A stretch of 64,000 nt of DNA from Gryllotalpicola ginsengisoli DSM 22003 (GTDB lineage: Bacteria; Actinomycetota; Actinomycetes; Actinomycetales; Microbacteriaceae): the NCBI RefSeq assembly GCF_000419445.1, contig NZ_AULK01000007.1:1-64000 (forward strand). Direction: 5' to 3'. A program made the position numbers and the translations under genes. Below, one piece after another: positions 1-64,000 of this stretch (position 1 is its first letter; the number at the start of each line of letters is the position of its first letter). The notes beneath the pieces were generated by a model. That model saw only the letters and a program-made list of their open reading frames with translations. It ran no database searches and was not told the origin of the DNA.

Positions 1-2
1 TC

Positions 3-314
3 CGGTCGTTGAACTTCGAGTTGTTCATCATGCGTCACCCCGAGCTTCGGCATGTCCGCACCCGGGTGAAGTCGCCAGGCCAGAACGGGTCACGCGAACG
101 CGGGTTCGGGACGCTGAAGTACGAGCGGCTGTTCCTCGACGAGATCCCGGACTCCTTGACGCTCATCGAGCGGGCCGAGGACTACCGAGTCGAGTACAAC
201 ACCGAGCGCCCTCATGAGGCGATCGCCTGGAACCGGCCACTGGAGGTGCACCTCGGCCTGGCCGACCCCACCACCCCCACCTTTGAAACAGAAGAAATCC
301 TGCCAACTACTTGA
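3..314 (+). CDS. DDE integrase-core transposase, C-terminal fragment
   Basis: This is the tail of an insertion-sequence transposase cut by the left window edge; the frame is open from the first complete codon. The residues around GQNGSRERGFGTLKYERL and YNTERPHEAI are typical of the C-terminal part of the retrovirus-type integrase core, where the last catalytic Glu (here the E of SRER) sits in the helix before the 'RPHEA' region. The protein ends with a Thr/Pro-rich tail and TGA. The catalytic DD part and the left inverted repeat lie outside the window, so the IS family (IS3 or IS481-like) cannot be fixed. The PadR operon starts about 120 bases downstream, so the element sits at an operon boundary. 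Confidence 0.75.
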   Translation, partial: RSLNFELFIMRHPELRHVRTRVKSPGQNGSRERGFGTLKYERLFLDEIPDSLTLIERAEDYRVEYNTERPHEAIAWNRPLEVHLGLADPTTPTFETEEILPTT

Positions 315-394
315 CGCGGGACAAAGTTGGGGATCTGATAGCCGAGAGAGATCGTCACGATGTCGACGCTACGCCCGCCTGCGCGCTGTGCTAT

Positions 395-411
395 ACCTAA
401 TGCTGCTAGGT
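395..411. promoter_or_regulatory. Candidate PadR operator
   Basis: Perfect 5-bp inverted repeat ACCTA-N7-TAGGT, overlapping a TATACC-like -10 sequence, 24 bases before the PadR start codon. PadR-family regulators with a membrane partner usually repress their own operon through a short palindrome at the promoter; assignment to this regulator is inferred from position. Confidence 0.5.
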
Positions 412-434
412 GTCATCGGCGTGAGGAGGACCGG

Positions 435-869
435 ATGCGGCTCGCGAAGGATCTGATGGCGGCGACGTCTGCGCCGCTCGTGCTCGCGATCCTCGCCGAC
501 GGCGAGAGCTACGGCTACGCGATCATCGCGCGGGTGCGGGAGCTCTCGTCGGGCGAGATCGAGTGGACCGACGGATTGCTCTACCCGTTGCTGCACCGTC
601 TGGAGAACGCAGGGCTCGTCGTCTCACGCTGGGGCGAGGCCGACACCGGCAGGCGCCGACGCTACTACGAGATCACGGATGCCGGCCGCGCGGAGCTCGC
701 CGAGCACCGGCGGCAGTGGACGACCGCGGTCACGACGCTGTCCCAGGCGTTCGGCGGGCTGCGCACGGCGTTCACGGCGCTGTCGGCGCCGGCGGCGAGC
801 GGCGCGCCCGGTGCCGTCGGTGCGGCCGGCGCCGTCGGTGCAGCCGGCGTCGCGGGGGCGACCGCGTGA
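435..869 (+). CDS. PadR family transcriptional regulator
   Basis: Winged-helix repressor of 144 residues. The segment LVLAILADGESYGYAIIARV followed by the Y-P-L-L-H-R-L-E-N-A-G-L motif is the PadR DNA-binding domain (about residues 10-85), followed by a YYEITDAGR wing. The ATG at 435 is chosen because a GAGGAGGA ribosome site lies just before it; an upstream in-frame ATG has none. The last 30 residues are a repetitive Gly/Ala/Val tail (GAVGAAGAVGAAG), unusual for PadR and probably disordered. The stop overlaps the start of the next gene (GTGA), so the pair is translationally coupled. In related pairs PadR represses the membrane partner; the ligand is unknown. Confidence 0.88.
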   Translation: MRLAKDLMAATSAPLVLAILADGESYGYAIIARVRELSSGEIEWTDGLLYPLLHRLENAGLVVSRWGEADTGRRRRYYEITDAGRAELAEHRRQWTTAVTTLSQAFGGLRTAFTALSAPAASGAPGAVGAAGAVGAAGVAGATA

Positions 870-2209
870 GCCGGCAGGACCTGCTCGACCCCGAGGCCGC
901 CGTCGCCTCGTGGCGCGCGTACCTGGTCTCGCGCGGCTCGATCTCCGCTGCGGACGCCGACGAGCTCGAGGACCACCTGCGGGCGCAGATCGACGACCTC
1001 TGCGCGGCGGGGCTCGAGCGTGACGAGGCGGTGCTCATCGCGGTCAAGCGGATGGGGCGGCAGGACGAGATCGCGGGCGAGTACGCCCTCGAGCATTCGC
1101 GCCGCATGTGGAAGCAGCTCGTCACCGGCGGCCTCGAGCGCCCGCGCCGCACCGACAGCGTCGGCGTCATGCTCGGCTTCGCGGTGCTCGCGGCCGTGCT
1201 CGTCAAGCTGCCCGGCCTGGTCGGCGCCCCGCTCGTGCCCGCGGTGCTGGACGGCGGCGTGCTCGCGCTGGCCGCCGTCGCGGCGTTCGTGGCCTGGCGC
1301 TCCCGTCCGCCCCGGGCGGTGATCCTGGTCGCCGCCGTCGTGTTCGCGCTCGTCGCCGCGCTCGCGGCCGGGTACCCCTTCGGCGAGGCATCCGACACGG
1401 TCGTCGTGTTCGGCCTACACGCGCCCGTGCTGCTCTGGCTGACCGTCGGCGCCCTGTACTGCGGCGCCGGCTGGCGCTCGGGGGCCCGGCGCATGGACTT
1501 CGTGCGCTTCACGGGGGAGTGGCTCGTCTATCTCGCCCTGTTCGCGCTGGGCGGCGGGGTGCTGATGGGGCTGACCGCCGCGGTGTTCTCGGCGCTCGGC
1601 GCCGATCCCGAGGTCGTGCTCGCGGAGTGGGTCGCACCGTGCGGGGCGGCGGGCGCGGCGGTCGTCGCCGTGTGGCTCGTCGGCGCGAAGCAGGAGGTCA
1701 TCGAGAACATGGCGCCCGTGCTCGGCAGGGTCTTCACGCCCCTGTTCACGATCGCGGTGCTCGCGATGCTCGCCGGCGCGTGCGCGAGCGGCGGCTTCCG
1801 CTCCTACCGGGAGGTGCTGATCATCGTCGACGTGCTGCTCGTGGTGGTCGCGGGGCTCGTGCTCTACGTGCTCTCCGCCCAGCAGCCGACCGATCGGCCG
1901 GGCTGGACGGAGCGCATCCAACTGGTGCTCGTGCTCGCGGCGTTCGCGCTCGACGGCTTCGCTCTGGTCGCAATGCTCGGGCGCATCGGCGACGGGGGAC
2001 CGACGCCGAACCGCGTCGTCGCCCTCGGCGTGAACCTCGTGCTGCTCATCGGGCTCGCCGGGTCGGCGTGGCTGCTCGGGCGGCGGGCGTTCGGCCGGGA
2101 TGCCTCGATCCGCCGCCTGCTCGCCTGGCAGACCGGTTACCTGCCCGTGTACGGCACGTGGGCGCTGCTCGTCGTCGTGGTCGTGCCTCCGCTGTTCTCG
2201 TTCCGCTGA
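866..2209 (+). CDS. Permease-prefix-domain membrane protein, PadR partner
   Basis: A 447-residue integral membrane protein. The first 80 residues carry a soluble helical 'permease prefix domain 1' (residues such as ADELEDHLRAQIDDL and DEAVLIAVKRMG), after which about ten hydrophobic segments follow to the C-terminus. The GTG at 866 is chosen because it overlaps the PadR stop and begins exactly before the prefix domain; the frame is open further upstream but that part is antisense-like. Such proteins are encoded beside PadR regulators in many Gram-positive bacteria, but the transported substrate, if any, is not known. Read as part of a two-gene PadR-controlled operon. Confidence 0.8.
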   Translation: MSRQDLLDPEAAVASWRAYLVSRGSISAADADELEDHLRAQIDDLCAAGLERDEAVLIAVKRMGRQDEIAGEYALEHSRRMWKQLVTGGLERPRRTDSVGVMLGFAVLAAVLVKLPGLVGAPLVPAVLDGGVLALAAVAAFVAWRSRPPRAVILVAAVVFALVAALAAGYPFGEASDTVVVFGLHAPVLLWLTVGALYCGAGWRSGARRMDFVRFTGEWLVYLALFALGGGVLMGLTAAVFSALGADPEVVLAEWVAPCGAAGAAVVAVWLVGAKQEVIENMAPVLGRVFTPLFTIAVLAMLAGACASGGFRSYREVLIIVDVLLVVVAGLVLYVLSAQQPTDRPGWTERIQLVLVLAAFALDGFALVAMLGRIGDGGPTPNRVVALGVNLVLLIGLAGSAWLLGRRAFGRDASIRRLLAWQTGYLPVYGTWALLVVVVVPPLFSFR

Positions 2210-2219
2210 GCGGTGAGGC

Positions 2220-2237
2220 GGGGGCGTCGTCGCCCCC
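2220..2237 (+). terminator. Hairpin terminator after PadR operon
   Basis: A 7-bp all-GC stem (GGGGGCG / CGCCCCC) with a TCGT loop lies 11 bases after the membrane protein stop codon. No long T run follows, as is common in high-GC actinobacteria. Confidence 0.55.
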
Positions 2238-2270
2238 AGTGGATCGAGGACTCCGGGTCAGCGGCGGCCG

Positions 2271-2358
2271 GTCAGCGGCCTGTCGGCTGAGTGGCCTGTC
2301 TGCCGGTCAGCGGCCCGCCGGCTGAGTGGCCTGTCTGCCGGTCAGCGGCCTGTCGGCT
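2271..2358. repeat. 35-bp tandem repeat, 2.5 copies
   Basis: Copies start at 2271, 2306 and 2341 with exact 35-base period; the third is partial (18 bases). Copies one and two differ by about two bases. Each begins GTCAGCGGCC and holds GAGTGGCCTGTCTGCC. The third copy overlaps the last codons and stop of the small zinc-ribbon gene on the minus strand. Confidence 0.85.
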
Positions 2359-2479
2359 CGTCTTCGTACGCGAGGTCGCAGCTCTCGCAGCGCAGCACAG
2401 GAGCCACGCGAAACAGGTCGTCGCCGCACATCGGGCAGGTGAGTCCAGTGATGATTCGCTCGCTCGTGTCAGTGGACAT
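2342..2479 (-). CDS. Small CxxC-CxxC zinc-ribbon protein
   Basis: A 45-residue frame starting at the ATG at 2479. It carries two CxxC knuckles, CPMC near residue 15 and CESC near residue 31, separated by 12 residues, the layout of a zinc ribbon; small proteins of this type occur as conserved hypotheticals in actinobacteria. The last residues (PTGR) and the stop are contributed by the 35-bp tandem repeat, so the C-terminus may have been reshaped by it. No strong ribosome site is visible. Function is unknown; a role in metal or nucleic-acid binding is only suggested by the fold. Confidence 0.5.
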   Translation of the reverse strand: MSTDTSERIITGLTCPMCGDDLFRVAPVLRCESCDLAYEDEPTGR

Positions 2480-2741
2480 ATCGCGAACGATACCCGCGTG
2501 CCCCACCTGGGGAACACCCGCGATGGGGGGCGTTTGAAGGAGCGGGGAACCGGTGAGCAACGGGCGGCGCGCCCTGCTAGCAGAGCCGTCGCCGGCGTCG
2601 CAAGGCGTGGGCGGGTCGCGCCGGGCGCCGATAGCGTGGCGCTCGGCCGGGCGCCGCCGGCGCAGGGCATGACGCTCTGCCGGGCGCTCGGCCTGGCGGT
2701 ACGCCCTCCGGCGCACGGTCTTCACCCTGCTCGTCGAGCGG

Positions 2742-3656
2742 GTGACGGACATCGCGGCGACGCTGACCTTCTACAGCGTGCTGTCGGTGCTTCCCGGGAT
2801 GCTCGGCGTGTTCGGGATGCTCGGCCTGATCGGGCGCGGACAGCAGACCGCCGATGTGGCGCTCGATATCGCGGGGAAGGTGGCTCCGCAGTCGACGGTC
2901 GATCAGTTCCGGCATCCGATCGAGCAGTTCGCTCACGGCGGCGGCGCGGGAGTGGGTGTCGTCGTCGGCATGGCGGCCGCGCTGTGGACGGCGTCGCGGT
3001 ACGTGGCGGCGTTCAGCGGCGGGTTGAACCGCATCTACCGCGCGCAGGAGGGGCGGCGGTATCCGAAGCTGCGGCTCGTGCAGCTCGCGATCACGGCCGC
3101 GGTGCTGGTGCTGGTGGCGGTCGTGGTGTTCGTCGTGCTGCTGTCGGGCCCGTTGCTCGCTCCCGCCTCGGGTGCCTTGTCGCTGGGGCGAGGGGGCATG
3201 CTCGTGTGGAACGTCGTGCGCTGGCCGGTCGTCGCGGGCGCGGCCGTGCTGATCATCGTGCTGCTCTACTGGGGCACGCCGAACGTGCGCCAGCCTCGGC
3301 TGCAGTGGCTCAGCGTGGGCGGTGTGAGCGCGATGGTGCTGATGGCGGGGGCATCCGCCCTGTTCGGCTTCTACGTCACGCACTTTCCGGCCTTCCATCG
3401 TGAGTACGGCTCGCTCGCGGGACTGGTCGCGTTCCTCGTCTGGCTGTGGTTGATGAATCTCGTGCTGGTGTTCGGCGCCGGCTTCGACGTCGAGCTCGAG
3501 CGGGCGCGTGAACTGCAGTCGGGCACGGATGCGACGCGCGCGATCCGGCTCCCGCTGCGCGACGAGCGTCGCCTCGCCTGGCTGCGGCGCACCGAGGATG
3601 CGCTGATTCGCGACGGTGAGGCGCTGATACCGAAGGGCCGCGACGGCTCGGACTGA
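2742..3656 (+). CDS. YihY/UPF0761 (BrkB-like) membrane protein, 5' end disrupted
   Basis: Polytopic membrane protein with about six hydrophobic segments and the family hallmarks AATLTFYSVLSVLPG, WTASRYVAAFSGGLNRIY and WLMNLVLVFGAGFDVELERAR. The only usable start after the last in-frame stop is GTG 2742, which truncates the conserved N-terminal amphipathic helix: the codons for SAWRYALRRTVFTLLVERV lie in the same frame just upstream, closed by TGA at 2670-2672. Further upstream in frame, GTG 2553 has a good AAGGAG ribosome site. The ancestral gene therefore probably began at 2553 and is now split by one stop codon, or the assembly has an error. Function of the family is unsettled; it was once mis-assigned as RNase BN. 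Confidence 0.72.
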   Translation: MTDIAATLTFYSVLSVLPGMLGVFGMLGLIGRGQQTADVALDIAGKVAPQSTVDQFRHPIEQFAHGGGAGVGVVVGMAAALWTASRYVAAFSGGLNRIYRAQEGRRYPKLRLVQLAITAAVLVLVAVVVFVVLLSGPLLAPASGALSLGRGGMLVWNVVRWPVVAGAAVLIIVLLYWGTPNVRQPRLQWLSVGGVSAMVLMAGASALFGFYVTHFPAFHREYGSLAGLVAFLVWLWLMNLVLVFGAGFDVELERARELQSGTDATRAIRLPLRDERRLAWLRRTEDALIRDGEALIPKGRDGSD

Positions 3657-3690
3657 GGACGACGTCACGGCGTGCGATGAGCAGGTACGG

Positions 3691-3716
3691 CCGCGGGGCA
3701 GGGTTCTGCCGTGCGG
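3691..3716. terminator. Bidirectional hairpin between convergent genes
   Basis: A stem with outer arms CCGC/GCGG and inner arms GGCAG/CTGCC around a GGTT loop fills the 61-base gap between the YihY-like gene and the HNH gene, which converge here. Confidence 0.5.
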
Positions 3717-3717
3717 T

Positions 3718-5286
3718 TTAGCCGGTGTCGCCTTGTGGTTGCCGTGTTCGGGTTTCCAGCTGGGTTCGGATGCCGGATTTGTGGTGCAGGGTCAGGGGTG
3801 GCTGGCCTGGCCAGTGCAGGGTGTAGGTGGTGTTGTGTCGGGTGATGCGGGCGCCGTGGTTGTGCAGGCTGAGGTGGTGGTAGCGGCACAGCAGGACGCC
3901 GTCTTTGGTTTCGGTTTTGTGGTTCTGCGGGGATTCGGACCAGGGGTTGATGTGGTGGGCTTCGCACCCTGCGGGGGGTCTGCTGCAGCCGGGGAAGAGG
4001 CAGCCGCCGTCCCTGGCGGCAAGGGCGCGGCGTTGCACCTTGGTGAACACGCGCTGGTCTTTGCCGGCGTCCAGGGCTCGCCCGTTCTCGTCCAGCAGCA
4101 GGGTGGTGAAGGTGCCGGCGCAGATTCCGGTCAGGGCGGTGGTGGCCGGGACCGGGTCGGGCGTCCCGTCCAGCCACGCCACCCCCACCTCCGGGCCCGG
4201 GCACTCCTGCTGCCCGAATGCGCCGGCCGGCCCGTCCTCGCCGCCCGGGGTGGGGCAGGTGCTGTGGTCGCCGGCGTGGTGCCGGGCGAGCGTGTCCTGC
4301 GCGGTGCGGGCACGGTTCAGGTCGGCGGGGGTGAGGGTGAGGGTGACGGTGGTGTCGTGGTCGCCGAACACCTCGGGGGGGGAGGCGTTCACGCCGGTGG
4401 TGAACAGGGTGAGGAATTCGTCCACCAGCAGCTGCTCGTTCGTTCTCGGGTCCAGCTCCAGCTCTCTCGCCCGTTGGATCTCCGCCGCGTCGCGGAACCT
4501 CGGGCCCCCGGTGCGCGGGCCGAGTCGTAGGGTGAGGGGTTTCCAGAATCTCTGGTCGGATTCCGGGTCCAGGAGCAGGTCGTAGCGGATCATCCCGTCC
4601 GCCCGTTCGGCGCGTTTCAACGACCTCGCCTCGAACCGGGCGTGCGCCTCACGTTCGGCGGTGCGGGTGTCCAGGCTCGCCCGGATCCGGCGGGCGGTGC
4701 GGGCGAGTTCCTCGGCCGGCCACCCTGATTCCCACGCCGCCTGGATCAGCTCCAGCACCGCCTCCCGCCACACCGGGGCGTGCGCGGCGGACGGCGGGGT
4801 GCCGAGGGCGGTGAGGATCGCGTCGCCGTCGGTGGCCGACAGCCAGCCGTTGCGCACCGCGACCGCCACCGGCGCCTCCGGCGAGCCGGGCAGGTGCGCC
4901 AGGTACTCCAGCGACCGGGCCGGCGGCTCCGCGGCATCCGCGGCCGCGGGGGCGACGTGCTGCGCGGTCTCCAACAGGCCGCCGACGCGTACGAGTTTCG
5001 CCGCCTCGCCCCGGGTGGACCCGATGACCTTCTGCACCAACTCCGCCCCCGACCGCAACCCCGCGGACTGCGCGAGGCCGTCCTTGCCGAGCTCGCGCGC
5101 GGACCGGCGGTCGATCTCCGCCGCGCGCACCGCGATCGCGGCCGACAGGCGCGCCTGGATGCCGGACAGGGCCCGCACCTGCGCGGTCAGCTCGAGACCG
5201 GACAAGCCGGCCACCTCGCCGGCATCCGCGAGCACCGCGGCGACCCGGTCGTCCAGGTTCCGCAACGCCTCGAGCATCGAACTCAT
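3718..5286 (-). CDS. DUF222 / HNH endonuclease signature protein (13E12 type)
   Basis: A 522-residue protein with an N-terminal DUF222 region (about 10-330, rich in Ala/Arg/Leu helices) and a C-terminal HNH domain: RDGGCLFPGC, EAHHINPW and CRYHH give the Cys, His-His and final His ligands of a zinc-binding HNH nuclease fold. This architecture is a multicopy family in actinobacteria, first described as 13E12 repeats, and is often exchanged between strains; its in vivo role is unproven. The start at ATG 5286 gives the usual N-terminus MSSMLEALRNLD; frame remains open upstream to 5355. The reading is on the opposite strand to its left neighbour and appears monocistronic. Confidence 0.85.
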   Translation of the reverse strand: MSSMLEALRNLDDRVAAVLADAGEVAGLSGLELTAQVRALSGIQARLSAAIAVRAAEIDRRSARELGKDGLAQSAGLRSGAELVQKVIGSTRGEAAKLVRVGGLLETAQHVAPAAADAAEPPARSLEYLAHLPGSPEAPVAVAVRNGWLSATDGDAILTALGTPPSAAHAPVWREAVLELIQAAWESGWPAEELARTARRIRASLDTRTAEREAHARFEARSLKRAERADGMIRYDLLLDPESDQRFWKPLTLRLGPRTGGPRFRDAAEIQRARELELDPRTNEQLLVDEFLTLFTTGVNASPPEVFGDHDTTVTLTLTPADLNRARTAQDTLARHHAGDHSTCPTPGGEDGPAGAFGQQECPGPEVGVAWLDGTPDPVPATTALTGICAGTFTTLLLDENGRALDAGKDQRVFTKVQRRALAARDGGCLFPGCSRPPAGCEAHHINPWSESPQNHKTETKDGVLLCRYHHLSLHNHGARITRHNTTYTLHWPGQPPLTLHHKSGIRTQLETRTRQPQGDTG

Positions 5287-5497
5287 GCCACACACTCTAA
5301 AAGCACCCACCGACATTCGATGCCCCGAGAGTCGAAGATGTGTACAACCAGGCAACGCGGGCCAAATGCTCTGTGATGAAGCTGGTTTTGGCCGCCTCTA
5401 GACCGCGAGGACATATCGACGTCTTGCGCACGTGCCAGTCATGTTCACCCCGAAAGGGCGAGTGCGCGGTCGAGGATCACCGAGGAGACTGGAAGCT

Positions 5498-5926
5498 ATG
5501 ACGAGGGCGAGGGCAGGTGCGGCGCGCGCTACCGTTCGCCTCGGGACGGCACGGGCCGTCTGGTTGGGCGTGGCGTTCGGTGCCGCCGTCGGTACCGCGA
5601 GCCTCCTTTGGGCTGCGTTCGCGACCGATTCCGTGGCATACCTCCCGGTGTTCATGCTCGGGTTCTGGATCGTCGGTGGCTTCGTCGGTGCGGTGTCCGC
5701 ACTTCTCGGGCTCGTTGCGTGGAATGTCCTCTCGGGTGCACCGCGCTGGCCCTCGGCGGCGGTGACCGCCGCGGCTGGAACCATGCTGTGGTTCCTCTGG
5801 CTGCTCCTCGACTATGAAGACTGGGCGAAGGCCGTCTGGCCTGGAACGTTGATCGCGGCTGTGCTCATGTCGGGGTTCGGCGTCATGCTCGTCAGAGGCG
5901 GGAAGCAGACCTCGGCTCCGCAGTAG
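5498..5926 (+). CDS. Small hypothetical membrane protein
   Basis: Not recognised. The 142-residue product has an Arg/Ala-rich N-terminus followed by three to four hydrophobic segments (around residues 22-45, 50-75, 88-105 and 113-133), so it should be an inner-membrane protein. The start at ATG 5498 is preceded by GAGGAG; an upstream in-frame ATG at 5432 lacks one. It is divergent from the HNH gene and convergent with the DHFR-like gene, with no operon partner. Codon use is slightly less GC-biased than in the neighbours. Confidence 0.55.
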   Translation: MTRARAGAARATVRLGTARAVWLGVAFGAAVGTASLLWAAFATDSVAYLPVFMLGFWIVGGFVGAVSALLGLVAWNVLSGAPRWPSAAVTAAAGTMLWFLWLLLDYEDWAKAVWPGTLIAAVLMSGFGVMLVRGGKQTSAPQ

Positions 5927-6040
5927 TTGCGCCTACTCGGTTGCGATGTGCAGCACCCCATCTTGCGCTGGAGCGCATCCACAGAGAATCGTCGTGCGCG
6001 TGTAAGTCCGCACAACCCGGCCCGGGTGTGGAAAACGACC

Positions 6041-6601
6041 TCACCCGCGCACGGCGTACCGCAGGTAGACGACCCCCGCGGTGAAGCGGCGCTCCTCGAG
6101 CAGGTCGAGGCGAGCCGCGAATCCATCGGGCAGAGCGGACTTCCCGCCGCCGACCACGACCGGATTCAGGAACAACCGCACCTCATCGACGAGACCCGCG
6201 CGCAGCGCATGCGCCGCGAGTTCCGCACCCCCGATCGAGAGGTCGGAAGCCTCGCGCTCCTTCATCGCCCGGACACTCGATCGGTCGAACGAGCGTACGA
6301 CAGCCGTCCGAGCCGTCGTGACCGCGCCGAGCGTGCGGGAGAACACCACTTTGTCCGCTGCCCGCCACACCTGGGCCCACTCGCGCTCGAAGGGCGAGAA
6401 CCCCTCATCCTGGGCGGGGTCCTCCCAGTACCGCATCGTCTCGTACATGCGGCGGCCGTAGAGGTACATGCCGACGGGACGCTCGAGCTCGGTGACGAAG
6501 GCCATCACCTCGTCGTCGGGAGCAGCCCACAGGAAGTCGCCGCTGCGGTCTTCGACGCACAGGTCAAGCGAGGTGATCGCCGAATAGCTGAGCCGAGCCA
6601 T
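6041..6601 (-). CDS. Dihydrofolate reductase family (RibD C-terminal-like) protein
   Basis: A 186-residue protein of the DHFR/RibD-C fold, which binds NADPH. Visible features are the N-terminal strand MARLSYSAITSLDLCVED, a YLYGRRMYE segment and the C-terminal IGGAELAAHAL plus NPVVVGGGK loops that form the nucleotide pocket. Proteins like this (YyaP/YwjB type) are annotated as dihydrofolate reductase family proteins, but true DHFR activity is not shown for most. The gene follows the AlkZ-like gene on the same strand with a 64-base gap that holds two identical palindromes, so it may have its own control. Confidence 0.82.
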   Translation of the reverse strand: MARLSYSAITSLDLCVEDRSGDFLWAAPDDEVMAFVTELERPVGMYLYGRRMYETMRYWEDPAQDEGFSPFEREWAQVWRAADKVVFSRTLGAVTTARTAVVRSFDRSSVRAMKEREASDLSIGGAELAAHALRAGLVDEVRLFLNPVVVGGGKSALPDGFAARLDLLEERRFTAGVVYLRYAVRG

Positions 6602-6606
6602 GCCGT

Positions 6607-6651
6607 GCCTTCCGAAGCGGAACCCGCGCCGCCTTCCGAAGCGGAACCCGC
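6607..6651. repeat. Tandem 21-bp repeat, each with a 13-bp palindrome
   Basis: Two identical 21-bp copies (6607-6627 and 6631-6651), period 24. Each holds TTCCGAAGCGGAA, a 5-bp inverted repeat with 3-bp spacer. They lie immediately upstream of the DHFR-like start codon, a position fitting twin operator sites. Confidence 0.65.
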
Positions 6652-6665
6652 CGCTGGGCGCGAGC

Positions 6666-7820
6666 CTACGGCTCCGCCGTGCCGTGCGCGACCTCGAGGC
6701 CGAGCCATCCGCTCAACTCATCGATCGCGTCGTCGATCGATGCGCGCTCGTCCGCACTCAACGCGACGTCGAGATGCACCGCGTGCACGCGGAACACTCC
6801 CGAGGCGAAATCGCTGGCGGCGTCGAGCTTGCCCACCAGCCGGTCGCCCACCAGGATCGGCAGCGCGTAGTAGCCCCAGCGCCGCTTCTCGGCCGGCTTG
6901 TACATCTCGAGCGCGTAGTCGAATTGGAACAGCTCGAGCATCCGCTTGCGATCGAAGACGAGCCGGTCGAACGGCGACAGCAGCACCGTGCGCGCCTCGA
7001 ACGGCTCGTCGAGCCGCGCCAGCTGCGACGGATCGACCCGCCAGCCGCCCCGCACCCCCTCGACGATCGCCGCGACGCCCACGGCGTCGAGGCCGATCGG
7101 CTCCTGCAGCGTGCCCCGCAGCCCCGGCCGGGTGATGCCGAGCGCGGCCAGGCGCAGTTCGCTCAGCCGCCGATGCGCCTCCTCCGCGGGCACCGGCGAC
7201 CGCACGGTCGGGTAGACCCGCCACGCGACATCCCACAGCCGTTCGCCGCCGTCGCGGCCGGCCAGCGCGATCTCGCCGCGGCGCGCCAGCAGGCCGAGCA
7301 GCTGCGACACGTTCTTGCCGGCCGTCCACCCCGAGCTCTCCCACGGCACGACCGACGTGTCGGGGATCGCCGAGGTCGGCAGCGGGCCCTCGCGCTCGAG
7401 CAGCTCCAGCACGTCCTGCCGGAACGGTTCGTTGTCGGCCAGCCACCGGCGCGCCCGCTCGTACGGCGGCCACTGCGCCATCTCGGGAAGCCGCAGCTCG
7501 AGGTGGCTCGTCGGGTAGATCATGGCGTCGAGCTCGTACAGCGTGCGATCGACCTCGAGCGCCTCGACGAGCTGCTGCGGCCGGTACGACGCCCCGAGCC
7601 GGTCGAACAGCACCAGGTCGGCGGCGGGCACGACCGCGGCCGTCGGCTCGTTCTGCACCGAGGTGAGGTGCTCGACCACGCCGACCAGGTCGGCCGGCTC
7701 GCCACGCTCGACCACCTCGACCGCCCCCGCAGGGCCCGGCGACGCGTCGAGCAGCTGCGCGCGCACCGCGATGCGCCGCGCCTGCGTGCGCGTGAGATGC
7801 GTCGAGTGAACGGATGCCAC
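6666..7820 (-). CDS. AlkZ-like winged-helix DNA glycosylase family protein (HTH_42)
   Basis: A 384-residue protein of the YcaQ/AlkZ-like family, whose studied members are DNA glycosylases acting on bulky or crosslinked bases. It shows the characteristic PTAAVVPAADLVLFDRLG segment, winged-helix repeats and the C-terminal LLSPFDRLVFDRKR and LPILVGDRLVGKLD blocks. In active relatives a Gln-hydrophobic-Gln/Asp motif precedes PTAA; here it reads Q56-N57-E58, so activity or specificity may differ. Start is GTG 7820. The DHFR-like gene lies downstream in the same direction. The family is common in Microbacteriaceae outside antibiotic clusters, where its job is unknown. Confidence 0.82.
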   Translation of the reverse strand: MASVHSTHLTRTQARRIAVRAQLLDASPGPAGAVEVVERGEPADLVGVVEHLTSVQNEPTAAVVPAADLVLFDRLGASYRPQQLVEALEVDRTLYELDAMIYPTSHLELRLPEMAQWPPYERARRWLADNEPFRQDVLELLEREGPLPTSAIPDTSVVPWESSGWTAGKNVSQLLGLLARRGEIALAGRDGGERLWDVAWRVYPTVRSPVPAEEAHRRLSELRLAALGITRPGLRGTLQEPIGLDAVGVAAIVEGVRGGWRVDPSQLARLDEPFEARTVLLSPFDRLVFDRKRMLELFQFDYALEMYKPAEKRRWGYYALPILVGDRLVGKLDAASDFASGVFRVHAVHLDVALSADERASIDDAIDELSGWLGLEVAHGTAEP

Positions 7821-7850
7821 GGCCTCAGCGTGCCACGCACCGCCGACGTT

Positions 7851-7916
7851 CCCCGCGGCCGCGTCCCCGCTGCCGCGTTCACCCCCACGTCCCCGCGGCC
7901 GCGTTCACCCCCACGT
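7851..7916. repeat. 26-bp tandem repeat, 2.5 copies
   Basis: Two nearly identical 26-base units (7865-7890 and 7891-7916, one mismatch) preceded by a 14-base partial copy at 7851. Core is GCCGCGTTCACCCCCACGT. It lies between the divergent AlkZ-like and phytase-like genes. Confidence 0.75.
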
Positions 7917-7991
7917 CACCGATTCGTTCCCGTGCGTGAACGGCGTCGGGCCAGGGTTCGAGGAGTCCCCTTACCCCACAAGAGAGGCGCA

Positions 7992-9629
7992 ATGAAGCAC
8001 ATCACCCGCACCCTCGCGGCCGTGGCGATCGTCGGCCTCGGCGTCGCCGCATCCGCCCCCGCTTTCGCCGCTTCCGGCCGCAACACGGCCACCTCGCACT
8101 CCACCGCTCCCCGCAACGACGCGTTCACCGTGAACGGCGGAGTGACGAGCGTCATCGACCCGCAGGCCAACGACCCGAAGGGCCTGCAGATCGTCTCCAA
8201 CACCAAGACCGCGCACGGCACGCTCACCCGGCAGTCCGACGGCACCTTCATCTACACGCCCGACAAGGGCTTCCACGGCACCGACTCGTTCACCTACTCC
8301 ACCTCCGACGGCGTCTCGCTGTACTCCACCGACATCGCACCGCTCGGCACGGTGACGGGCGTGAACATCTCGGGCGGCGCCTACGGCTCGGCCGTGACGA
8401 CCAAGCCCGGGAACGACAAGATCTTCTACGGCTTGACCGACCGGGGCCCGAACGTCGACGGCCCGAACGGCACCAAGGTCGAGCCGCTGCCCGACTTCGA
8501 GCCCGCCATCGGCGAGTTCACCTACGGCTCCGACGGCCAGGCGGTGCTGCTCAAGACCATCCGGCTCAAGGGCACCGACGGCAAGCCGCTCAACGGCCTC
8601 GAGAACCCCGAGGCGAATGCGGGCGAGACGATCACCGACATGGACGGCAACGTGCTTCCGACGTCGGACCACGGCCTCGACACCGAGGGCCTCGTCGCAG
8701 CATCCGATGGCACGTTCTGGGTCTCCGACGAGTACGGCCCCTACATCGTGCACTTCGACAGCACCGGCAAGGAGATCGGGCGGCTGTCGCCCTACGACGG
8801 CACCCTGCCGGCCGAGCTCAAGTTCCGTGAGCCGAACAAGGGCATGGAGGGCCTCACCGTGACGCCCGACGGCAAGACGCTCGTCGGCATCATGCAGTCC
8901 GCCCTCACGATCGACAGCGACCACCAGGCCAAGAGCAAGAACATCCCGTTCACGCGCATCGTCACCTACGACCTGAAGACGAAGGCCGTGCACGAGTACG
9001 CGTACGTGCTCGACGACCCGGCGACCACCGGCACCGCGGTCAGCGAGATCACCGCGGTCAGCGCGACCAAGTTCCTCGTCGACGAGCGCGACGGCAACAT
9101 GGAGCCGGGCGCCTACAAGAAGATCTACGAGATCGACCTGTCCAAGGCGACCGACATCGGCCCCGACGCGAACGTCGAGAACGCGCACTACGACGCCACC
9201 TACGGCCTCGAGGTTGACGGCGTCGGTCCGCTCGAGTACCTCTTCACCGACAAGTCGCAGAGCCCCGACGGGCAGGCCATCCTGACCGCGAACCACATCA
9301 CGCCGGTGAAGAAGTCGCTCTACCTCGACCTCGGCGCGCTGGTCACCAAGCTCGACCCGACCGGCGGCTTCTTCGGCCACGACAAGGTCGAGGGTATCGA
9401 CCTGATCGACGGCGGCACGAAGCTGCTCGTCTCGAACGACAGCGACTTCGGCATCGACGGGCTCGCGGATGCCTCGGGCGAGGTCTCCACGGACGTGACG
9501 GCGCCCTTCACGCTGCACGCCAAGACCCTGCCGAACGGTCAGCAGGACGACGGCGAGTACCTCGTCGTCGACCTCGCCAAGGCGAACGACGCGGTCAAGA
9601 CCGCGACGGTCAGCATCCGCGTTCGCTGA
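7992..9629 (+). CDS. Secreted phytase-like esterase with Ig-like domain
   Basis: A 545-residue exported protein. Residues 1-28 form a Sec signal peptide ending APAFA-AS. Residues 40-90 resemble a bacterial Ig/cadherin-like domain (NDAFTVNGG, GTFIYTPDKGFHGTDSFTY). The rest matches the 'esterase-like activity of phytase' beta-propeller family, with TDRGPNVDG, GLDTEGLV, SDEYGPYIVHF, NKGMEGLT and DKVEGIDLI. Family members are thought to hydrolyse phosphoesters, possibly phytate, outside the cell, but activity is rarely tested. Start is ATG 7992; the frame is open far upstream, but that part is antisense to the AlkZ-like gene. A strong hairpin terminator follows. Confidence 0.85.
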   Translation: MKHITRTLAAVAIVGLGVAASAPAFAASGRNTATSHSTAPRNDAFTVNGGVTSVIDPQANDPKGLQIVSNTKTAHGTLTRQSDGTFIYTPDKGFHGTDSFTYSTSDGVSLYSTDIAPLGTVTGVNISGGAYGSAVTTKPGNDKIFYGLTDRGPNVDGPNGTKVEPLPDFEPAIGEFTYGSDGQAVLLKTIRLKGTDGKPLNGLENPEANAGETITDMDGNVLPTSDHGLDTEGLVAASDGTFWVSDEYGPYIVHFDSTGKEIGRLSPYDGTLPAELKFREPNKGMEGLTVTPDGKTLVGIMQSALTIDSDHQAKSKNIPFTRIVTYDLKTKAVHEYAYVLDDPATTGTAVSEITAVSATKFLVDERDGNMEPGAYKKIYEIDLSKATDIGPDANVENAHYDATYGLEVDGVGPLEYLFTDKSQSPDGQAILTANHITPVKKSLYLDLGALVTKLDPTGGFFGHDKVEGIDLIDGGTKLLVSNDSDFGIDGLADASGEVSTDVTAPFTLHAKTLPNGQQDDGEYLVVDLAKANDAVKTATVSIRVR

Positions 9630-9643
9630 CGCGCTACTCTGAG

Positions 9644-9680
9644 GCCCTGCGGCGGAGCACCCCACGCCCCGCCGCAGGGC
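9644..9680 (+). terminator. Strong hairpin terminator
   Basis: A perfect 12-bp stem (GCCCTGCGGCGG / CCGCCGCAGGGC) with a 13-base loop begins 15 bases after the phytase-like stop codon and ends before the next ribosome site. Confidence 0.75.
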
Positions 9681-9704
9681 TCTCGTAGCGTGAAGGAGTC
9701 GTGC

Positions 9705-10322
9705 GTGCCGTCTGCCTCCCCGTCTTCCCCCGCCGGCCGCAGCCTGCAGGCGCGGCGCAGCACGGCGCATCCGTTCTGGTCGAGCGTGACGGGCGAGGTG
9801 CGCCGCACCACCTGGTACGACGACGGGCTCGACATGACGGCCGCGCGCTTCGCCGCGACGCGCGAGCCGCTGCGCCTCGGCGTGCGGCCGATCTCGCCGC
9901 GCGCGTGGAGCTTCGCCGGCCTCGAGGACGGGCGGCTGACGGTCGCCGGCACTGCCGACGACGCCGGCACGGATGCCGCGGCCGAGGCCGACGCCGAGCG
10001 CGCGGTGCGCAAGGTGCTCGACCTGCTGCTGCCCGAGGAGGCGCTCGCCCGATTCGTGCTCGAGCCGATCGCCGAGGCTCGGGTGCGGCGCCGGCTGGTG
10101 CGCTCGTTCACGGCGCGCTGGCGCGAGCCCCACGACGGGCCGGCCCCGTTCGGCATGCGCCACGGCGGCGAGGCGTTCCGCTTCCGCATCGACGTGAAGA
10201 GCGGAATCGTCGTGCAGGCCACCGCCTTCGCCGCCGGCTCGGTGGTGGAGCGGGTCGAGCTGCACCGCCTGGCCATCAGCGCGCTTGACGCGCCGCCGAT
10301 CGGGGAACGGATCCTGGTGTAA
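9705..10322 (+). CDS. Conserved hypothetical protein
   Basis: Not recognised; 205 residues, soluble, rich in Arg and Ala, no signal peptide or membrane helix. GTG 9705 is chosen as start because GAAGGAG ends seven bases before it; a GTG at 9690 in the same frame overlaps that site. The middle (residues 85-120) is an Asp/Ala-rich helix and the C-terminal half has alternating strands (RFRIDVKSGIVVQATAFA). It precedes chaB by 20 bases on the same strand, so the two are probably co-transcribed. Confidence 0.6.
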   Translation: MPSASPSSPAGRSLQARRSTAHPFWSSVTGEVRRTTWYDDGLDMTAARFAATREPLRLGVRPISPRAWSFAGLEDGRLTVAGTADDAGTDAAAEADAERAVRKVLDLLLPEEALARFVLEPIAEARVRRRLVRSFTARWREPHDGPAPFGMRHGGEAFRFRIDVKSGIVVQATAFAAGSVVERVELHRLAISALDAPPIGERILV

Positions 10323-10342
10323 GCCCGGAAAGGAGTCACATC

Positions 10343-10726
10343 ATGCCCGGAGCGAAGGATCTGCCCAGCACGCTGCAGCGCTCGCCGAAGCACGCCCAGG
10401 AGATCTGGGTGAAGGCGCACGACTCCGCGCTCGACAGCTACGGCCCCGGCCGCCGCGCCCAGCAGACCGCGTACGCGGCCCTCAAGCACGAATACGAGAA
10501 GGTCGGCGACCACTGGGAGGAGAAGGGTCGCAAGGGGCCATCGGATGCCGGGGCCAAGCGCCGCGGCCGGCCGACGGCCGGCGGGGTGGACGCCGAGGCG
10601 CCGAAGTCGCACCTGATGGAGGTCGCGAAGAAACTCGACATCCGCGGCCGCAGCTCGATGAGCAAGGACGAGCTGGTCGACGCGATCCAGAAGGCGAACG
10701 CCAGGGAGACGAGGAAGAGCCGCTGA
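10343..10726 (+). CDS. chaB: ChaB family protein with Rho-N-like C-terminus
   Basis: A 127-residue protein. Residues 5-60 form the ChaB domain (DLPSTLQRSPKHAQEIWVKA, then AYAALKHEYEKVGDHWE). Residues 88-122 resemble a Rho N-terminal/SAP-like helix pair (LMEVAKKLDIRGRSSMSKDELVDAI) that often binds nucleic acid. ChaB in E. coli was named as a cation transport regulator, but in actinobacteria the fusion is mainly a small basic protein of unknown role. A GGAAAGGAG ribosome site precedes the ATG. It follows the hypothetical gene closely and ends in a bidirectional terminator region. Confidence 0.85.
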   Translation: MPGAKDLPSTLQRSPKHAQEIWVKAHDSALDSYGPGRRAQQTAYAALKHEYEKVGDHWEEKGRKGPSDAGAKRRGRPTAGGVDAEAPKSHLMEVAKKLDIRGRSSMSKDELVDAIQKANARETRKSR

Positions 10727-10743
10727 GGCATCCGTGACCCTGT

Positions 10744-10774
10744 CGGTGCGGGCGCCGGAGCGGAGCCCGCACCG
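10744..10774 (+). terminator. Hairpin after chaB
   Basis: Perfect 10-bp stem CGGTGCGGGC / GCCCGCACCG with an 11-base loop followed by a short GTTTCG tract; the chaB operon and the sugar ABC operon converge here. Confidence 0.7.
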
Positions 10775-10781
10775 GTTTCGC

Positions 10782-10801
10782 CGGCGACGGGGCCGTCGCC
10801 G
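10782..10801 (-). terminator. Hairpin after sugar ABC operon
   Basis: Arms CGGCGACGG / CCGTCGCCG with a very tight loop lie just downstream of the last permease stop codon on the minus strand; likely terminator of that operon. Confidence 0.5.
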
Positions 10802-10803
10802 TC

Positions 10804-11751
10804 TCAGCCCTTGCGCGCCTGCGTCGCCACGCCCTCCACGAAGAAGCGCTGCCCGAACGCGAACAGGATCAGCATCGGCAGCGTGACGAGCAGGCTCGCC
10901 ACCATCACGAACTGGTAGTCGCCGTGGCCGCCGTTGGTCGGGCTGAACGCCGTCATCGCGTACGAGATGCCGAGCGGCACCGTGAACGACGACGGGCTGC
11001 CGCCGTTCAGGTAGATCAGCGCGCCCTGCAGGTTGTTCCAGCTGGCCTGGAACTCGAACAGGAACACGATCACGAACGACGGGATCGACAGCGGCATCGC
11101 GATGCGCCGGAACAGCCCCCACGCGCCCAGGCCGTCGATGCGGGCGGCATCGAACAGCTCCCTGGGCAGGCCGAGGTAGAACTGCCGCTGCAGGAAGATG
11201 TAGAACGCCGAACCGAACAGGTTCGCCCCGAACAGCGGCACCCAGGTGCCCACGAGCCCGAGCCCGTGCCAGATCAGGTACTGCGGCACCATCGTCACCG
11301 CGGTGGGAAGCATCATGGTGCCGAGCACCAGGCCGAACAGCAGGCCGCGGCCGGGGAAGCGGAAGAACGCGAAGCCGAACGCCACGACCGAGCTCGAGAC
11401 GGCGGCGAGGCCCGCCGCGAGCACGGCGATGGCGAGGCTCGTGAACACCCACGACAACAACGGCAGCTGCTGCCACACCTCGACGAAGTTCTGCGGGCTG
11501 AAGGTGTGCGGGATGAGCGCGTTGTCGAAGACCTCCTCCCGCGGCTTGAAGCTCGCCGAGATCAGCCACACGAGCGGGTACAGGAACGCGCAGCTGCACA
11601 GGCCGAGGGCCACCCACACCACGATCCGGCCGAGGCGGGAGGAGGTGCGGCTGCGGCCGGGCAGGCGCGCCGCCGAGGCATCCGTCGCGGGCGTCTCGGC
11701 CGCCTCGCGCACGAACGCGGTCGCGCTCGCCGAGCCCGAGGTCGCGGTCAC
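10804..11751 (-). CDS. Carbohydrate ABC transporter permease (MalG type)
   Basis: Inner-membrane permease of 315 residues and six hydrophobic segments, the second permease of a CUT1-type sugar importer. The conserved cytoplasmic EAA loop is visible as ELFDAARIDGLGAWGLFRRI, which docks the ATPase. An additional long hydrophilic N-terminus (about 35 residues rich in Ala/Thr/Ser) precedes the first helix. GTG 11751 is taken as start because it overlaps the upstream permease stop (GTGA), giving translational coupling. The operon order is binding protein, MalF type, MalG type. No ATP-binding gene follows, so a shared MsmK/MsiK-like ATPase elsewhere is expected. Confidence 0.88.
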   Translation of the reverse strand: MTATSGSASATAFVREAAETPATDASAARLPGRSRTSSRLGRIVVWVALGLCSCAFLYPLVWLISASFKPREEVFDNALIPHTFSPQNFVEVWQQLPLLSWVFTSLAIAVLAAGLAAVSSSVVAFGFAFFRFPGRGLLFGLVLGTMMLPTAVTMVPQYLIWHGLGLVGTWVPLFGANLFGSAFYIFLQRQFYLGLPRELFDAARIDGLGAWGLFRRIAMPLSIPSFVIVFLFEFQASWNNLQGALIYLNGGSPSSFTVPLGISYAMTAFSPTNGGHGDYQFVMVASLLVTLPMLILFAFGQRFFVEGVATQARKG

Positions 11752-12662
11752 GACCGCGCCTCCGCCTCGTAGTAGACGAAGCGGTTGCTCAACTTCACCT
11801 GGATCAGCGTGATCACGAGCACGATCGCGAACAGCAGCCACGCCATCGCCGAGGCGAAGCCGAAGTCGAACTGCCGGAACGCCTGCTGGAACAGGTACAC
11901 GGCGTAGAACAGCGACGAGCTCGGCGACGCGTTCGTCTGGTCGCGCCAGAACAGCAGGTACGCCTGGTCGAACACCTGGAACGCGGCGATCGTGAGCACG
12001 ACGACGTTGAAGAAGATCGCGCCCGAGATCATCGGCACCGTGATCGAGAAGAAGCGGCGCACGGGGCCGGCGCCGTCGACGGATGCCGCCTCATGCAGCT
12101 CCCGCGGAACCGTGTTCAGCGCCGCGAGGAAGATGACCATGGTGCCGCTGACCCCCCACAGCGTCATGATCACGATCGACGGCACCACCCAGTGCGGGTC
12201 CACCAGCCACTGCGGGCCCTCGATGCCGAACAGGCGCAGGAAGCGGTTGATCGCCCCCGAGTTGCCGTTCAGCAGGATGAGGAACACGGAGGCGGTCGCC
12301 ACCGCGGGCGTCATCTTGGGCAGGTAGAACACGGTGCGGAAGAAGCCGGCCGCGCGGCCCGCCCTGCTCAGCACCAGCGCGAGCGCGAGCGCGACGATGA
12401 TCTCGAGCGGCACCGCGAGCACGGCGTAGTACAGGGTGTTGCCGAGGGATTGCGCGACCTTCGGGTCCTGCAGCAGCTCGGCGTAGTTCTCGGCGCCGGC
12501 GGGGGAGATCGAGCCGGTGAGCAGGTCGTAGCGGCTGAACGAGACGACGAGCGAGTAGATCATCGACCCGGCCGTGAAGACGAGGAAGCCGATGATCCAC
12601 GGGCTGATGAACGCGTAGCCGGCCAGCGCCTCGCGCCGGCGCAGAGTCATGCGCAGGCTCAT
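11748..12662 (-). CDS. Sugar ABC transporter permease (MalF type)
   Basis: A 304-residue permease with six hydrophobic segments (first: YAFISPWIIGFLVFTAGSMI). The EAA-loop equivalent reads ELHEAASVDGAGPVRRFFSI. The ATG at 12662 overlaps the TGA of the substrate-binding protein by four bases, so expression is coupled; its stop likewise overlaps the next permease. It pairs with the MalG-type protein to form the membrane channel of the importer. Substrate cannot be read from sequence; oligosaccharides are usual for this class. Confidence 0.88.
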   Translation of the reverse strand: MSLRMTLRRREALAGYAFISPWIIGFLVFTAGSMIYSLVVSFSRYDLLTGSISPAGAENYAELLQDPKVAQSLGNTLYYAVLAVPLEIIVALALALVLSRAGRAAGFFRTVFYLPKMTPAVATASVFLILLNGNSGAINRFLRLFGIEGPQWLVDPHWVVPSIVIMTLWGVSGTMVIFLAALNTVPRELHEAASVDGAGPVRRFFSITVPMISGAIFFNVVVLTIAAFQVFDQAYLLFWRDQTNASPSSSLFYAVYLFQQAFRQFDFGFASAMAWLLFAIVLVITLIQVKLSNRFVYYEAEARS

Positions 12663-14038
12663 TTCCCGTTGTCCTTCGTCACCTGCTCGTACGCCTGCAT
12701 GGCACTCTTCTGCGCCGCCGCGAGCGCCGCCTTCGGCGTCTTCGTCCCCAGCAGGGCGCTCTGCAGCGCGTTCTGCAACTCGGTCTGGATCTGCTGGCCG
12801 GCGGGGGAGGTGCCGATCGAGCGGCCGGAGCCGACGATGTCGTAGTAGGTCGAGATGGCCTGGTCGAACCCGGCGTTGCCGCTCGATTTCACGTAGCTGG
12901 AGTGGATCTTCTGATCCACCTTCGGCAGCCCGGTGAACAGGCCGGTGTTGATCGACCCAGGGGTGGCCGCGAGGGTCTTGAGGCGGGCCTGCTCGGCGGC
13001 ATCCCACGCCTTCTCGTCGTCGAGGCTGAGCGCCCACGCGCACGCGGCGTCCTTGTTCTTCGCCTGCGCGGGGATGACGAAGGCGGTGCCGCTCGCGACC
13101 GTGATGGGCTTTCCGTCGGCGGCGCGGAACGGCACGGCGCCGAGGTCCACCTGCTTCACGTACGGGGTGAGCACGTTGAGGTACCACTGGTTGTCCACCT
13201 GCGCGCCGACCTGGTCCTTCACGAACTGGTTGTCCTTGCCGAAGGTGTCGAAGGTGTCGCTGAAGCTCTTCGCCTTGGCATAGCCGCCCTGGGCGTCGTA
13301 GAGGCGCTTGAGCACCTCGAGCCCCTTCACGTTGCCGGGGTCGTCGAGGGTCGGCTTGCCGTTCTCATCGATGATCTGGCCGCCGTATGCCAGCAGCCAG
13401 AGGCCCGGCTGGCCCGAGGCGACCGGGTCGAATCCGAGCGTGGTGGGCGTGCCGCCCGAGGCGCGGTACATCTTCGTCGCCGCCGCGACGAGCTGATCGG
13501 GCTTCGAGGTGTCGATCTGGTCGGCCGAGACGCCCGCCTTCTTCAGTACGCGCATGTTCAGCAGGATGGCGGGCGGCTGGAAGAACTGCGGCACCGCCCA
13601 GATCTTGCCGTCGTAGCTGACGTCGTCGCGCACGGAGGTGTAGAACGTCGAGTCGGGGTCGACGCCGTGCGCCTTGTAGCACGCGTCGAGCGGGGTGATC
13701 AGGCCCTTCGCGGCGTAGGTGGCGACCAGCTGTGCATCCATCTGCACGACGTCGGGCACGTTGCCGCTGGCGACGCGGGTGACGAACTTCTGCGCGTCGA
13801 ATCCGGTCTGGTCGAGGTCGACGGTGACCCCGTCCAACGCCTTCTTCGCGTAGGCGAGGCGCGCCTTGCCGACGTCGTCGGTGTTGTTGAATCCCCACGC
13901 TTTGACGGTGCCGCTCGGGTGGCTCGTGAAGGCGGCGCTGCCTGAGCCGGAGGAGGAGGTGGAGCATCCGGCGAGCAGCAGGGCCGCCGTGGTGGCGGTG
14001 GCCAGCGCTGCCAGCGCGGTGCGGGCTGGGTGTGACAT
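12659..14038 (-). CDS. Extracellular sugar-binding lipoprotein of ABC importer
   Basis: A 459-residue solute-binding protein of the CUT1 (cluster B) family. Residues 1-25 are a lipoprotein signal with lipobox LLAGC, so the mature protein is anchored at Cys25 on the outer face of the membrane. Family features include the KAWGFNNTDD strand, ASGNVPDVVQMDA, WAVPQFFQPPAILLN and a VIPAQAKNKDAACAWALSLD region. It delivers a sugar to the two permeases encoded downstream. A GGAGAG ribosome site precedes the start and a GC hairpin lies in the leader. The absence of an adjacent ATPase or regulator leaves the inducer unknown. Confidence 0.88.
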   Translation of the reverse strand: MSHPARTALAALATATTAALLLAGCSTSSSGSGSAAFTSHPSGTVKAWGFNNTDDVGKARLAYAKKALDGVTVDLDQTGFDAQKFVTRVASGNVPDVVQMDAQLVATYAAKGLITPLDACYKAHGVDPDSTFYTSVRDDVSYDGKIWAVPQFFQPPAILLNMRVLKKAGVSADQIDTSKPDQLVAAATKMYRASGGTPTTLGFDPVASGQPGLWLLAYGGQIIDENGKPTLDDPGNVKGLEVLKRLYDAQGGYAKAKSFSDTFDTFGKDNQFVKDQVGAQVDNQWYLNVLTPYVKQVDLGAVPFRAADGKPITVASGTAFVIPAQAKNKDAACAWALSLDDEKAWDAAEQARLKTLAATPGSINTGLFTGLPKVDQKIHSSYVKSSGNAGFDQAISTYYDIVGSGRSIGTSPAGQQIQTELQNALQSALLGTKTPKAALAAAQKSAMQAYEQVTKDNGK

Positions 14039-14061
14039 GTCAGGCTCTCCATACGCGACAA

Positions 14062-14082
14062 GGCCGCCCCCTCGGGGCGGCC
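14062..14082 (-). promoter_or_regulatory. Leader hairpin of sugar ABC operon
   Basis: A 9-bp perfect stem GGCCGCCCC / GGGGCGGCC with a 3-base loop lies 24 bases upstream of the binding-protein start. A weaker 6-bp inverted repeat AGAAGC/GCTTCT is at 14097-14121. Either may be a regulator site or mRNA stabiliser; no regulator is assigned. Confidence 0.4.
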
Positions 14083-14193
14083 GCGGGTGTTACAGGAGAA
14101 GCGGTTCCCCGCAGTGCTTCTGACGAAACCCGCCGCGACCAGGGGCTGGGTTCTCAGCCGCCTCGCCCCGGCGGGGTCAGCCCCGCCGCCCGC

Positions 14194-14532
14194 TCACGGC
14201 GCCGAGGGGCCGCCGGCGGCGCGCAGGTACTCCTCGGCCTCGTCCTCGCTCATCAGCACCATGCCGCGCACGCCGTGCGAGGAGCGCTCGAGCGCCTCGA
14301 GCCAGCGGCGGTTCAGCTCGGGCGCGCGGGCACCGGAGAAGTGGAACTCGAGGGGGATGGCGGGGGCGAGCCAGATGCTCATGCGGCCCGAGCCGTCCTG
14401 CGGCGGGATCGTCCAGTTCAGCAGGAACACCTCGCCCCGGCGCAGCTTGGCGGCGATCGCCACCTTGAGATGCGCCAGCACGCGGTCGTCGATGGGGAAG
14501 CGCGCCTCGCCGGCGTACACAAGGGTGCCCAC
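14194..14532 (-). CDS. DUF7882-like small protein
   Basis: A 112-residue soluble protein starting at GTG 14532, with a perfect AGGAGG ribosome site. The sequence GTLVYAGEARFPIDDRVLAH followed by KLRRGEVFLLNW and WLAPAIPLEF matches a small conserved family found widely in Microbacteriaceae (recalled as DUF7882). The C-terminus carries an acidic helix (SEDEAEEYLRAA). Function is not known. It is transcribed in the same direction as the ABC operon start, 155 bases upstream of it, but ends before that operon's promoter region. Confidence 0.72.
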   Translation of the reverse strand: MGTLVYAGEARFPIDDRVLAHLKVAIAAKLRRGEVFLLNWTIPPQDGSGRMSIWLAPAIPLEFHFSGARAPELNRRWLEALERSSHGVRGMVLMSEDEAEEYLRAAGGPSAP

Positions 14533-14723
14533 GGTCCTCCTATAGGAAAGAGACTGCGAGCCCTTTGGTCCGCGACGGAGGAACCGCCCGACGTGCCCTG
14601 CAGCACGATGTTCGCACGCCGCGCGCTCTTCGGCAAAATCCCCGATCCGACACCTTATCGGCGCGAAGTGCAACACGGGCCGCCCGGGGCGGTTCCGAGG
14701 CGACCCGTGGGGGTGCGGCGACG

Positions 14724-17570
14724 CTACCCGTTCAGCTGCCAGGGCCCGTTCTTAGCGCCGGGAACCTGGTTCCGGGTCCACCACTTCGCGGTGTACAGCT
14801 CGCCGTCGTAGGAGACCACGTCGCCCTCCTCGAAGATGCGCGACGGCGTCCACACGGCGGTGCCGTCGACGGTCGTCTCGATCTGCTGCCATGGCCCGTT
14901 CACGTCGCCCGGCTTCTGGTTCTTCGTGTACCACGAGGCGAGCCAGGTCGACCCGTCGTAGTACACGTAGTCGCCCTCCGTGTACACGGTCTTCGCGTCC
15001 CAGGTCGCGGCGACGGGCGCGTTCAGGCCGACGACGACCGGGTCGTGATCGGATGCCGCGAACGGGTCGCTGCCGTCGAACAGCAGCGTCGCGTTGTAGT
15101 TGTACCGGCTGTACGCGTATGCGATCGCCTCCTGCGCGTTGATCTGCCACACGTCGGCGCCGGTGACGAGCTTCAGCGCGGCGGCGTTCGCGAGTACGTG
15201 GTCGAGCGAGCCCTCGAGCCCGTCGTAGGAGTACGTCTGCTCGCTCGGGTCGTAGGTGCTGCCGAGGTCGGTGTATCCGTCGGCGTAGAGCGTCTGCATC
15301 GGGTCCTCCTGCGTGTACGCGTTGAAGTCGCCGACGAGGAAGATGCGATCGGTGCCGAGCTCCTTCGCGGTGGCCGTGGCGAAGTCGTTCACGGCCTTGA
15401 CCTCGTGCACGCGGGTCTCGTTGAACGCGCCCTGGTCGCTGGCGGGCGAGGAGGTGTCCTCGGTGTCGCCGTCGTAGAGCGGGTCGCTGTCGGCGCCCTT
15501 CGACTTCAGGTGGTTGGCGACGACGAGGAACGCGTCGGAGTCGAGCGCGCCGGCCTTCTTGAACCCCTGCGCGAGCGGCTCGCGCGCGATCGAGAACGGC
15601 TGCCCGGCACCGGACTGGTCGGCGAGCACCTTCGAGGCGCCGACGGGCGAGACATCCGCCGGCTTGTAGATGAACGCGGTGCGGATGACGTCCTGCCCGG
15701 AGAGCGGCGGCAGCTGCGAGGCGTCCGGCGAGGGCACGTACGCCCACACCTGCGACCCGGCCGCCCGGTTCAGCGCGTCGACGAGCCCGGCCAGGGCCGC
15801 GTCGCGGTCCTCGCCGAACTTGGCCGAGTTCTCGACCTCCTCCAGCGAGACGATGCTCGCGTCGAGGCGGGTGATGCCGGTGACGATCTTCTCCTGCTGG
15901 CGGGCGAAGCTCGCGTCGTCGGCGGCGCCGCGCGGCCCGGCCGAGCCGTCGGTGCCGGTGCAGGTGTTGACGGCGATGGGGTTTCCGGCCCGGTCGGTGT
16001 AGTACGAGCAGGTGCCGAGGCCCTCCTCCTCGTACTCCTCGCCCGTCATCGGGAAGTAGTTCTCCACGTTGAAGGTGGCCAGACGGATGCTTCCGCCGAC
16101 GTCCTCCGGCTGCTCGTTGGCCGCCCGCCGGTCGCTGAACGTCGCCACGTCGGAGCCGTCGTCGGTGACCTGGTGGGTGGGCTGGAAGTTCCACAGCGAG
16201 AAGCGGTAGTCGAGGATGACCGGCTCGTGGAAGGTGACTCTCGCGCCGATGCTGACCGCGTTGCTCGCGGTGAGCCAGGGCAGCGGGGTGTTCTCGTTGG
16301 CGGACGAGCTGTAGTTGGCGCTCGAGCCGTCGTCGAGGGTGATGGTGCGCGCCGCGTTGTCGGCGGCGACCGCCTGCGCTTCGGCGGAACCGGCGTCCGC
16401 GGCATCCGTCGGCTGGCGCAGCGGGGTGTCGCCGGCGGCCAGCGTGAACGAGCCGTACCAGTTCGCGTCGTAGTTGTCGCTCACCGTGAAGTCGCCCTGC
16501 GGGGAGACGAGCTCGCCCTCGTGCGCCTCCTTCTCGGCGTCGGTGTCGAGGTCGCTCCACGGCAGCGTGTCGGGCACGACCGCGGGCAGCGCGGCGGCGA
16601 GCTCGGTGACGGTCGGCTTCGAGATCTCGGTCTCGCCCTGGTACTCGGAGACCTCGCCGGTCACCCGCACGCTCTCGCCGGCCTCGACCTGCGCGGCCGA
16701 CTGCGAGCCGTAGACGAACACGGCGTCGGAGGCGCCCGGGGTGGTGTCGTCGGCCGCGGTGCCGCCGGCGCCGCCGGTCTCCAGGTAGAAGCCGTTGAAC
16801 CCGCCGGTGGCGTAGACGGCGGTCACGACGCCCTCGGTGGTGACCGTTTCTCCTGCGTAGGGAGAGGTGTCGGTGTCGGTGCCCTGGATCTGGGCGATGC
16901 TGACCTCGTCGCCGCTGTCGCCGCCGCCCGCGTCGCCGCCGCCCGCCGAGCCCGTGTTCTGCGGGTCCGGCGCGCCGGCGGTGAAGTCGGCCGCGTTGTC
17001 GTCGCTGTCGGCGCCGGATGCCCGGCTGTCGGAGGTCGTGTTGCTCAAGGCGGGCGCGGCCTCGGTCTCGTAGCTCGTGGCGCTGCCGTAACCGACCGCG
17101 TCGACGACGCCGGATGCGCCGGCCAGGTCACCCTGGGTGCTGATGGAGCTCGTGCCGGAGGAGAGGATGACGACGCCCGAGGAGGCGCTCATCGCGATGC
17201 CGCCGGTCGCGTCGGGGGTGGGCAGCGCCGTGGTGCCGCCGGAGCCCGCGGCCTCCTCGACGAGGTAGTGGCCGTGCGCCGGGATGCTGCCGGAGAGCGC
17301 CGTCACCTGCGCCGAGGTGCCGCTCGCGGAGCGGTACTGCACCGACCAGCCCGCGAGTGAGAGGGCCTGGTCGGTCGGGTTGTACAGCTCGATGAAGTCG
17401 TTGGTGTAGGTCGCGCCGCTGTTGCCGCCGCCGCCGTACACCTCGTCGATGACGACATCGTCACCGGCCGGGTCGGCGAAGGCGGGGGCCGCGGCGAGCT
17501 GGCAGACCAGCGCGGCGGTGGAGAGCGACAGGGCGCCGACGAGTGCGCGTCGGGCACGGGCAGAGGGCAT
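14724..17570 (-). CDS. Secreted ExeM/NucH-type nuclease with lamin-tail and chitin-binding-like domains
   Basis: A 948-residue exported nuclease. Order: Sec signal (1-31, ending APAFA), lamin-tail domain (35-170, VVIDEVYGGGGNSG and FIELYNP), a Gly/Asp linker, an OB-fold segment of ExeM type (about 200-290), an endonuclease/exonuclease/phosphatase domain (about 445-790) and two C-terminal modules like carbohydrate-binding family 5/12 (around 800-845 and 880-948; repeated W-x-NG-PWQ ends). Nuclease residues visible are the Asn of FNVENYF, Glu of SLEEVEN, NHLKSKG, VGDFNAY and ASDHDP. The expected role is extracellular DNA degradation held on chitin or wall glycan. Start ATG 17570 has GGAGGA before it. 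Confidence 0.87.
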   Translation of the reverse strand: MPSARARRALVGALSLSTAALVCQLAAAPAFADPAGDDVVIDEVYGGGGNSGATYTNDFIELYNPTDQALSLAGWSVQYRSASGTSAQVTALSGSIPAHGHYLVEEAAGSGGTTALPTPDATGGIAMSASSGVVILSSGTSSISTQGDLAGASGVVDAVGYGSATSYETEAAPALSNTTSDSRASGADSDDNAADFTAGAPDPQNTGSAGGGDAGGGDSGDEVSIAQIQGTDTDTSPYAGETVTTEGVVTAVYATGGFNGFYLETGGAGGTAADDTTPGASDAVFVYGSQSAAQVEAGESVRVTGEVSEYQGETEISKPTVTELAAALPAVVPDTLPWSDLDTDAEKEAHEGELVSPQGDFTVSDNYDANWYGSFTLAAGDTPLRQPTDAADAGSAEAQAVAADNAARTITLDDGSSANYSSSANENTPLPWLTASNAVSIGARVTFHEPVILDYRFSLWNFQPTHQVTDDGSDVATFSDRRAANEQPEDVGGSIRLATFNVENYFPMTGEEYEEEGLGTCSYYTDRAGNPIAVNTCTGTDGSAGPRGAADDASFARQQEKIVTGITRLDASIVSLEEVENSAKFGEDRDAALAGLVDALNRAAGSQVWAYVPSPDASQLPPLSGQDVIRTAFIYKPADVSPVGASKVLADQSGAGQPFSIAREPLAQGFKKAGALDSDAFLVVANHLKSKGADSDPLYDGDTEDTSSPASDQGAFNETRVHEVKAVNDFATATAKELGTDRIFLVGDFNAYTQEDPMQTLYADGYTDLGSTYDPSEQTYSYDGLEGSLDHVLANAAALKLVTGADVWQINAQEAIAYAYSRYNYNATLLFDGSDPFAASDHDPVVVGLNAPVAATWDAKTVYTEGDYVYYDGSTWLASWYTKNQKPGDVNGPWQQIETTVDGTAVWTPSRIFEEGDVVSYDGELYTAKWWTRNQVPGAKNGPWQLNG

Positions 17571-17728
17571 GAGCCGTTCCTCCGGGGTGATGGTGTGCGT
17601 GGCGCGGCCCCGCTGCGGTGCGAGGCCTCCTCTGGACGCTAGCGGCCGCTCCTGCCCCACGAAAGGAGGTCACGTGAACGGTGCGTGACGACTTCTCCGC
17701 GGGTGGCGCCGCGCGTGCGCGCATCCGA

Positions 17729-19816
17729 TCACAGCAGTTCTTCGAGCAGCGCCTGCAGGCGCGCGAGGGCGCGGTACGCCTCGCCGGCACGCCCGACCGC
17801 GACGGGCAGGGCGCGTGTGTCGATCACGTCCGCGGCGGGCTCGGTGCGCGCCGCGCCGACCGGCAGCGGCTCGGTGCGGGAGGCGAGCTGGTGCGCGTAG
17901 GCGGACACCTTGCCGAGCTCGGCGGCGAGCTCGGGGTCGGGCTCGGTTTGCTCACGGGCGAGCACGGCGAGGTTGCGCGCGCCGGCCACCGCGCTCGCCG
18001 CGACCGTGAGCTGGCGACGGATGGCGCGGGGCCGGTTCTCCCAGAACTGGTAGTGCGTGAGGGGCCCGGCCACGAGCACGAGCCGGCGCAGCTGGTTGTC
18101 GGCGGCCACGACCACGGCGTCGAGCTCGGCGGCCCGCTGCTCGTCGGGGTCGGCGATGCGGCGGCGCACGGCGTCGAGCACGTCGGCGACCGCGTCGACC
18201 GTGGCGCGCAGGGTCTGGTCGATCGCGTCGCGGGTGCTCACCGGGGTCACGACGAGCGCGACGCCGATGCCGACGGCGGCGCCCGCGGCGGTCTCGGCGA
18301 GCCGCAGCAGGAGCAGCTGGTCGGAGAACTGGCCGAGGATCGCGTACAGCTCGCTGAGCATGATCGTCAGGAAGAAGATGAAGTACCCGTACGAGACGCG
18401 CATCAGGTAGTTGCCGCAGAACATGCACGCGACGATCACCGCGAGCGCGGCGAGGGTGTGGCCGCTGGTCCAGTGGCCGGTCACGACGCCCGCGACGAGC
18501 CCGGCCAGGGTGCCGACGACGCGCAGCACCGACTTGCGGGTCGTGTCGAACCTGGTGCCGGTGCCCGCGAACGACACGAACGCCGCGATCACCGCCCAGT
18601 AGTAGCGCTGCCCGTTGATCAGGCTGCCGACGACGATCGACAGCGCGCCCGCCACGGCGACCTGCACCGCCTGGCGCGTGCTGAACCGCAGCCGCCGCAG
18701 CGGGTTCCAGACGCCGCCGCGCGGGTCGACGTCGGAGGCGACGCTCGGCGTGCCCGGCAGCTGCCCGAGCACCAGCTCGGCGGCCGGCACGAACTCGGCC
18801 TCGTTCTCCTGCATCGTCTTGGCCAGCACCGGCCGGTTCGGCACCGAGGTCAGCACCCGGATGCCGCGCTCCAGGTTGGTGACCGCCTCGCGCACGCGCC
18901 GGGGTGCCTCGCCGGTCTCCTCGGCGAGAGCTTCCGCCAGGGTGCGGGCGCGCTCGCGGTTGCCGTCAGCGAACGCCTCGAGCACGGCGGCGGCGCGGGC
19001 GCGCACGGATGCCTCGGGCCCGGCCGCGGCCAGCTCCCGGGTGCCGATCGTGAGCCGGTCCAGGCCCAGCTGCAGCTCGAGCAGCCGCGACCGCAGCGCC
19101 GAGGCCGTCCACCCCTCGGGCAGGGCGCGGGCGTGTGCGGCCCAGCCGTCGCTCATCAGCGATGCGTCGTTGACGCGGGCGCGGGCGTCGAAGACGTCCT
19201 GCGAGGCGCGGCGCTGCGCCGAGGAGCCGGGCTCGGCGCGGGCGAGTTCGGCCAGCGCGCGGGCCAGCGCCCGGGTGCGGGCCTGCATGCTGCGGAAGAC
19301 GCGGGCGAGGGTGCGCCTCGGGTGCGGGCGGAACACCGTGCAGCACAGCAGCAGCACGACCGCGGTGGCGACGACGACGGCGAGCAGCATGCCGGGCAGC
19401 GCGGCGGCGGTGACGCCGAGGAAATCGGCGAAGAAGTACCCCATCCAGAGCAGGAAGCCGTAGAAGAAGTAGGGCAGCCCGAAGCGCCGCACCCATACCG
19501 CCAGGAACATCACCACGACGAATCCGGCCAAGGCGATCAGATGGTAGGGCGAGAGCATCGTTCCGGCGGTAAGCCCGACGCCGACGGCGACGGGGAACCA
19601 GGCGGCGGTGCGCGCGTTCTCGGCCACCCGGTGGTCGACGAGGGCGTTCGTGCCCATCATCGCCACCACGCTGCCGAGCAGCAGGAACACGACGGTACCC
19701 TGCGAGCCGGCGCCGATCAGCGTCGCGACGGCGTATTCGACGCCCATCGTCGCCGCGACGTTCCCGGCCGCGGCGAGGCCCGACTTCAGGCGGTTCAGGC
19801 CGGGGTCGGAGGCCAC
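17729..19816 (-). CDS. FUSC family membrane protein
   Basis: A 695-residue protein with two bundles of hydrophobic helices (about 20-160 and 390-520) separated by a long soluble helical domain, and a soluble C-terminal domain; this is the FUSC/aromatic acid exporter-like layout. The second bundle begins with FSTRQAVQVAVAGALSIVVG, matching the FUSC_2 domain. Likely an inner-membrane exporter or mechanosensitive-like protein of unknown substrate. GTG 19816 is the first usable start, yet the preceding in-frame codons (LTQHLRRFRDFV) look like genuine family N-terminus with a GGGAAGGGGG stretch before them and no standard start codon, so translation may begin at a rare codon upstream. Confidence 0.82.
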   Translation of the reverse strand: MASDPGLNRLKSGLAAAGNVAATMGVEYAVATLIGAGSQGTVVFLLLGSVVAMMGTNALVDHRVAENARTAAWFPVAVGVGLTAGTMLSPYHLIALAGFVVVMFLAVWVRRFGLPYFFYGFLLWMGYFFADFLGVTAAALPGMLLAVVVATAVVLLLCCTVFRPHPRRTLARVFRSMQARTRALARALAELARAEPGSSAQRRASQDVFDARARVNDASLMSDGWAAHARALPEGWTASALRSRLLELQLGLDRLTIGTRELAAAGPEASVRARAAAVLEAFADGNRERARTLAEALAEETGEAPRRVREAVTNLERGIRVLTSVPNRPVLAKTMQENEAEFVPAAELVLGQLPGTPSVASDVDPRGGVWNPLRRLRFSTRQAVQVAVAGALSIVVGSLINGQRYYWAVIAAFVSFAGTGTRFDTTRKSVLRVVGTLAGLVAGVVTGHWTSGHTLAALAVIVACMFCGNYLMRVSYGYFIFFLTIMLSELYAILGQFSDQLLLLRLAETAAGAAVGIGVALVVTPVSTRDAIDQTLRATVDAVADVLDAVRRRIADPDEQRAAELDAVVVAADNQLRRLVLVAGPLTHYQFWENRPRAIRRQLTVAASAVAGARNLAVLAREQTEPDPELAAELGKVSAYAHQLASRTEPLPVGAARTEPAADVIDTRALPVAVGRAGEAYRALARLQALLEELL

Positions 19817-19929
19817 GACGAAGTCGCGGAAACGGCGCAGGTGCTGCGTGAGGGAGGCCGTCGTGGTCCCCCTTCCCGCAAGCTCTCCAGTTGCGTTCCA
19901 CAGTACCCTGCGACGGCGGGCGTGCAGGC

Positions 19930-20106
19930 CGGGGAGGTGAAGCTACCCGGGCTGAAAAGTATCCGTTATCTCGCGGTTGTCGTTGAATGCACCCGATTAC
20001 CGCGGTCGAAGTATGGAAGACGCGCTTTTACCGGTACTGTCGGGTAACGCGTCGGGCATATGCCCCGCGGTACACCGCATTATCAGCGAAACGGAGCACA
20101 TGCGAT
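19930..20106 (+). promoter_or_regulatory. AT-richer upstream region of lsr2
   Basis: This 177-base stretch is visibly lower in GC than the surroundings, with AAAAGTAT, TTTTACC and CATTATC tracts and a 12-bp palindrome GGGCATATGCCC at 20054-20065. It contains the lsr2 promoter and would suit Lsr2 self-binding, since xenogeneic silencers favour AT-rich DNA. Boundaries of the promoter are not resolved. Confidence 0.45.
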
Positions 20107-20463
20107 ATGCGCAAAGTCGTCGAGCAGCTGGTCGATGATCTGACCGGGGAGGAGATCCCCGCGGGCGAAGGCGAGACCATCCGGTTCTCGATCGGCGGCT
20201 CGTCCTACGAGATCGACCTCAGCGAGAAGAACGTCAAGAAGTTCAACGAGGCGCTCAAGCCCTTCATCGACGTCGCCCGGCAGACCGGGCGTCAGAGCGC
20301 GCCCGCCGCGCGCACCCGCCGGACCTCGTCGCGTTCCACCTCGCGGTGGAGCGCCGGCTACGGGGTCGTGCGCGAGTGGGCGCAGGCCAACGGCATCGAG
20401 GTCTCCAAGCAGGGCCGGGTCGCCGACTCGGTGATGGAGGCGTACGAGGCCGCCCACAAGTAA
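20107..20463 (+). CDS. lsr2: Lsr2 nucleoid-associated xenogeneic silencer
   Basis: A 118-residue Lsr2 protein. Residues 1-60 are the dimerisation/oligomerisation domain (KVVEQLVDDLTGEEI, then GSSYEIDLSEKNVKKF), residues 62-82 a basic linker, and 84-118 the DNA-binding domain (VREWAQANGIEVSKQGRVAD). The minor-groove motif, RGR in mycobacterial Lsr2, reads Q102-G103-R104, the form also used by H-NS. It silences AT-rich, often foreign, genes and bridges DNA. ATG 20107 is used; upstream in-frame codons lack family similarity. It ends seven bases before the convergent GT9 gene. Confidence 0.92.
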   Translation: MRKVVEQLVDDLTGEEIPAGEGETIRFSIGGSSYEIDLSEKNVKKFNEALKPFIDVARQTGRQSAPAARTRRTSSRSTSRWSAGYGVVREWAQANGIEVSKQGRVADSVMEAYEAAHK

Positions 20464-20470
20464 ACCCACC

Positions 20471-21442
20471 TCACACTGGCGGCGCCGCCGTCCGGTCCTG
20501 CGCGAGCAGCCGGTCGGCGGCGCCGATCACGTCTGCGGCCGTGACCGCGAGCAGGGCCGGGTCGGCGTCGGCGGCGAAGATGTCGCCGCGGCGCAGGCTC
20601 GCGTCGGTGAGCACCACGTGCGGGCCGGGCGGCGGCCCCCACTCCTCGGGCGGTGCGGGGCCGAAGATCACCACCGACGGGGTGCCGAACGCCGACGCCA
20701 GGTGCGCGACGCCGGTGTCGACGCTGACCAGCAGCCGCGCCCCGGCGATGAGCGCGGCCACGTGGTCGAGCGGCAGGCTCGCCTCCCCGGCGAACACCCG
20801 CGCGCGGACGCCGGCCTGCCGCGCGACCTCCCGCGCCCGGTCGCCGTCGGCGGGCCCGCCCGTGACGACGACCGGCAGGCCGCGCCGGGCCAGCTCGCGC
20901 AGCACGGCGGCGAAGCGCTCCTCGGGCCAGTGCCGGGCGGCGTAGAACGCGCCGACGTGCACCACGGCCGCGCCGGGCATGGGCGACGGATGCTCCGGCC
21001 GCATGATCCCCACGTCGTCGGCGTCCGCGGGCGCATCGGGGAAGGTCGCCACGCGCGCCCAGCGCTCCCGCTCGAGCCCGCCGTCGCGCCACTCGGGGCC
21101 GAGCCATCCGGGGGCGGCGTGCCCGAGCCGCAGCCGGGGCGAGAGCCGCTCCAGCACGCCCGTGCTCTCGGGGCCGCGCCCGTGCAGGTTGACCGCGACG
21201 TCGACCGGTCCGCCCGCCCAGGGCAGGGGCTCGTCGAGGCCCGGCGTCGGCAGCAGCTCGTCGATCGCGGGGGAGTCGTCGCCGACCAGCCTCACGATCG
21301 GTTCCAGCCAGCCGGGGGCGGCGTAGACCAGGCGGTGACCGGGGAATCGCCGGCGCAGCGCCTTCAGCGCAGGCACCGCGACGAGCAGGTCGCCGAGCTT
21401 CAGCGCGCGCAGGGCGAGCAGGGTCGGACGGTCGTCGCTCAT
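20471..21442 (-). CDS. Glycosyltransferase family 9 (heptosyltransferase-like), copy 1
   Basis: A 323-residue GT-B protein of family GT9, the family of ADP-heptose:LPS heptosyltransferases. Visible: N-terminal ALRALKLGDLLVAVPALKAL, the central VVHVGAFYAARHWPEERFAA and the donor-site region LLVSVDTGVAHLASAFGTP. It would transfer a heptose (or another sugar) to a glycan acceptor at the membrane. Start ATG 21442. It is divergent from the GmhB gene across a 60-base gap containing inverted repeats, so the two transcripts may be co-regulated. The acceptor is unknown; actinobacteria have no LPS. Confidence 0.83.
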   Translation of the reverse strand: MSDDRPTLLALRALKLGDLLVAVPALKALRRRFPGHRLVYAAPGWLEPIVRLVGDDSPAIDELLPTPGLDEPLPWAGGPVDVAVNLHGRGPESTGVLERLSPRLRLGHAAPGWLGPEWRDGGLERERWARVATFPDAPADADDVGIMRPEHPSPMPGAAVVHVGAFYAARHWPEERFAAVLRELARRGLPVVVTGGPADGDRAREVARQAGVRARVFAGEASLPLDHVAALIAGARLLVSVDTGVAHLASAFGTPSVVIFGPAPPEEWGPPPGPHVVLTDASLRRGDIFAADADPALLAVTAADVIGAADRLLAQDRTAAPPV

Positions 21443-21455
21443 GGCGGAGGGGTAC

Positions 21456-21500
21456 CCGAAGCAGCGGTTTGAGAAGCAGTGGCTTCGGGAACTGCTTCGG
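21456..21500. promoter_or_regulatory. Inverted repeats in divergent heptose-cluster promoter
   Basis: 9-bp perfect arms CCGAAGCAG (21456-21464) and CTGCTTCGG (21492-21500), with an inner GAAG-CAGTGG-CTTC repeat between, fill the gap between divergent GT9 and GmhB genes. This is a candidate operator or a stem-loop in both leaders. Confidence 0.45.
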
Positions 21501-21502
21501 CT

Positions 21503-22108
21503 ATGACCGAACCCGAGCTGCAGGCCGTGCTGTTCGACCGCGACGGCACGCTGGTCGTCGACGTGCCGTTCAACGACGACCCGCAGCGCGTCGTGCCCAT
21601 GCCGACCGCGGCCGCCGCGGTCGCCCGGGCGCGTGCGGCCGGGCTGCGGGTCGGCGTGGCCACCAACCAGCCGGGCATCGCCACCGGAGAGCTGCCCGCG
21701 CCGGCGCTGCGCCGCGTCAACGCCCGCATCGACGAGCTGCTGGGGCCGTTCGACGTCTGGCAGATCTGCACCCACGCCAAGAACGCGGGGTGCGGATGCC
21801 GCAAGCCCGAGCCCGGGCTCATCACCGCCGCCGCGCGCGAGTGGGGGCTGCGCCCCGAGCAGCTCGCGCTGATCGGCGACACCGCGGCGGACATGGGCGC
21901 GGCGGCCGCCGCCGGGGCGCGGGGCATCCTCGTGCCGAACGCCGCGACCCGCATCGAGGAGGTGCGCCGGTACGAGACCGCCGCCACCCTGGACGAGGCG
22001 GTGCGCCGCCTGCTCGCCGAGCGCGAATCCGGAGCAGAGCGCGAAGCCGGCGCCGGGCGCCGGGCCGGGGCGGAGGCGGAGCCCGAGACCGCGGGAGCCG
22101 CCCGGTGA
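21503..22108 (+). CDS. gmhB: HAD-IIIA phosphatase, GmhB-like (heptose bisphosphate phosphatase)
   Basis: A 201-residue HAD-superfamily phosphatase. The nucleophile motif is DRDGT near residue 14, and the zinc-binding insert CTHAKNAGCGCRKPEPG (C-x-H with C-x-C) is the signature of GmhB, which removes the 7-phosphate from glycero-manno-heptose 1,7-bisphosphate. Motif IV is IGDTAADMGAAAAAG. The last 30 residues are a low-complexity Arg/Glu/Ala tail. ATG 21503 fits the family N-terminus; a GTG at 21479 is an alternative. It starts the plus-strand heptose operon, with the GT9 start overlapping its stop (GTGA). Confidence 0.85.
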   Translation: MTEPELQAVLFDRDGTLVVDVPFNDDPQRVVPMPTAAAAVARARAAGLRVGVATNQPGIATGELPAPALRRVNARIDELLGPFDVWQICTHAKNAGCGCRKPEPGLITAAAREWGLRPEQLALIGDTAADMGAAAAAGARGILVPNAATRIEEVRRYETAATLDEAVRRLLAERESGAEREAGAGRRAGAEAEPETAGAAR

Positions 22109-23148
22109 CCCGGGTGCTGATCGCCCGGCAGGACTCCGCCGGCGACGTGCTGCTCACCGGGCCCGCCGTGCGCGCCGTGGCCGCCAGCGGGGCCGAGGTG
22201 TGGTTCCTCGCCGGCCCGCGCGGCGCCGACGCGGCGCGCCTGCTGCCCGGCGTCTCCCGCGTGCTGGTCGCCGAGGTGCCCTGGGTGGGCGACGACGCGA
22301 GCTTCTCCTCCGAGCAGGTGACGGCGCTCGCCCGCCGGCTGCGCCGCAGCTCGATCGACGAGGCGATCATCCTCACCTCGTTCCACCAGTCGCCGCTGCC
22401 GCTGGCGCTCACGCTGCGGCTGGCCGGCGTGCGGCCGATCACCGGGGCATCCGTCGACGCCGCCGGCGACCTGCTCGACCGCCGGTTGATCCCCGGGGAG
22501 GACTTCGACGAGGACCAGCCGGAGCCCCTGCGCGACCTGCGCATCGTCTCGGCCGCCGGCTACCAGCCGCCCGACGACGACGACCTGCTGCTGGCCGTGC
22601 GCCGGCTGCCGCCGGTCGAGGAATGGCTCGGCGACGACGAGGGCTTCGTCGCGGTGCATCCGGGCGCGGCCGTGCCCGCCCGCGCGTGGCCGGCCGAGCA
22701 CCACGAGGAGACGGTACGGATGCTCGCCGAGCGGGGCCACCGCGTCGTCGTGACCGGCGGGCCGGGGGAGCGTGAGCTGACCGCTCGCGTCGCAGGCTCC
22801 CACGCGCTCGACCTCGGCGGGAAGCTCGCCTTCGACGAGCTCGGCGCCGTGCTCGCCCGCGCTGCGGTGACCGTCGTGGGCAACACCGGCCCCGCGCACC
22901 TCTCCGCCGCCGTCGGCACACCCGTGGTCAGCCTGTTCTCGCCCGTCGTGCCGTCGATCCGCTGGCGGCCGTACGGCGTGCCGATCGTGCTGCTCGGCGA
23001 CCAGCAGGCCGCCTGCCGGCTGAGCCGGGCGCGTGAGTGCCCGATCCCCGGGCATCCGTGCCTCGCCTCGGTCTCGCCCGAGCGGGTCGTCGCCGCGGTG
23101 GAGGAGCTGCTGCCGGCCCCGAGCCCCGTCGCGGGAGGCCGCCGATGA
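22105..23148 (+). CDS. Glycosyltransferase family 9, copy 2
   Basis: A 347-residue GT9 protein: IARQDSAGDVLLTGPAVRAV at the N-terminus, FVAVHPGAAVPARAWPAEH in the second Rossmann domain, and VVGNTGPAHLSAAVGTPVV at the donor site. The C-terminal CPIPGHPCLASVSPE segment has the Cys-rich loop seen in GT9 enzymes. GTG 22105 overlaps the GmhB stop. Predicted to transfer a heptose unit to a surface glycan or lipid acceptor inside the cell before export. Second of three GT9 genes in the cluster. Confidence 0.84.
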   Translation: MTRVLIARQDSAGDVLLTGPAVRAVAASGAEVWFLAGPRGADAARLLPGVSRVLVAEVPWVGDDASFSSEQVTALARRLRRSSIDEAIILTSFHQSPLPLALTLRLAGVRPITGASVDAAGDLLDRRLIPGEDFDEDQPEPLRDLRIVSAAGYQPPDDDDLLLAVRRLPPVEEWLGDDEGFVAVHPGAAVPARAWPAEHHEETVRMLAERGHRVVVTGGPGERELTARVAGSHALDLGGKLAFDELGAVLARAAVTVVGNTGPAHLSAAVGTPVVSLFSPVVPSIRWRPYGVPIVLLGDQQAACRLSRARECPIPGHPCLASVSPERVVAAVEELLPAPSPVAGGRR

Positions 23149-24140
23149 GGATCCTGATCTGGCACATGCACGGCGGCTGGACGGATGCGTTCGTGCGCGG
23201 CGGCCACGAGTACCTGCTGCCGCACACCCCGGCCGGCGGCCCGTGGGGCCTCGGCCGCGCCGGCCGCGACTGGCCGGGCACCGTGAAAGAGGTCGCGCCC
23301 GCCGAGCTCGCCGGCGCCGACGTCGACGTGGTCGTGCTGCAGCGCACCGAGGAGCTCGCGCTGGCGGAGCAGCTGCTCGGCGCCAAGCCGGGCGTGGACG
23401 TGCCCGCCGTGTTCGTCGAGCACAACACCCCGCGGGTGCAGTTGCCGGAGTCGCGGCATCCGCTCGCCGACCAGGACCGCATCGCGATCGTGCACGTGAC
23501 CCCGTTCAACGCGCTGATGTGGGACAACGGCGACGCGCCCGTGCGGGTCGTCGAGCACGGGCTGCCCGACCCCGGCTACCGGTACACGGGCGAGTTGCCC
23601 CGGCTCGCGATGAGCGCGAACGAGGCGGTGCGGCGCCGCCGCGTGCTCGGCACCGACCTGCTGCCGCAGATCTCCCGCGGCGCGCCGATCGACGTGTTCG
23701 GCATCGGCGCCGACGAGGTGCCTCAGGCGCTCGGCGCCGGTGCCCGGGTCGCCTCCGGCGGCGACCTGCCCACGGCGCAGCTGCACGCCGAACTCGCCCG
23801 GCGCCGCGCCTACCTGCACACGGCCAGGTGGACCTCGCTCGGCCTCTCCCTCATCGAGGCGATGCTGCTCGGCATGCCCGTGCTCGCCCTCGCCACCACC
23901 CAGGTGCCGGCGTCGCTGCCGCCCGAGGTGGGCGAGCTCGCCCTCGACCCCGACCGCCTCGCCCGGGCGGCGGCACGCTACGCCGCCGACCCCGAGCGGG
24001 CCCGTGAGCACGGGCTGCGCGCCCGTGACGCCGCGCTGGAGCGCTTCGCGCTGCCGCGCTTCCTGGCCGACTGGGACGACGTGCTCGAGGAGGCCGTCGC
24101 CCGCGTCCGCCGCTCCCACCTGCTGAGGAGGACCGCATGA
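23145..24140 (+). CDS. GT4-like glycosyltransferase
   Basis: A 331-residue glycosyltransferase with a GT-B layout. It begins MRILIWHMHGGWTDAFVRGG, has VFVEHNTPRVQ in the middle and a C-terminal SLGLSLIEAMLLGMPVLAL segment corresponding to the ExxxxxE donor-binding motif of GT4. Weakly like the glycosyltransferases that sit beside heptose genes in other actinobacteria (from memory). ATG 23145 overlaps the previous stop by four bases and its own stop overlaps the next start, so this is a tightly coupled operon. Donor and acceptor cannot be inferred. Confidence 0.72.
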   Translation: MRILIWHMHGGWTDAFVRGGHEYLLPHTPAGGPWGLGRAGRDWPGTVKEVAPAELAGADVDVVVLQRTEELALAEQLLGAKPGVDVPAVFVEHNTPRVQLPESRHPLADQDRIAIVHVTPFNALMWDNGDAPVRVVEHGLPDPGYRYTGELPRLAMSANEAVRRRRVLGTDLLPQISRGAPIDVFGIGADEVPQALGAGARVASGGDLPTAQLHAELARRRAYLHTARWTSLGLSLIEAMLLGMPVLALATTQVPASLPPEVGELALDPDRLARAAARYAADPERAREHGLRARDAALERFALPRFLADWDDVLEEAVARVRRSHLLRRTA

Positions 24141-25417
24141 GGATCGCCATGATCTCGGAGCACGCCAGCCCGCTCGCCGCCGTCGGCGGTGCAGACGCGG
24201 GCGGGCAGAACGTGCACGTCGCCCAACTGGCGATCGAGCTCGCCCGCCGCGGCGAGGAGGTGACCGTCTACACCCGGCGCACCGCCGCCGACCAGCCCGC
24301 CCGGGTGCCGCTCGAGGGCGCCGAGGTCGTGCACGTCGATGCGGGCCCCGCCGAGCCGGTGCCGCGCGACGAGCTGCTGCCCTTCATGTCCGAGCTCGCC
24401 GCCGGCGTCGCCGACGACTGGCGCAGCCGCGGCGCCCCCGACCTCGTGCACGCGCACTTCTGGATGTCCGGGCTCGCGGCGCTCGACGCATCCGCCGCCC
24501 ACCTCGGACGCACGGGCGAGCGCGTGCCCGTCGTGCAGACCTTCCACGCGCTCGGCACCGTCAAGCGCCGCCACCAGGGCGCCGCCGACACCAGCCCCGC
24601 CGAGCGCGAGAGCCTCGAGCCGCGGGTGGGCCGCGACGCCGACGCGATCATCGCCACCTGCGAGGACGAGGTCGACGAGCTCGAGGCGATGGGCATCGCG
24701 CGCGAGAAGACCTCGGTGGTGCCCTGCGGCGTCGACACGACCCGGTTCACGCTCGACGGGCCGCGCGTGCGCATGACGGATGCCTCGGTCATCGCCGTCA
24801 TCGGACGGCTGGTGCCGCGCAAGGGCGCCGACCTCGTCATCCAGGCCCTCGCCCGCCTCGGCTCGGTGGGCGGACGCGCGCCCGAGCTGCTCATCGTCGG
24901 CGGGCCCGGCGGCGGCGACCCGTCGATCTACTCGGATCCCGAGATCGCCCGGCTGGCGCAGGTGGCCCGCGACGCGGGCGTCGGCGACCGGGTGCGCTTC
25001 ACCGGGCAGATCCCGCAGCGGGCGCTGCCCTCGGTCATCCGCGGCGTCGACGCGGTCGTGTGCACGCCCTGGTACGAGCCGTTCGGCATCGTGCCGCTCG
25101 AGGCGATGGCCTGTGGCGTGCCCGTCGTGGCCGCAGCGGTCGGCGGACTGCGCGACACCGTGGTCGACGGCGTGACCGGCATGCACGTGCCGCCGCGCGA
25201 CCCCGAGGCCCTCGCCGCCGCGCTCGCCGAGCTGCTTCCCGACCAGCTGCGCCGCGCCCGGATGGGCGCCGCCGGCCGCCGCCGCGTCGAGCAGGGCTAC
25301 ACCTGGCCGTCGGTCGCGCAGGCGACCGCCGAGGTGTACCGCGCGCTGACCGGGGCGGTACCGGGCGCCGCCGAGCCGGCCGCCCTGGCCCGCGCCGCCG
25401 GGGGGTGGCCGCGATGA
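24137..25417 (+). CDS. Glycosyltransferase family 4 (MshA/sucrose-phosphate-synthase-like)
   Basis: A 426-residue GT4 enzyme. The N-terminal glycine-rich loop reads GGADAGGQNVHVAQLA; LVHAHFWMSG follows; the donor-site motif is EPFGIVPLEAMACGVPVV near residue 315. The overall order resembles MshA and sucrose-phosphate synthase-like retaining transferases that use UDP- or NDP-sugars. Here it most likely adds a sugar to the same glycan as the GT9 proteins; a mycothiol role is unlikely given the heptose context. Start ATG overlaps the previous gene, stop overlaps the GmhA-like start. Confidence 0.83.
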   Translation: MRIAMISEHASPLAAVGGADAGGQNVHVAQLAIELARRGEEVTVYTRRTAADQPARVPLEGAEVVHVDAGPAEPVPRDELLPFMSELAAGVADDWRSRGAPDLVHAHFWMSGLAALDASAAHLGRTGERVPVVQTFHALGTVKRRHQGAADTSPAERESLEPRVGRDADAIIATCEDEVDELEAMGIAREKTSVVPCGVDTTRFTLDGPRVRMTDASVIAVIGRLVPRKGADLVIQALARLGSVGGRAPELLIVGGPGGGDPSIYSDPEIARLAQVARDAGVGDRVRFTGQIPQRALPSVIRGVDAVVCTPWYEPFGIVPLEAMACGVPVVAAAVGGLRDTVVDGVTGMHVPPRDPEALAAALAELLPDQLRRARMGAAGRRRVEQGYTWPSVAQATAEVYRALTGAVPGAAEPAALARAAGGWPR

Positions 25418-26094
25418 CGCTGCAGCTCACCCCCGACCTGCGCGCCGACACCCGCCGCGCCGTCGCCGACCACCTCTCGGGACTCGCGGCGCTCGCCGCC
25501 GAGCTCGAGCGGCACCAGGACCGCATCGCCGCCTGGGCCGACGAGCTGGCCGCCCGGCTCGACGACCGGCGCCGGCTGCTCGTGGCCGGCAACGGCGGCT
25601 CGGCCGCCGAGGCCCAGCACCTCGCCGCCGAACTGGTCGGCCGCTTCGCCGCCGAGCGACGCGCGTTCTCGGCCATCGCGCTGACCGCCGAGACCTCGTC
25701 GCTGACCGCGCTCGGCAACGACTACGGCTACGAGCGGGTCTTCGCCCGCCAGGTCGAGGCGCACGCCCGGCCCGGCGACGTGCTGCTGCTGCTCTCCACG
25801 AGCGGCCGCAGCCCCAACCTGCTGCTCGCCGCAGACGCCGCCCGGTCGATCGGCGTGACCACCTGGGCGCTCACCGGTACGGGACCCACCCCGCTCGCCC
25901 AGGCGTGCGACGACGCCATCGAGCTGTCCAACCCGGCGCCGCACGCGCAGGAGGGCCACCTGATCGCCATCCACGCGCTGTGCTGCGCCTTCGACGCGGC
26001 GATCGCCCGCGCCGACGCGGCCTGCGCCGAGCTCGCCCGCGCCGACCTGGCCCGCGCACGGCGCACCCGCCCCGACGAGCGGAGGCCGCGATGA
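25414..26094 (+). CDS. gmhA: Sedoheptulose-7-phosphate isomerase, GmhA-like (SIS domain)
   Basis: A 226-residue SIS-domain protein. GmhA converts sedoheptulose 7-phosphate to glycero-manno-heptose 7-phosphate, the first step of heptose activation. Diagnostic blocks: AGNGGSAAEAQHLAAELVGR, SSLTALGNDYGYERVFARQ, the phosphate loop LLSTSGRSPN and QEGHLIAIHALCC with the catalytic Gln-Glu-Gly-His. The C-terminus is an extra Arg/Ala-rich helix. ATG 25414 overlaps the GT4 stop. Together with GmhB and the kinase/nucleotidyltransferase fusion it gives a full set for an activated D,D-heptose. Confidence 0.88.
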   Translation: MTLQLTPDLRADTRRAVADHLSGLAALAAELERHQDRIAAWADELAARLDDRRRLLVAGNGGSAAEAQHLAAELVGRFAAERRAFSAIALTAETSSLTALGNDYGYERVFARQVEAHARPGDVLLLLSTSGRSPNLLLAADAARSIGVTTWALTGTGPTPLAQACDDAIELSNPAPHAQEGHLIAIHALCCAFDAAIARADAACAELARADLARARRTRPDERRPR

Positions 26095-26957
26095 GGATCA
26101 CCGTCGTCGGCGACCTGCTGCTCGACGTCGACCTGTGGGGCCCCACCCAGCGCACGGCCCCCGACGGCGGCATGCCCATCGTCGACATCAGCCGCGAGAG
26201 CGTGCGCGCCGGCGGCGCCGGCCTCGTCGCGACCCTGCTGCGGCAGGACGGCCACGACGTGCGCCTCGTCGCCGCCATCGGAGTCGACGAGGCGGCCGCC
26301 CGGCTGCGCGGCCTGCTCGAGGGCGTCGAGCTGCACCTCGGCGCGAGCAACGCGCCCACCCCCGTGAAGACCCGGCTGCAGGCCGGAGAGGGCACGATCG
26401 CCCGCTTCGACGTGGGCTGCGCGCCCGCACCGGCGCCCGAGGTGACCGACGAGATGCGCGCGGCGGTGGGTGAGGCGGACGCGGTCGTCGTCGCCGATTA
26501 CGGGCGGGGCATGACAGCGGATGCGGGCATCCGATCGAGCCTCGCCGCCGTCGCGGCGCACGTGCCCGTCGTGTGGGACCCACACCCGCGCGGCTCCCGC
26601 CCGATCGCCGGCGTCGTCGCCACTCCCAACCGCAGCGAGGCCGCGGGCTTCGCCGCGACCGAAGACATGGAGGCCGCCGCCGCGCGGCTGCGCGCCGAGT
26701 GGTGCGCCGTCGCCGTCGCCGTCACCCTCGGCGCCGAGGGGGTGCTGCTGCACGCCGACCGCGTGGAGCGCCGGCCCGCCCGCGTGGTGAACGTGGTCGA
26801 CGGCTGCGGCTCGGGCGACCGCTTCGCCTCCGCCGTCGCGGCGGCGCTCGCCGCGGGCGCCGGCCTGGGCGAGGCGATCGACCACGCCGTGCACCGCACC
26901 GCCGACTTCCTCGAGGCCGGCGGCGTGGCCGCGCTCGCCGGGCTCGGCGTGCGCTGA
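26091..26957 (+). CDS. PfkB-family sugar kinase, RfaE/HldE N-terminal-domain-like
   Basis: A 288-residue ribokinase-fold protein beginning ITVVGDLLLDVDLWG, the style of RfaE/HldE heptose kinases. The anion-hole/base motif reads GCGSGDRF with base D243, where GAGD is usual. The first glycine motif is AGGAGLVATLL instead of GGAANVA. It resembles the kinase domain of the fusion gene at 30453 but is shorter and lacks a nucleotidyltransferase, so the cluster has two RfaE-type kinases; one may act on another sugar or have lost activity. ATG overlaps the GmhA stop; a 90-base gap separates it from the SDR gene. Confidence 0.8.
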   Translation: MRITVVGDLLLDVDLWGPTQRTAPDGGMPIVDISRESVRAGGAGLVATLLRQDGHDVRLVAAIGVDEAAARLRGLLEGVELHLGASNAPTPVKTRLQAGEGTIARFDVGCAPAPAPEVTDEMRAAVGEADAVVVADYGRGMTADAGIRSSLAAVAAHVPVVWDPHPRGSRPIAGVVATPNRSEAAGFAATEDMEAAAARLRAEWCAVAVAVTLGAEGVLLHADRVERRPARVVNVVDGCGSGDRFASAVAAALAAGAGLGEAIDHAVHRTADFLEAGGVAALAGLGVR

Positions 26958-27046
26958 CCCGGAGCGCCGGCCCCAAGCATCCGTTCACCCGATCCGACCC
27001 GCACGACCCGACACGACACGACCGACCCGACACGAAGGAGGGCACC

Positions 27047-27787
27047 ATGACCACCATCACCACCGACGCCGACGCCCGCACCCGGCAGACCGCGCCGACC
27101 CCGGCCGAGGGGCGCGTGATCCTCACCGGCGGATCCTCCGGGCTCGGCGCGGCCGTCGTCGCCGCGCTGCGCGACCGGGGCGCGACCCCCGCAGTGCTCG
27201 ACATGGCGCCGCCGCGCGACGGCGACACCGCCTACCGCGAGGTCGACGTCACCGACAGCGCCGCCGTCGCCGAGGCGGTCGCGCAGCTGCGCGACGAGCT
27301 GGGCGGCATCGACGCGGTCGTCACGGCCGCCGGCATCGACCGGCCCGGCAAGCTCGACGACATCCCGGCGGATGCGTGGGAGAAGGTGATCGGCGTGAAC
27401 CTGATCGGCGTCGCCGCCACCGTGCGCGCCGCGCTGCCGGCGCTCAAGGAGAGCCACGGCCGCATCGTCACCGTCGCCTCGACGCTTGCGCTCAAGGGCG
27501 TGAGCGACGCGACCGCCTACTGCGCCTCGAAGTTCGGCGTGCTCGGCTTCAGCCGGGCGCTCGCCGCGGAACTCGCCGGCGAGGTGGGGGTCACCACGCT
27601 GATCCCCGGCGGCATGCGCACGCACTTCTTCGACGGCCGCGACGCGAAGTACGCGCCGGGCGACGACGCGAAGCTCAACGACCCCGCCAACACCGCGAAC
27701 GCGGTCGTCTTCGCCCTCTCGCAGCCCCGCGGCTGCGAGGTGCGCGAGCTGCTGATCGCGCACGAGGAGGAGCCTTCCTGGCCGTAG
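27047..27787 (+). CDS. Classical short-chain dehydrogenase/reductase
   Basis: A 246-residue SDR. The cofactor loop is TGGSSGLG and the catalytic residues are the Ser of VASTLAL and YCASK. Asp-Met after the second strand (VLDMA) suggests NAD(H) preference. An N-terminal extension rich in Thr/Ala precedes the domain. The gene has its own GAAGGAGG site and lies 90 bases after the kinase in the heptose operon. It is too short for the extended SDR HldD epimerase; it could oxidise or reduce a sugar intermediate. A long imperfect inverted repeat follows its stop. Confidence 0.82.
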   Translation: MTTITTDADARTRQTAPTPAEGRVILTGGSSGLGAAVVAALRDRGATPAVLDMAPPRDGDTAYREVDVTDSAAVAEAVAQLRDELGGIDAVVTAAGIDRPGKLDDIPADAWEKVIGVNLIGVAATVRAALPALKESHGRIVTVASTLALKGVSDATAYCASKFGVLGFSRALAAELAGEVGVTTLIPGGMRTHFFDGRDAKYAPGDDAKLNDPANTANAVVFALSQPRGCEVRELLIAHEEEPSWP

Positions 27788-27813
27788 GCGCGTGCAGGGT
27801 CGGCCGGGGGCGG

Positions 27814-27882
27814 GCCGAATTCAGGAGGAGCTCACCTTGGAGGCGCAATAGCCCTCGAATCCCACGAGCTCCTGAGTTCGGC
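27814..27882. terminator. Long imperfect inverted repeat between convergent genes
   Basis: Left arm 27814-27833 and right arm 27866-27882 pair as GCCGAA-TTCAGGAG.. with ..CTCCTGA-GTTCGGC, GAGCTC at the inner ends, loop about 32 bases. It separates the SDR from the convergent third GT9 gene and may act as terminator for both. Confidence 0.5.
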
Positions 27883-27905
27883 CGCGGGTCGGCGTCGGCC
27901 GGCCC

Positions 27906-28985
27906 CTAGTTGACGGGTGCGGCAGCCGCGTGCCCCAGCAACTCCCGCGCATCCGCGAGCACGTCGTCGACCTCGACCTCGGCCACGAACGACACGTCGT
28001 GCTCGCAGCGCGGGCTGGTCCAGCCGACGTGGCTCTGGTCGCGGCCGCACACCGGGCACGTCGTCTGCCACGACACGTGCAGGCGGTGCTCGGCCCGGCT
28101 GAGCGGCCCCGCGTTGATCACGTTGCCGCACCAGTACACCGACACGGTCGGCGTGCCGAGGGCGTGTGCCAGGTGGCGCGGCCCGCTGTCGTTGCCGACG
28201 AGCAGGGGGGCGGCGTCGAGCACGCCGCACAGGGCCGAGAGGTCGAGCTCGCCGGCCAGCGAGCGCACGCGATCGGATGCCGCGGCCCGCACCACCTCGT
28301 CGGCGAGCCCCCGCTCGCTCGCATCCCCGACCACGACCACCTCGGCCCCCTGCTCCGCGAGGGCCCGCGCGACGGCACCGAACTTCTCGGCGGGCCAGCG
28401 GCGCCGCGCATCCGTCGCCCCCGGATGCACCGCGACCGTGACCGGGCCCGCGACCGACGAAGAGGCGGCAGCGCGATCCCCAGCCGTCGCCGCGAGCTCG
28501 GGCTCGAGCACGACCGGCGCGGCTCCGGCGAGGCCGGCCACCTCGAGTCCACGCAGCATCTCGTGCTGGTAGTACTCGTAGGGCACGGTGCGCTCGAGCC
28601 GGGCGGCGTCGGGCGTGGCCGTGCCGACGGTGTGCCGGGCGCCGAGGCGGAGCAGGAAGGGGTTCGAGTTGCGGCCGCCGCCGTGCAGCTGCACCGCGAG
28701 GTCCGGCGGCATGGCCTGCCAGCGGGCGAAGAACTCCTCCGCGGGCTCCGGCCCCTCGCCGTCGTACACCCCGGGCGTGTGCGGCAGCCGCTCGAGCCGC
28801 ACCGGGAACGGCAGTCGGTCGGCCAGCACGTCTCCGGACGGCCCGGACAGCACCGTGATCTCGGCCTCGGGGTAGGCGGCGTGCAGGGCGAACAGCGCCG
28901 GCACGGCGAACAGCACGTCGCCGAGGCCGCCGCCGCGCAGCACGGCGATGCGGCGGACGTCGGGGAAGGCGGGGAGGATCCTCAT
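27906..28985 (-). CDS. Glycosyltransferase family 9, copy 3
   Basis: A 359-residue GT9 protein starting MRILPAFPDVRRIAVLRGGG with the GGLGDVLFAVPALFAL motif. The central VAVHPGATDARRRWPAEKF and LLVGNDSGPRHLAHALGTP are the acceptor/donor cleft motifs. Its C-terminal part carries a Cys/His cluster (CPVCGRDQSHVGW, then CEHDVSFV), suggesting a metal site not obvious in the other two copies. It is on the minus strand, divergent from the aldehyde dehydrogenase. Role as for the other GT9 enzymes: transfer of a heptose to a glycan. Confidence 0.83.
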   Translation of the reverse strand: MRILPAFPDVRRIAVLRGGGLGDVLFAVPALFALHAAYPEAEITVLSGPSGDVLADRLPFPVRLERLPHTPGVYDGEGPEPAEEFFARWQAMPPDLAVQLHGGGRNSNPFLLRLGARHTVGTATPDAARLERTVPYEYYQHEMLRGLEVAGLAGAAPVVLEPELAATAGDRAAASSSVAGPVTVAVHPGATDARRRWPAEKFGAVARALAEQGAEVVVVGDASERGLADEVVRAAASDRVRSLAGELDLSALCGVLDAAPLLVGNDSGPRHLAHALGTPTVSVYWCGNVINAGPLSRAEHRLHVSWQTTCPVCGRDQSHVGWTSPRCEHDVSFVAEVEVDDVLADARELLGHAAAAPVN

Positions 28986-29041
28986 GAGAAGTTGATCCCC
29001 GAGCGGCGTGACTTCTATGCCGCTTGGGTACCCGCACCCCC

Positions 29042-30451
29042 ATGGTGACTCTGACCCTGCCCGACACCGAGGCCCGCGACAACGAGACCATCACGATCCT
29101 CGACCCGCGCGACGGCAGCACCGTCGGCACCCTGCCGGTGAGCACCCGCGCCGAGGCCGAGACGGCGCTGCTGGCCGCGCACAGCGCCCAGGCCGCATGG
29201 GCGCAGACCCCCGCCGCCGAGCGCGGCAGCAGGCTGCACGACGCGGCCGAGCGGCTCAGCGCGGTCGCCGACGAGCTCGCCGAACTCAACTCCCGCGAGA
29301 CCGGCCGACCCGTCGCCGATGCCCGCGCGGGCATCCAGGCGGGCATCGACACGCTGCACCAGTACGCCGAACTCGGGCCGGTGCACCGCGGCCGAAGCCT
29401 CGCCGGCGCCGACCTCGCCGCCGACTACACCCGCTACGAACCCCGCGGCCTCGCCGTCGTGCTCACCCCGTGGAACGACCCGATCGCCGTCTCCTGCGGC
29501 CTGATCGGCGCCGCCCTCGTCACCGGCAACACGGTCGTGCACAAGCCCAGCGAGCGCTGCCCCCACCTCGGCCTGCGCTTCGGTGAGGCGCTCGCCGACG
29601 CGTTCCCCGCCGACGTGTTCCGCACCGTGACCGGCGGCGCCTCGCTCGGCAGCGTGCTCGTCGGCGACCCGCTCGTCGACGTCGTCGCGCACGTCGGATC
29701 GTCCGCGTCGGGCCACGCCATCGCCCGGCTCGCCGCCCAGCACGGCGCCCACGTGGTGCGCGAGAACGGCGGCAACGACCCGCTGATCGTCGACGCGGGC
29801 GTCGACCCCAAGTGGGCGGCCCAGCAGGCGGCGCTCGGCGCATTCGCCAACACGGGCCAGATCTGCACCTCGGTGGAGCGCATCTACGTGCACCGCGAGG
29901 TGGCCAACGCGTTCCTCGCGCACCTCGTGGCCGAGGCATCCGATCTCACCGGATCGCCCGGCTTCGGCCCGCTCGTCGACGAGCGGATGCGCGCCCACGT
30001 GCACGCCCACGTCACCGACGCCGTCGCGCACGGCGCGACGCTGCTCGTCGGCGGCGAACCCGACCCGGCGCCCGGCTCGCGCTACCCGGCCACGGTGCTC
30101 ACCGACTGCACGCCCGCCATGGCGGTCATGCGCGAGGAGACCTTCGGCCCGGTAGCTCCCGTGCAGGTGGCCGACGACTTCGAGGCGGCGCTCGAGGCGG
30201 CGTGCGACGACCGCTACGGGCTCGCCGCGACCGTGCTCACGCCGTCCATCGCGCACGCGCAGCAGGCGATCGCCCGGCTCAAGGTCGGCACGGTCAAGGT
30301 CAACGAGGTGTTCGGCGGGGCGCCCGGCGGCTCGGCGCAGCCGCGCGGCGAGAGCGGCAGCGGCTTCGGCTACGGCCCCGAGCTGCTCGACGAGTTCAGC
30401 CTGGCCAAGGTCGTGCACCTCGCCTCGCCCGGCACCGCCCAGGAGGACTGA
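29042..30451 (+). CDS. Aldehyde dehydrogenase family protein
   Basis: A 469-residue NAD(P)-dependent aldehyde dehydrogenase. The general base is E241 in RENGGNDP (usual form ELGG), and the nucleophile is C275 in GQICTSVERIYV. PWNDPIAV and ETFGPVAPV are further family motifs. ATG 29042 is used; TTG 29024 is possible. It is only one base ahead of the heptose kinase fusion, so the two are co-transcribed. An aldehyde dehydrogenase is not part of the known ADP-heptose route; it may oxidise a sugar aldehyde to a uronate-type product or detoxify an intermediate. Confidence 0.85.
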   Translation: MVTLTLPDTEARDNETITILDPRDGSTVGTLPVSTRAEAETALLAAHSAQAAWAQTPAAERGSRLHDAAERLSAVADELAELNSRETGRPVADARAGIQAGIDTLHQYAELGPVHRGRSLAGADLAADYTRYEPRGLAVVLTPWNDPIAVSCGLIGAALVTGNTVVHKPSERCPHLGLRFGEALADAFPADVFRTVTGGASLGSVLVGDPLVDVVAHVGSSASGHAIARLAAQHGAHVVRENGGNDPLIVDAGVDPKWAAQQAALGAFANTGQICTSVERIYVHREVANAFLAHLVAEASDLTGSPGFGPLVDERMRAHVHAHVTDAVAHGATLLVGGEPDPAPGSRYPATVLTDCTPAMAVMREETFGPVAPVQVADDFEAALEAACDDRYGLAATVLTPSIAHAQQAIARLKVGTVKVNEVFGGAPGGSAQPRGESGSGFGYGPELLDEFSLAKVVHLASPGTAQED

Positions 30452-30452
30452 C

Positions 30453-32765
30453 ATGGTCGACATCGCCACGCTGCTGCGCCGCATCACCGAGGCCGCCCCC
30501 GAGATCGTCGTCGTCGGCGACCTGCTGCTCGACGACTGGTGGCAGGGCGGCTCGGGCCGGCTCGGCCGCGAGGCGCCGGTGCCGGTCGTCGACGCGCACG
30601 AGCACCATTTCGCGCCCGGGGGAGCGGCGAACGCGGCCGCGAACCTCGCCGCCCTCGGCGCGCGCGTGCGCGTGGTCGGGGCGGTGGGCACGGATGCCTC
30701 GGGCGACCGCCTGCTCGCCCAGCTCTCCGACCTCGGGGTGGACACCTCGGCCGTGGTCCGCTCGCCGGCCGTCACCACCCCGTGCAAGACCCGCATCGTC
30801 GCCCGCGACAGCGTCGTGGCCCGCGTCGACGAGGGCACCGGTGCCGAGGTGCCCGCCGAGGTGCGTGAGCAGCTCGTGCGCTCGGTGCGCGAGAGCATCG
30901 GCGGGGGAGCGGCGCAGCTGATCTGCGACTACGGCCTCGGCGCCGCGGCCGCCGCCCGCGACGAGCTCGCCCGCGCGCCGCGCCCGGCCCTGCGGGTGGT
31001 CGACGCGCACGAGGTCGCTGCGTGGGCCGACCTCGAGCCCGACGTGGTCACCCCGAACCGCCAGGAGGCCGCCGCGCTTCTCGGCGCCGACGCCGCGGAG
31101 CCGGGCTCGGAGTGGGTGCAGCGGAGCGCGGAGCGGCTGCTCGAGGCATCCGCCGCCCGGCTCGCCGTCGCCGTCACGCTCGACCGCGACGGCAGCGTCA
31201 CCGTGCGCCGCGACGGCGCCCCCGCGCACCGCACCCACGCCGGGCCGGCCAGCGAGCAGAACGCGTCCGGCGCCGGCGACACCTACGCGGCCGCGCTCAC
31301 CGCCGCCCTCGCCGCGGGCTGCGCCGTCGAGGACGCCGCCGAGCTCGGCCAGCTCGCCGCCGACGTCGTGGTGCGCGCCGCCGGCACCTCCCTGTGCCGC
31401 CCCGACGAACTGCTCGTCGCCGCCCGCGGCGTGTTCGACCGCGAGGTGCTCGCCGACATCGTCGCCGCGCACCAGCGGCTCGGGCACCGCGTCGTGCTCA
31501 CCAACGGGGTCTTCGACGTGCTGCACCGCGGGCACGCGGCCTCCCTCGCCGAGGCGAAGTCGCACGGCGACGTGCTCGTCGTGGCGCTGAATGCCGACGC
31601 ATCCGTGCGCCGCCTGAAAGGCCCCGAGCGGCCCATCAACGAGCAGGCCGACCGTGCGGCCGTGATCGCCGCGCTCGGCGTCGTCGATCTGGTCACGATC
31701 TTCGAGGAGGACACCCCCGCGGACCTGATCGAGCGGCTGCGGCCCGACGTGTACGTCAAGGGTGGCGACTACTCCGAGCAGATGCTCGCCGAGGCGCGCA
31801 TTGTGCGCTCGTACGGCGGCGAGGTGCACATCCTCGGCTACGTGCCTGAGCACTCGACGACCGACGTGGTGACCCGCATCCGCCGCCGGCCGCGCACCCG
31901 GCGGCCCGCCGCCCGGTGGGCGTCGGCCGAGCCGCCCGCCGCGCCGCGCCTCGACGTGCTGATCCCCACCAGCGAGCGGCCCGCCGAGCTCGCCGTGACG
32001 CTCGCGGGCCTCGCCGCGCAGGACGACCCGCCGTTCCGCGTCGTGATCGGCGACCAGAGTGAGCGGATGCCCGACTGGGAGCACCCCGCCGCGCAGGCGA
32101 TGATCCGGGTGCTGCGCGCCCAGGGCCGCGCGGTCGAGCTGCTGCGCACCCTGCCGCGTCGCGGCGTGGCGGAGCACCGGGAGCGGTTGCTGCAGCACTC
32201 GGTGCGCACCGCTCCCGAGGTCGAGGACGTGCTGTTCCTCGACGACGACGTGTGGCTCGAGCCGGGCCAGCTGGCGACCCTCGTCGCCGCCCGGCGCGAG
32301 CTTGACGCCGGCTTCGTCGGCGCCGCCGTGCAGGGGCTCAGCTACCTCGACGACGACCGGCCGCACGAGCTCGAGGCGTTCGAGCGGTGGGACGGGCCGG
32401 TGCAGCCCGAGGCCGTCGCCCCCGAGACGCCGGAGTTCGAGCGCTGGCGGCTGCACAACGCCGCGAACCTCACCCGGCTCGCCGGGCGCCTGCAGCTCGC
32501 CGACGACGAGTGGGTCGCCTACAAGGTGGCCTGGGTCGGCGGCTGCGTGCTGTACGACCGGGCGGAGCTGCTCGAGGCGGGCGGCTTCGACTTCTGGAGC
32601 GAGCTGCCGCCGGAGCACTCGGGCGAAGACGTCGTGGCGCAGTGGCGGGTGATGCGCCGCCGCGGCGGGGCCGGCATCGTGCCCTCGGGCGCCGTGCACC
32701 TGGAGTCTCCGACGACGGTCGTCGACCGCACCGTCGACGCGAAGGACCGCATCGCGGTCCAGTAG
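30453..32765 (+). CDS. Three-domain fusion: heptose kinase, nucleotidyltransferase and GT2 glycosyltransferase
   Basis: A 770-residue protein. Residues 10-325 are an RfaE/HldE-type PfkB kinase (VVGDLLLDDWW, PGGAANAAANLAALGA, and NASGAGDTY with base D276). Residues 345-470 are a cytidylyltransferase-fold heptose 1-phosphate nucleotidyltransferase (TNGVFDVLHRGH, giving HRGH at 358-361, and VYVKGGDYS). After a Arg/Pro/Ala linker, residues 500-760 form a GT2-type glycosyltransferase (LDVLIPTSERP, LDDDV with Asp597-599, and HSGEDVVAQ with E725-D726). E. coli HldE ends after the second domain, near 477 residues. The fusion suggests that sugar phosphorylation, nucleotide activation and transfer happen on one chain. 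GT2 acceptor unknown. Confidence 0.86.
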   Translation: MVDIATLLRRITEAAPEIVVVGDLLLDDWWQGGSGRLGREAPVPVVDAHEHHFAPGGAANAAANLAALGARVRVVGAVGTDASGDRLLAQLSDLGVDTSAVVRSPAVTTPCKTRIVARDSVVARVDEGTGAEVPAEVREQLVRSVRESIGGGAAQLICDYGLGAAAAARDELARAPRPALRVVDAHEVAAWADLEPDVVTPNRQEAAALLGADAAEPGSEWVQRSAERLLEASAARLAVAVTLDRDGSVTVRRDGAPAHRTHAGPASEQNASGAGDTYAAALTAALAAGCAVEDAAELGQLAADVVVRAAGTSLCRPDELLVAARGVFDREVLADIVAAHQRLGHRVVLTNGVFDVLHRGHAASLAEAKSHGDVLVVALNADASVRRLKGPERPINEQADRAAVIAALGVVDLVTIFEEDTPADLIERLRPDVYVKGGDYSEQMLAEARIVRSYGGEVHILGYVPEHSTTDVVTRIRRRPRTRRPAARWASAEPPAAPRLDVLIPTSERPAELAVTLAGLAAQDDPPFRVVIGDQSERMPDWEHPAAQAMIRVLRAQGRAVELLRTLPRRGVAEHRERLLQHSVRTAPEVEDVLFLDDDVWLEPGQLATLVAARRELDAGFVGAAVQGLSYLDDDRPHELEAFERWDGPVQPEAVAPETPEFERWRLHNAANLTRLAGRLQLADDEWVAYKVAWVGGCVLYDRAELLEAGGFDFWSELPPEHSGEDVVAQWRVMRRRGGAGIVPSGAVHLESPTTVVDRTVDAKDRIAVQ

Positions 32766-32783
32766 GCGATCGGATGCGTGGCC

Positions 32784-32989
32784 GCTGGTCTCCATTCGCC
32801 CGCTGCGCGGCCGAGTCGACCGGCGGCCGGCCCATCCCGCCGGGCGCAAACGTCACGATCGGGCATAGCCCGCGCGCAGGACTTGCGCCCGATCGTGACG
32901 TCTACGCCCTGGCGGCCGGCCCACCTCGCCGGTCGACTCACGCGCAGCGCGCCCCGCCGGTCGACTCACGCGCAGCGTGAATGGAGACC
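32784..32989. repeat. Composite palindromic repeat element
   Basis: Outer repeats are in inverted orientation: one plus copy at 32784-32826 (GGTCTCCATTCGCCCGC.. GAGTCGACCGGCG) and two minus copies at 32927-32951 and 32955-32989. Between them sits a perfect 15-bp inverted repeat, ACGTCACGATCGGGC at 32850-32864 and its complement at 32887-32901. The element fills the gap between the fusion gene and the convergent DUF6098 gene. It looks like a REP/BIME-type structure and may also terminate transcription. Confidence 0.75.
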
Positions 32990-32993
32990 GCAG

Positions 32994-33410
32994 TCAGCTG
33001 CGCTCGAACCGCTCCGAGTACACCTCGTCGGCTTCGTCGATCACCTGCTCGGCCAGCCGCGCGAGCGGCCGCGGCCGGGCGATGAGCGGCTCGCAGTCGG
33101 GCCCGCGCCCCACCACCTCGCCGGTGAGCACCCACGCGTACCGGTCGCCGTCGCGCCGCAGGTGCGCGTACTGGCAGATCTGCCGCGCCAGCCAGTCGAG
33201 CACGGGCCTCGACCACCACGGCTCCGGGTCGAGCGGATTGGTCGACAGCCCCGGCAGCTCCAGGCCGCTCTCCTGGTCGACGCTCTGCTCGTGCGCATCC
33301 TGCTCCGGGCCCTTCGAGTAGCGCAGGAACGTCGGCTCGCTCGAGCGCTCGACGAGCTCGCGCACCTCCTCGAGCGAGGTCAACACGGGCAGAGGCGACG
33401 AGTCGGGCAT
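32994..33410 (-). CDS. DUF6098 family protein
   Basis: A 138-residue soluble protein. The blocks FLRYSKGPEQDAHEQSVDQE, LPGLSTNPLDPEPWW and WLARQICQYAHL match a family of unknown function common in actinobacteria (recalled as DUF6098). ATG 33410 is preferred over 33443 because it fits the family start PVLTSLEEV. No membrane segment. The gene is flanked on both sides by copies of the same palindromic repeat family, so it could have been carried or shuffled as a cassette. Function unknown. Confidence 0.75.
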   Translation of the reverse strand: MPDSSPLPVLTSLEEVRELVERSSEPTFLRYSKGPEQDAHEQSVDQESGLELPGLSTNPLDPEPWWSRPVLDWLARQICQYAHLRRDGDRYAWVLTGEVVGRGPDCEPLIARPRPLARLAEQVIDEADEVYSERFERS

Positions 33411-33468
33411 GGCGATGGAGTACCCGTCGCCAGGCAATGGCATCCAGGCATCCGTTTGTCACAGCGTC

Positions 33469-33566
33469 GCTGGTCTCCATTCGCCCGCTTCGCGCGCGAG
33501 TCGACCGGCGACGTCCGTCGAGTCGGCCGGCGAAGTCGCCCGCTTCGCGCGCGAGTCGACCGGCGG
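33469..33566. repeat. Two further copies of the GGTCTCCATTCGCCC repeat
   Basis: A full plus-orientation copy at 33469-33510 and a partial copy at 33538-33566 (GCCCGCTTCGCGCGCGAGTC..), upstream of the DUF6098 gene and of the monooxygenase gene. They share the GAGTCGACCGGCG end with the composite element at 32784-32989. Confidence 0.75.
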
Positions 33567-33666
33567 GTCCGGGAATATCCGCACGCCCACCGCGTTACCG
33601 ATCCATGCAAACGTATAGACTCGGGCGACCGCCCCCAGTGCGGCACGCAGCAGGAAAGGACCCACC

Positions 33667-34848
33667 GTGCAGTTCGGCATCTTCTCGGTCAGCGACATCA
33701 CGCGCGACCCCACCACCGGCGTGACGCCCAGCGAGAGCGAGCGCATCGACGCCATCGTCAAGATCGCGCAGAAGACCGAAGAGGTCGGCATGGACGTCTT
33801 CGCCATCGGCGAGCACCACAACCCGCCGTTCTTCTCCTCCTCGCCCACGACGCTGCTGGCCTACATCGCCGCCACGACCGAGCGGCTGCTGCTGACCACG
33901 TCGACCACGCTGATCACCACCAACGACCCGGTGCGCATCGCCGAGGAGTACGCGATGCTGCAGCACCTGGCCAAGGGCCGCATGGACCTGATGCTCGGCC
34001 GCGGCAACACCGGCCCCGTCTACCCGTGGTTCGGGCAGGACATCCGCCAGTCGCTGCCGCTCGCGCTCGAGAACTACAACCTGCTGCACCGCCTCTGGCG
34101 CGAGGACGTCGTCGACTGGGAGGGCCACTTCCGCACCCCGCTGCAGGGCTTCACCTCGACGCCGCGCCCGCTCGACGACGTGCCGCCGTTCGTCTGGCAC
34201 GGTTCGATCCGCACCCCCGAGATCGCCGAGCAGGCCGCCTACTACGGCGACGGATTCTTCGCCAACAACATCTTCTGGCCGAAGGAGCACTACCAGCGCC
34301 TGATCGCCTTCTACCGCCAGCGCTTCGAGCACTACGGCCACGGCTCGCAGAAGGAGGCGATCGTCGGCCTCGGCGGCCAGGCGTACATCGCCAAGAACTC
34401 GCAGGACGCCAAGCGCGAGTTCCGCCCCTACTTCAACGAGGCGCCGGTCTACGGCCACGGCCCGTCGATGGAGGACTTCACCGAGATGACGCCGCTCACC
34501 GTCGGCAGCCCGCAGGAGGTCATCGACCGCACCCTCGAGTTCCGCGAGTGGGCCGGCGACTACCAGCGCCAGTTGTTCCTGATGGACCACGCCGGCCTGC
34601 CGCTCGCGACCGTGCTGAAGCAGCTCGACCTGCTCGGCGAAGAGGTCATCCCCGTGCTGCGCAAGGAGACCGAGGCGCGCCGCGACCCCGAGACCGCCCC
34701 GGCGCCCACCCACGAGCGCCTCGTGAAGGCCAAGTACGGCGAGGCCGCCCCGCGCCAGGTGCGCCCGAACGCGAACCGCGGCGACAATGTCACCGGCACC
34801 TCCCCCTACCAGGACACCGAGCAGGAGCCCGCGTTCCCGGCGCTGTAA
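33667..34848 (+). CDS. CE1758-like FMN-dependent luciferase-like monooxygenase
   Basis: A 393-residue LLM-class flavin-dependent oxidoreductase with a TIM-barrel fold. Typical blocks are MDVFAIGEHHNPPFFSSSP, LLLTTSTTLITTNDPVRIAE and GRMDLMLGRGNT; VGSPQEVIDRTLEF lies near the C-terminus. Start is GTG 33667 with AGGAAAGGA before it. The next gene encodes an FMN reductase, which would supply reduced FMN; this pair corresponds to what is annotated as CE1758 and CE1759 in corynebacteria. The physiological substrate is not known. Confidence 0.87.
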   Translation: MQFGIFSVSDITRDPTTGVTPSESERIDAIVKIAQKTEEVGMDVFAIGEHHNPPFFSSSPTTLLAYIAATTERLLLTTSTTLITTNDPVRIAEEYAMLQHLAKGRMDLMLGRGNTGPVYPWFGQDIRQSLPLALENYNLLHRLWREDVVDWEGHFRTPLQGFTSTPRPLDDVPPFVWHGSIRTPEIAEQAAYYGDGFFANNIFWPKEHYQRLIAFYRQRFEHYGHGSQKEAIVGLGGQAYIAKNSQDAKREFRPYFNEAPVYGHGPSMEDFTEMTPLTVGSPQEVIDRTLEFREWAGDYQRQLFLMDHAGLPLATVLKQLDLLGEEVIPVLRKETEARRDPETAPAPTHERLVKAKYGEAAPRQVRPNANRGDNVTGTSPYQDTEQEPAFPAL

Positions 34849-34882
34849 GACGCCGCGAGACGCCGCAAGAGGAGAACCAGAC

Positions 34883-35602
34883 ATGACGGATGCATCGCGC
34901 GAGCCCGCCTCGCCCGACCAGGGCTCGACCTACCGCCTGGTCGTCGTCAACGCCGGCATCAGCGACCCCTCGTCGACGAAGCTGCTCGCCGACCGCGTCG
35001 CGCAGCGCGTCGGTGCGGTCGCGGGCGAGCACGGCCACCGGGTGGCGGTGACCGTGCTCGACCTGCGCGAGCTGCTGCCCGAGATGTCGCAGGCCGTGTC
35101 CTCGCAGCTGTTCGGCCCGAAGTTCACCGCCGCCATCGAGGCGCTGCGCCAGGCCGACGGCATCGTGGCGAGCGCGCCCGTGTACAAGGCCGGCCCCTCG
35201 GGCCTGTTCGACACCTTCTTCCAGGTGCTCGACAACGACCTGCTGATCGGCAAGCCGGTCGTGCTCGCCGCGACCGCCGGCACCGCCCGGCACGCCCTCG
35301 TCGTCGACGAGCAGATGCGCTCGATGTTCGCCTTCCTGCGCACCCTGGTCGTGCCCACCTCGCTCTTCGCCTCGACCGAGGACTGGCAGGACCGCTCGCT
35401 CGGCAGCCGCATCGACCGCGCCGCGCTCGAGCTGGTGCTGCTGATGGAGAGCGGCTTCGAGAAGAAGCTGCGCGGCGACGGATGGTCGAGCTATCAGCAC
35501 GAGTTCGGATCGGCCGGCGGCACCGAGCTCGGCATCGACCTCGGCAGCGACCTGATGAAGCTCGCCACCGGCGGCGCCCTGCCCCCGCGCAAGAAGGGCT
35601 GA
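34883..35602 (+). CDS. CE1759-like NAD(P)H-dependent FMN reductase
   Basis: A 239-residue flavodoxin-fold reductase (residues 16-190): YRLVVVNAGISDPSSTKLLA, the flavin loop SAPVYKAGPSGLFDTFFQ and LAATAGTARHALVVDEQMR. It should reduce FMN for the monooxygenase encoded 34 bases upstream; a GAGGAGA site precedes its ATG. The last 50 residues (GTELGIDLGSDLMKLATGG) are a C-terminal extension. The first 15 residues are probably disordered. Followed after 21 bases by a nucleoside hydrolase, perhaps in the same transcript. Confidence 0.86.
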   Translation: MTDASREPASPDQGSTYRLVVVNAGISDPSSTKLLADRVAQRVGAVAGEHGHRVAVTVLDLRELLPEMSQAVSSQLFGPKFTAAIEALRQADGIVASAPVYKAGPSGLFDTFFQVLDNDLLIGKPVVLAATAGTARHALVVDEQMRSMFAFLRTLVVPTSLFASTEDWQDRSLGSRIDRAALELVLLMESGFEKKLRGDGWSSYQHEFGSAGGTELGIDLGSDLMKLATGGALPPRKKG

Positions 35603-35623
35603 CCGCCCGGCGAGAATGGGGCG

Positions 35624-36556
35624 GTGGCCATTCCGCTCGTGATCGACACCGACACCGCCGCCGACGACTGCTTCGCCCTGCTGATCGGGCTGCTCGACCC
35701 CCGGGCGGACCTGAAGGCGGTGACGATCGTCGGCGGCAACGTCGGCTTCGACCAGCAGGTGCACAACGCGCTGCTGACCATCGGCCTGGCCGGCCGCCTC
35801 GACGAGGTGCCGGTGCACATCGGCGAGCGCGACCCGCTGCACCGCGACTGGGTGAGCGCCGAAGACGTGCACGGCGACGGAGTCGGGGGTCTGCGCCGCC
35901 CCGACGACGGCCGCGGCCCCGCCGCCGAGCACGCCGTCGAGGCGCTGGTGCGCCTCGCCCGGGAGCACGCGGGCCGGCTGCGGGTGGTGGCGATCGGCCC
36001 GCTCACGAACCTCGCCCGCGCCATCCGTCTCGACCCCGGCTTCGCCCGCAACGTGGCCGCGCTCTACGTGATGGGCGGCTCGGTGAACGGCCGCGGCAAC
36101 ATCACGCCGGCGGCGGAGTACAACATCTACGTCGACCCCGAGGCGGCGGCCGAGGTGTTCGCCGCCGGCTTCGCCGAGCTGGTCGTCGTGCCCTGGGATC
36201 CGACGACCATCCGCGACACCGTCGTCGACGCCGGACGCCTGGCGCAGATCGCCGCGCTCGACACCGAGCTGTCGCGCTTCTTCGTGCGCGCGAACCAGGC
36301 CACCTTCGACTTCGACTCGGCGGCCGGCATCGGCGGCTCCACGCACCCCGATTCCCTGACCACGCTGCTCGCGCTCGGCGAGCCGATCGTCACCGCCCAG
36401 GCCCGCTACCGGGTCGGCGTCGAGACCGCCGGCGAGCTGACGCGCGGCGCGACCGTCTTCGACTGGCGATCGGATGCCCCCAACGTCACCGCCGTCGAAG
36501 CGGTCGACGGCCCCGCCTTCTTCGCCTACCTGCTGCGCCTGCTCGCGAGCCGCTGA
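35624..36556 (+). CDS. Nucleoside hydrolase (inosine/uridine-preferring type)
   Basis: A 310-residue N-ribohydrolase of the IU-NH fold. The calcium-binding N-terminal motif is DTDTAADDCFALL (residues 8-20); GPLTNLARAI and the YNIYVDPEAAAEV region are the other active-site blocks. It cleaves purine or pyrimidine ribonucleosides to base and ribose in salvage. Start GTG 35624. It lies 21 bases after the FMN reductase on the same strand, and the transcript is expected to end at the exceptional hairpin 72 bases downstream. Confidence 0.88.
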   Translation: MAIPLVIDTDTAADDCFALLIGLLDPRADLKAVTIVGGNVGFDQQVHNALLTIGLAGRLDEVPVHIGERDPLHRDWVSAEDVHGDGVGGLRRPDDGRGPAAEHAVEALVRLAREHAGRLRVVAIGPLTNLARAIRLDPGFARNVAALYVMGGSVNGRGNITPAAEYNIYVDPEAAAEVFAAGFAELVVVPWDPTTIRDTVVDAGRLAQIAALDTELSRFFVRANQATFDFDSAAGIGGSTHPDSLTTLLALGEPIVTAQARYRVGVETAGELTRGATVFDWRSDAPNVTAVEAVDGPAFFAYLLRLLASR

Positions 36557-36627
36557 GCGCGGCTGCCCGGCGCAGTTCGGAGCCGCCCCGAGCTGCTCGG
36601 AGCCGTTCGGAAGCGACGTCTTTTGGC

Positions 36628-36690
36628 GAGCGTTCAGATACGGGAACATTTTCTACCTCGCGTAGAAAATGTTCCCGTATCTGAACGTTC
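36628..36690. terminator. 29-bp hairpin, 26 bp perfect, AT-rich
   Basis: Arms 36631-36656 and 36662-36687 are perfectly complementary (26 bp) around a 5-base loop CTCGC; with one G-U pair the stem extends to 36628/36690. Arm starts CGTTCAGATACGGGAAC and ends ATTTTCTAC, giving an A/T-rich tip unlike the local base composition. It lies between the convergent nucleoside hydrolase and MetE-like genes, so a bidirectional terminator is likely. Confidence 0.85.
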
Positions 36691-36756
36691 CGGGTAGGTG
36701 TTCCTGGGACAGCGTGAAACGCGCGCCCACTACGACCGGCGCGGGCGTCGGTGCGC

Positions 36757-37866
36757 CTAGCCCCAGACCTCGGCGGCGACGCGCACCACCTCGCGCACCT
36801 TCGCCCACTGCTCGTCCTCGGTGAGCACGTTGCCGTCCTCGGTCGAGGCGAAGCCGCACTGCGTCGACAGGGCCAGCTGCCCGAGCGGGGCGAACTCCGC
36901 GGCCTCCTCGATGCGCCGCTTCACCTCGTCGGGGTCCTCCAGGGCCCCCGACTTCGAGGTGATGAGCCCCAGCACCACGGTCTTGTCGCCCTCGGGCAGG
37001 AAGCGCAGCGGCTCGAAACCGCCGGCCCGCGCCGAGTCGTACTCGAGGAAGTACCCGTCGTACTTCGTCACCGCGAGCAGCTGCTCGGCGACGGGCTCGT
37101 AGCCGCCCGAGGCGATCCACGTGGAGCGGAAGTTGCCGCGGCACACGTGCGTGGTCACCGTCAGGTCGGCGGGCTTGTCGGCCAGGGCGCCGTTGATGAG
37201 CGCCGCGTACCGTTCGGCGAGGCCGTCGATGCGGATGCCCCGGGCCGCCGCCTTCTCGAGCTCGTCGGCCGAGCACAGGTAGGCCCAGGCGGTGTCGTCG
37301 AACTGCAGGTAGCGGCATCCGTCGTCGTAGAACGCGCGCACGGCGTCGCGGTACGCGGCCGCGAGGTCGTCGAGCAGCTCGTCGCGGTCGGCGTACGCGC
37401 CCGTCTGGATCGCGTCCTCCTCGAGGCGGAAGTGCAGCACGGCGGGGGAGGGGATCGTCATCTTCGGCGTCACCCCCTCGCCCACGTGGTCGCGCAGGAA
37501 CGCGAAATGGGCGAGCATCGGATGCTGCCGGGAGAAGCCGATGCGGTCGGTGATGCGCAGCACCTGCGGCCGGGTCTGCACCCCGGTGAACTGGATGCCG
37601 TGGTCGGAATCGACGACGTCGACCCCGTCGAGGCCGCCGAAGAAGTCGTAGTGCCACCAGGCGCGGCGCGCCTCGCCGTCGGTGGCGAGTCGCAGCCCGG
37701 CCTCGCGCTGCTTGGCGATCAGGTCGATGATCGCGTCGTCTTCGACGGCGCGCAGCCCGGCGTCGTCGAGGCGGCCGGCCTCGTGCTCGGCGCGAGCGTG
37801 CTTCACGGACTCGGGGCGCAGGAAGCTGCCGACGATGTCGGCGCGGAACGGCGGGTTGATGCTCAT
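36757..37866 (-). CDS. MetE C-terminal-like (cobalamin-independent) methyltransferase
   Basis: A 369-residue single-barrel protein of the YxjG/YxjH type, related to the C-terminal half of MetE. Expected zinc ligands are visible as the His and Cys of TTHVCRGN and the Cys of TQCGFAST; DIVGSFLRP and DDTAWAYL are further markers. Such proteins take a methyl group from a folate or S-methyl donor to a homocysteine-like thiol; the exact substrate is unclear. There is no visible SAM or cobalamin riboswitch in the 78 bases upstream, which mostly hold the terminator of the sugar transporter gene. Confidence 0.83.
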   Translation of the reverse strand: MSINPPFRADIVGSFLRPESVKHARAEHEAGRLDDAGLRAVEDDAIIDLIAKQREAGLRLATDGEARRAWWHYDFFGGLDGVDVVDSDHGIQFTGVQTRPQVLRITDRIGFSRQHPMLAHFAFLRDHVGEGVTPKMTIPSPAVLHFRLEEDAIQTGAYADRDELLDDLAAAYRDAVRAFYDDGCRYLQFDDTAWAYLCSADELEKAAARGIRIDGLAERYAALINGALADKPADLTVTTHVCRGNFRSTWIASGGYEPVAEQLLAVTKYDGYFLEYDSARAGGFEPLRFLPEGDKTVVLGLITSKSGALEDPDEVKRRIEEAAEFAPLGQLALSTQCGFASTEDGNVLTEDEQWAKVREVVRVAAEVWG

Positions 37867-37885
37867 GCCCCCACGCTAGACGACG

Positions 37886-37932
37886 AGCGCCCTCGGCCCC
37901 GGTCGTGTCGCGAACCGGGGCGCGAGGGCGCT
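37886..37932 (-). terminator. Strong hairpin after sugar porter gene
   Basis: An 18-bp stem with one bulged G: AGCGCCCTCGGCCCCGGT pairs with ACCGGGGC-G-CGAGGGCGCT, loop of 10 bases, 12 bases after the transporter stop on the minus strand. Confidence 0.75.
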
Positions 37933-37944
37933 ACGTGCGGGCGA

Positions 37945-39336
37945 TCAGCGGTCGCCGCGCTCCAGGCTGAACTCGATTTCCTCGAGGCTGCGGCCTTTGG
38001 TCTCCGGGAGGATCTTGAACATGACAATGGCGCCAGCGATCGCGAACACCGCGAACGCCCAGAACAGCCCGGTGGCGCTCAGCGACGAGATGACGGTCAG
38101 CACGACGAGCGAGATGATCAGGTCGAGGCCCCAGTGGGTGACTGTGCCGAAGCTCTGCGCCTTGCCGCGCACCCGGTTGGGCAGCACTTCGCTATTGACG
38201 AGCCAGATCGCGATGCCGAGGCTGGCGGCGAACACGCCCTCGTAGACGATGAGGCCCGTCACCAGAAGGGCCCCGGTCGTGGTCGACTGCGGTACCAGGT
38301 AGAGCGCCCCGATGGCGGCGAGCGCGGCGGCGACGATGATCGTGCCGCCGATCAGCAGCCAGCGTCGGCCGAGCACGTCGACGAGCAGCAGCCCGAGAAG
38401 GGTGAACAGCAGGAACGCGCCCCCGATGCCGACCGAAGACAGGATCGCTGAAGAGTCGCCGAAGCCGGCCTGCTTCAGCATCGTCGGGGCGTAGTAGAGG
38501 ATCGCGTTCACCCCGGCGAGCTGGTTGGTGGCCGCAACTACGACGCCGATGATGATGCCGCGCCGCACTCCGCGGGTAGTGAACAGGGAGCGGAGGCTGA
38601 CCGCGCGCTCCTCGCCGAGAGCGTGCGTGATCTCGCCGAGCTCACTCTTGGCCTCCTCGGCTGTGCGGCGAATGCGGCCGAGCACGATGCGCGCGTCATC
38701 GACGCGATTGCGGGCTGCCAGCCAGCGGGGACTCTCGGGCAGGGGGATGAGGCCGACCAACATGATGGCGGCCGGCACGGCGGCCAACCCGATCATCCAC
38801 CGCCATCCCTGGATCGGTGCGAAGGCGTAGCCGACGAGATAGGAGACGAAGATCCCGAGCGCGACGAACAGCTGGTTAAACGACACGAGGCGCCCGCGGA
38901 TGCGAGCCGGAGCGATCTCGGCGATGTACATCGGCACGACGAGCGACGATGATCCGACCGACAGCCCGAGCAGGAAGCGCGAGACGTAGATCAGCGGCAG
39001 TGCGCCGATGAGCGAGCTGCCGAGCGCGGCCAGGAGGTAAACCCCCGCCACCACCAGCAGCGTGTTGCGCCGCCCCAGGCGGTCGACCACCGGCCCGCCG
39101 CCGATCACTCCGACGACCGCGCCTGCCAGCAGTACGGCGACGAACGCCTGCTGGCCGAACTCGCTGAGGTGGTATTCCGGCGTGACATAGAGCAACGCCG
39201 CGGAGACGATGCCCGTGTCGTAGCCGAAGAGGAGCCCGCCGAGGGCAGCCACGAAAGACGCCCAAATGACGATTCCGCCGCGGTAGGTGGAGACGGTGCG
39301 GGTAGCCGCGACCGCCGCTGAAGTCTGCGTTGACAT
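37945..39336 (-). CDS. Sugar porter family MFS transporter
   Basis: A 463-residue major facilitator with 12 hydrophobic segments. Sugar-porter signatures are GGLLFGYDTGIVSAAL, the D-R-L-G-R-R loop, PESPRWLAARNRVDDA, NQLAGVNAILYYAP and the C-terminal PETKGRSLEEIE. It imports a monosaccharide or polyol with protons. ATG 39336 has an AGGAGA site; the frame extends upstream without one. A perfect 12-bp operator-like palindrome lies in the 168-base gap to the divergent LacI gene, and a similar site precedes the ManA-like gene, so the three form a sugar regulon; mannose or a related hexose is the simplest guess. Confidence 0.9.
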   Translation of the reverse strand: MSTQTSAAVAATRTVSTYRGGIVIWASFVAALGGLLFGYDTGIVSAALLYVTPEYHLSEFGQQAFVAVLLAGAVVGVIGGGPVVDRLGRRNTLLVVAGVYLLAALGSSLIGALPLIYVSRFLLGLSVGSSSLVVPMYIAEIAPARIRGRLVSFNQLFVALGIFVSYLVGYAFAPIQGWRWMIGLAAVPAAIMLVGLIPLPESPRWLAARNRVDDARIVLGRIRRTAEEAKSELGEITHALGEERAVSLRSLFTTRGVRRGIIIGVVVAATNQLAGVNAILYYAPTMLKQAGFGDSSAILSSVGIGGAFLLFTLLGLLLVDVLGRRWLLIGGTIIVAAALAAIGALYLVPQSTTTGALLVTGLIVYEGVFAASLGIAIWLVNSEVLPNRVRGKAQSFGTVTHWGLDLIISLVVLTVISSLSATGLFWAFAVFAIAGAIVMFKILPETKGRSLEEIEFSLERGDR

Positions 39337-39419
39337 CTCTTCTCCTGTACGCCGTTGTTGTGCAGGTACCCGCGCAAGGTCGCTCGGCACTGAGCCGACC
39401 GGTCCGGCCGATCCCGAGC

Positions 39420-39431
39420 GGTAACGTTACC
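39420..39431. promoter_or_regulatory. LacI-type operator
   Basis: GGTAACGTTACC, a perfect palindrome with the central CG step typical of LacI-family operators, between the divergent transporter and LacI genes. Confidence 0.72.
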
Positions 39432-39504
39432 ACCAATCTTGCGCTTTTCACCCTCTGCGGGCCTCTAAGGTGGGAACGTCCGATGGCGGAACAGGAGGAG
39501 ACCC

Positions 39505-40488
39505 GTGGTGAATCTCACCGACGTGGCGCGTCGCTCGGGCTTCTCCGTGATGACGGCCTCGCGTGTCATGTCGGGTCGGGGGCCCGTCTCGGCTGCTGCC
39601 CGCGAAGCCGTGCTCACCGCAGCGGCGGAACTCGGGTACGTGCCCAACGGCGTCGCTCGTGGTCTGCGATCGAGCCGCACTGGTGTTGTCGCGCTGATCA
39701 TCTCCGACATCGAGAATCCGTTCTATGCGTCGATGGCGAAAGCGGCCGAGCAGGCGCTCGCGCAGCGGCAGCTGAGACTCACCATTTCGAGCAGCGGCGA
39801 GGACACGGAACGCGAGCTCGAACTGCTTCGGGCGGTTCACGCGATGCGAGCGGATGCGCTGCTCATCACCCCGACCACAGGCAACGGCCCGGTCCTGACG
39901 CAGCTGGCCGAAGGCGGGATGCCGATCGTGCAACTCGACCGTGTCGTGCCCGATTTGGAACTGCGCCGCGTATTGCTCGACAACGCGGGAGCCGCGCGGC
40001 AGGCCGTCACACACCTCGCCGACCATGGCCACCGCCGCATCGCACTGGTGAGCGGCCCGCAATCGATCACGACCGGCGCCGAGCGGGTCGCCGGCGCCCG
40101 CCGCGCCGCCGCGGAACGCGGACTGGAACTCGAGGTGTTCGAGGCGGCGTCCTACCTGCACGAGGGTTCGCGCGACGCCGTCGCTGCAGCGCTCGAGTGG
40201 GCCCCCACCGGGTTGGTCTCTGGCAATGGAATCGTGCTCGAGGCGTGCCTCGACGTTCTCGTGGAGCGAAGTGTGCGTGTACCGGATGCGTTGTCCCTCG
40301 TCGGCTTCGACGACCTGCCGTGGATGCGCTGGACCGCAGCGCCGATCACGACAGTGCGCCAGAGCGTGAGCAGTATGACGGCCGCCGCCGTGGAAATGTT
40401 GTTCGCCGATCCAGGGGACGGCGGCATCGAGCGGCGGTTCGCGGGGGAGCTCGTGGTGCGTGCATCCGTCGCTGACCACCGGGAGTGA
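39505..40488 (+). CDS. LacI family transcriptional regulator
   Basis: A 327-residue repressor. The N-terminal helix-turn-helix reads LTDVARRSGFSVMTASRVMS with the hinge helix AAELGYVPNGVARGLRS; the rest is a periplasmic-binding-type sugar domain (VALIISDIENPFYASM, LSLVGFDDLPW, TTVRQSVSSM). It should bind GGTAACGTTACC between itself and the divergent sugar porter. GTG 39505 or the next codon, GTG 39508, may start translation. The ManA-like gene 66 bases downstream has a related site, so it is a likely target too. Confidence 0.9.
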   Translation: MVNLTDVARRSGFSVMTASRVMSGRGPVSAAAREAVLTAAAELGYVPNGVARGLRSSRTGVVALIISDIENPFYASMAKAAEQALAQRQLRLTISSSGEDTERELELLRAVHAMRADALLITPTTGNGPVLTQLAEGGMPIVQLDRVVPDLELRRVLLDNAGAARQAVTHLADHGHRRIALVSGPQSITTGAERVAGARRAAAERGLELEVFEAASYLHEGSRDAVAAALEWAPTGLVSGNGIVLEACLDVLVERSVRVPDALSLVGFDDLPWMRWTAAPITTVRQSVSSMTAAAVEMLFADPGDGGIERRFAGELVVRASVADHRE

Positions 40489-40507
40489 TCGGGGGCGGTG
40501 CCGGACT

Positions 40508-40519
40508 GGTATCGTCACC
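40508..40519. promoter_or_regulatory. Second LacI-like operator before manA-like gene
   Basis: GGTATCGTCACC matches 10 of 12 positions of the palindrome at 39420, and the flank (CACC) is also shared. It lies 36 bases before the GTG start of the isomerase gene. Confidence 0.55.
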
Positions 40520-40554
40520 ACCAGAAGCACCGCGAACCGTGCGAGGAGGCCGAC

Positions 40555-41595
40555 GTGACGGTGAAAGACTCCGGGGGCCCGATCGACGGGCGCCATGTCG
40601 TCGAGTTGGCGCCGAATCAGCCGGGCGCGCGCCCGTACCGCGGCGGTGCCGGCATTGCGCGGTTCCGCGGCTGCGACCCGCTCGACGACCGGCGGCCCGA
40701 GGACTTTCTTGCCTCGACGACCGAGGTGTTCACGGGCGGCGGCGTGGGGCTGACCATTCTTCCCGACGGCCGATCGTTGCGGGATGTGCTCACCGCCGAC
40801 CCCGAGACGTGGTTCGGCCCCGAGCACGTGCGCCACTACGGAACGGACCCGCGGCTGCTGGTGAAGTTGCTGCACACCGGCGAGCGGCTCTTCTCTCACT
40901 TCCACCCCGCTGCCGACTTCGCGCGCGAACGCTTCGGCACCCTCAGCGGAAAGACCGAAGCATGGGCGATCCTCGACGCGCCCGCTGACGGTTATGCATT
41001 GCTGGGGTTCCAAGAGCAGGTCGACGCGGCCCGGCTGCAGGGCTGGATTGCTGACCAGGCGGTCGATGACATGCTCGCCTCAATGCGTCGCGTTCCCCTG
41101 CGGTCCGGGGACACGCTGCTCGTGCCGGCCGGGCTCCCACACGCCATCGGGCCAGATATCACACTCGTAGAACTGCAGGAGCCCGTCGACCTGTCCATCC
41201 TGCTCGAGTACGCACCGTTCGGCCTCGACGAGCAGGCGGCCTGGCTCGGTCTCGGGCTGGACGCGGCGCTCGAAGGGATCGACCGGAGTGTGGTCGACGA
41301 GGCGACCGTGGCAGCGCTTCGCGGCTCGGAGCCTGCGGAAGGGGCTGGCGAGCTGCCGCTTTTCCCCGAGGCTGCCGAACGGTTCTTCCGCGGTCGCCGC
41401 GTGGCGGTGCGCGACGAGCTGCGGCTCGAGCCGGGCTACCGGGTGATCGTGGTCACCCGCGGCGAAGGCGAGATCGGCGGAACGCCGGTGCGTTCGGGTA
41501 CCTGCCTGCTGGTTCCGTTCGGCGCCGGTGCGGTGCAGCTCTCAGGTGACCTCGACGCGCTCACCGCGCAGCCGCCAGTCGCGGCAGCACAGTAG
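40555..41595 (+). CDS. Class I mannose-6-phosphate isomerase-like protein
   Basis: A 346-residue cupin-type isomerase. Zinc and substrate motifs visible are LFSHFHPAADFA, LSGKTEAWAIL, VPAGLPHAIGPD and LVELQEPVDLSILLEY, in the order of type I phosphomannose isomerases, which interconvert mannose 6-phosphate and fructose 6-phosphate. GTG 40555 is chosen because GAGGAGG precedes it; the frame also opens at GTG 40498, but that would place the operator inside the gene. The pathway sense fits the sugar porter and LacI gene next to it. It converges with the NYN gene, one base apart. Confidence 0.82.
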   Translation: MTVKDSGGPIDGRHVVELAPNQPGARPYRGGAGIARFRGCDPLDDRRPEDFLASTTEVFTGGGVGLTILPDGRSLRDVLTADPETWFGPEHVRHYGTDPRLLVKLLHTGERLFSHFHPAADFARERFGTLSGKTEAWAILDAPADGYALLGFQEQVDAARLQGWIADQAVDDMLASMRRVPLRSGDTLLVPAGLPHAIGPDITLVELQEPVDLSILLEYAPFGLDEQAAWLGLGLDAALEGIDRSVVDEATVAALRGSEPAEGAGELPLFPEAAERFFRGRRVAVRDELRLEPGYRVIVVTRGEGEIGGTPVRSGTCLLVPFGAGAVQLSGDLDALTAQPPVAAAQ

Positions 41596-41596
41596 C

Positions 41597-42595
41597 TCAG
41601 CGGCGCGCGCGGGAGGCGAGACGGATGAGCCGCACCTGCGGCGCGCTCTCGTCGAGCTCGGCCACCTGGGGCCTCGACTTCACGAAGTCGGAGAACGACC
41701 GGTACCCGAGCGCCTTCTCGCTGAAGGACGGGTCCATGCGCTTCATCTGCGTCTTCACCGCCGAGCTGTGCAGCCACTCGTCGTCGTCCTTCTCGTGGCC
41801 GATGCGCAGGGCGCGCTCGAGCAGGCGCGTGGCGTCCTCCTGCGGGTCGGATGCCTCGGGCTCCGGCTCCTCGTCCTGCTTCGGCTTGCGCGAGCGGCGG
41901 CGCGCCGGCGCCTTCTCGGGCTCCGCCTCGGGCGCTGCAGCCGGCTGCTCGGCCGGCGCCTGCGCGCCCTTCGCCCCCGCGCCCGCGTCGGCTCCGGGCG
42001 TCGTCGGCGCCGTCGTCGGCGCCTCGATGCCGGGCAGCGTGTCGTAGCTGTAGAACTCGTCGCAGGCGGCGGCCAGCGACTTCGCCGTCGCCCCCGAGAC
42101 GCCGATGCCGATCACCGAGCGGCCGAGCCGCTTGCAGCGCTGCGCGAGCGGCACGTAGTCGGAGTCGCCGGCGACGATCACCACGTGGGTGAGGTCGGGC
42201 AGGCGGAACATGTCCTCCACGGCGTCGACCGCGAGCCGGATGTCGGCGCCGTTCTTCGCATACGCGGCGGCGGGGAACAGCTGCACGAGGTCGACCGCCC
42301 GGCCGACCAGCTGGCTGCGGTAGCCGGTGTTCACCGGCGCCGACCAGTCCGCGTACGCGCGGGTGAGCACGAGCGTGCCGTAGGAGGCGGCGAAGTCGAT
42401 GATCGCCCCGACGTCGACGGTCGCGGCCTCGAGCTTGCGGGCCACCTCGGCGTAGGTGCCGCGCTCGCCGGGGCCGACGCCGCGGGCGCGATCCTTGCCG
42501 AACGCGCCGCGGCCGTGCACCTGGTCGTAGCGCGAGATCACGATGTTGTCGAAGTCGAGGTACACCGCGACGCGGGCGGGCGGGGTCTCAGGCAT
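41597..42595 (-). CDS. NYN-domain ribonuclease-like protein with C-terminal LOTUS-like domain
   Basis: A 332-residue protein. Residues 8-180 form a NYN (PIN-like) domain with the acidic residues of VYLDFDNI, KNGADIRLAVDAVE and VIVAGDSDYVPL, which would bind metal for RNA cleavage. Residues 185-255 are a low-complexity Ala/Pro/Glu linker and residues 262-332 an OST-HTH/LOTUS-like domain (LGYRSFSDFVKSRPQV), thought to bind RNA. This architecture is widespread in actinobacteria. It is divergent from the LuxR gene and convergent with the isomerase. The target RNA is unknown. Confidence 0.85.
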   Translation of the reverse strand: MPETPPARVAVYLDFDNIVISRYDQVHGRGAFGKDRARGVGPGERGTYAEVARKLEAATVDVGAIIDFAASYGTLVLTRAYADWSAPVNTGYRSQLVGRAVDLVQLFPAAAYAKNGADIRLAVDAVEDMFRLPDLTHVVIVAGDSDYVPLAQRCKRLGRSVIGIGVSGATAKSLAAACDEFYSYDTLPGIEAPTTAPTTPGADAGAGAKGAQAPAEQPAAAPEAEPEKAPARRRSRKPKQDEEPEPEASDPQEDATRLLERALRIGHEKDDDEWLHSSAVKTQMKRMDPSFSEKALGYRSFSDFVKSRPQVAELDESAPQVRLIRLASRARR

Positions 42596-42691
42596 CCGTG
42601 CCCTCTTCGTCTCGGCTGAGCATGTGCCCAGCCTAGGGGGCGGCGGCCGGGGCGGCCGCGCGCGTGGCGGGCCGGGCGGTACTGTGAGCGC

Positions 42692-45322
42692 GTGGGCGAG
42701 ACCTCACATGACGCACTCGGCACGGATGCGCTCGGCTTTCTGCGCTCCGGCGTCAGCGTGAGCCTGCGCGGACTGCCCGGCTCGGGGCGCAGCACCGCGC
42801 TGCGCGGCATCGCCGACACGCTCGAGGCATCCGGCTGGACCGTCGTGCGGGTGCGCGGCGTGGCGGCCTTCAGCGACCGTCCGCTCGAGGCGCTCGCCGT
42901 CGCCGACGTGCTGGCCGCGCCCGGGTCGCACCGGCGCACCCCGGTCTCCGCCGCGGTCGCGGGGCTGGAGCGGGCGCTCGAGGCGACCCGCGCAATCGTG
43001 GCGGTGGACGACTCCGACCTGCTCGACCCCGCCTCGATCGGGGCGCTGGCCACGGCGATCACCGCCCGCCGGGTGCCGCTGCTGTCATCGGCGTCGGCCG
43101 CACGCACCGCCCCCGAGCTGTCGCTGCCGGCGCTCGTGCACCCCGGGGTGCGGCTCGTCGTGCCGCCGCTCGGCTTCGACGCCTCCTACGAGATCGTGCA
43201 GTCCTTCTGCCGCGGCGGCACGGTCGCGACCGAGACCGTCGCGCGCATCCACTCCCGGGCCGGCGGCCTGCCGGGGCTCGTCATCGCCGTCGCCGACCTG
43301 GCCGTGCGCGAGGGGCGCCTCACCGCCCGCGACGGGGTGTGGACGGCCGGCTCGCAGCTGTGGTCGCCGCGGCTCGCCCGCGCCGTGGAGCCGTTCCTGC
43401 AGGGGCTCGGCGGCGACGCGCTCGACGGGCTGATCAAGCTCTCCCTGGTCGGCGCCGTCGATGTCGCCGTCGCGCAGCGCCTCGTCGGCTGGCCGGCGCT
43501 CGAAGAGCTCGACGAGCGGGGCGTGCTGACCTTCGTCGCCGGGCCGGACCGCACCATCGCGAGCGTCTACCCGCCGCTGCTCGCCGAGCACCTGCGCAAC
43601 GAGCGGATGGGCGCGCGCCGCCTGCGCATCCTCGACGAGATCGACGACGCGCTCGGGCAGGCGGCGCCGGGCGCCTCCGCCGACTCGCTGCTGCCGGGGC
43701 TGCGGCAGGCGCGCTCGCCGATCTCCCTGGCGAGCGATCGGCGCGCTTTCGCCGGGCTCGGCGCGCGCACCGCCGCCGACGTGGAGAACCGCGAGGCCGC
43801 CGACGCCGCCCTGAACCGGCTCGTGCACGACAAGCTCGCCACCGAGACGCTCGCCCGCCGCGCGGAGTGGGAGCAGAACCGCGACGCCCGCTCGGCGCTC
43901 GCCTACGTCGTGCCGCTCATGGTGCGCGGCGCCGACGTCGAAGAGCTCGACCGGGTCTTCGCCGAGGCGCTGCCGCACGCCGACCAGCGCGACGCGGCGG
44001 CGCTGACGGCCTGGCGGGCCATGCTCTGGGCCTTCGGCGCGCTCGACCCCGCCCGTGCGCGGCGGCTGCTCGACGAGCAGCGCGCGGCCGCGGGGCCGTG
44101 GGCGGGCGTGTTCGACGCCGGCGACGCCTACCTCACCCTGATGCTCGAGCAGGCGCCCGCGCACCCGCTCGAGCCGCCCGGGCCCGACGTCGAGCCGGTC
44201 GCAGCCGACGCGCTGCGGCTCACCCGCGCGCAGCAGCTGATCGCCCTCGCGAGGCCCCGCGCGGCGCTCGCCGAGCTCGACGCGATCGAGCCGCAGGAGC
44301 ACCAGCTGCGCGAGACGGTGGGCGCCTACCGGGCGCTGGCCCTGCTCACCGCCGGCGACCTCACCGGCGCGGCCGAGCTCGCCCGCCGCCACTACGACGA
44401 CGGCGTCGCGCGGCTCGACCCGGCGCTGATGACCGCGCACGGCTACGTGCTGGCGCTCGTGCACCTGTTCCGCGGCGACGACGCCGCGCTGCGCGACCAC
44501 ATCGGCCCGCTGCTCTCCCTCGGCTACACGCCGCTGCGGCAGTTGCCGTTCCAGCTCGGCACCCTGGTCGGCGCCGCCCGCTTCGCGGCCCGGCTCGGCA
44601 GCGCGGCCACCGCTCGCTCCCTCGCCGAGCAGGCGCAGGCGCTCGGAGTCCCGATCGGCCCGTTCCCCGTGATGCTCGCCGCGCAGGCCCGCGCCCACGC
44701 CCAGCTCGCCTCGGGCGCCGACGCGGCGGCCGTGGCCGACGAGCTGTGGGCCGAGGCCGAGCGCGCGCACGAGAAGCGCTACCCGCTCACCGCTGCGGCC
44801 GCCGCCGTGCGCGCGCTCGAGCTGCGACCCGACCCGGCGCGTGCCGCGCTCGTGCGGGCCTGGGCGACGGATGCCGAGCCCGGCGGCCTCTCCGCCGTGC
44901 TGTCCGAGTACGCCGAAGCCCTCGCGCACCCCGACTCCGAGCAGCGCCTCGCCGCCGGCATCCGTCTGCTCGACCAGGGGTTCGCCGGCTTCGGCCTGCA
45001 GCTGCAGGTCTCGGCCGTGCGCGACCTCGCCTCCTCCGACCCGGAACGGGCGGCCGTCGAGGCGCGACGTATCCGCGACGTCGCCGCGCAGCTCGGCGGC
45101 GAGTACCCCGCCTACACCGCCGCGCTGTCGCCCGCCGACGAGCTGAGCGACCGCGAGCGCGAGGTCGCCGAGCTCGCCGCCGCCGGGCTCAGCAACGCGG
45201 CGATCGCGCAGCGCCTGCAACTCAGTGTGCGCACCGTCGAGAACCACCTGTACCGGGTGTTCCAGAAGCTCGACGTCGAGAACCGGCAGGAGCTCGCCGA
45301 CGCCCTCGGCGCCCGCCGCTGA
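42692..45322 (+). CDS. Large LuxR-family (LAL-like) ATP-binding regulator
   Basis: An 876-residue regulator. The N-terminal P-loop reads GLPGSGRST, where Arg33 replaces the usual Lys; the Walker B-like strand is AIVAVDDSDLLD. The middle (about 330-790) is alpha-helical repeat-rich (Ala/Leu/Arg, TPR-like). The C-terminal 65 residues are a LuxR helix-turn-helix (LSDREREVAELAAAGLSNAA, then RTVENHLYRVFQKLDV). Such regulators sense unknown ligands. It lies directly before the SipW module, 141 bases away on the same strand, and could control it; a TACTGT -10-like box precedes GTG 42692. Confidence 0.85.
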   Translation: MGETSHDALGTDALGFLRSGVSVSLRGLPGSGRSTALRGIADTLEASGWTVVRVRGVAAFSDRPLEALAVADVLAAPGSHRRTPVSAAVAGLERALEATRAIVAVDDSDLLDPASIGALATAITARRVPLLSSASAARTAPELSLPALVHPGVRLVVPPLGFDASYEIVQSFCRGGTVATETVARIHSRAGGLPGLVIAVADLAVREGRLTARDGVWTAGSQLWSPRLARAVEPFLQGLGGDALDGLIKLSLVGAVDVAVAQRLVGWPALEELDERGVLTFVAGPDRTIASVYPPLLAEHLRNERMGARRLRILDEIDDALGQAAPGASADSLLPGLRQARSPISLASDRRAFAGLGARTAADVENREAADAALNRLVHDKLATETLARRAEWEQNRDARSALAYVVPLMVRGADVEELDRVFAEALPHADQRDAAALTAWRAMLWAFGALDPARARRLLDEQRAAAGPWAGVFDAGDAYLTLMLEQAPAHPLEPPGPDVEPVAADALRLTRAQQLIALARPRAALAELDAIEPQEHQLRETVGAYRALALLTAGDLTGAAELARRHYDDGVARLDPALMTAHGYVLALVHLFRGDDAALRDHIGPLLSLGYTPLRQLPFQLGTLVGAARFAARLGSAATARSLAEQAQALGVPIGPFPVMLAAQARAHAQLASGADAAAVADELWAEAERAHEKRYPLTAAAAAVRALELRPDPARAALVRAWATDAEPGGLSAVLSEYAEALAHPDSEQRLAAGIRLLDQGFAGFGLQLQVSAVRDLASSDPERAAVEARRIRDVAAQLGGEYPAYTAALSPADELSDREREVAELAAAGLSNAAIAQRLQLSVRTVENHLYRVFQKLDVENRQELADALGARR

Positions 45323-45463
45323 CCCGCCTACCCATTTCGCCCCCGCGCACCACTCAGCGGGGCTACTCACCCGGGCCCGCCGCCTTCCCGCCCGCGGAGC
45401 ATGGAACTGCGCCGCACGAGGCGCACTCCACACGGGGTCTCAACAGTGAGAAGGCAAAAGGAA

Positions 45464-46174
45464 ATGACTGACAACACCGCCGGGAACGGCCCGGTCATCG
45501 TCACCACCTCCGACCGTCGTCGCCGCCTCGCGGCGATGATCGCGGTGGGCTCGCTCGCCACGGCGGGCATCGTGGGCGGCACCATGGCCGCCTTCACCGA
45601 CTCGGAGTACGCGGGTCTGAACGAGTCCGGCGGCGGTTACGCGGCCGCCCTGTGGAACCTGCAGATCAGCGAGGACGGGGACTCCTGGGTGGACACCACC
45701 GCCCCGACGTCGGACGGCACGCAGGGCGCGGCCGACAACACGGCCGAGGACGTCCAGGCGCCGATCGACCTGACCATCGACGGGGCCGACAACCTCATCC
45801 CCGGCGACGCGACGACCTACGTGACGACCACGTTCCAGGTGCGCAACGAAGACACGAGCACGCAGGACGCGCAGCTGGTCAGCTTCAAGCTGCTGCAGGA
45901 CCCGAACACCACCGCGAGCCCCACCGACGCGGATCTGCTCGACGCCCTGCGCTTCGACGTCAGCGACGGCACCACCACCGTCCAGGACCAGACCTACGCC
46001 GATCTGGCGTCGGGCGTCGCTCTCAGCTCGCCCACCCTCGACCCGGGCGCCGTCCAGACCTACACCGTGAGAGTGCTGCTGCCCGACCAGGGCTCCGCGA
46101 CGGCGAACTCGGCCCTGCAGGGCATGCACGCCTACCTGGTCGCCCAGGTCAACGGCACCTCGGTCGCCGAGTAG
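45464..46174 (+). CDS. SipW-dependent secreted protein (TasA/camelysin-like)
   Basis: A 236-residue exported protein. A single hydrophobic segment (residues 23-42) is followed by MAAFTDSEYAG, the form of the SipW-cognate signal used by TasA and camelysin-like proteins. The mature part is Asp/Thr/Ala-rich beta structure (LTIDGADNLIPGDATTYVTT, then TYTVRVLLPDQ) and could polymerise into fibres as TasA does. ATG 45464 has an AAGGAAA site. The signal peptidase and an RCC1-repeat protein with a related signal follow, forming a self-contained secretion module. Confidence 0.78.
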   Translation: MTDNTAGNGPVIVTTSDRRRRLAAMIAVGSLATAGIVGGTMAAFTDSEYAGLNESGGGYAAALWNLQISEDGDSWVDTTAPTSDGTQGAADNTAEDVQAPIDLTIDGADNLIPGDATTYVTTTFQVRNEDTSTQDAQLVSFKLLQDPNTTASPTDADLLDALRFDVSDGTTTVQDQTYADLASGVALSSPTLDPGAVQTYTVRVLLPDQGSATANSALQGMHAYLVAQVNGTSVAE

Positions 46175-46209
46175 CACCGGCCCGATAACCAGGCCCGGTA
46201 ACACCACCT

Positions 46210-46262
46210 CTCGCGAGCGCCGCCGCCGACACCTTCAGCAAACGGGGCGGCGGCGCCGCGAG
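46210..46262 (+). terminator. Stem-loop between TasA-like and signal peptidase genes
   Basis: CTCGCG-A-GCGCCGCCGCC pairs with GGCGGCGGCGCCGCGAG, a 17-bp GC stem with one bulged A and an 18-base loop. As an intercistronic terminator or processing site it would make the structural protein more abundant than its peptidase. Confidence 0.6.
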
Positions 46263-46304
46263 GCATCCGTATCACCCACCAACGCAAACAGGGGATCAAC
46301 CATC

Positions 46305-46979
46305 ATGCGCGCCATGCGTATCGCCCAAGACATCGTGCTGGGCATCATCGCCGTCCTCGGGGCGGCCTCCATCGTCTTCGTCGCCGTCGTGCTCGGGTTC
46401 GGGCTGCGGCCGGCCGAGGTCGTGTCCGGCTCCATGGAGCCCACGCTGCCGGTCGGCTCGATCGTGCTCACCGAGCAGGTGCCGGCCTCCGAGCTCAAGA
46501 AGGGCGACATCGTCCAGGTTCCGCGCGGCGACAACGGCACCGTCGTCACCCACCGCATCGCGTCGATCGAGAAGACGGATGCCGGCTACGAGGTGACCCT
46601 CAAGGGCGACGCCAACAAGATCGCCGACCCGGAGCCGTATCTGATCACCAGCGCGGGCCTGTACCGCGGCGTCATCCCGTACGCGGGCTACGGCACCGAC
46701 TGGATCCGCGCCTACCCGGTGCAGGCCGGCGTGCTGCTGCTCGCCCTGCTCGTCTTCGCCTTCTGGGGCCGGTCGAACGTGAGCGTCGTGCTGCCGAACG
46801 GCGACGTCATCCGCGGGCTGAGCAAGCGCGAGGCAAAGAAGCTCGTCGCCGGGATGGGCGCCGCGGAGCCCGTGCCGGAGCCCGAGCCCGAGCCTGAGCG
46901 CGACCCCGCGCGCGAGCTGGGCCCCGGCGAGCCCGAGCCCGAGCCCACTAAGACTTCCGTCGGCCCCGCGGCGGCCTGA
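46305..46979 (+). CDS. Signal peptidase I, SipW (ER-like) type
   Basis: A 224-residue membrane peptidase. The catalytic Ser is S43 in VSGSMEPTLPVG; the base is H83 in VTHRI, so this is the Ser-His, ER/SipW-like class, not the Ser-Lys class. One N-terminal helix (7-32) and one C-terminal helix (about 137-155) anchor it, followed by a cytoplasmic tail with Glu/Pro repeats (PEPEPEPE). It should cleave the two neighbouring proteins that carry an AAxTDxEYAG signal end. Its gene lies between those of its presumed substrates. Confidence 0.88.
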   Translation: MRAMRIAQDIVLGIIAVLGAASIVFVAVVLGFGLRPAEVVSGSMEPTLPVGSIVLTEQVPASELKKGDIVQVPRGDNGTVVTHRIASIEKTDAGYEVTLKGDANKIADPEPYLITSAGLYRGVIPYAGYGTDWIRAYPVQAGVLLLALLVFAFWGRSNVSVVLPNGDVIRGLSKREAKKLVAGMGAAEPVPEPEPEPERDPARELGPGEPEPEPTKTSVGPAAA

Positions 46980-47030
46980 TCCCCGTGCCCGGGGTCGACG
47001 GATCCACCTCCTGACGATCGGACGAGAGCC

Positions 47031-48410
47031 ATGAAGTTCTCCGCACGCAGGCTGCGCAGCGCCGCCACGGCGGTCGCCGGCGCGGCCCTCGCGGCCGCCT
47101 TCGGGCTGGCCGCGGTCATGCCCACCACCACGGCCGCCTACACCGACGCCGAGTACGCGGGCGGCTTCGACTTCACCGTCGGCCAGGTGCCGCTGCCCGA
47201 CATCGAGTTCACGAAGCTCGCCGCCGGCTACAACCACGCGCTCGCCCTGGCCGCGAACGGCTCGGTGTACGCCTGGGGCTACAACGGCTACGGCCAGCTC
47301 GGCACCGGCGACACCACCAACCGCACGACTCCGGTCAAGCTCACCGCGCTGTCGGGCAAGACCATCACCGACATCGCGGCCGGCGCCTACCAGTCGTACT
47401 TCCTCGACAGCACGGGCGCAGTCTGGGCGGTCGGGGACGGCTACTACGGCGCCCTCGGTCAGGGAAACACCAACACCAGCACCAGCATCGTGCAGGTATC
47501 CGTGCCCGAGACCGTGGCCTCGCTCTCCGCCTACCGCTACACGGCCGGCGCCATCACCACGGCCGGCAACGTGTACAGCTGGGGCAACGACGACTACGGC
47601 GTCGCCGGATTCGGCGACAGCTCCGACTACTCGCTCACGCCGACGCAGATCGCGGTCGCCAACGTCAAGCAGGTGGCCTACGGAATGTACGGCGGCATCG
47701 CGGTCACGAACGACGGCCAGGTCTACACCTGGGGCGACAACCAGTACGGCGAGCTCGGCGCCAACTTCAGCGGCGCCGGTGTCTCGACCGTGATCGACTC
47801 GCTCGGCACCGTCGTGAAGGCGTACGACAACGCGCCCGGGCACTTCGTGATCCAGCCCGGCGGCCTGCCGGTCGTCGGCAACCTCGACGCCGTGGACGAC
47901 GTCAAGTCGGTCGGCATCGGATACACCACCGTGTCGCTCATCCTGAACGACGGCACCCTGTACACCTGGGGCTACGACGACTCGGCCGAGCTCGGCCAGG
48001 GCGACACCAGCTACGGCCAAGGCCCGAAGCGGCCGACCCAGATCGCCACCGGCATCACCGACGCCAAGAAGTACCTCGGCAACGCCTACAACAACTGGGG
48101 CGTGCTCACCGAGAGCGGAACGATCTACCTGTGGGGCTACGCCCAGTCCGCCGGAGGCAACGGCGACGGGCGCGCCGCCGGCACGATCCTCACCGCCCCG
48201 ACGCTCTCCACCCAGCTGCCCGGCACCTACCGCGACGCCGTGAACGTGCAGAACGAGGGCGGCGACAACACCATCCTCGCCCTCAGCTCGGACGGCACGG
48301 AGGTCTACGCGGCCGGCTCCGGCGACTACGGCATCTTCGGCAACGGCACCACGGGCCCGGCCAACACCGGCGCCGGCATCGCCTGGACCAAGCCCGACCC
48401 GCTCGGCTAG
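47031..48410 (+). CDS. Secreted RCC1-repeat (beta-propeller) protein with SipW-type signal
   Basis: A 459-residue exported protein. The N-terminal hydrophobic stretch (10-31) ends in TAAYTDAEYAGG, nearly the same as the TasA-like protein's MAAFTDSEYAG, so both should be cut by the neighbouring SipW peptidase. The rest consists of seven or so RCC1/BLIP-II-like repeats with VYAWGYNGYGQLGTGD-type blades (for example near residues 78, 175, 230, 310). Such propellers bind proteins; a role as surface adhesin or fibre-associated factor is an inference. It closes the three-gene secretion module. Confidence 0.85.
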   Translation: MKFSARRLRSAATAVAGAALAAAFGLAAVMPTTTAAYTDAEYAGGFDFTVGQVPLPDIEFTKLAAGYNHALALAANGSVYAWGYNGYGQLGTGDTTNRTTPVKLTALSGKTITDIAAGAYQSYFLDSTGAVWAVGDGYYGALGQGNTNTSTSIVQVSVPETVASLSAYRYTAGAITTAGNVYSWGNDDYGVAGFGDSSDYSLTPTQIAVANVKQVAYGMYGGIAVTNDGQVYTWGDNQYGELGANFSGAGVSTVIDSLGTVVKAYDNAPGHFVIQPGGLPVVGNLDAVDDVKSVGIGYTTVSLILNDGTLYTWGYDDSAELGQGDTSYGQGPKRPTQIATGITDAKKYLGNAYNNWGVLTESGTIYLWGYAQSAGGNGDGRAAGTILTAPTLSTQLPGTYRDAVNVQNEGGDNTILALSSDGTEVYAAGSGDYGIFGNGTTGPANTGAGIAWTKPDPLG

Positions 48411-48443
48411 TAGCAACGGATGCGGCATCCGTGCCCCCTCGCC
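48410..48443 (+). repeat. 34-bp direct repeat, copy 1
   Basis: GTAGC-AA-CGGATGCGGCATCCGTGCC.. begins at the last base of the RCC1 gene stop codon; 31 of 34 positions match the copy at 48664-48697. Its core is palindromic (CGGATGC/GCATCCG). Confidence 0.8.
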
Positions 48444-48521
48444 CCGTCGAAGTCATCAACCGATCGCACCCCTTAGCGCACCTCCTGCCGAGTAGCCCTT
48501 CCCGGCGCATGCGGCCTTCCG

Positions 48522-48577
48522 TGATTCGTCACTTTTCGCTCGAGTGCCGCGTGCGCGGAGCCAAGAGTGACGACTCA
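48522..48577 (+). repeat. 56-bp inverted-repeat element, copy A
   Basis: Ends TGATTCGTCAC (48522) and GTGACGACTCA (to 48577), 10 of 11 complementary, with T-rich CTTTTCG just inside the left end. 16 bases separate it from copy B. Confidence 0.75.
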
Positions 48578-48593
48578 CTTCAGGGGCGCGCGG

Positions 48594-48649
48594 CGACTCG
48601 TCGATATGTGCGTCGCGGCAGGGCTGGAGGAGCATTTTGTGACGAATGG
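48594..48649 (-). repeat. 56-bp inverted-repeat element, copy B
   Basis: Ends CGACTCGTC (48594) and TTTTGTGACGAATGG (to 48649). Orientation is reversed relative to A, C and D, judged by the GTCAC-TTTTG side being on the right. Confidence 0.75.
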
Positions 48650-48663
48650 ACGCCGGGGGACGG

Positions 48664-48697
48664 GTAGCGGCGGATGCGGCATCCGTGCCGCCTCGCC
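48664..48697 (+). repeat. 34-bp direct repeat, copy 2
   Basis: GTAGC-GG-CGGATGCGGCATCCGTGCC.., 14 bases after element B. With the copy at 48410 it brackets the element pair A-B. Confidence 0.8.
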
Positions 48698-48766
48698 GCC
48701 CAGATCTCTATCGTTCGCCGAAGTCCTGTCCAGGTGCCGCCGAAGTGACGCCGTGAGCCTCGACGA

Positions 48767-49162
48767 ATGGGCATCGACACTTTGATCGCATTCATCGTCG
48801 TCGCGTTCGTGGCGCTCGGCACCGCAGCGCTCGTGCTCATCTCCGGGCGGCGCACCCGCGCCAGGATCTCCGCGGAGGTGGAGAGCCTGCGCAGCGAGCT
48901 GAGCAGCCTCATCGCGCCCCTCGGCTCGGAGCTCAAGGGGAGCACGACCGGGCTGCGCTCGGCCCTTATCAAGGATCTCGCCGGAACACGAGCAGAACTG
49001 AAGGACGACCTGGCCGACGTCCGCGCGCAGCTGAAGGACGACTTCTCCGGCTCCCACGTCGAGCTCAGGGCGGAACTCGCCGACGCCCTCGCCGGGCTAA
49101 AGGAGGAACTCGCCCGCCTCGAGGAGCGCGTGGGGCTGCCGGGCGGCGCCCGGTACCGCTGA
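48767..49162 (+). CDS. Small membrane-anchored coiled-coil protein
   Basis: Not recognised by family. The 131-residue product has one N-terminal membrane helix (residues 3-26, LIAFIVVAFVALGTAALVLI) followed by a long heptad-like helix (35-122: ISAEVESLRSELSSLI, then LKDDLADVRAQLKDDF and LKEELARLEERV). This is a membrane-anchored coiled coil of DUF948/laminin-like style. The ATG at 48767 lies in a CGACGAATGG sequence that resembles the ends of the nearby 56-bp element. It precedes the RecQ gene by 24 bases on the same strand. Confidence 0.65.
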   Translation: MGIDTLIAFIVVAFVALGTAALVLISGRRTRARISAEVESLRSELSSLIAPLGSELKGSTTGLRSALIKDLAGTRAELKDDLADVRAQLKDDFSGSHVELRAELADALAGLKEELARLEERVGLPGGARYR

Positions 49163-49186
49163 CCTCCGCGGGGTACGGGAAGACGC

Positions 49187-50905
49187 ATGACCCCGCGCCC
49201 CGCGTCTGCCGACACCACCCGCGACCCCGCCGACATCGCCCGCGAGGTGTTCGGCCTGCCCGACCTGCGCTCCGGGATCGCCGACGCGATCGACGCCGTG
49301 CTCGCCGGGCACGACACGCTCGCGGTGATGCCCACCGGGTACGGCAAGTCGACGGTGTACGGGGTCACCGGCATCGCGCGCGGCGGCGTGACGGTCGTGT
49401 TCTCGCCGCTGATCGCCCTCCAGACGGACCAGGTCGAGAAGCTGCGCGCAGCGCCGGGGCATCCGATCGCCGTCGCCGTGAACTCGCGCCGCGGCGGCAC
49501 GCTCGCCGCCGCCCGCCGCGCCCTCGACGGCGCCGAGGCCGGGTTCCTGTTCCTCGCCCCCGAGCAGCTCGACAACGAGCGGGTCGTCGAGTGGCTGCGC
49601 GAGCTGCCGGTGCGGCTCGTCGCCGTCGACGAGGCCCACTGCGTGTCCACCTGGGGGCACGACTTCCGCCCCGACTACGCCGCGCTCGGCGAACGGCTGG
49701 AGGCGCTCGGCCGCCCGCAGCTCGTCGCGCTGACCGCGACGGGCTCCGCGCCCGTGCGGCAGGACATCGTCGAGGTGCTGCGGCTGCGCGAGCCCGTGCT
49801 GATCGCCCGCGGCTTCGACCGGCCGAACCTGCGGCTCGAGGTGGCACGGTTCGAAACCGACGACGAGAAGCGCGAGGCGGTCGCGCGCCGCGTGCGGGCG
49901 CTGCCGCAGCCCGGCATCGTGTACGTCTCGACCCGCGCCGAGACCACGCGCGGCGCCGAACGGATGACGGCGGCCGGGCTGCGCGCGGCCGCCTACCACG
50001 GCAGCCTGCGCTCGGCGGAGCGCGACGAGGTGCTGCGCGCCTTCCTCGACGGCGAGCTCGACGTCGTCGTCGCCACGAGCGCCTTCGGCATGGGCGTCGA
50101 CAAGCCCGACGTGCGCTACGTGGTGCACGCCGACGTGCCCGACTCGCTGGACATCTACTACCATGAGGCCGGGCGCGCGGGCCGCGACGGCGAGCCGGCG
50201 CAGGCGATCCTGCACTACCGCCCCGAGGATTTCGCGCTCACCTCGTTCTTCAACGGCGGGCTGCCCGATGCCGACGAGCTGCACCGCGCCTACACCGCGA
50301 TCGCCGCAGCCGGCGGCGGCGCAGGCACGGAGGCCGGCACCGACGGCGGGCTCGGCCGCCGCGAGCTGGCCGCCCGCCTCGGCCTCTCCACGCGCACGGT
50401 GAGCCGCCTCGTGAACCTGCTGGAGGACGCCGGAGCCGTCGCCACCTCCGGCCGCACCCTGCGCGCCGTGGGCGGCGAGCCCGACCAGGCGGTCGAGACG
50501 GCCCTCGAGGCTGCGCGCCGCCGCGAACGCGTGGCCGATTCGCGCATGGAGATGATGCGCGCCTACGCCGAGACGCTCGGATGCCGGCGGCAGGCGCTGC
50601 TCGGATACTTCGGCGAGGAGCTCGCCGAACCGTGCGGCAATTGCGACACCTGCGAATCGGGCAGCGCCTACGAGCAGCGCGACGACCGCGCCGCGCACGC
50701 CGCCGCGCACGAAAGCCGCGCCGACCAGGGTGGGCCGCCCGACGCCCCGTTCCCCGTCGACGCCCGCGTCGAGCACCGGCAGTGGGGCCCCGGCGTCGTG
50801 ATGCGCGCCGAGCCCGACCGCGTCACGGTGTTCTTCGAGTCCGAGGGCTACAAGGTGCTCTCGCTCGACGCGGTCGAGGAGGAAGACCTGCTCACCCGGG
50901 CCTGA
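49187..50905 (+). CDS. recQ: RecQ-family ATP-dependent DNA helicase
   Basis: A 572-residue superfamily 2 helicase that unwinds DNA 3' to 5' in repair and recombination. Walker A is MPTGYGKST (about 48-56), motif II is VDEAHCVSTWGHDFRPDY, motif VI is YYHEAGRAGRDGEPAQ. The zinc-binding site is formed by GCRRQALLGYFGE and CGNCDTC near residues 465-492, but no HRDC domain follows; instead the C-terminus has a Tudor/S4-like segment (RQWGPGVVMRAEPDRVTVFFES). Shorter than E. coli RecQ (about 610). Convergent with two small genes downstream. Confidence 0.9.
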   Translation: MTPRPASADTTRDPADIAREVFGLPDLRSGIADAIDAVLAGHDTLAVMPTGYGKSTVYGVTGIARGGVTVVFSPLIALQTDQVEKLRAAPGHPIAVAVNSRRGGTLAAARRALDGAEAGFLFLAPEQLDNERVVEWLRELPVRLVAVDEAHCVSTWGHDFRPDYAALGERLEALGRPQLVALTATGSAPVRQDIVEVLRLREPVLIARGFDRPNLRLEVARFETDDEKREAVARRVRALPQPGIVYVSTRAETTRGAERMTAAGLRAAAYHGSLRSAERDEVLRAFLDGELDVVVATSAFGMGVDKPDVRYVVHADVPDSLDIYYHEAGRAGRDGEPAQAILHYRPEDFALTSFFNGGLPDADELHRAYTAIAAAGGGAGTEAGTDGGLGRRELAARLGLSTRTVSRLVNLLEDAGAVATSGRTLRAVGGEPDQAVETALEAARRRERVADSRMEMMRAYAETLGCRRQALLGYFGEELAEPCGNCDTCESGSAYEQRDDRAAHAAAHESRADQGGPPDAPFPVDARVEHRQWGPGVVMRAEPDRVTVFFESEGYKVLSLDAVEEEDLLTRA

Positions 50906-50924
50906 CTCCGGGTGAGCAGGGGTC

Positions 50925-51167
50925 TCATCCCTCCTCGTCCGCCTCGATGTCGGACGGCATCACGTCGCCCGTGTCGTCCGGGCCGCCGGTGCCGGGCAGA
51001 TTGGCGATCCGCGACGCCTCGATGTCGTCCGTGGCGGCCGAATCGTCGACGGGCTCGTCCTGCAGCTCCTGCGTCTCCCGCTCGCTGGCCGGGCTGTACT
51101 CGGTGTCCCTGTCGGTGAGCTCGTCGTCGGGCAGCCCGTGCGGCCGCTCGTCGCGGTCGTCGGACAT
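50925..51167 (-). CDS. Small acidic hypothetical protein
   Basis: An 80-residue, very acidic and probably disordered protein (many Asp/Glu, almost no hydrophobic stretches; ends SDIEADEEG). Small proteins like this are frequent in Microbacteriaceae without known function. Its ATG overlaps the stop of the upstream gene by one base (TGATG), so the two are translated together. Confidence 0.6.
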   Translation of the reverse strand: MSDDRDERPHGLPDDELTDRDTEYSPASERETQELQDEPVDDSAATDDIEASRIANLPGTGGPDDTGDVMPSDIEADEEG

Positions 51168-51547
51168 CAGGCGTCCTCGCGGTTCGGGTTCTCCAGCTGG
51201 AAGAAGTTCGACTGCGAGCCGTCCGACTTCGTCTCCTGGTAGATGAAGTTCAGCCCGCGCTCGTCGAAGGTGCGGAACCAGTCGTCCCACTCGATGTGCT
51301 CCAGCCGGTCGGAGTCGTCGCCGAAGTCGAAGCGCAGCACCCCGGCCCGGTCCTCGTGCTCCGTGCCGGACACCGTCGCGGGCGTCGCGCCCCGCGCCTC
51401 CGCCCACTGCCGGATGACGTCGTGGTTCGTCGTCACGAGGCTGCGGCCGTCGCGCTCGGGCTTGTCGTCGGGCGAGCCGATCTCCTGCGAGTACTTCAGC
51501 GAGTCCGACGACTCGGGGCCGGTGTTGATGGTGGATCGCTCAGCCAT
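51167..51547 (-). CDS. Conserved hypothetical protein
   Basis: A 126-residue soluble protein. Residues 38-55 (LVTTNHDVIRQWAEARGATP) and 66-110 (GVLRFDFGDDSDRLEHIEWD, then WFRTFDERGLNFIYQE) match a conserved actinobacterial family seen in genomes as hypothetical. The REDA tail overlaps the next start. A strong AGGAGGAT-like sequence precedes its ATG on the minus strand. Divergent from the type III polyketide synthase. Function unknown. Confidence 0.68.
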   Translation of the reverse strand: MAERSTINTGPESSDSLKYSQEIGSPDDKPERDGRSLVTTNHDVIRQWAEARGATPATVSGTEHEDRAGVLRFDFGDDSDRLEHIEWDDWFRTFDERGLNFIYQETKSDGSQSNFFQLENPNREDA

Positions 51548-51633
51548 CTGATCCTCCTGTCCTCTCGTTCGTGCCTGCCGGGTACCCGGTTCCGCCCGCG
51601 CCGATACCCGCCGGGTGGGTACAGGATGCAGAT

Positions 51634-52845
51634 ATGGCCGTCGTGCGCATCGCCTCGCTCGGCACCGCCGTCCCGGGCATCCGCCTCGACCAGGCCGCGG
51701 TGCGCGCCCTGCTGACCCGGCAGCCCGGCCTCAGCCGCCGCGCACAGCGCCTCGTCGGCGCCGCCGTCGACAACGCCGCGATCGCCACCCGCTACACGGC
51801 GATCGACGAATTCGCGGGGTTGGGGCAAGACGGCGTGACGGATGCGTCGGCCGTCCGCTCCCTGAGGAGGCCGCGCAGCGGCCGTCTCGAAGGGCGCCCG
51901 CCAATGTTCTTCGACTCCGCCACCGGCGAGCTGCTGCACCCGCCGACCGGCGCCCGCAACGCCGTCTTCACCCGCGAGGCCACTCCGCTGGCGCTCGCCG
52001 CGGCGACCGACGCGCTCGGGCGCAGCGGGTTCGAGGCATCCGATGTCACGCACGTGATCACCGTCTCGTGCACCGGATTCTTCGCGCCCGGCCCCGACTA
52101 CGAGCTCGTGCGGCGGCTGGGGCTGCGGCCGGAGACGCGGCGGCTCAACATCGGGTTCATGGGCTGCTACGGGTACTTCCCGGCGCTGCGCGCCGCCGTG
52201 GACAGCTGCCTCGCCGACCCCGACGCGGTCGTGCTGATCGCGTGCGTCGAGCTGTGCACGCTGCACCTGCGCGTCACCGAGGACCCGGATGTGCTCGTCG
52301 CCGCCTCGGTCTTCGCCGACGGGGCCGGCGCCGCCGTCGTCACCGGCCGCCCCGGGCCCGGGCTGCGGGTCGATGCGCTGCACTCGGTGCTCGCCCCGGG
52401 CAGCGAGCACGAGATGACCTGGACTATCGGCGACCTCGGCTTCGAGATGACGCTGAGCTCGTACGTGCCGCGGGTGCTCGAGGCGCAGATCGGCGACGCG
52501 CTCGCGCCGCTGCGGCCGAGTGGCGCGTGGACCGACGTCGAGCATTGGGCGGTGCACCCGGGCGGCCGGGCGATCCTCGACCGGGTGCAGGAGGCGCTCG
52601 GGCTCTCGGACGCGCAGCTGGAGCCGTCGCGGGCGGTGCTGCGCGATTTCGGCAACATGTCGTCGGCGACCGTGCCGTTCATCCTCGAGCGGCTGCTCGC
52701 CGACGCCGCGCCGGGGGAGCGCGTCGCCGCGACCGCGTTCGGGCCGGGGCTCACGGTCGAGTCCGCGCTGTTCACGGCGGTGGGCGGCGGCTTCGAGACG
52801 CGCCCTGCGGGCGCTCCTCAGCCGACGGGTGAGGACGCCCCGTGA
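51634..52845 (+). CDS. Type III polyketide synthase
   Basis: A 403-residue homodimeric ketosynthase of the chalcone-synthase fold. The catalytic triad is C178 (FMGCYGYFP), H308 (WAVHPGGRAIL) and N341 (FGNMSSATV). It condenses malonyl-CoA onto a starter to give alkylpyrones, resorcinols or similar phenolic lipids. Residues 76-87 ([11 protein letters not shown]) are encoded by an inserted 35-bp hairpin repeat located before the active-site Cys region; relatives lack it as far as recalled. The C-terminal GGFETRPAGAPQP also derives from a copy of the repeat. Its stop overlaps the methyltransferase start (GTGA). Confidence 0.88.
   Translation: MAVVRIASLGTAVPGIRLDQAAVRALLTRQPGLSRRAQRLVGAAVDNAAIATRYTAIDEFAGLGQDGVTDASAVRSLRRPRSGRLEGRPPMFFDSATGELLHPPTGARNAVFTREATPLALAAATDALGRSGFEASDVTHVITVSCTGFFAPGPDYELVRRLGLRPETRRLNIGFMGCYGYFPALRAAVDSCLADPDAVVLIACVELCTLHLRVTEDPDVLVAASVFADGAGAAVVTGRPGPGLRVDALHSVLAPGSEHEMTWTIGDLGFEMTLSSYVPRVLEAQIGDALAPLRPSGAWTDVEHWAVHPGGRAILDRVQEALGLSDAQLEPSRAVLRDFGNMSSATVPFILERLLADAAPGERVAATAFGPGLTVESALFTAVGGGFETRPAGAPQPTGEDAP
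51860..51894 (+). repeat. 35-bp hairpin repeat inside polyketide synthase gene
   Basis: CCCTGAGGAGGCCGC, GCA loop, then GCGGCCGTCTCGAAGGG. Ends CCCT/AGGG and core GGCCGC/GCGGCC pair. It is in frame and translated. Confidence 0.85.
52789..52823 (-). repeat. 35-bp hairpin repeat at polyketide synthase C-terminus
   Basis: Inverted copy: GGCTTCGAGACGCGCCC, TGC loop, GGGCGCTCCTCAGCC. Ends GGCT/AGCC. Encodes GFETRPAGAPQP of the synthase. Confidence 0.8.
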
Positions 52846-53804
52846 ACCTGACCCACCGCGACACCGCGGCCGTCGAGCTGATGGACGGCCCGTGCGACGA
52901 GGCGCGCCTGTTCACCACCTACCGCCGCTTCGAGCTCGCGAACCGCGCGGTCAGCGGATGGCGCGGCCTGTACCGCTCCCGCATCCGCCCGCTGCTCTCC
53001 CCGCAGCGGCAGACCACGCTGCTCGACGTGGGCTTCGGCGGAGGGGACATCCCGCGCGCGCTCGCCGCCTGGGCCCGGCGCGACGGGCTGCGGCTCGACG
53101 TGACCGCGATCGACCCCGACGAGCGGGCGCTGCGCTTCGCCGCCGAGACCGACCGCGAGGGCATGGTGCGCTACCGACGGGCGTCGACGACCGAGCTCGT
53201 CGCCGCCGGCGAGCGGTACGACATCGTCGTCTCGAACCACGTGCTGCACCACTTGACGGATGCCTCCCGCGAGGCCCTCTTCGCCGACTCGGAGCGCCTC
53301 GCCCGCCGTCTCGCCCTGCACGACGACATCGAGCGCAGTCGGCTCGCCTACGGGTTGTACGCGGTCGGTGCGCTCGCGATCGCGCCCGGGTCGTTCGCCC
53401 GCACCGACGGGCTGATCTCGATCCGCCGCAGCTACACGGCGGGCGAGCTCGCCCGCGTCGTCCCGCCCGGCTGGAGCGTCGAGTCGCTCCCGCGCTGGCG
53501 CGTGCTCGCGTTCCGAGCCTTCGAGACGCCGCCTGCGGCGGCTCCTCAGGCGTCGACCTCCCGATCCCTGAGCGCCGTCCTGAGCTTGTCGAAGGGGAGG
53601 CCGCGGAGCGGCCGTCTCGAAGGGTGGTCCCTGAGGAGGCTGCGGAGCGGCCGTCTCGAAGGGTGGTCCCTGAGGAGGCTGCGTCGCGGCCGTCTCGAAG
53701 GGTGGTCCCTGAGGAGGCTGCGTCGCGGCCGTCTCGAAGGGTGGTCCCTGAGGAGGCCGCGTCGCGGCCGTCTCGAAGGGTCGGCCCCCGAGGAGCACCG
53801 GTGA
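52842..53804 (+). CDS. Class I SAM-dependent methyltransferase with repeat-derived C-terminus
   Basis: A 320-residue methyltransferase in the type III polyketide operon. The Rossmann SAM site is [19 protein letters not shown] (about residues 60-78) with acidic AIDPDERAL. The normal domain ends near residue 225 ([10 protein letters not shown]). The remaining 95 residues are translated from hairpin repeats: one 35-bp copy, one GTCCTGAGCTTGTCGAAGGG unit and five 39-bp tandem units giving [12 protein letters not shown] repeats. The reading frame stays open and the stop still overlaps the next start. It probably O- or C-methylates the polyketide product. Confidence 0.84.
53517..53551 (-). repeat. 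35-bp hairpin repeat at methyltransferase domain end
   Basis: GCCTTCGAGACGCCGCC, TGC loop, GGCGGCTCCTCAGGC. Ends GCCT/AGGC. It marks the switch from conserved domain to repeat-derived tail. Confidence 0.8.
53594..53788 (+). repeat. 39-bp tandem repeat, five copies, coding
   Basis: Units start at 53594, 53633, 53672, 53711 and 53750, exact 39-base period (13 codons). Core GAGGAGGCTGCG.. GCGGCCGTCTCGAAGGG is the same hairpin family as at 51860. The first unit is preceded by a GTCCTGAGCTTGTCGAAGGG unit at 53577-53596. Confidence 0.9.
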
Positions 53805-54130
53805 TCCCCGGCGCCGCGCTGCTCGCGGCATCCGTCAGCTACCTCGCCAGCGTGACCCTCGGCGTGCTCGTGGCGACCCGCCTCGTCGACTCGCGGGGCT
53901 TCCACTGGCTGCACCACACGCTGTACGTGCTCACCTTCGTGCTCGCGGCGACCGCGGTCGCCACACTGGGGTTCGCCGGGTACGGGCTCGCGGCCGGGCT
54001 GCTGGGGCCGGCGCTCATCCCGTTCGCGGCGATCCCGTTCCTGGGCACGCGCGGCGTGAGGCATCCGATCGCCGGAAGCCTGCCTGCGCCGTTCTACCTC
54101 GCCGCCGTGTTCGCCTTCGTGCTCAGATAG
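53801..54130 (+). CDS. Small four-helix membrane protein of the polyketide operon
   Basis: A 109-residue membrane protein with four hydrophobic stretches (3-22, 35-57, 60-80 and 92-108). GTG 53801 overlaps the methyltransferase stop by three bases, keeping the three genes coupled. It is not recognised; similar small membrane proteins accompany type III polyketide synthases in Microbacteriaceae and may help present a lipid-like product. The oxidoreductase or prenyltransferase that often completes such clusters is not present here. Confidence 0.65.
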
Positions 54131-54153
54131 GGCCGCTTGCAGATAGGAGAGTC

Positions 54154-54942
54154 ATGGAGTTCCTCGACGTCGTGCGCCGCCGCAAGACCACGAACGGGCC
54201 GTTCCTGCCCGACCCGGTGTCGCCCGAGCATCAGCGCCTGCTGATGGAGGTCGCCGGCCGGGCGCCGAGCCAGCTGAACAGCCAGCCGTGGCGGTTCGTG
54301 CTCGTCGAGAACCGCGACACGATCGAGAAGGTCGCCGAGATCAGCGGCGCGAGCATGACCGAGGCGATGTCGAACGGAACATTCTTCGAGCGGTATAAGC
54401 CGTACTTCCGCTTCTCGCCGGCCGAGATGGAGGAGAAGCGCGACGGCATGCTCTTCGACAAGCTGCCGGCCCCGCTCAGGCCGTTCACCTCGCAGGCGTT
54501 CACGCCGCGCGGGCAGAAGCTGATGAACCTGCTGCACGTGCCGCAGACCCTGGGGGAGGAGAACCGCAAGCTCGTCGCCGGCTCACCGCTGCTGCTCGGC
54601 GTGATGCTCGACCGCAGCGAGTACCGCCCCGGCGAGCTGTCGTCGTTCTATTCCGTTTTCAGCATGGGCGCAGCGATGGAGAACGTCTGGCTCACCACGG
54701 TCGAGCTCGGCATGGGAATCCAGTTCGTGTCGTTCCCCATGGAGGTGCCCGGCCAATGGGAGCGCATCGTGGAACTGCTCGGCGTGCCCGACGAGCTCGA
54801 GCTGATGGCGGTCTACCGCCTGGGCTACCTGCCCGAGCAGCAGCGTCGCCCCGCGATCGACTGGACCTCGCACGAGCGCAAGCGGCCCTCCCAGTACGTC
54901 TTCCGCGAGACCTGCGCCACCCCCCAGCATGGCTGGGACTGA
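54154..54942 (+). CDS. Nitroreductase family protein
   Basis: A 262-residue FMN-dependent oxidoreductase. The family start is [18 protein letters not shown] with [16 protein letters not shown] (FMN phosphate contacts), and the C-terminal half has [20 protein letters not shown] and [16 protein letters not shown]. The middle (residues 65-150) is an insertion longer than in small nitroreductases. It may reduce quinones or nitro compounds, or act on the polyketide, since it is 24 bases after that operon on the same strand with its own GATAGGAGA site. Confidence 0.83.
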
Positions 54943-54981
54943 GCGGGCTCGCCGCCGCCGGCCACCCCTCGCCGCCTCGAC

Positions 54982-55037
54982 CGATTCGTCACATTTTGTC
55001 CTGGGTCAGCTCACCAGGAGCCGAACTCGACGAATCG
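54982..55037 (+). repeat. 56-bp inverted-repeat element, copy C
   Basis: Ends CGATTCGTCAC and TCGACGAATCG, with ACATTTTGTCCTG inside the left end. The outer 9 bases are perfectly complementary. Confidence 0.8.
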
Positions 55038-55053
55038 CCCGAAGGCCGGTGCA

Positions 55054-55109
55054 CGACTCGTCACGTTTTGTTCCTGTTGAGCGTGCGACCAGCGATTATC
55101 GACGAGTCG
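55054..55109 (+). repeat. 56-bp inverted-repeat element, copy D
   Basis: Ends CGACTCGTCAC and TCGACGAGTCG, with ACGTTTTGTTCCTG inside the left end. The 16-base gap to copy C equals the gap between A and B. Confidence 0.8.
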
Positions 55110-55259
55110 ATCTGCCCGGCTGATACGGCGGACGGAAGAGACGGAAGAGAGGGCAGAGATGGAAGAGATAATGCCCGACTCGCCGGGGCGGGAGTTCGGG
55201 CAGCGGCGAGTCGCGCCGGATCTCTTCCCCTCGCGCCGCTGGCCGCCCGGCGCCCCCGG

Positions 55260-55637
55260 CTACCTCGCCCCGGGCAGCCGGCTCTGCAGCACCTCCACGC
55301 GGTCGGCGGCCATCAGCAGCAGCCAGTGGGCGAGGCGGCCCTCGCTGTAGCGCCGGTACGCGGTGCGACGGATGCGCCCCGCCAGCCCCGCGAGCGGAGC
55401 GACGGTGCCGAACACGGGCGTCAGCTGCCGATGCTCGATCGAGCGCTCGCGCTCCTCGCCGCCGGGCTGCTGCGTCGGCACCTCCCAGTGCGCGCCGCTC
55501 GCGCCGGGGTCGAAGCTCTCCCGCGGCACCGACGGGCGGTCGGCGGCGTCGAGGTCGGCGCCCCAGCCGGGGATCCGCGCGCGCAGCGCGTCGGCGTCGA
55601 CCTGCGGGCGGGGCGTTCCTGCGGTGTACGGGTCCAT
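55260..55637 (-). CDS. Conserved hypothetical protein beside alcohol dehydrogenase
   Basis: A 125-residue soluble protein starting MDPYTAGTPRPQVDADAL. The block IPGWGADLDAADRPSVPRE and the ending EGRLAHWLLLMAADRVEV are recalled from conserved hypothetical proteins often encoded next to zinc alcohol dehydrogenases. A weakly hydrophobic helix lies near residues 104-115. It is the last gene of the minus-strand group SDR, alcohol dehydrogenase, this gene. Function unknown. Confidence 0.65.
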   Translation of the reverse strand: MDPYTAGTPRPQVDADALRARIPGWGADLDAADRPSVPRESFDPGASGAHWEVPTQQPGGEERERSIEHRQLTPVFGTVAPLAGLAGRIRRTAYRRYSEGRLAHWLLLMAADRVEVLQSRLPGAR

Positions 55638-55698
55638 TGCTGCTCCTGATGTTCGAGGCGACGGAATCTTCGAGGCGACGGATGCTGCGCCGCCGGCG

Positions 55699-56838
55699 CT
55701 AGGGGCGCACCAGCGTCTTGATGCATCCGTCTCGCTTGGCCGAGAACATGTCGTAGCCGTCGGCGATGTACTCGAGCGGCACCGTGTGGGTGACGATCTC
55801 GCTCGGCGCGAGGCGGCCGGCCTGGAGGTGCTCGAACAGCCGGGGCCACTGCCGCTTCACCGGGCACTGGTTCATGCGCAAGGTCAGCCCCTTGTTCATG
55901 GCGTCGCCGAACTTCACGGCGCTGAACACCGGGCCGTACGCGCCGAGCACCGCGACCGTGCCGCCCTTGCGCACGCTGTCGATCGCCCAGTTCAGGGCCA
56001 CGGGCGAGCCGCCCTGCAGCTTGAGTTTGGTCGCGGTGAAGTGCTGCAGGCGGTTGCCGTCGGCTTCGGCTCCGACGGCGTCGATCGCCACGTCGGCGCC
56101 GAGCCAGTCGGTGGCCTTCTTGAGCGTGACGACGATGTCGCGCACCTGCTCGTAGTTGTACGTCTCGGCGAAGGCGAACTCGCGCGCCCGCTCGAGCCGG
56201 CAGTCGAGCCGGTCGATCACGATCACCCGGCCGGCCCCCATCAGCCACGCGCAGCGGGCGGCGTACAGGCCGATCGGCCCGGCGCCGAAGACGGCGACGG
56301 TGTCGCCCTCGTCGATCGAGCCGAGCTGCGCGCCGAAGTACCCGGTCGGCAGCGCGTCGGTCAGCAGCACGGCGTCCTCATCGCTCATCCAGTCGGGGAT
56401 CACCTGCGGTCCGACGTCGGCGAACGGCACCCGCACGTACTCGGCCTGGCCGCCGTCATAGCCGCCGCAGGTGTGCGAGTAGCCGTAGATGCCGCCGATC
56501 GCCGTGGCGTTCGGGTTCACGTTGTGGCAGTTCGAGTACAGCCCGCGCGCGCAGAAGTAGCACGAGCCGCAGTACACGTTGAACGGCACCATCACCCGGT
56601 CGCCGACCTTGAGCCGCTCGACCGATGGGCCGACCTGCTCGACGACGCCGATGAACTCGTGGCCGAAGGTCGTGCCGACCCTCGTGTCGGGCATCATGCC
56701 GTGGTACAGGTGCAGATCCGAGCCGCAGATCGCCGCGAGCGTCACCCGCACGATCGCATCGTTCGGGTGCTCGATGCGCGGCATCGGTTTCTCCTCGACC
56801 TCGATGCGGTAGGGGCCGCGGTAGACCATGGCTTTCAT
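55699..56838 (-). CDS. Zinc-dependent alcohol dehydrogenase family protein
   Basis: A 379-residue medium-chain dehydrogenase of the glutathione-independent formaldehyde dehydrogenase-like group. Catalytic zinc ligands are the Cys of AAICGSDLHLYHG, GHEFIG and the third site Asp/Glu region; structural zinc Cys are in NVYCGSCYFCARGLYSNC. The NAD(P) loop is VFGAGPIGLYAARCA. The ATG at 56838 directly abuts the SDR stop, so the two genes are co-translated. The alcohol or aldehyde substrate is unknown. Confidence 0.88.
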   Translation of the reverse strand: MKAMVYRGPYRIEVEEKPMPRIEHPNDAIVRVTLAAICGSDLHLYHGMMPDTRVGTTFGHEFIGVVEQVGPSVERLKVGDRVMVPFNVYCGSCYFCARGLYSNCHNVNPNATAIGGIYGYSHTCGGYDGGQAEYVRVPFADVGPQVIPDWMSDEDAVLLTDALPTGYFGAQLGSIDEGDTVAVFGAGPIGLYAARCAWLMGAGRVIVIDRLDCRLERAREFAFAETYNYEQVRDIVVTLKKATDWLGADVAIDAVGAEADGNRLQHFTATKLKLQGGSPVALNWAIDSVRKGGTVAVLGAYGPVFSAVKFGDAMNKGLTLRMNQCPVKRQWPRLFEHLQAGRLAPSEIVTHTVPLEYIADGYDMFSAKRDGCIKTLVRP

Positions 56839-57861
56839 CTACTTCTTCTTTCCGCGGTTCCCGCGCGACGAGCCGCCGGAGCCGCCCGATGTACCCCCGC
56901 CGGCGAGCATGCCCACGACGACTGCAAAGGCGGCCAGCCCGGCGAGCGTGCGCAGCCCCTGCGCCCTGCGCCCGTGGAAGCCGCCGGTGACGGTCGCCTG
57001 ACCGGCCTCATACGGCCGGAACAGGTTGCCGCTGGTGTCGCCCGCGCTGCCCCTGTGCCGGAACTGCGAGGCCTTCGTCTGCACGGCCATCTGCCGCTCC
57101 ACGGCGCGCGGAGCCGCCCGGTGCGCGAGCACGAACGCGCGGCCCTGCACCCCGACGACCGTCTCGGGCACCGGATGCGCGGCCCGCCGCACGACTGTCT
57201 TCGCCACCGTGTCGGGGGAGTACACCGGCGGCATCGGCCGCAGCGGACGCCCGGTGTGGTTGGCCGAGTGGCGGAACGCCGGCGTGTCGGTGGAGGCGGG
57301 CAGCACGGTCGCCACCTGGATCCCGCGCAGCCCGGCCAACCGCAGCTCGCTGCGCACGGCGGCGCCGAGGGCGCGCACCGCCGCCTTGGTCATGCTGTAG
57401 ACGGATGCGTACGGCTGCGGCACCTCGCCCAGGATCGACGCGATGTTGACGATCACGCCCCGACGCTGGGGGGTCATCGCGCGGATCGCCGCGCGGGTGC
57501 CGAGCGCGGTGCCGAGGGCGTTCACCTCGATCACGCGCCGGATCTCCTCCGGCGGCGTGTCGGCGAGCAGCCCGTAGGCGTCGACGCCCGCGTCGTTGAC
57601 CCACACGTCGATGCGGCCGAAGCGGGCGATCGTGGCGTCGACGAGCGCCTGCACCTGTGCGGCGTCGCTGACGTCGGTGGGCAGCGCCACCGCGTCGGGG
57701 GCGCCCGCCTTGCGGGCGAGCTGCGCGGTCTCTTCGAGAGCGTCGGCGCGGCGGGCGGCGAGCACGAGCGCCGCTCCCCGCTTGGCGAAGCGCAGCGCCG
57801 TGGCCCGGCCGATGCCGCTTGAGGCTCCGGTGATGACGACGATCCGAGGTTGCCTGCTCAT
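56839..57861 (-). CDS. SDR family oxidoreductase with C-terminal membrane-like tail
   Basis: A 340-residue short-chain dehydrogenase. TGASSGIG is the cofactor loop; the active site has the Ser of NIASILGEV and YSMTK. After the domain (about residue 250) a linker leads to a hydrophobic stretch (LAGLAAFAVVVGMLAGG) and a Gly/Ser/Arg/Lys tail, suggesting membrane association. This layout is common in a class of actinobacterial SDR proteins. ATG 57861; it precedes the alcohol dehydrogenase with no gap and follows the export operon by 42 bases. Confidence 0.85.
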   Translation of the reverse strand: MSRQPRIVVITGASSGIGRATALRFAKRGAALVLAARRADALEETAQLARKAGAPDAVALPTDVSDAAQVQALVDATIARFGRIDVWVNDAGVDAYGLLADTPPEEIRRVIEVNALGTALGTRAAIRAMTPQRRGVIVNIASILGEVPQPYASVYSMTKAAVRALGAAVRSELRLAGLRGIQVATVLPASTDTPAFRHSANHTGRPLRPMPPVYSPDTVAKTVVRRAAHPVPETVVGVQGRAFVLAHRAAPRAVERQMAVQTKASQFRHRGSAGDTSGNLFRPYEAGQATVTGGFHGRRAQGLRTLAGLAAFAVVVGMLAGGGTSGGSGGSSRGNRGKKK

Positions 57862-57903
57862 GTCGGGTCCGGTGCCCGGGTCGGCCCGGCCGCATCCGGC
57901 CGG

Positions 57904-59961
57904 TTACGGCGGTCCGCCGCCGAATCCGCCCGGAGCCGAGCCGGTGCCACCGCCGGCGCCGCCGAAGCTGCCTCCGCCGCTCGCCCCGAGCCCGCCGCCC
58001 GTTCCGCCGCGCGTCGTCGTGGTGGACGTGCTCGTGCTGTCGCTCGACACGGTCGACGACAGGTCGGCGAGCACGACCTCGTCACCGGCCGACAGGCCCG
58101 AGGTGATCTCGGTGCGCGAGGCGCCCGTCGCGCCGACCTTCACGGTGGTCGTCACGGCCTTGTCGCCCTTCAGCACCTTGACGCTCCACCCGCCGCTCGA
58201 GGTCTTGCTCAACGCCGAGGTGGGCACCGTGAGCACGCCCTTCTCCTTCGCGACCGAGACCGTGATGCGAGCGGATGCCCCGTTCAGCAGGTCCGCCGAC
58301 GCGTCGTCGAGCTTCACGGTGACGTCGTAGGCCGGGGTCGACGAGCTGGTCTCGGTGTTGAGGAATCCGATCGCCGAGACCTTCGCGGACAGCGTCTTCG
58401 AGACGCCGGAGACGGAGACGGTGGCGGTCTGGCCGACCTTCAGCGGCGAGATGGAGGTCGCGCCGACGCTCGCGTCGACGATCCAGCCGTCGTCGCCGAT
58501 CACACTGATCACCTGGCTCGTCGAGGCGGCGGTGACCGAGTCGCCGGCGGCGAAGCCGACCGCTGCGACGGTGCCGTCGATCGGCGAGGTCAGCTTGGCC
58601 ATGCCGAGCTGCTGCTTGGCGACGGCGAGCTGCGCCTTCGCCGAGGTGACCGACGCCTGGTCCGAGACGATCTGCGCCGCGCTGGCGACCTGGGTGGTCG
58701 AGCCGCTGCCGGTCCCGCCCGTGGTGCCGGTGCCGGTTCCGCTGCCGGTGCCCCCGGTCGATCCGGATCCGGTGCCGCTGCTCCCGTTGGCTGAGGAGGT
58801 GCCGGAGGCGCCGTCTCGAAGCCCGCCCGAGGTGCCGGTGCCCGCCGAGGTGCCGGTGCCGCCGGAGGTGCCGGTGCCGCCGGAGGTGCCGCCCGCAAAG
58901 CCGCTGGACGACCCGCCCGACGACGCGCCGCCCGAGCCGCTCCCGCCCGCACCGCCGGGCGAGGCCGACTTGCTCGGCGACGGCGAGGCAGACTTGCTCG
59001 GCGTCGGGGTCGGGGTCGGGGTCGAGGTCGACCCGCCGCTCTGCTCCTGCTCGTCCGCGACGGCCTGCTGCAGCGCCGTCACGGCGTCGTCGAGCGCCGA
59101 GGCATCCGTCTGCACCTGCTTCTGCGCCGCGGCGACGGCGGTCTCGTCATCAAGCGCCGTCGAGACTGCGTCTTGACAGACAGGGAGGTCTTGCTGTGCT
59201 TGCTCCAGCACCTGCTCCTGCTGTGCGGCGGACATGCTCGAGTTGATCTGCGCCGCGAGGAAGTCCTTGCACTTGTCCGAGCTCGTCGCGATGTCCGTAT
59301 TCACGGTGGCCAGCGCGTCGTCCGCGGTCTGCGCGTCGGTGAGCAGCGTCTTCTGCGCGTCCTGCACCTTCGTGACCGCGTCCGAGACCGAGGTCGAGGT
59401 GGTCGCCGCCGCCGTCTGCGCGACCGCGGTCTCACCAGACGCCTGCGTCGACGTCAGCGCGACCGCCGCGACGACGGTCGGCGTGGTGGCCGAGGTCACG
59501 TACGCGGCGCCGTCCGCGGTCGTCGAGTCGCTCGACGACGACGCGGTCGTGGAGGTCGAGGTCGACGTCTGCGACGCGAGGTCGTCATCGAGCGTCTGCT
59601 CGGCCGAGGTGACCGCCTGCTGCGCGGTGGTGACCGCCGACTCGAGCGAATCCGTGTCGAGGGTCGCGAGCGTCTGCCCCGCCTTCACGGTGTCGCCGAC
59701 CTTCACCTTCACGCTCGACACGGTGCCCGAGACCTGGAACGCCCGGTCGGCCCGCGTCGCCGACGCCACCGTGCCCGACAGGGCGGCGGTCTGCGTCACA
59801 TCGCCGGTCTCCGCGGTCGCGGTGCGGTACTCCGGGCCGGTCGGGCGCATGGTCGCCCACGCGACCCCGCCGCCGGCGAGGCACACGGCCACGCCGAGCG
59901 CGACGCCGATGACCACGCCCCGGCGACGACGCCGAGATCGGATGCTTCGCGCCTCAGCCAT
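57904..59961 (-). CDS. RND/MacA-type membrane-fusion adaptor protein, second copy
   Basis: A 685-residue secreted or anchored adaptor. An N-terminal helix (13-35) is followed by a barrel-sandwich/lipoyl half (VSSVKVKVGDTVKAGQTLAT), a very long Ala/Ser/Thr coiled region, a Gly/Ser/Thr/Pro low-complexity stretch (about 315-440), the second lipoyl half (AKLTSPIDGTVAAVGFAAGD) and beta-barrel domains. The C-terminus is Gly-rich. In MacAB systems the adaptor links the permease to the outside. A 35-bp hairpin repeat lies in its low-complexity part. It is last in the export operon and overlaps the preceding lipoprotein gene by eight bases. Confidence 0.82.
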   Translation of the reverse strand: MAEARSIRSRRRRRGVVIGVALGVAVCLAGGGVAWATMRPTGPEYRTATAETGDVTQTAALSGTVASATRADRAFQVSGTVSSVKVKVGDTVKAGQTLATLDTDSLESAVTTAQQAVTSAEQTLDDDLASQTSTSTSTTASSSSDSTTADGAAYVTSATTPTVVAAVALTSTQASGETAVAQTAAATTSTSVSDAVTKVQDAQKTLLTDAQTADDALATVNTDIATSSDKCKDFLAAQINSSMSAAQQEQVLEQAQQDLPVCQDAVSTALDDETAVAAAQKQVQTDASALDDAVTALQQAVADEQEQSGGSTSTPTPTPTPSKSASPSPSKSASPGGAGGSGSGGASSGGSSSGFAGGTSGGTGTSGGTGTSAGTGTSGGLRDGASGTSSANGSSGTGSGSTGGTGSGTGTGTTGGTGSGSTTQVASAAQIVSDQASVTSAKAQLAVAKQQLGMAKLTSPIDGTVAAVGFAAGDSVTAASTSQVISVIGDDGWIVDASVGATSISPLKVGQTATVSVSGVSKTLSAKVSAIGFLNTETSSSTPAYDVTVKLDDASADLLNGASARITVSVAKEKGVLTVPTSALSKTSSGGWSVKVLKGDKAVTTTVKVGATGASRTEITSGLSAGDEVVLADLSSTVSSDSTSTSTTTTRGGTGGGLGASGGGSFGGAGGGTGSAPGGFGGGPP
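58789..58823 (+). repeat. 35-bp hairpin repeat inside adaptor gene
   Basis: GGCTGAGGAGGTGCC, GGA loop, GGCGCCGTCTCGAAGCC. Ends GGCT/AGCC; central stem keeps pairing through one wobble. Translated on the minus strand as GLRDGASGTSS within the low-complexity region. Confidence 0.75.
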
Positions 59962-60850
59962 TCGTCGTCCCCGTGTCGCTCTGGCCGTTCTGCCCGCCGG
60001 GGCCGCCCATGCCCATGCCGCCGCCGAAGCCCGACGAGCAGGTGCCGTCGGAGCTCTTCTCCGACACGGCGATCGTCGTCGCCGCGACCGTGCCCGAGTC
60101 GTCCGAGTCGCCGCGCGCGGTGACGCACGCGCCCACCGTGAGCGCGGAGCTCGTCGCCTTCTGCTCCTCGGTGTACTTCGTGGAGGAGGAGACCGTGATG
60201 GTCTTCGAGGTGGTCTTCTGCGTCTGCATGTCGACGGCGTCGACGGTGATCGTCGAGCCTCTCACCTTCGTCACCTTGCCGGAGGTGGGCACGACGAACT
60301 GCCTGCCGCTGCCGCTCTGGCCGGAGCCGCCGTTGCCGCCGGGGGCGCCGCCGCCCGGCGCACCCGAGGCGCGGTCGGTCGGGAAGCCCGAGGCCCCGCC
60401 GGTCGGGCGGTTGCCCGAGCCGCCGCCGAAGCCGCCGGTGCATGAGCCGTCGGTGGCCTGGCTGATGGCGACGGTGCTGACCGCCGACGAGCTCGAGGAG
60501 CTGTCGGAGGAGGCATCCGCGGACGCCGTCACGCACTCGCCGACCTTCACGTCCGACAGCGAAACGGTCACCGTCTTCGTGATCGACGTGGACGAGGAGT
60601 ACGTCACCGCGGTCTGCGACGAGCTGTCCTGCACCTGCAGGGTCGAGCCCGACACCGCGGCGATCTCGCCGCTCACCCCGCCGCCGCCGAATCCGCCGCC
60701 CTGCCCGCCGGCGCCCTGGGCCGGCGCCGTGGCGCCGGAGGTCGAGGAGCCGGAGGCGGTCGAATCCGACTTGCCGCAGCCGGTCAGCGCGAGCGCGAGG
60801 CCAGCGGCGACGGCGACCGCAGCGAGAGGGACCGTGATCTTCTTCTTCAT
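59954..60850 (-). CDS. Secreted lipoprotein with two DUF5666-like repeats
   Basis: A 298-residue lipoprotein: signal 1-25 with LALTGC. Two homologous segments, about 58-135 (GEIAAVSGSTLQVQDSSSQT) and 190-275 (GKVTKVRGSTITVDAVDMQT), each end in a VG(E/A)CVTA strand and a TDGSC/SDGTC end; they look like DUF5666 OB-type domains. Gly-rich linkers separate them. It lies between the MacB-like permease and the second adaptor in the export operon and probably acts with them in the cell wall. Substrate unknown. Confidence 0.72.
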   Translation of the reverse strand: MKKKITVPLAAVAVAAGLALALTGCGKSDSTASGSSTSGATAPAQGAGGQGGGFGGGGVSGEIAAVSGSTLQVQDSSSQTAVTYSSSTSITKTVTVSLSDVKVGECVTASADASSDSSSSSSAVSTVAISQATDGSCTGGFGGGSGNRPTGGASGFPTDRASGAPGGGAPGGNGGSGQSGSGRQFVVPTSGKVTKVRGSTITVDAVDMQTQKTTSKTITVSSSTKYTEEQKATSSALTVGACVTARGDSDDSGTVAATTIAVSEKSSDGTCSSGFGGGMGMGGPGGQNGQSDTGTTNG

Positions 60851-60865
60851 CGAGATTTTTTTCCT

Positions 60866-62098
60866 TTACTCCGTGCGCAGAGCGTCGATGGGCGCGAGCT
60901 TGGCCGCGCGGGTGGCCGGGTAGACGCCGAAGACGAGTCCGATGCCGATCGCGACGACGAGCGACCCGCCGATGGCGGCGCCGCTGAGCACGATCGACGA
61001 GCCGATCACGCCGGGCAGCACGAGCGCCGCGATGACGCCGAGCGCCGCGCCGATCACGCCGCCGGTGAGGCCGAGGATGGCGGCCTCGACGAGGAACTGG
61101 TTGCGGATCGCCCCCGGGGGAGCGCCGAGCGCCTTGCGCAGGCCGATCTCGCGGGTGCGCTCGGTCACCGACACCAGCATGATGTTCATCACCCCGATGC
61201 CGCCGACCAGCAGCGACAGCGCCGCGATGCCGGTGAGCAGGATCGTCAGCGTCTTGTACACGGCGGTCGCGGTCGACACGAGCGCGTCCTGGCTCGAGAT
61301 GGTGAAGTCGGCGTCGCCGCTCGCGGCGATGCCGTGCCGGTTCAGCAGCAGGCTCTTCGCCTCCTGGTAGGCCGCGGGCAGCGCATCCGCTGACGTCGCC
61401 TGCAGGTACACGGTCGAGACCGTGTTCGCCTGCGAGCCGCCGACCAGGTTGGAGGCCATCGTCGACAGCGGGATGAGCGCCGTGTCGTCGAGGTTGCTCG
61501 TCGAGTTGGAGCCGGAGGAGGCGAGCACGCCGATGACCTCGAAGGTCTGCGAGTCGATGGTCACCGACTGCCCGACGACGCGGGTCGAGCCGAACAGCTC
61601 CTGCGCCGTCTCCGATCCGAGCACGACGACGGATGCTTCGCTGTTCTCGTCCGCCTTCGTGATGAACTCCCCGGTCTCCAGGGTGCGCGAACGCACCTTG
61701 AGGTACGAGGGCGTCACGCCGACGACGGTGGTGGTCCAGTTCGTCGAGCCGGCCGTGAGCTCCTCCGACGCCGACTTCTCGGCGTCGACGGCCTTGATGT
61801 CGGGGGCGTTCACCTTCGAGGCGAGCGCGGTGGCGTCGGCCTGGGTGAGCGTCGTGCCGGTGCCGAAGCCGCCCCGCACGCCGGAGGTCGAGGTCGACGA
61901 GCCGGGGGAGACGATGAGCAGGTTCGAGCCGAGCGAGGAGATCTGGCTCGACACGTCCTTCTGGGTGCCGAGGCCCAGGCCCACGGTGAGGATCACCGCG
62001 GCGATGCCGATCAGGATGCCGAGCACGGTCAGCGCGGAGCGCATCTTGTGCGAGACGATGGCGAACCAGGAGGTGCGGAGCGTCTCGATCCAGCTCAT
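60866..62098 (-). CDS. MacB-type ABC transporter permease
   Basis: A 410-residue permease with one N-terminal helix (MRSALTVLGILIGIAAVILT), a large extracellular MacB periplasmic-core domain (about 45-270) and three C-terminal helices of the FtsX domain (SLLVGGIGVMNIMLVSVTER, GLRKALGAPPGAI). MacB-type pumps move antibiotics, peptides or lipids by mechanotransmission. The ATG overlaps the ATPase stop by four bases; the lipoprotein gene follows after 15 bases. Confidence 0.9.
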   Translation of the reverse strand: MSWIETLRTSWFAIVSHKMRSALTVLGILIGIAAVILTVGLGLGTQKDVSSQISSLGSNLLIVSPGSSTSTSGVRGGFGTGTTLTQADATALASKVNAPDIKAVDAEKSASEELTAGSTNWTTTVVGVTPSYLKVRSRTLETGEFITKADENSEASVVVLGSETAQELFGSTRVVGQSVTIDSQTFEVIGVLASSGSNSTSNLDDTALIPLSTMASNLVGGSQANTVSTVYLQATSADALPAAYQEAKSLLLNRHGIAASGDADFTISSQDALVSTATAVYKTLTILLTGIAALSLLVGGIGVMNIMLVSVTERTREIGLRKALGAPPGAIRNQFLVEAAILGLTGGVIGAALGVIAALVLPGVIGSSIVLSGAAIGGSLVVAIGIGLVFGVYPATRAAKLAPIDALRTE

Positions 62099-62838
62099 GC
62101 CAGCACCTCCTCGCTCTGGATGAGGCCGTCGCGCACCTGCACGATGCGGCGGCTGCGGGCCGCGACGTCGTGCTCGTGGGTGATCAGCACGATCGTGCGG
62201 CCGGCCTCGTGCAGCTCGTCGAAGAGGGCGAGCACGTCCTCGGTGGAGCGCGAGTCGAGGTTTCCGGTCGGCTCGTCGGCGAGGATCATCGTCGGCTCGC
62301 CGACGAGGGCCCGCGCCACGGCGACGCGCTGCTGCTGGCCGCCCGAAAGCTCGCCGGGCCGGTTGTCGATCCGGTCGCCGAGGCCGACCTTGGTCAGCGC
62401 CTCGACCGCCCGCTCGCGGCGCTCGTCGCGGTGCACGCCCGCGTAGACGAGCGGCAGCTCGACGTTGCGCCATGCCGACAGGCTGGGCAGCAGGTGGAAC
62501 TGCTGGAACACGAACCCGATGCGGCGGCCGCGCACCGCGGCCAGCTCGATCTCGTCGAGCTCCTCCACGTTCTCCCCGGCGAGCAGGTACTCGCCCGAGG
62601 TCAGCGTGTCGAGGCATCCGAGCACGTTCATGATCGTCGACTTGCCGCTGCCCGACGGGCCCACCACGGCGACGTACTCGCCGTCGGCGATGGACAGGTC
62701 GATGCCGCGCAGCGCCTCGAACTCGATCGAGCCGGACTTGTAGGTCTTGCGCGCGCCGCGGAGCTGGATGACGGGCCCGGTGGGCCGGGGCTCCGTCTCC
62801 TCATCCTCGAAGACGGGCCAGACGGATGCGTCGCTCAA
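62095..62838 (-). CDS. MacB-type ABC transporter ATP-binding protein
   Basis: A 247-residue ATPase. Walker A GPSGSGKST (about residue 56), Q-loop FVFQQFHLLPSLSAW, signature LSGGQQQRVAVARAL, Walker B MILADEPTGNLDS and the H-loop LITHEHDVA are all intact. It energises the MacB-like permease. Its ATG overlaps the first adaptor's stop by four bases, so adaptor, ATPase and permease are translationally coupled. A 15-residue acidic N-terminal extension precedes the domain. Confidence 0.92.
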   Translation of the reverse strand: MSDASVWPVFEDEETEPRPTGPVIQLRGARKTYKSGSIEFEALRGIDLSIADGEYVAVVGPSGSGKSTIMNVLGCLDTLTSGEYLLAGENVEELDEIELAAVRGRRIGFVFQQFHLLPSLSAWRNVELPLVYAGVHRDERRERAVEALTKVGLGDRIDNRPGELSGGQQQRVAVARALVGEPTMILADEPTGNLDSRSTEDVLALFDELHEAGRTIVLITHEHDVAARSRRIVQVRDGLIQSEEVLA

Positions 62839-64000
62839 TTGTTCCCGCTTCCGCCCGCGCCGCCGGGGAATCCGCCGCCGGCGCCGCCGGGGGCGCCGCC
62901 GCCGAAGCCGCCCTCGCCGCCGGTGCCGCCGCCGAAGCCGCCCTCGCCGCCGAAGCCACCGGTGCCGCCCGTGCGCCCGGTCTCACCGGTGCCGCCCGAG
63001 CCGCCGCTGCCGGCGCCCGGCTGGGCCACGGTCACGGAGACCTGGTCGCCGGCCTTCAGCCCGTCGGTGATCTGCACCCACTGGCCGTCCTCGATGCCGG
63101 TCGTCACCTTCTGCTGGGTGGTCTTGCCGTCCGCCACCTTCTGCACGTACGCGGTGCCGTTCTCGCGGGTGATCGCCATGGCGGGCACGGCGACGGCGTC
63201 GGTCACCTTCTTGTAGACGATCTCGGCGGTCACCGAGACGCCGTCGTAGAGGTTGTCCGGGCTTCCCGTGACGGCCACGGTGACGGGGTAGGTCGCGGCG
63301 CCCGAGGTCGTCGACGGCAGCAGCCCGACCGAGGAGACGGTGCCGAAGAAGCTGGAGTTCTCGGTCGTCGAGAGCGTCACCTGGTCGCCGGTCTTGATGT
63401 TCTTCACCTGCGTGGCCGACACGCTGAGGTCGGTCGACCACGAGTCGGTGCTCGTGATCTCGAAGGCGCCGGTCGATGAGGAGGATGACGACGACGAGGA
63501 GGACGAGGACGAGGTGCTGGAGGAGCCGGTCGGGCTGGAACTCGAGCCCGTGCCGGAGCCCGTTCCGCCCGACCCCGAGGAGCCCGAGGAGCTCGATGAG
63601 CTCGAGGAGGAGGACGAGCTCGACGATCCGCTCACGCTGTCGCCCACGGCGACGTTGACCGCGGTGACCATGCCGGCGACGGGCGCCTTCAGCGTGGTGC
63701 CGTCGAGGGCGTCCTGCGCCTGGTCGACCGCGTCCTGCGCGACCTCGACGGCGGCCTTGTCGGCCGAGATCTGCGTGGTGGCCTCGGTGGAGCCGTCCGA
63801 CGAGTCCTCGTCATCCGAGAGCTTGGCCTTGTCGCTCGCCAGTGTCGCCTTCGCCTGGGCGAGCGCCGCCTTGGCCTCGGCCGTGGTGATCGTGCCGAGC
63901 ACGTCGCCCTTGGCGACCTTCTGCCCCTCCTTCACCTTCACGGCGGTCACGGTGCCGGAGGCGGGGAAGGAGACCTGCTCGTCGACGGCGGGCTCGAGGG
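62835..64000 (-). CDS. RND/MacA-type adaptor protein, first copy (5' end outside window)
   Basis: At least 388 residues of a membrane-fusion adaptor; the frame is open to the right edge, so the signal sequence and start are missing. Visible are the first lipoyl half (TAVKVKEGQKVAKGDVLG), an alpha-hairpin with Ala/Lys/Asp helices, the second half (LKAPVAGMVTAVNVAVGD), a long Ser/Gly tract, and barrel domains (SATQVKNIKTGDQVTLSTTE). The C-terminus is Gly/Phe-rich (GGFGGEGGFGGG). It is first of the visible genes in the MacAB-like operon; its partner adaptor is at 57904. Confidence 0.83.
   Translation of the reverse strand, partial: LEPAVDEQVSFPASGTVTAVKVKEGQKVAKGDVLGTITTAEAKAALAQAKATLASDKAKLSDDEDSSDGSTEATTQISADKAAVEVAQDAVDQAQDALDGTTLKAPVAGMVTAVNVAVGDSVSGSSSSSSSSSSSSSSGSSGSGGTGSGTGSSSSPTGSSSTSSSSSSSSSSSSSTGAFEITSTDSWSTDLSVSATQVKNIKTGDQVTLSTTENSSFFGTVSSVGLLPSTTSGAATYPVTVAVTGSPDNLYDGVSVTAEIVYKKVTDAVAVPAMAITRENGTAYVQKVADGKTTQQKVTTGIEDGQWVQITDGLKAGDQVSVTVAQPGAGSGGSGGTGETGRTGGTGGFGGEGGFGGGTGGEGGFGGGAPGGAGGGFPGGAGGSGNN

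Follow-up and report, generated by a model that had tools for sequence, protein, structure and literature searches.

An HldE-like kinase, a nucleotidyltransferase and a GT2 glycosyltransferase are joined on one chain in the protein encoded at positions 30453-32765 (+ strand) of the window, that is, of the whole 64,000-nucleotide stretch analysed here (bases 1-64000 of contig C7). We propose that this protein is probably a trifunctional polypeptide, which arose by in-frame fusion of an HldE-like enzyme with the GT2 encoded by the next gene, and in which the two are coupled within a pathway and not by a sealed channel. The open reading frame runs from ATG to TAG over 770 codons without an internal stop, as read from a single assembly, a 2.94-Mb draft in 23 contigs. 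The PfkB kinase with its base D276, the HRGH motif at residues 358-361 and the GT2 domain with D597-599 and E725-D726, which the original prediction had placed in one unbroken 770-residue frame, were all located by script at exactly these positions (GAGD 273-276, HRGH 358-361, DDD 597-599 and GED 724-726). Pfam assigns residues 18-317 to PfkB (PF00294, E 1.1e-30), residues 349-453 to CTP_transf_like (PF01467, E 9.5e-14) and residues 502-630 to Glycos_transf_2 (PF00535, E 2.3e-5), the last with 24.8 bits against a gathering score of 23.3. Among the NCBIfam models, rfaE_dom_II matches with 189.6 bits, above its curated cut-off of 181.5. The best match for the kinase, rfaE_dom_I, reaches 198.4 bits, below its cut-off of 345, and the best whole-length match, HldE, reaches 334.2 bits, below 521; we therefore name the N-terminal part HldE-like and not HldE. 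This part (30453..31883, +) is predicted from Pfam, NCBIfam and its invariant motifs to comprise a heptose-7-phosphate kinase and a heptose-1-phosphate adenylyltransferase. It is followed by an Arg/Ala/Pro-rich linker of 22 codons (31884..31949, +; residues 478-499) and by the GT2 part (31950..32765, +; residues 500-770). In alignments built with 30 HldE and 31 GT2 relatives out of 47 listed, the residues G273, G275, D276, H358, G360 and H361 are invariant in all 31 HldE rows and D597, D599, E725 and D726 in all 32 GT2 rows, the window being included in both counts.

The GT2 domain adopts a GT-A fold with a DxD and an acidic ED motif, as judged from its structural model, from fold matches in the PDB and from its invariant residues. 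The AlphaFold model of residues 478-770 has a pLDDT of 94.6 and a pTM of 0.93. Similar folds are those of GlfT2 (Foldseek E 4.6e-11), PcManGT (VIA Z 18.1; 2.7 Å over 195 residues) and TarS (VIA Z 17.6; 3.0 Å over 216 residues), which share 17-20% identity with the GT2 domain; none of these is named as an ADP-heptose enzyme, which says nothing about the donor. No match to the GT9 family (PF01075) was found in the fusion protein up to E 0.1. A relative of the GT2 part is found in a Burkholderia multivorans plasmid protein (WP_006409530.1; locus L134, 11062-12819), which carries this GT2 type joined to DUF4254; its GT2 part is 47% identical over residues 500-763 of the fusion, and its gene has a GT9 gene on either side. 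The N-terminal partner is thus DUF4254 in Burkholderia and an HldE-like enzyme in the window, and DUF4254 may have a role in the same glycan chemistry. Taken with the actinobacterial cluster described below, the Burkholderia locus indicates that the tie between GT2 and GT9 genes has been seen twice, independently and with different fusion partners. A search of viral contigs for the GT2 found no relative.

The fusion is the last gene of a conserved cluster of 11 genes that also holds GmhA- and GmhB-like genes and three GT9 heptosyltransferase-like genes. The cluster opens with the first of these GT9 genes (20471..21439, -; PF01075), followed by a GmhB-like HAD-IIIA phosphatase (21482..22108, +), which matches HAD-IIIA and histidinol-phosphatase domain models above their cut-offs and GmhB models below theirs (97.2 and 50.1 bits). 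Then come the second GT9 gene (22108..23148, +; PF01075), a glycosyltransferase with a Glycos_transf_1-like C-terminal part (23148..24140, +; PF13524, PF00534), a GT4-type glycosyltransferase (24140..25417, +; PF00534, PF13439) and a GmhA-like phosphoheptose isomerase of the SIS type (25417..26094, +; PF13580), for which the best NCBIfam match is phosphoheptose isomerase (157.6 bits, below the cut-off of 276). The remaining genes encode a second, kinase-only HldE, hereafter HldE2 (26094..26957, +; PF00294; rfaE_dom_I 129.2 bits, below the cut-off of 345), a classical short-chain dehydrogenase (27050..27787, +; PF00106 and synteny), the third GT9 enzyme (27906..28982, -; PF01075) and, directly upstream of the fusion, an aldehyde dehydrogenase (29045..30451, +; PF00171), which is a frequent neighbour in relatives. 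The GmhA and GmhB names are given by best match and synteny, as the equivalog cut-offs were not reached. A whole-genome search with the HldD model gave nothing over the cut-off (best 104.2 against 274.6 bits). As judged from sequence, the gene set fits the synthesis of ADP-D-glycero-D-manno-heptose together with heptosyltransferase-like genes. Among 56 relative loci, which are a chosen subset of all matches, at least eight of the 10 other cluster genes are present in 35 and at least five in 43, always in the order of the window; the other 13 show fewer than five within the stretch fetched. An Rfam scan of window positions 20000-36000 returned nothing at gathering score. On the 3' side of the fusion gene (window 32783-33567) lies a REP-like interspersed repeat with the core CGCGNGAGTCGACCGGCG, of which the window has five copies with up to two mismatches against 0.76 expected. 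The genome has 24 exact copies, several spaced 27-29 nt apart, where the reversed control has none.

In the relatives, the HldE-like enzyme and the GT2 are neighbours encoded by separate genes. Close named matches are from Arthrobacter and Subtercola. The family sample gave a match at 1e-30 in 67 of 398 genomes, that of the window included, and 46 relatives in it have HldE adjoining GT2 on one strand, in no case in one frame. Samples at the levels of order, phylum and class (347, 396 and 296 genomes, overlapping with one another and with the family sample, and covering a part of the species) contributed 16 further pairs, so that none of 62 neighbour pairs, tallied by frame, is fused. One of the 16 is in the same frame (genome G1082) and has a stop codon between the genes. 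A second fusion seemed to be present there, as an open frame of 829 residues had been listed, and was rejected upon finding a TGA and a new ATG in the DNA; an AGGAGG precedes this ATG (locus L083). A layout of this kind is one from which loss of a stop codon could give a fusion. The pair tally leaves aside most rows of paralogues (37-41% identity), including genomes G232, G256 and G314, where the paralogue is the only match, and does not count as adjacent the partial GT2 matches of G011 and G098, which are more than 400 bases away; G876 is counted among the wider-sample pairs although its HldE row is only 39% identical. The fusion shares 47-55% identity with the separate HldE proteins of the relatives and 50-65% with their GT2 proteins (31 of the latter).

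Stop and start codons overlap by 4 nt in 35 of the 45 split pairs among the 56 relative loci that were read base by base, taking the start codon nearest to the HldE stop as that of the GT2, and this arrangement, present in most of the relatives read, points to translational coupling. The two genes need not be closely coupled, as seven of the 56 loci have HldE and no adjoining GT2 in the stretch fetched, and in three more the GT2 is elsewhere or in pieces; in two class-level genomes the GT2 precedes HldE. In the base-level count, the loci outside the 45 pairs are these seven and four that have a GT2 with no adenylyltransferase within 450 nt. Across 397 related genomes, in counts that take no account of kinship, both genes occur in 51, GT2 alone in one, HldE alone in 14 and neither in 331, where genomes with a paralogue only were counted as having HldE and where two candidates were scored per genome, so that a GT2 may have been missed in some HldE genomes. 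The three-domain order predicted from the window is present there; across the sampled genomes the single chain is not conserved and its parts are neighbours in the 62 pairs. What is conserved is the link between the GT2 and the heptose genes. Since the pairs of the relatives are split, we regard the fusion as a derived joining of a conserved gene pair, seen once in the sample.

HldE2 of the window differs from its counterparts in that it lacks the adenylyltransferase domain, which follows the kinase in all 43 relative loci showing the gene, and in that its catalytic motif is GSGD where the others have GAGD. It had been considered that the HldE2 adenylyltransferases might be dead; this was rejected, as LHAGH or IHAGH is present in 43 of 44 HldE2 loci, the exception being the window, which is without the domain. 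A search of the whole genome gave one rfaE_dom_II match, that in the fusion, which would make the fusion the genome's only predicted source of this type of nucleotide-activated heptose. The mirror image is seen in genome G345 (locus L081), where HldE1 is a kinase only, HldE2 is whole and the GT2 is next door; no aldehyde dehydrogenase match was found in the stretch. A kinase-GT2 fusion, also considered for this locus, was rejected because the coordinates place the GT2 in another frame. Judging from the opposite losses in the window and in G345, either adenylyltransferase seems able to stand in for the other; the two kinases have both been kept.

The reactions, the glycan and the benefit of the fusion that we infer are as follows. 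GmhA would provide heptose 7-phosphate, which the kinase domain would convert to the 1,7-bisphosphate; GmhB would then remove the 7-phosphate, and the adenylyltransferase domain would form ADP-heptose. GmhB acts between the two steps of HldE. PMC10269868 names GmhA, HldE, GmhB and HldD as the enzymes of the pathway in Escherichia coli and Helicobacter pylori, and presents GmhB as an enzyme separate from HldE. The chain does not form a linear channel, since a separate enzyme works between the kinase and the adenylyltransferase domain: the product of the kinase would have to visit GmhB, and the activated heptose would also have to reach the GT9 enzymes. With the sole rfaE_dom_II match in the fusion and three GT9 genes in the cluster, the product presumably has to leave the fusion. 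The GT2 domain would contribute a sugar to the very surface glycan on which the GT9 enzymes place heptose, and the covalent, flexible linker would replace translational coupling, fixing a 1:1 ratio and the co-localisation of the two enzymes. In the model of the full-length protein, whose GT2 part is weak with only three GT2 rows in the alignment, residues 476-494 have a pLDDT below 50 and the pTM is 0.61, which agrees with domains connected by a flexible tether. The fusion most likely couples two enzymes that serve one glycan pathway.

An error of sequencing or assembly at the junction, with two genes in the actual organism, is an alternative account that we consider very unlikely. It would agree with the split state of all 62 tallied pairs and with the occurrence of the fusion in one assembly of 23 contigs, and 41 of 555 single-base edits tried around the junction do yield a stop and a nearby GT2 start. 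However, the similarity to HldE ends with RIR at residue 477, and the N-terminal extension of the relatives' GT2 proteins matches from about residue 482 (RR under residues 483-484 in 21 of 31 and W under residue 489 in 27 of 31), which places the joint at about residues 478-481, where no single-base edit tried gives two genes. The 41 edits are all deletions in one stretch of 41 bases that begins where this N-terminal motif ends, whereas the frame of the window already matches the motif (RR 483-484, W489) upstream of it. They would leave an overlap of about 40-46 nt and not the usual 4 nt, and none of the 555 edits restores the usual two-gene layout. In addition, no base is repeated more than three times in a row in the linker. 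The third codon position has the highest GC of the three in every 35-codon block of the reading frame; the linker of 22 codons is GC-rich at all positions, and therefore phase carries little signal there.

The fused chain may also be read in two other ways. In one, the GT2 takes as its donor the ADP-heptose that the same chain has produced, such that activator and heptosyltransferase are one protein; we hold this to be unlikely. Its appeal lies in the adjacency of GT2 and HldE in the 62 tallied pairs, in their strong co-occurrence and in the presence of this GT2 type beside GT9 genes in Burkholderia too. On the other hand, we know of no GT2 enzyme with ADP-heptose as donor. TibC and WaaC, ADP-heptose enzymes with solved structures, have a GT-B fold (PMC4358343), against the GT-A fold here. 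The titles of the closest folds in the PDB name UDP, GDP or TDP sugars, although the donor cannot be read from a fold. The sole rfaE_dom_II match of the genome lies in the fusion beside three GT9 genes, and the low-confidence linker and the pTM of 0.61, from a model with few GT2 rows, suggest no rigid tunnel. The suggestion in the original prediction that the activated sugar goes directly to the transferase is not supported as it stands, given that GmhB is separate, that the sole rfaE_dom_II match is in the fusion and that there are three GT9 genes; a fusion is by itself no proof of substrate handover inside a protein. ADP-heptose is a possible donor of the GT2, but that the GT2 type is an unrecognised GT-A ADP-heptosyltransferase, and the fusion the first chain known to combine activation with transfer of heptose, appears quite unlikely. 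In the other reading, loss of the stop codon and loss of the HldE2 domain are both drift in a decaying cluster and the fusion is a by-product without benefit. Two unusual changes in one cluster would agree with this, and the cluster seems dispensable, as three sampled genomes of the same genus have no match at 1e-30 (best 1.5e-7; two of these genomes are less than 90% complete). Yet the catalytic motifs of all three domains are intact, and of the two adenylyltransferases the genome has retained the fused one, so that this account is doubtful as well. Coupling of two enzymes of one pathway by an in-frame fusion is therefore the reading that we prefer.

The fusion resembles HldE/RfaE in the order of kinase and adenylyltransferase and in the GAGD and HxGH motifs, and differs from it in the additional C-terminal GT2 and in a genome with no HldD match over the cut-off. 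PMC10269868 presents HldE of H. pylori as a bidomain enzyme that acts with GmhA and GmhB. WaaC, of family GT9, and TibC, a BAHT, transfer heptose from ADP-heptose and have a GT-B fold (PMC4358343), in contrast to the GT-A fold of the fusion's GT2. In the clusters of the relatives, gene order is the same where seen, with two proteins in place of one and with a second HldE that keeps its adenylyltransferase. A passage of a Rhodococcus paper cites a GDP-heptose enzyme gene, and a passage of a Frankia paper lists an ADP-heptose:LPS heptosyltransferase. Consistent with the original prediction, which knew of no described enzyme with this domain order, a literature search, with most subscription papers outside its coverage, found none, and found no description of this actinobacterial cluster or its glycan either. 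The parts are of known kinds and their combination is new.

Heptose activation has been studied mainly for the lipopolysaccharide of Gram-negative bacteria; in this case its genes form part of a cluster that is conserved in Gram-positive actinobacteria. As a Rosetta-stone link, the fusion places a GT2 type that had been an orphan in a heptose pathway on which little work has been done. It is useful and testable, yet not a new kind of system, and it offers a single protein on which donor use and coupling could be tested, with the naturally split versions of the relatives as controls.
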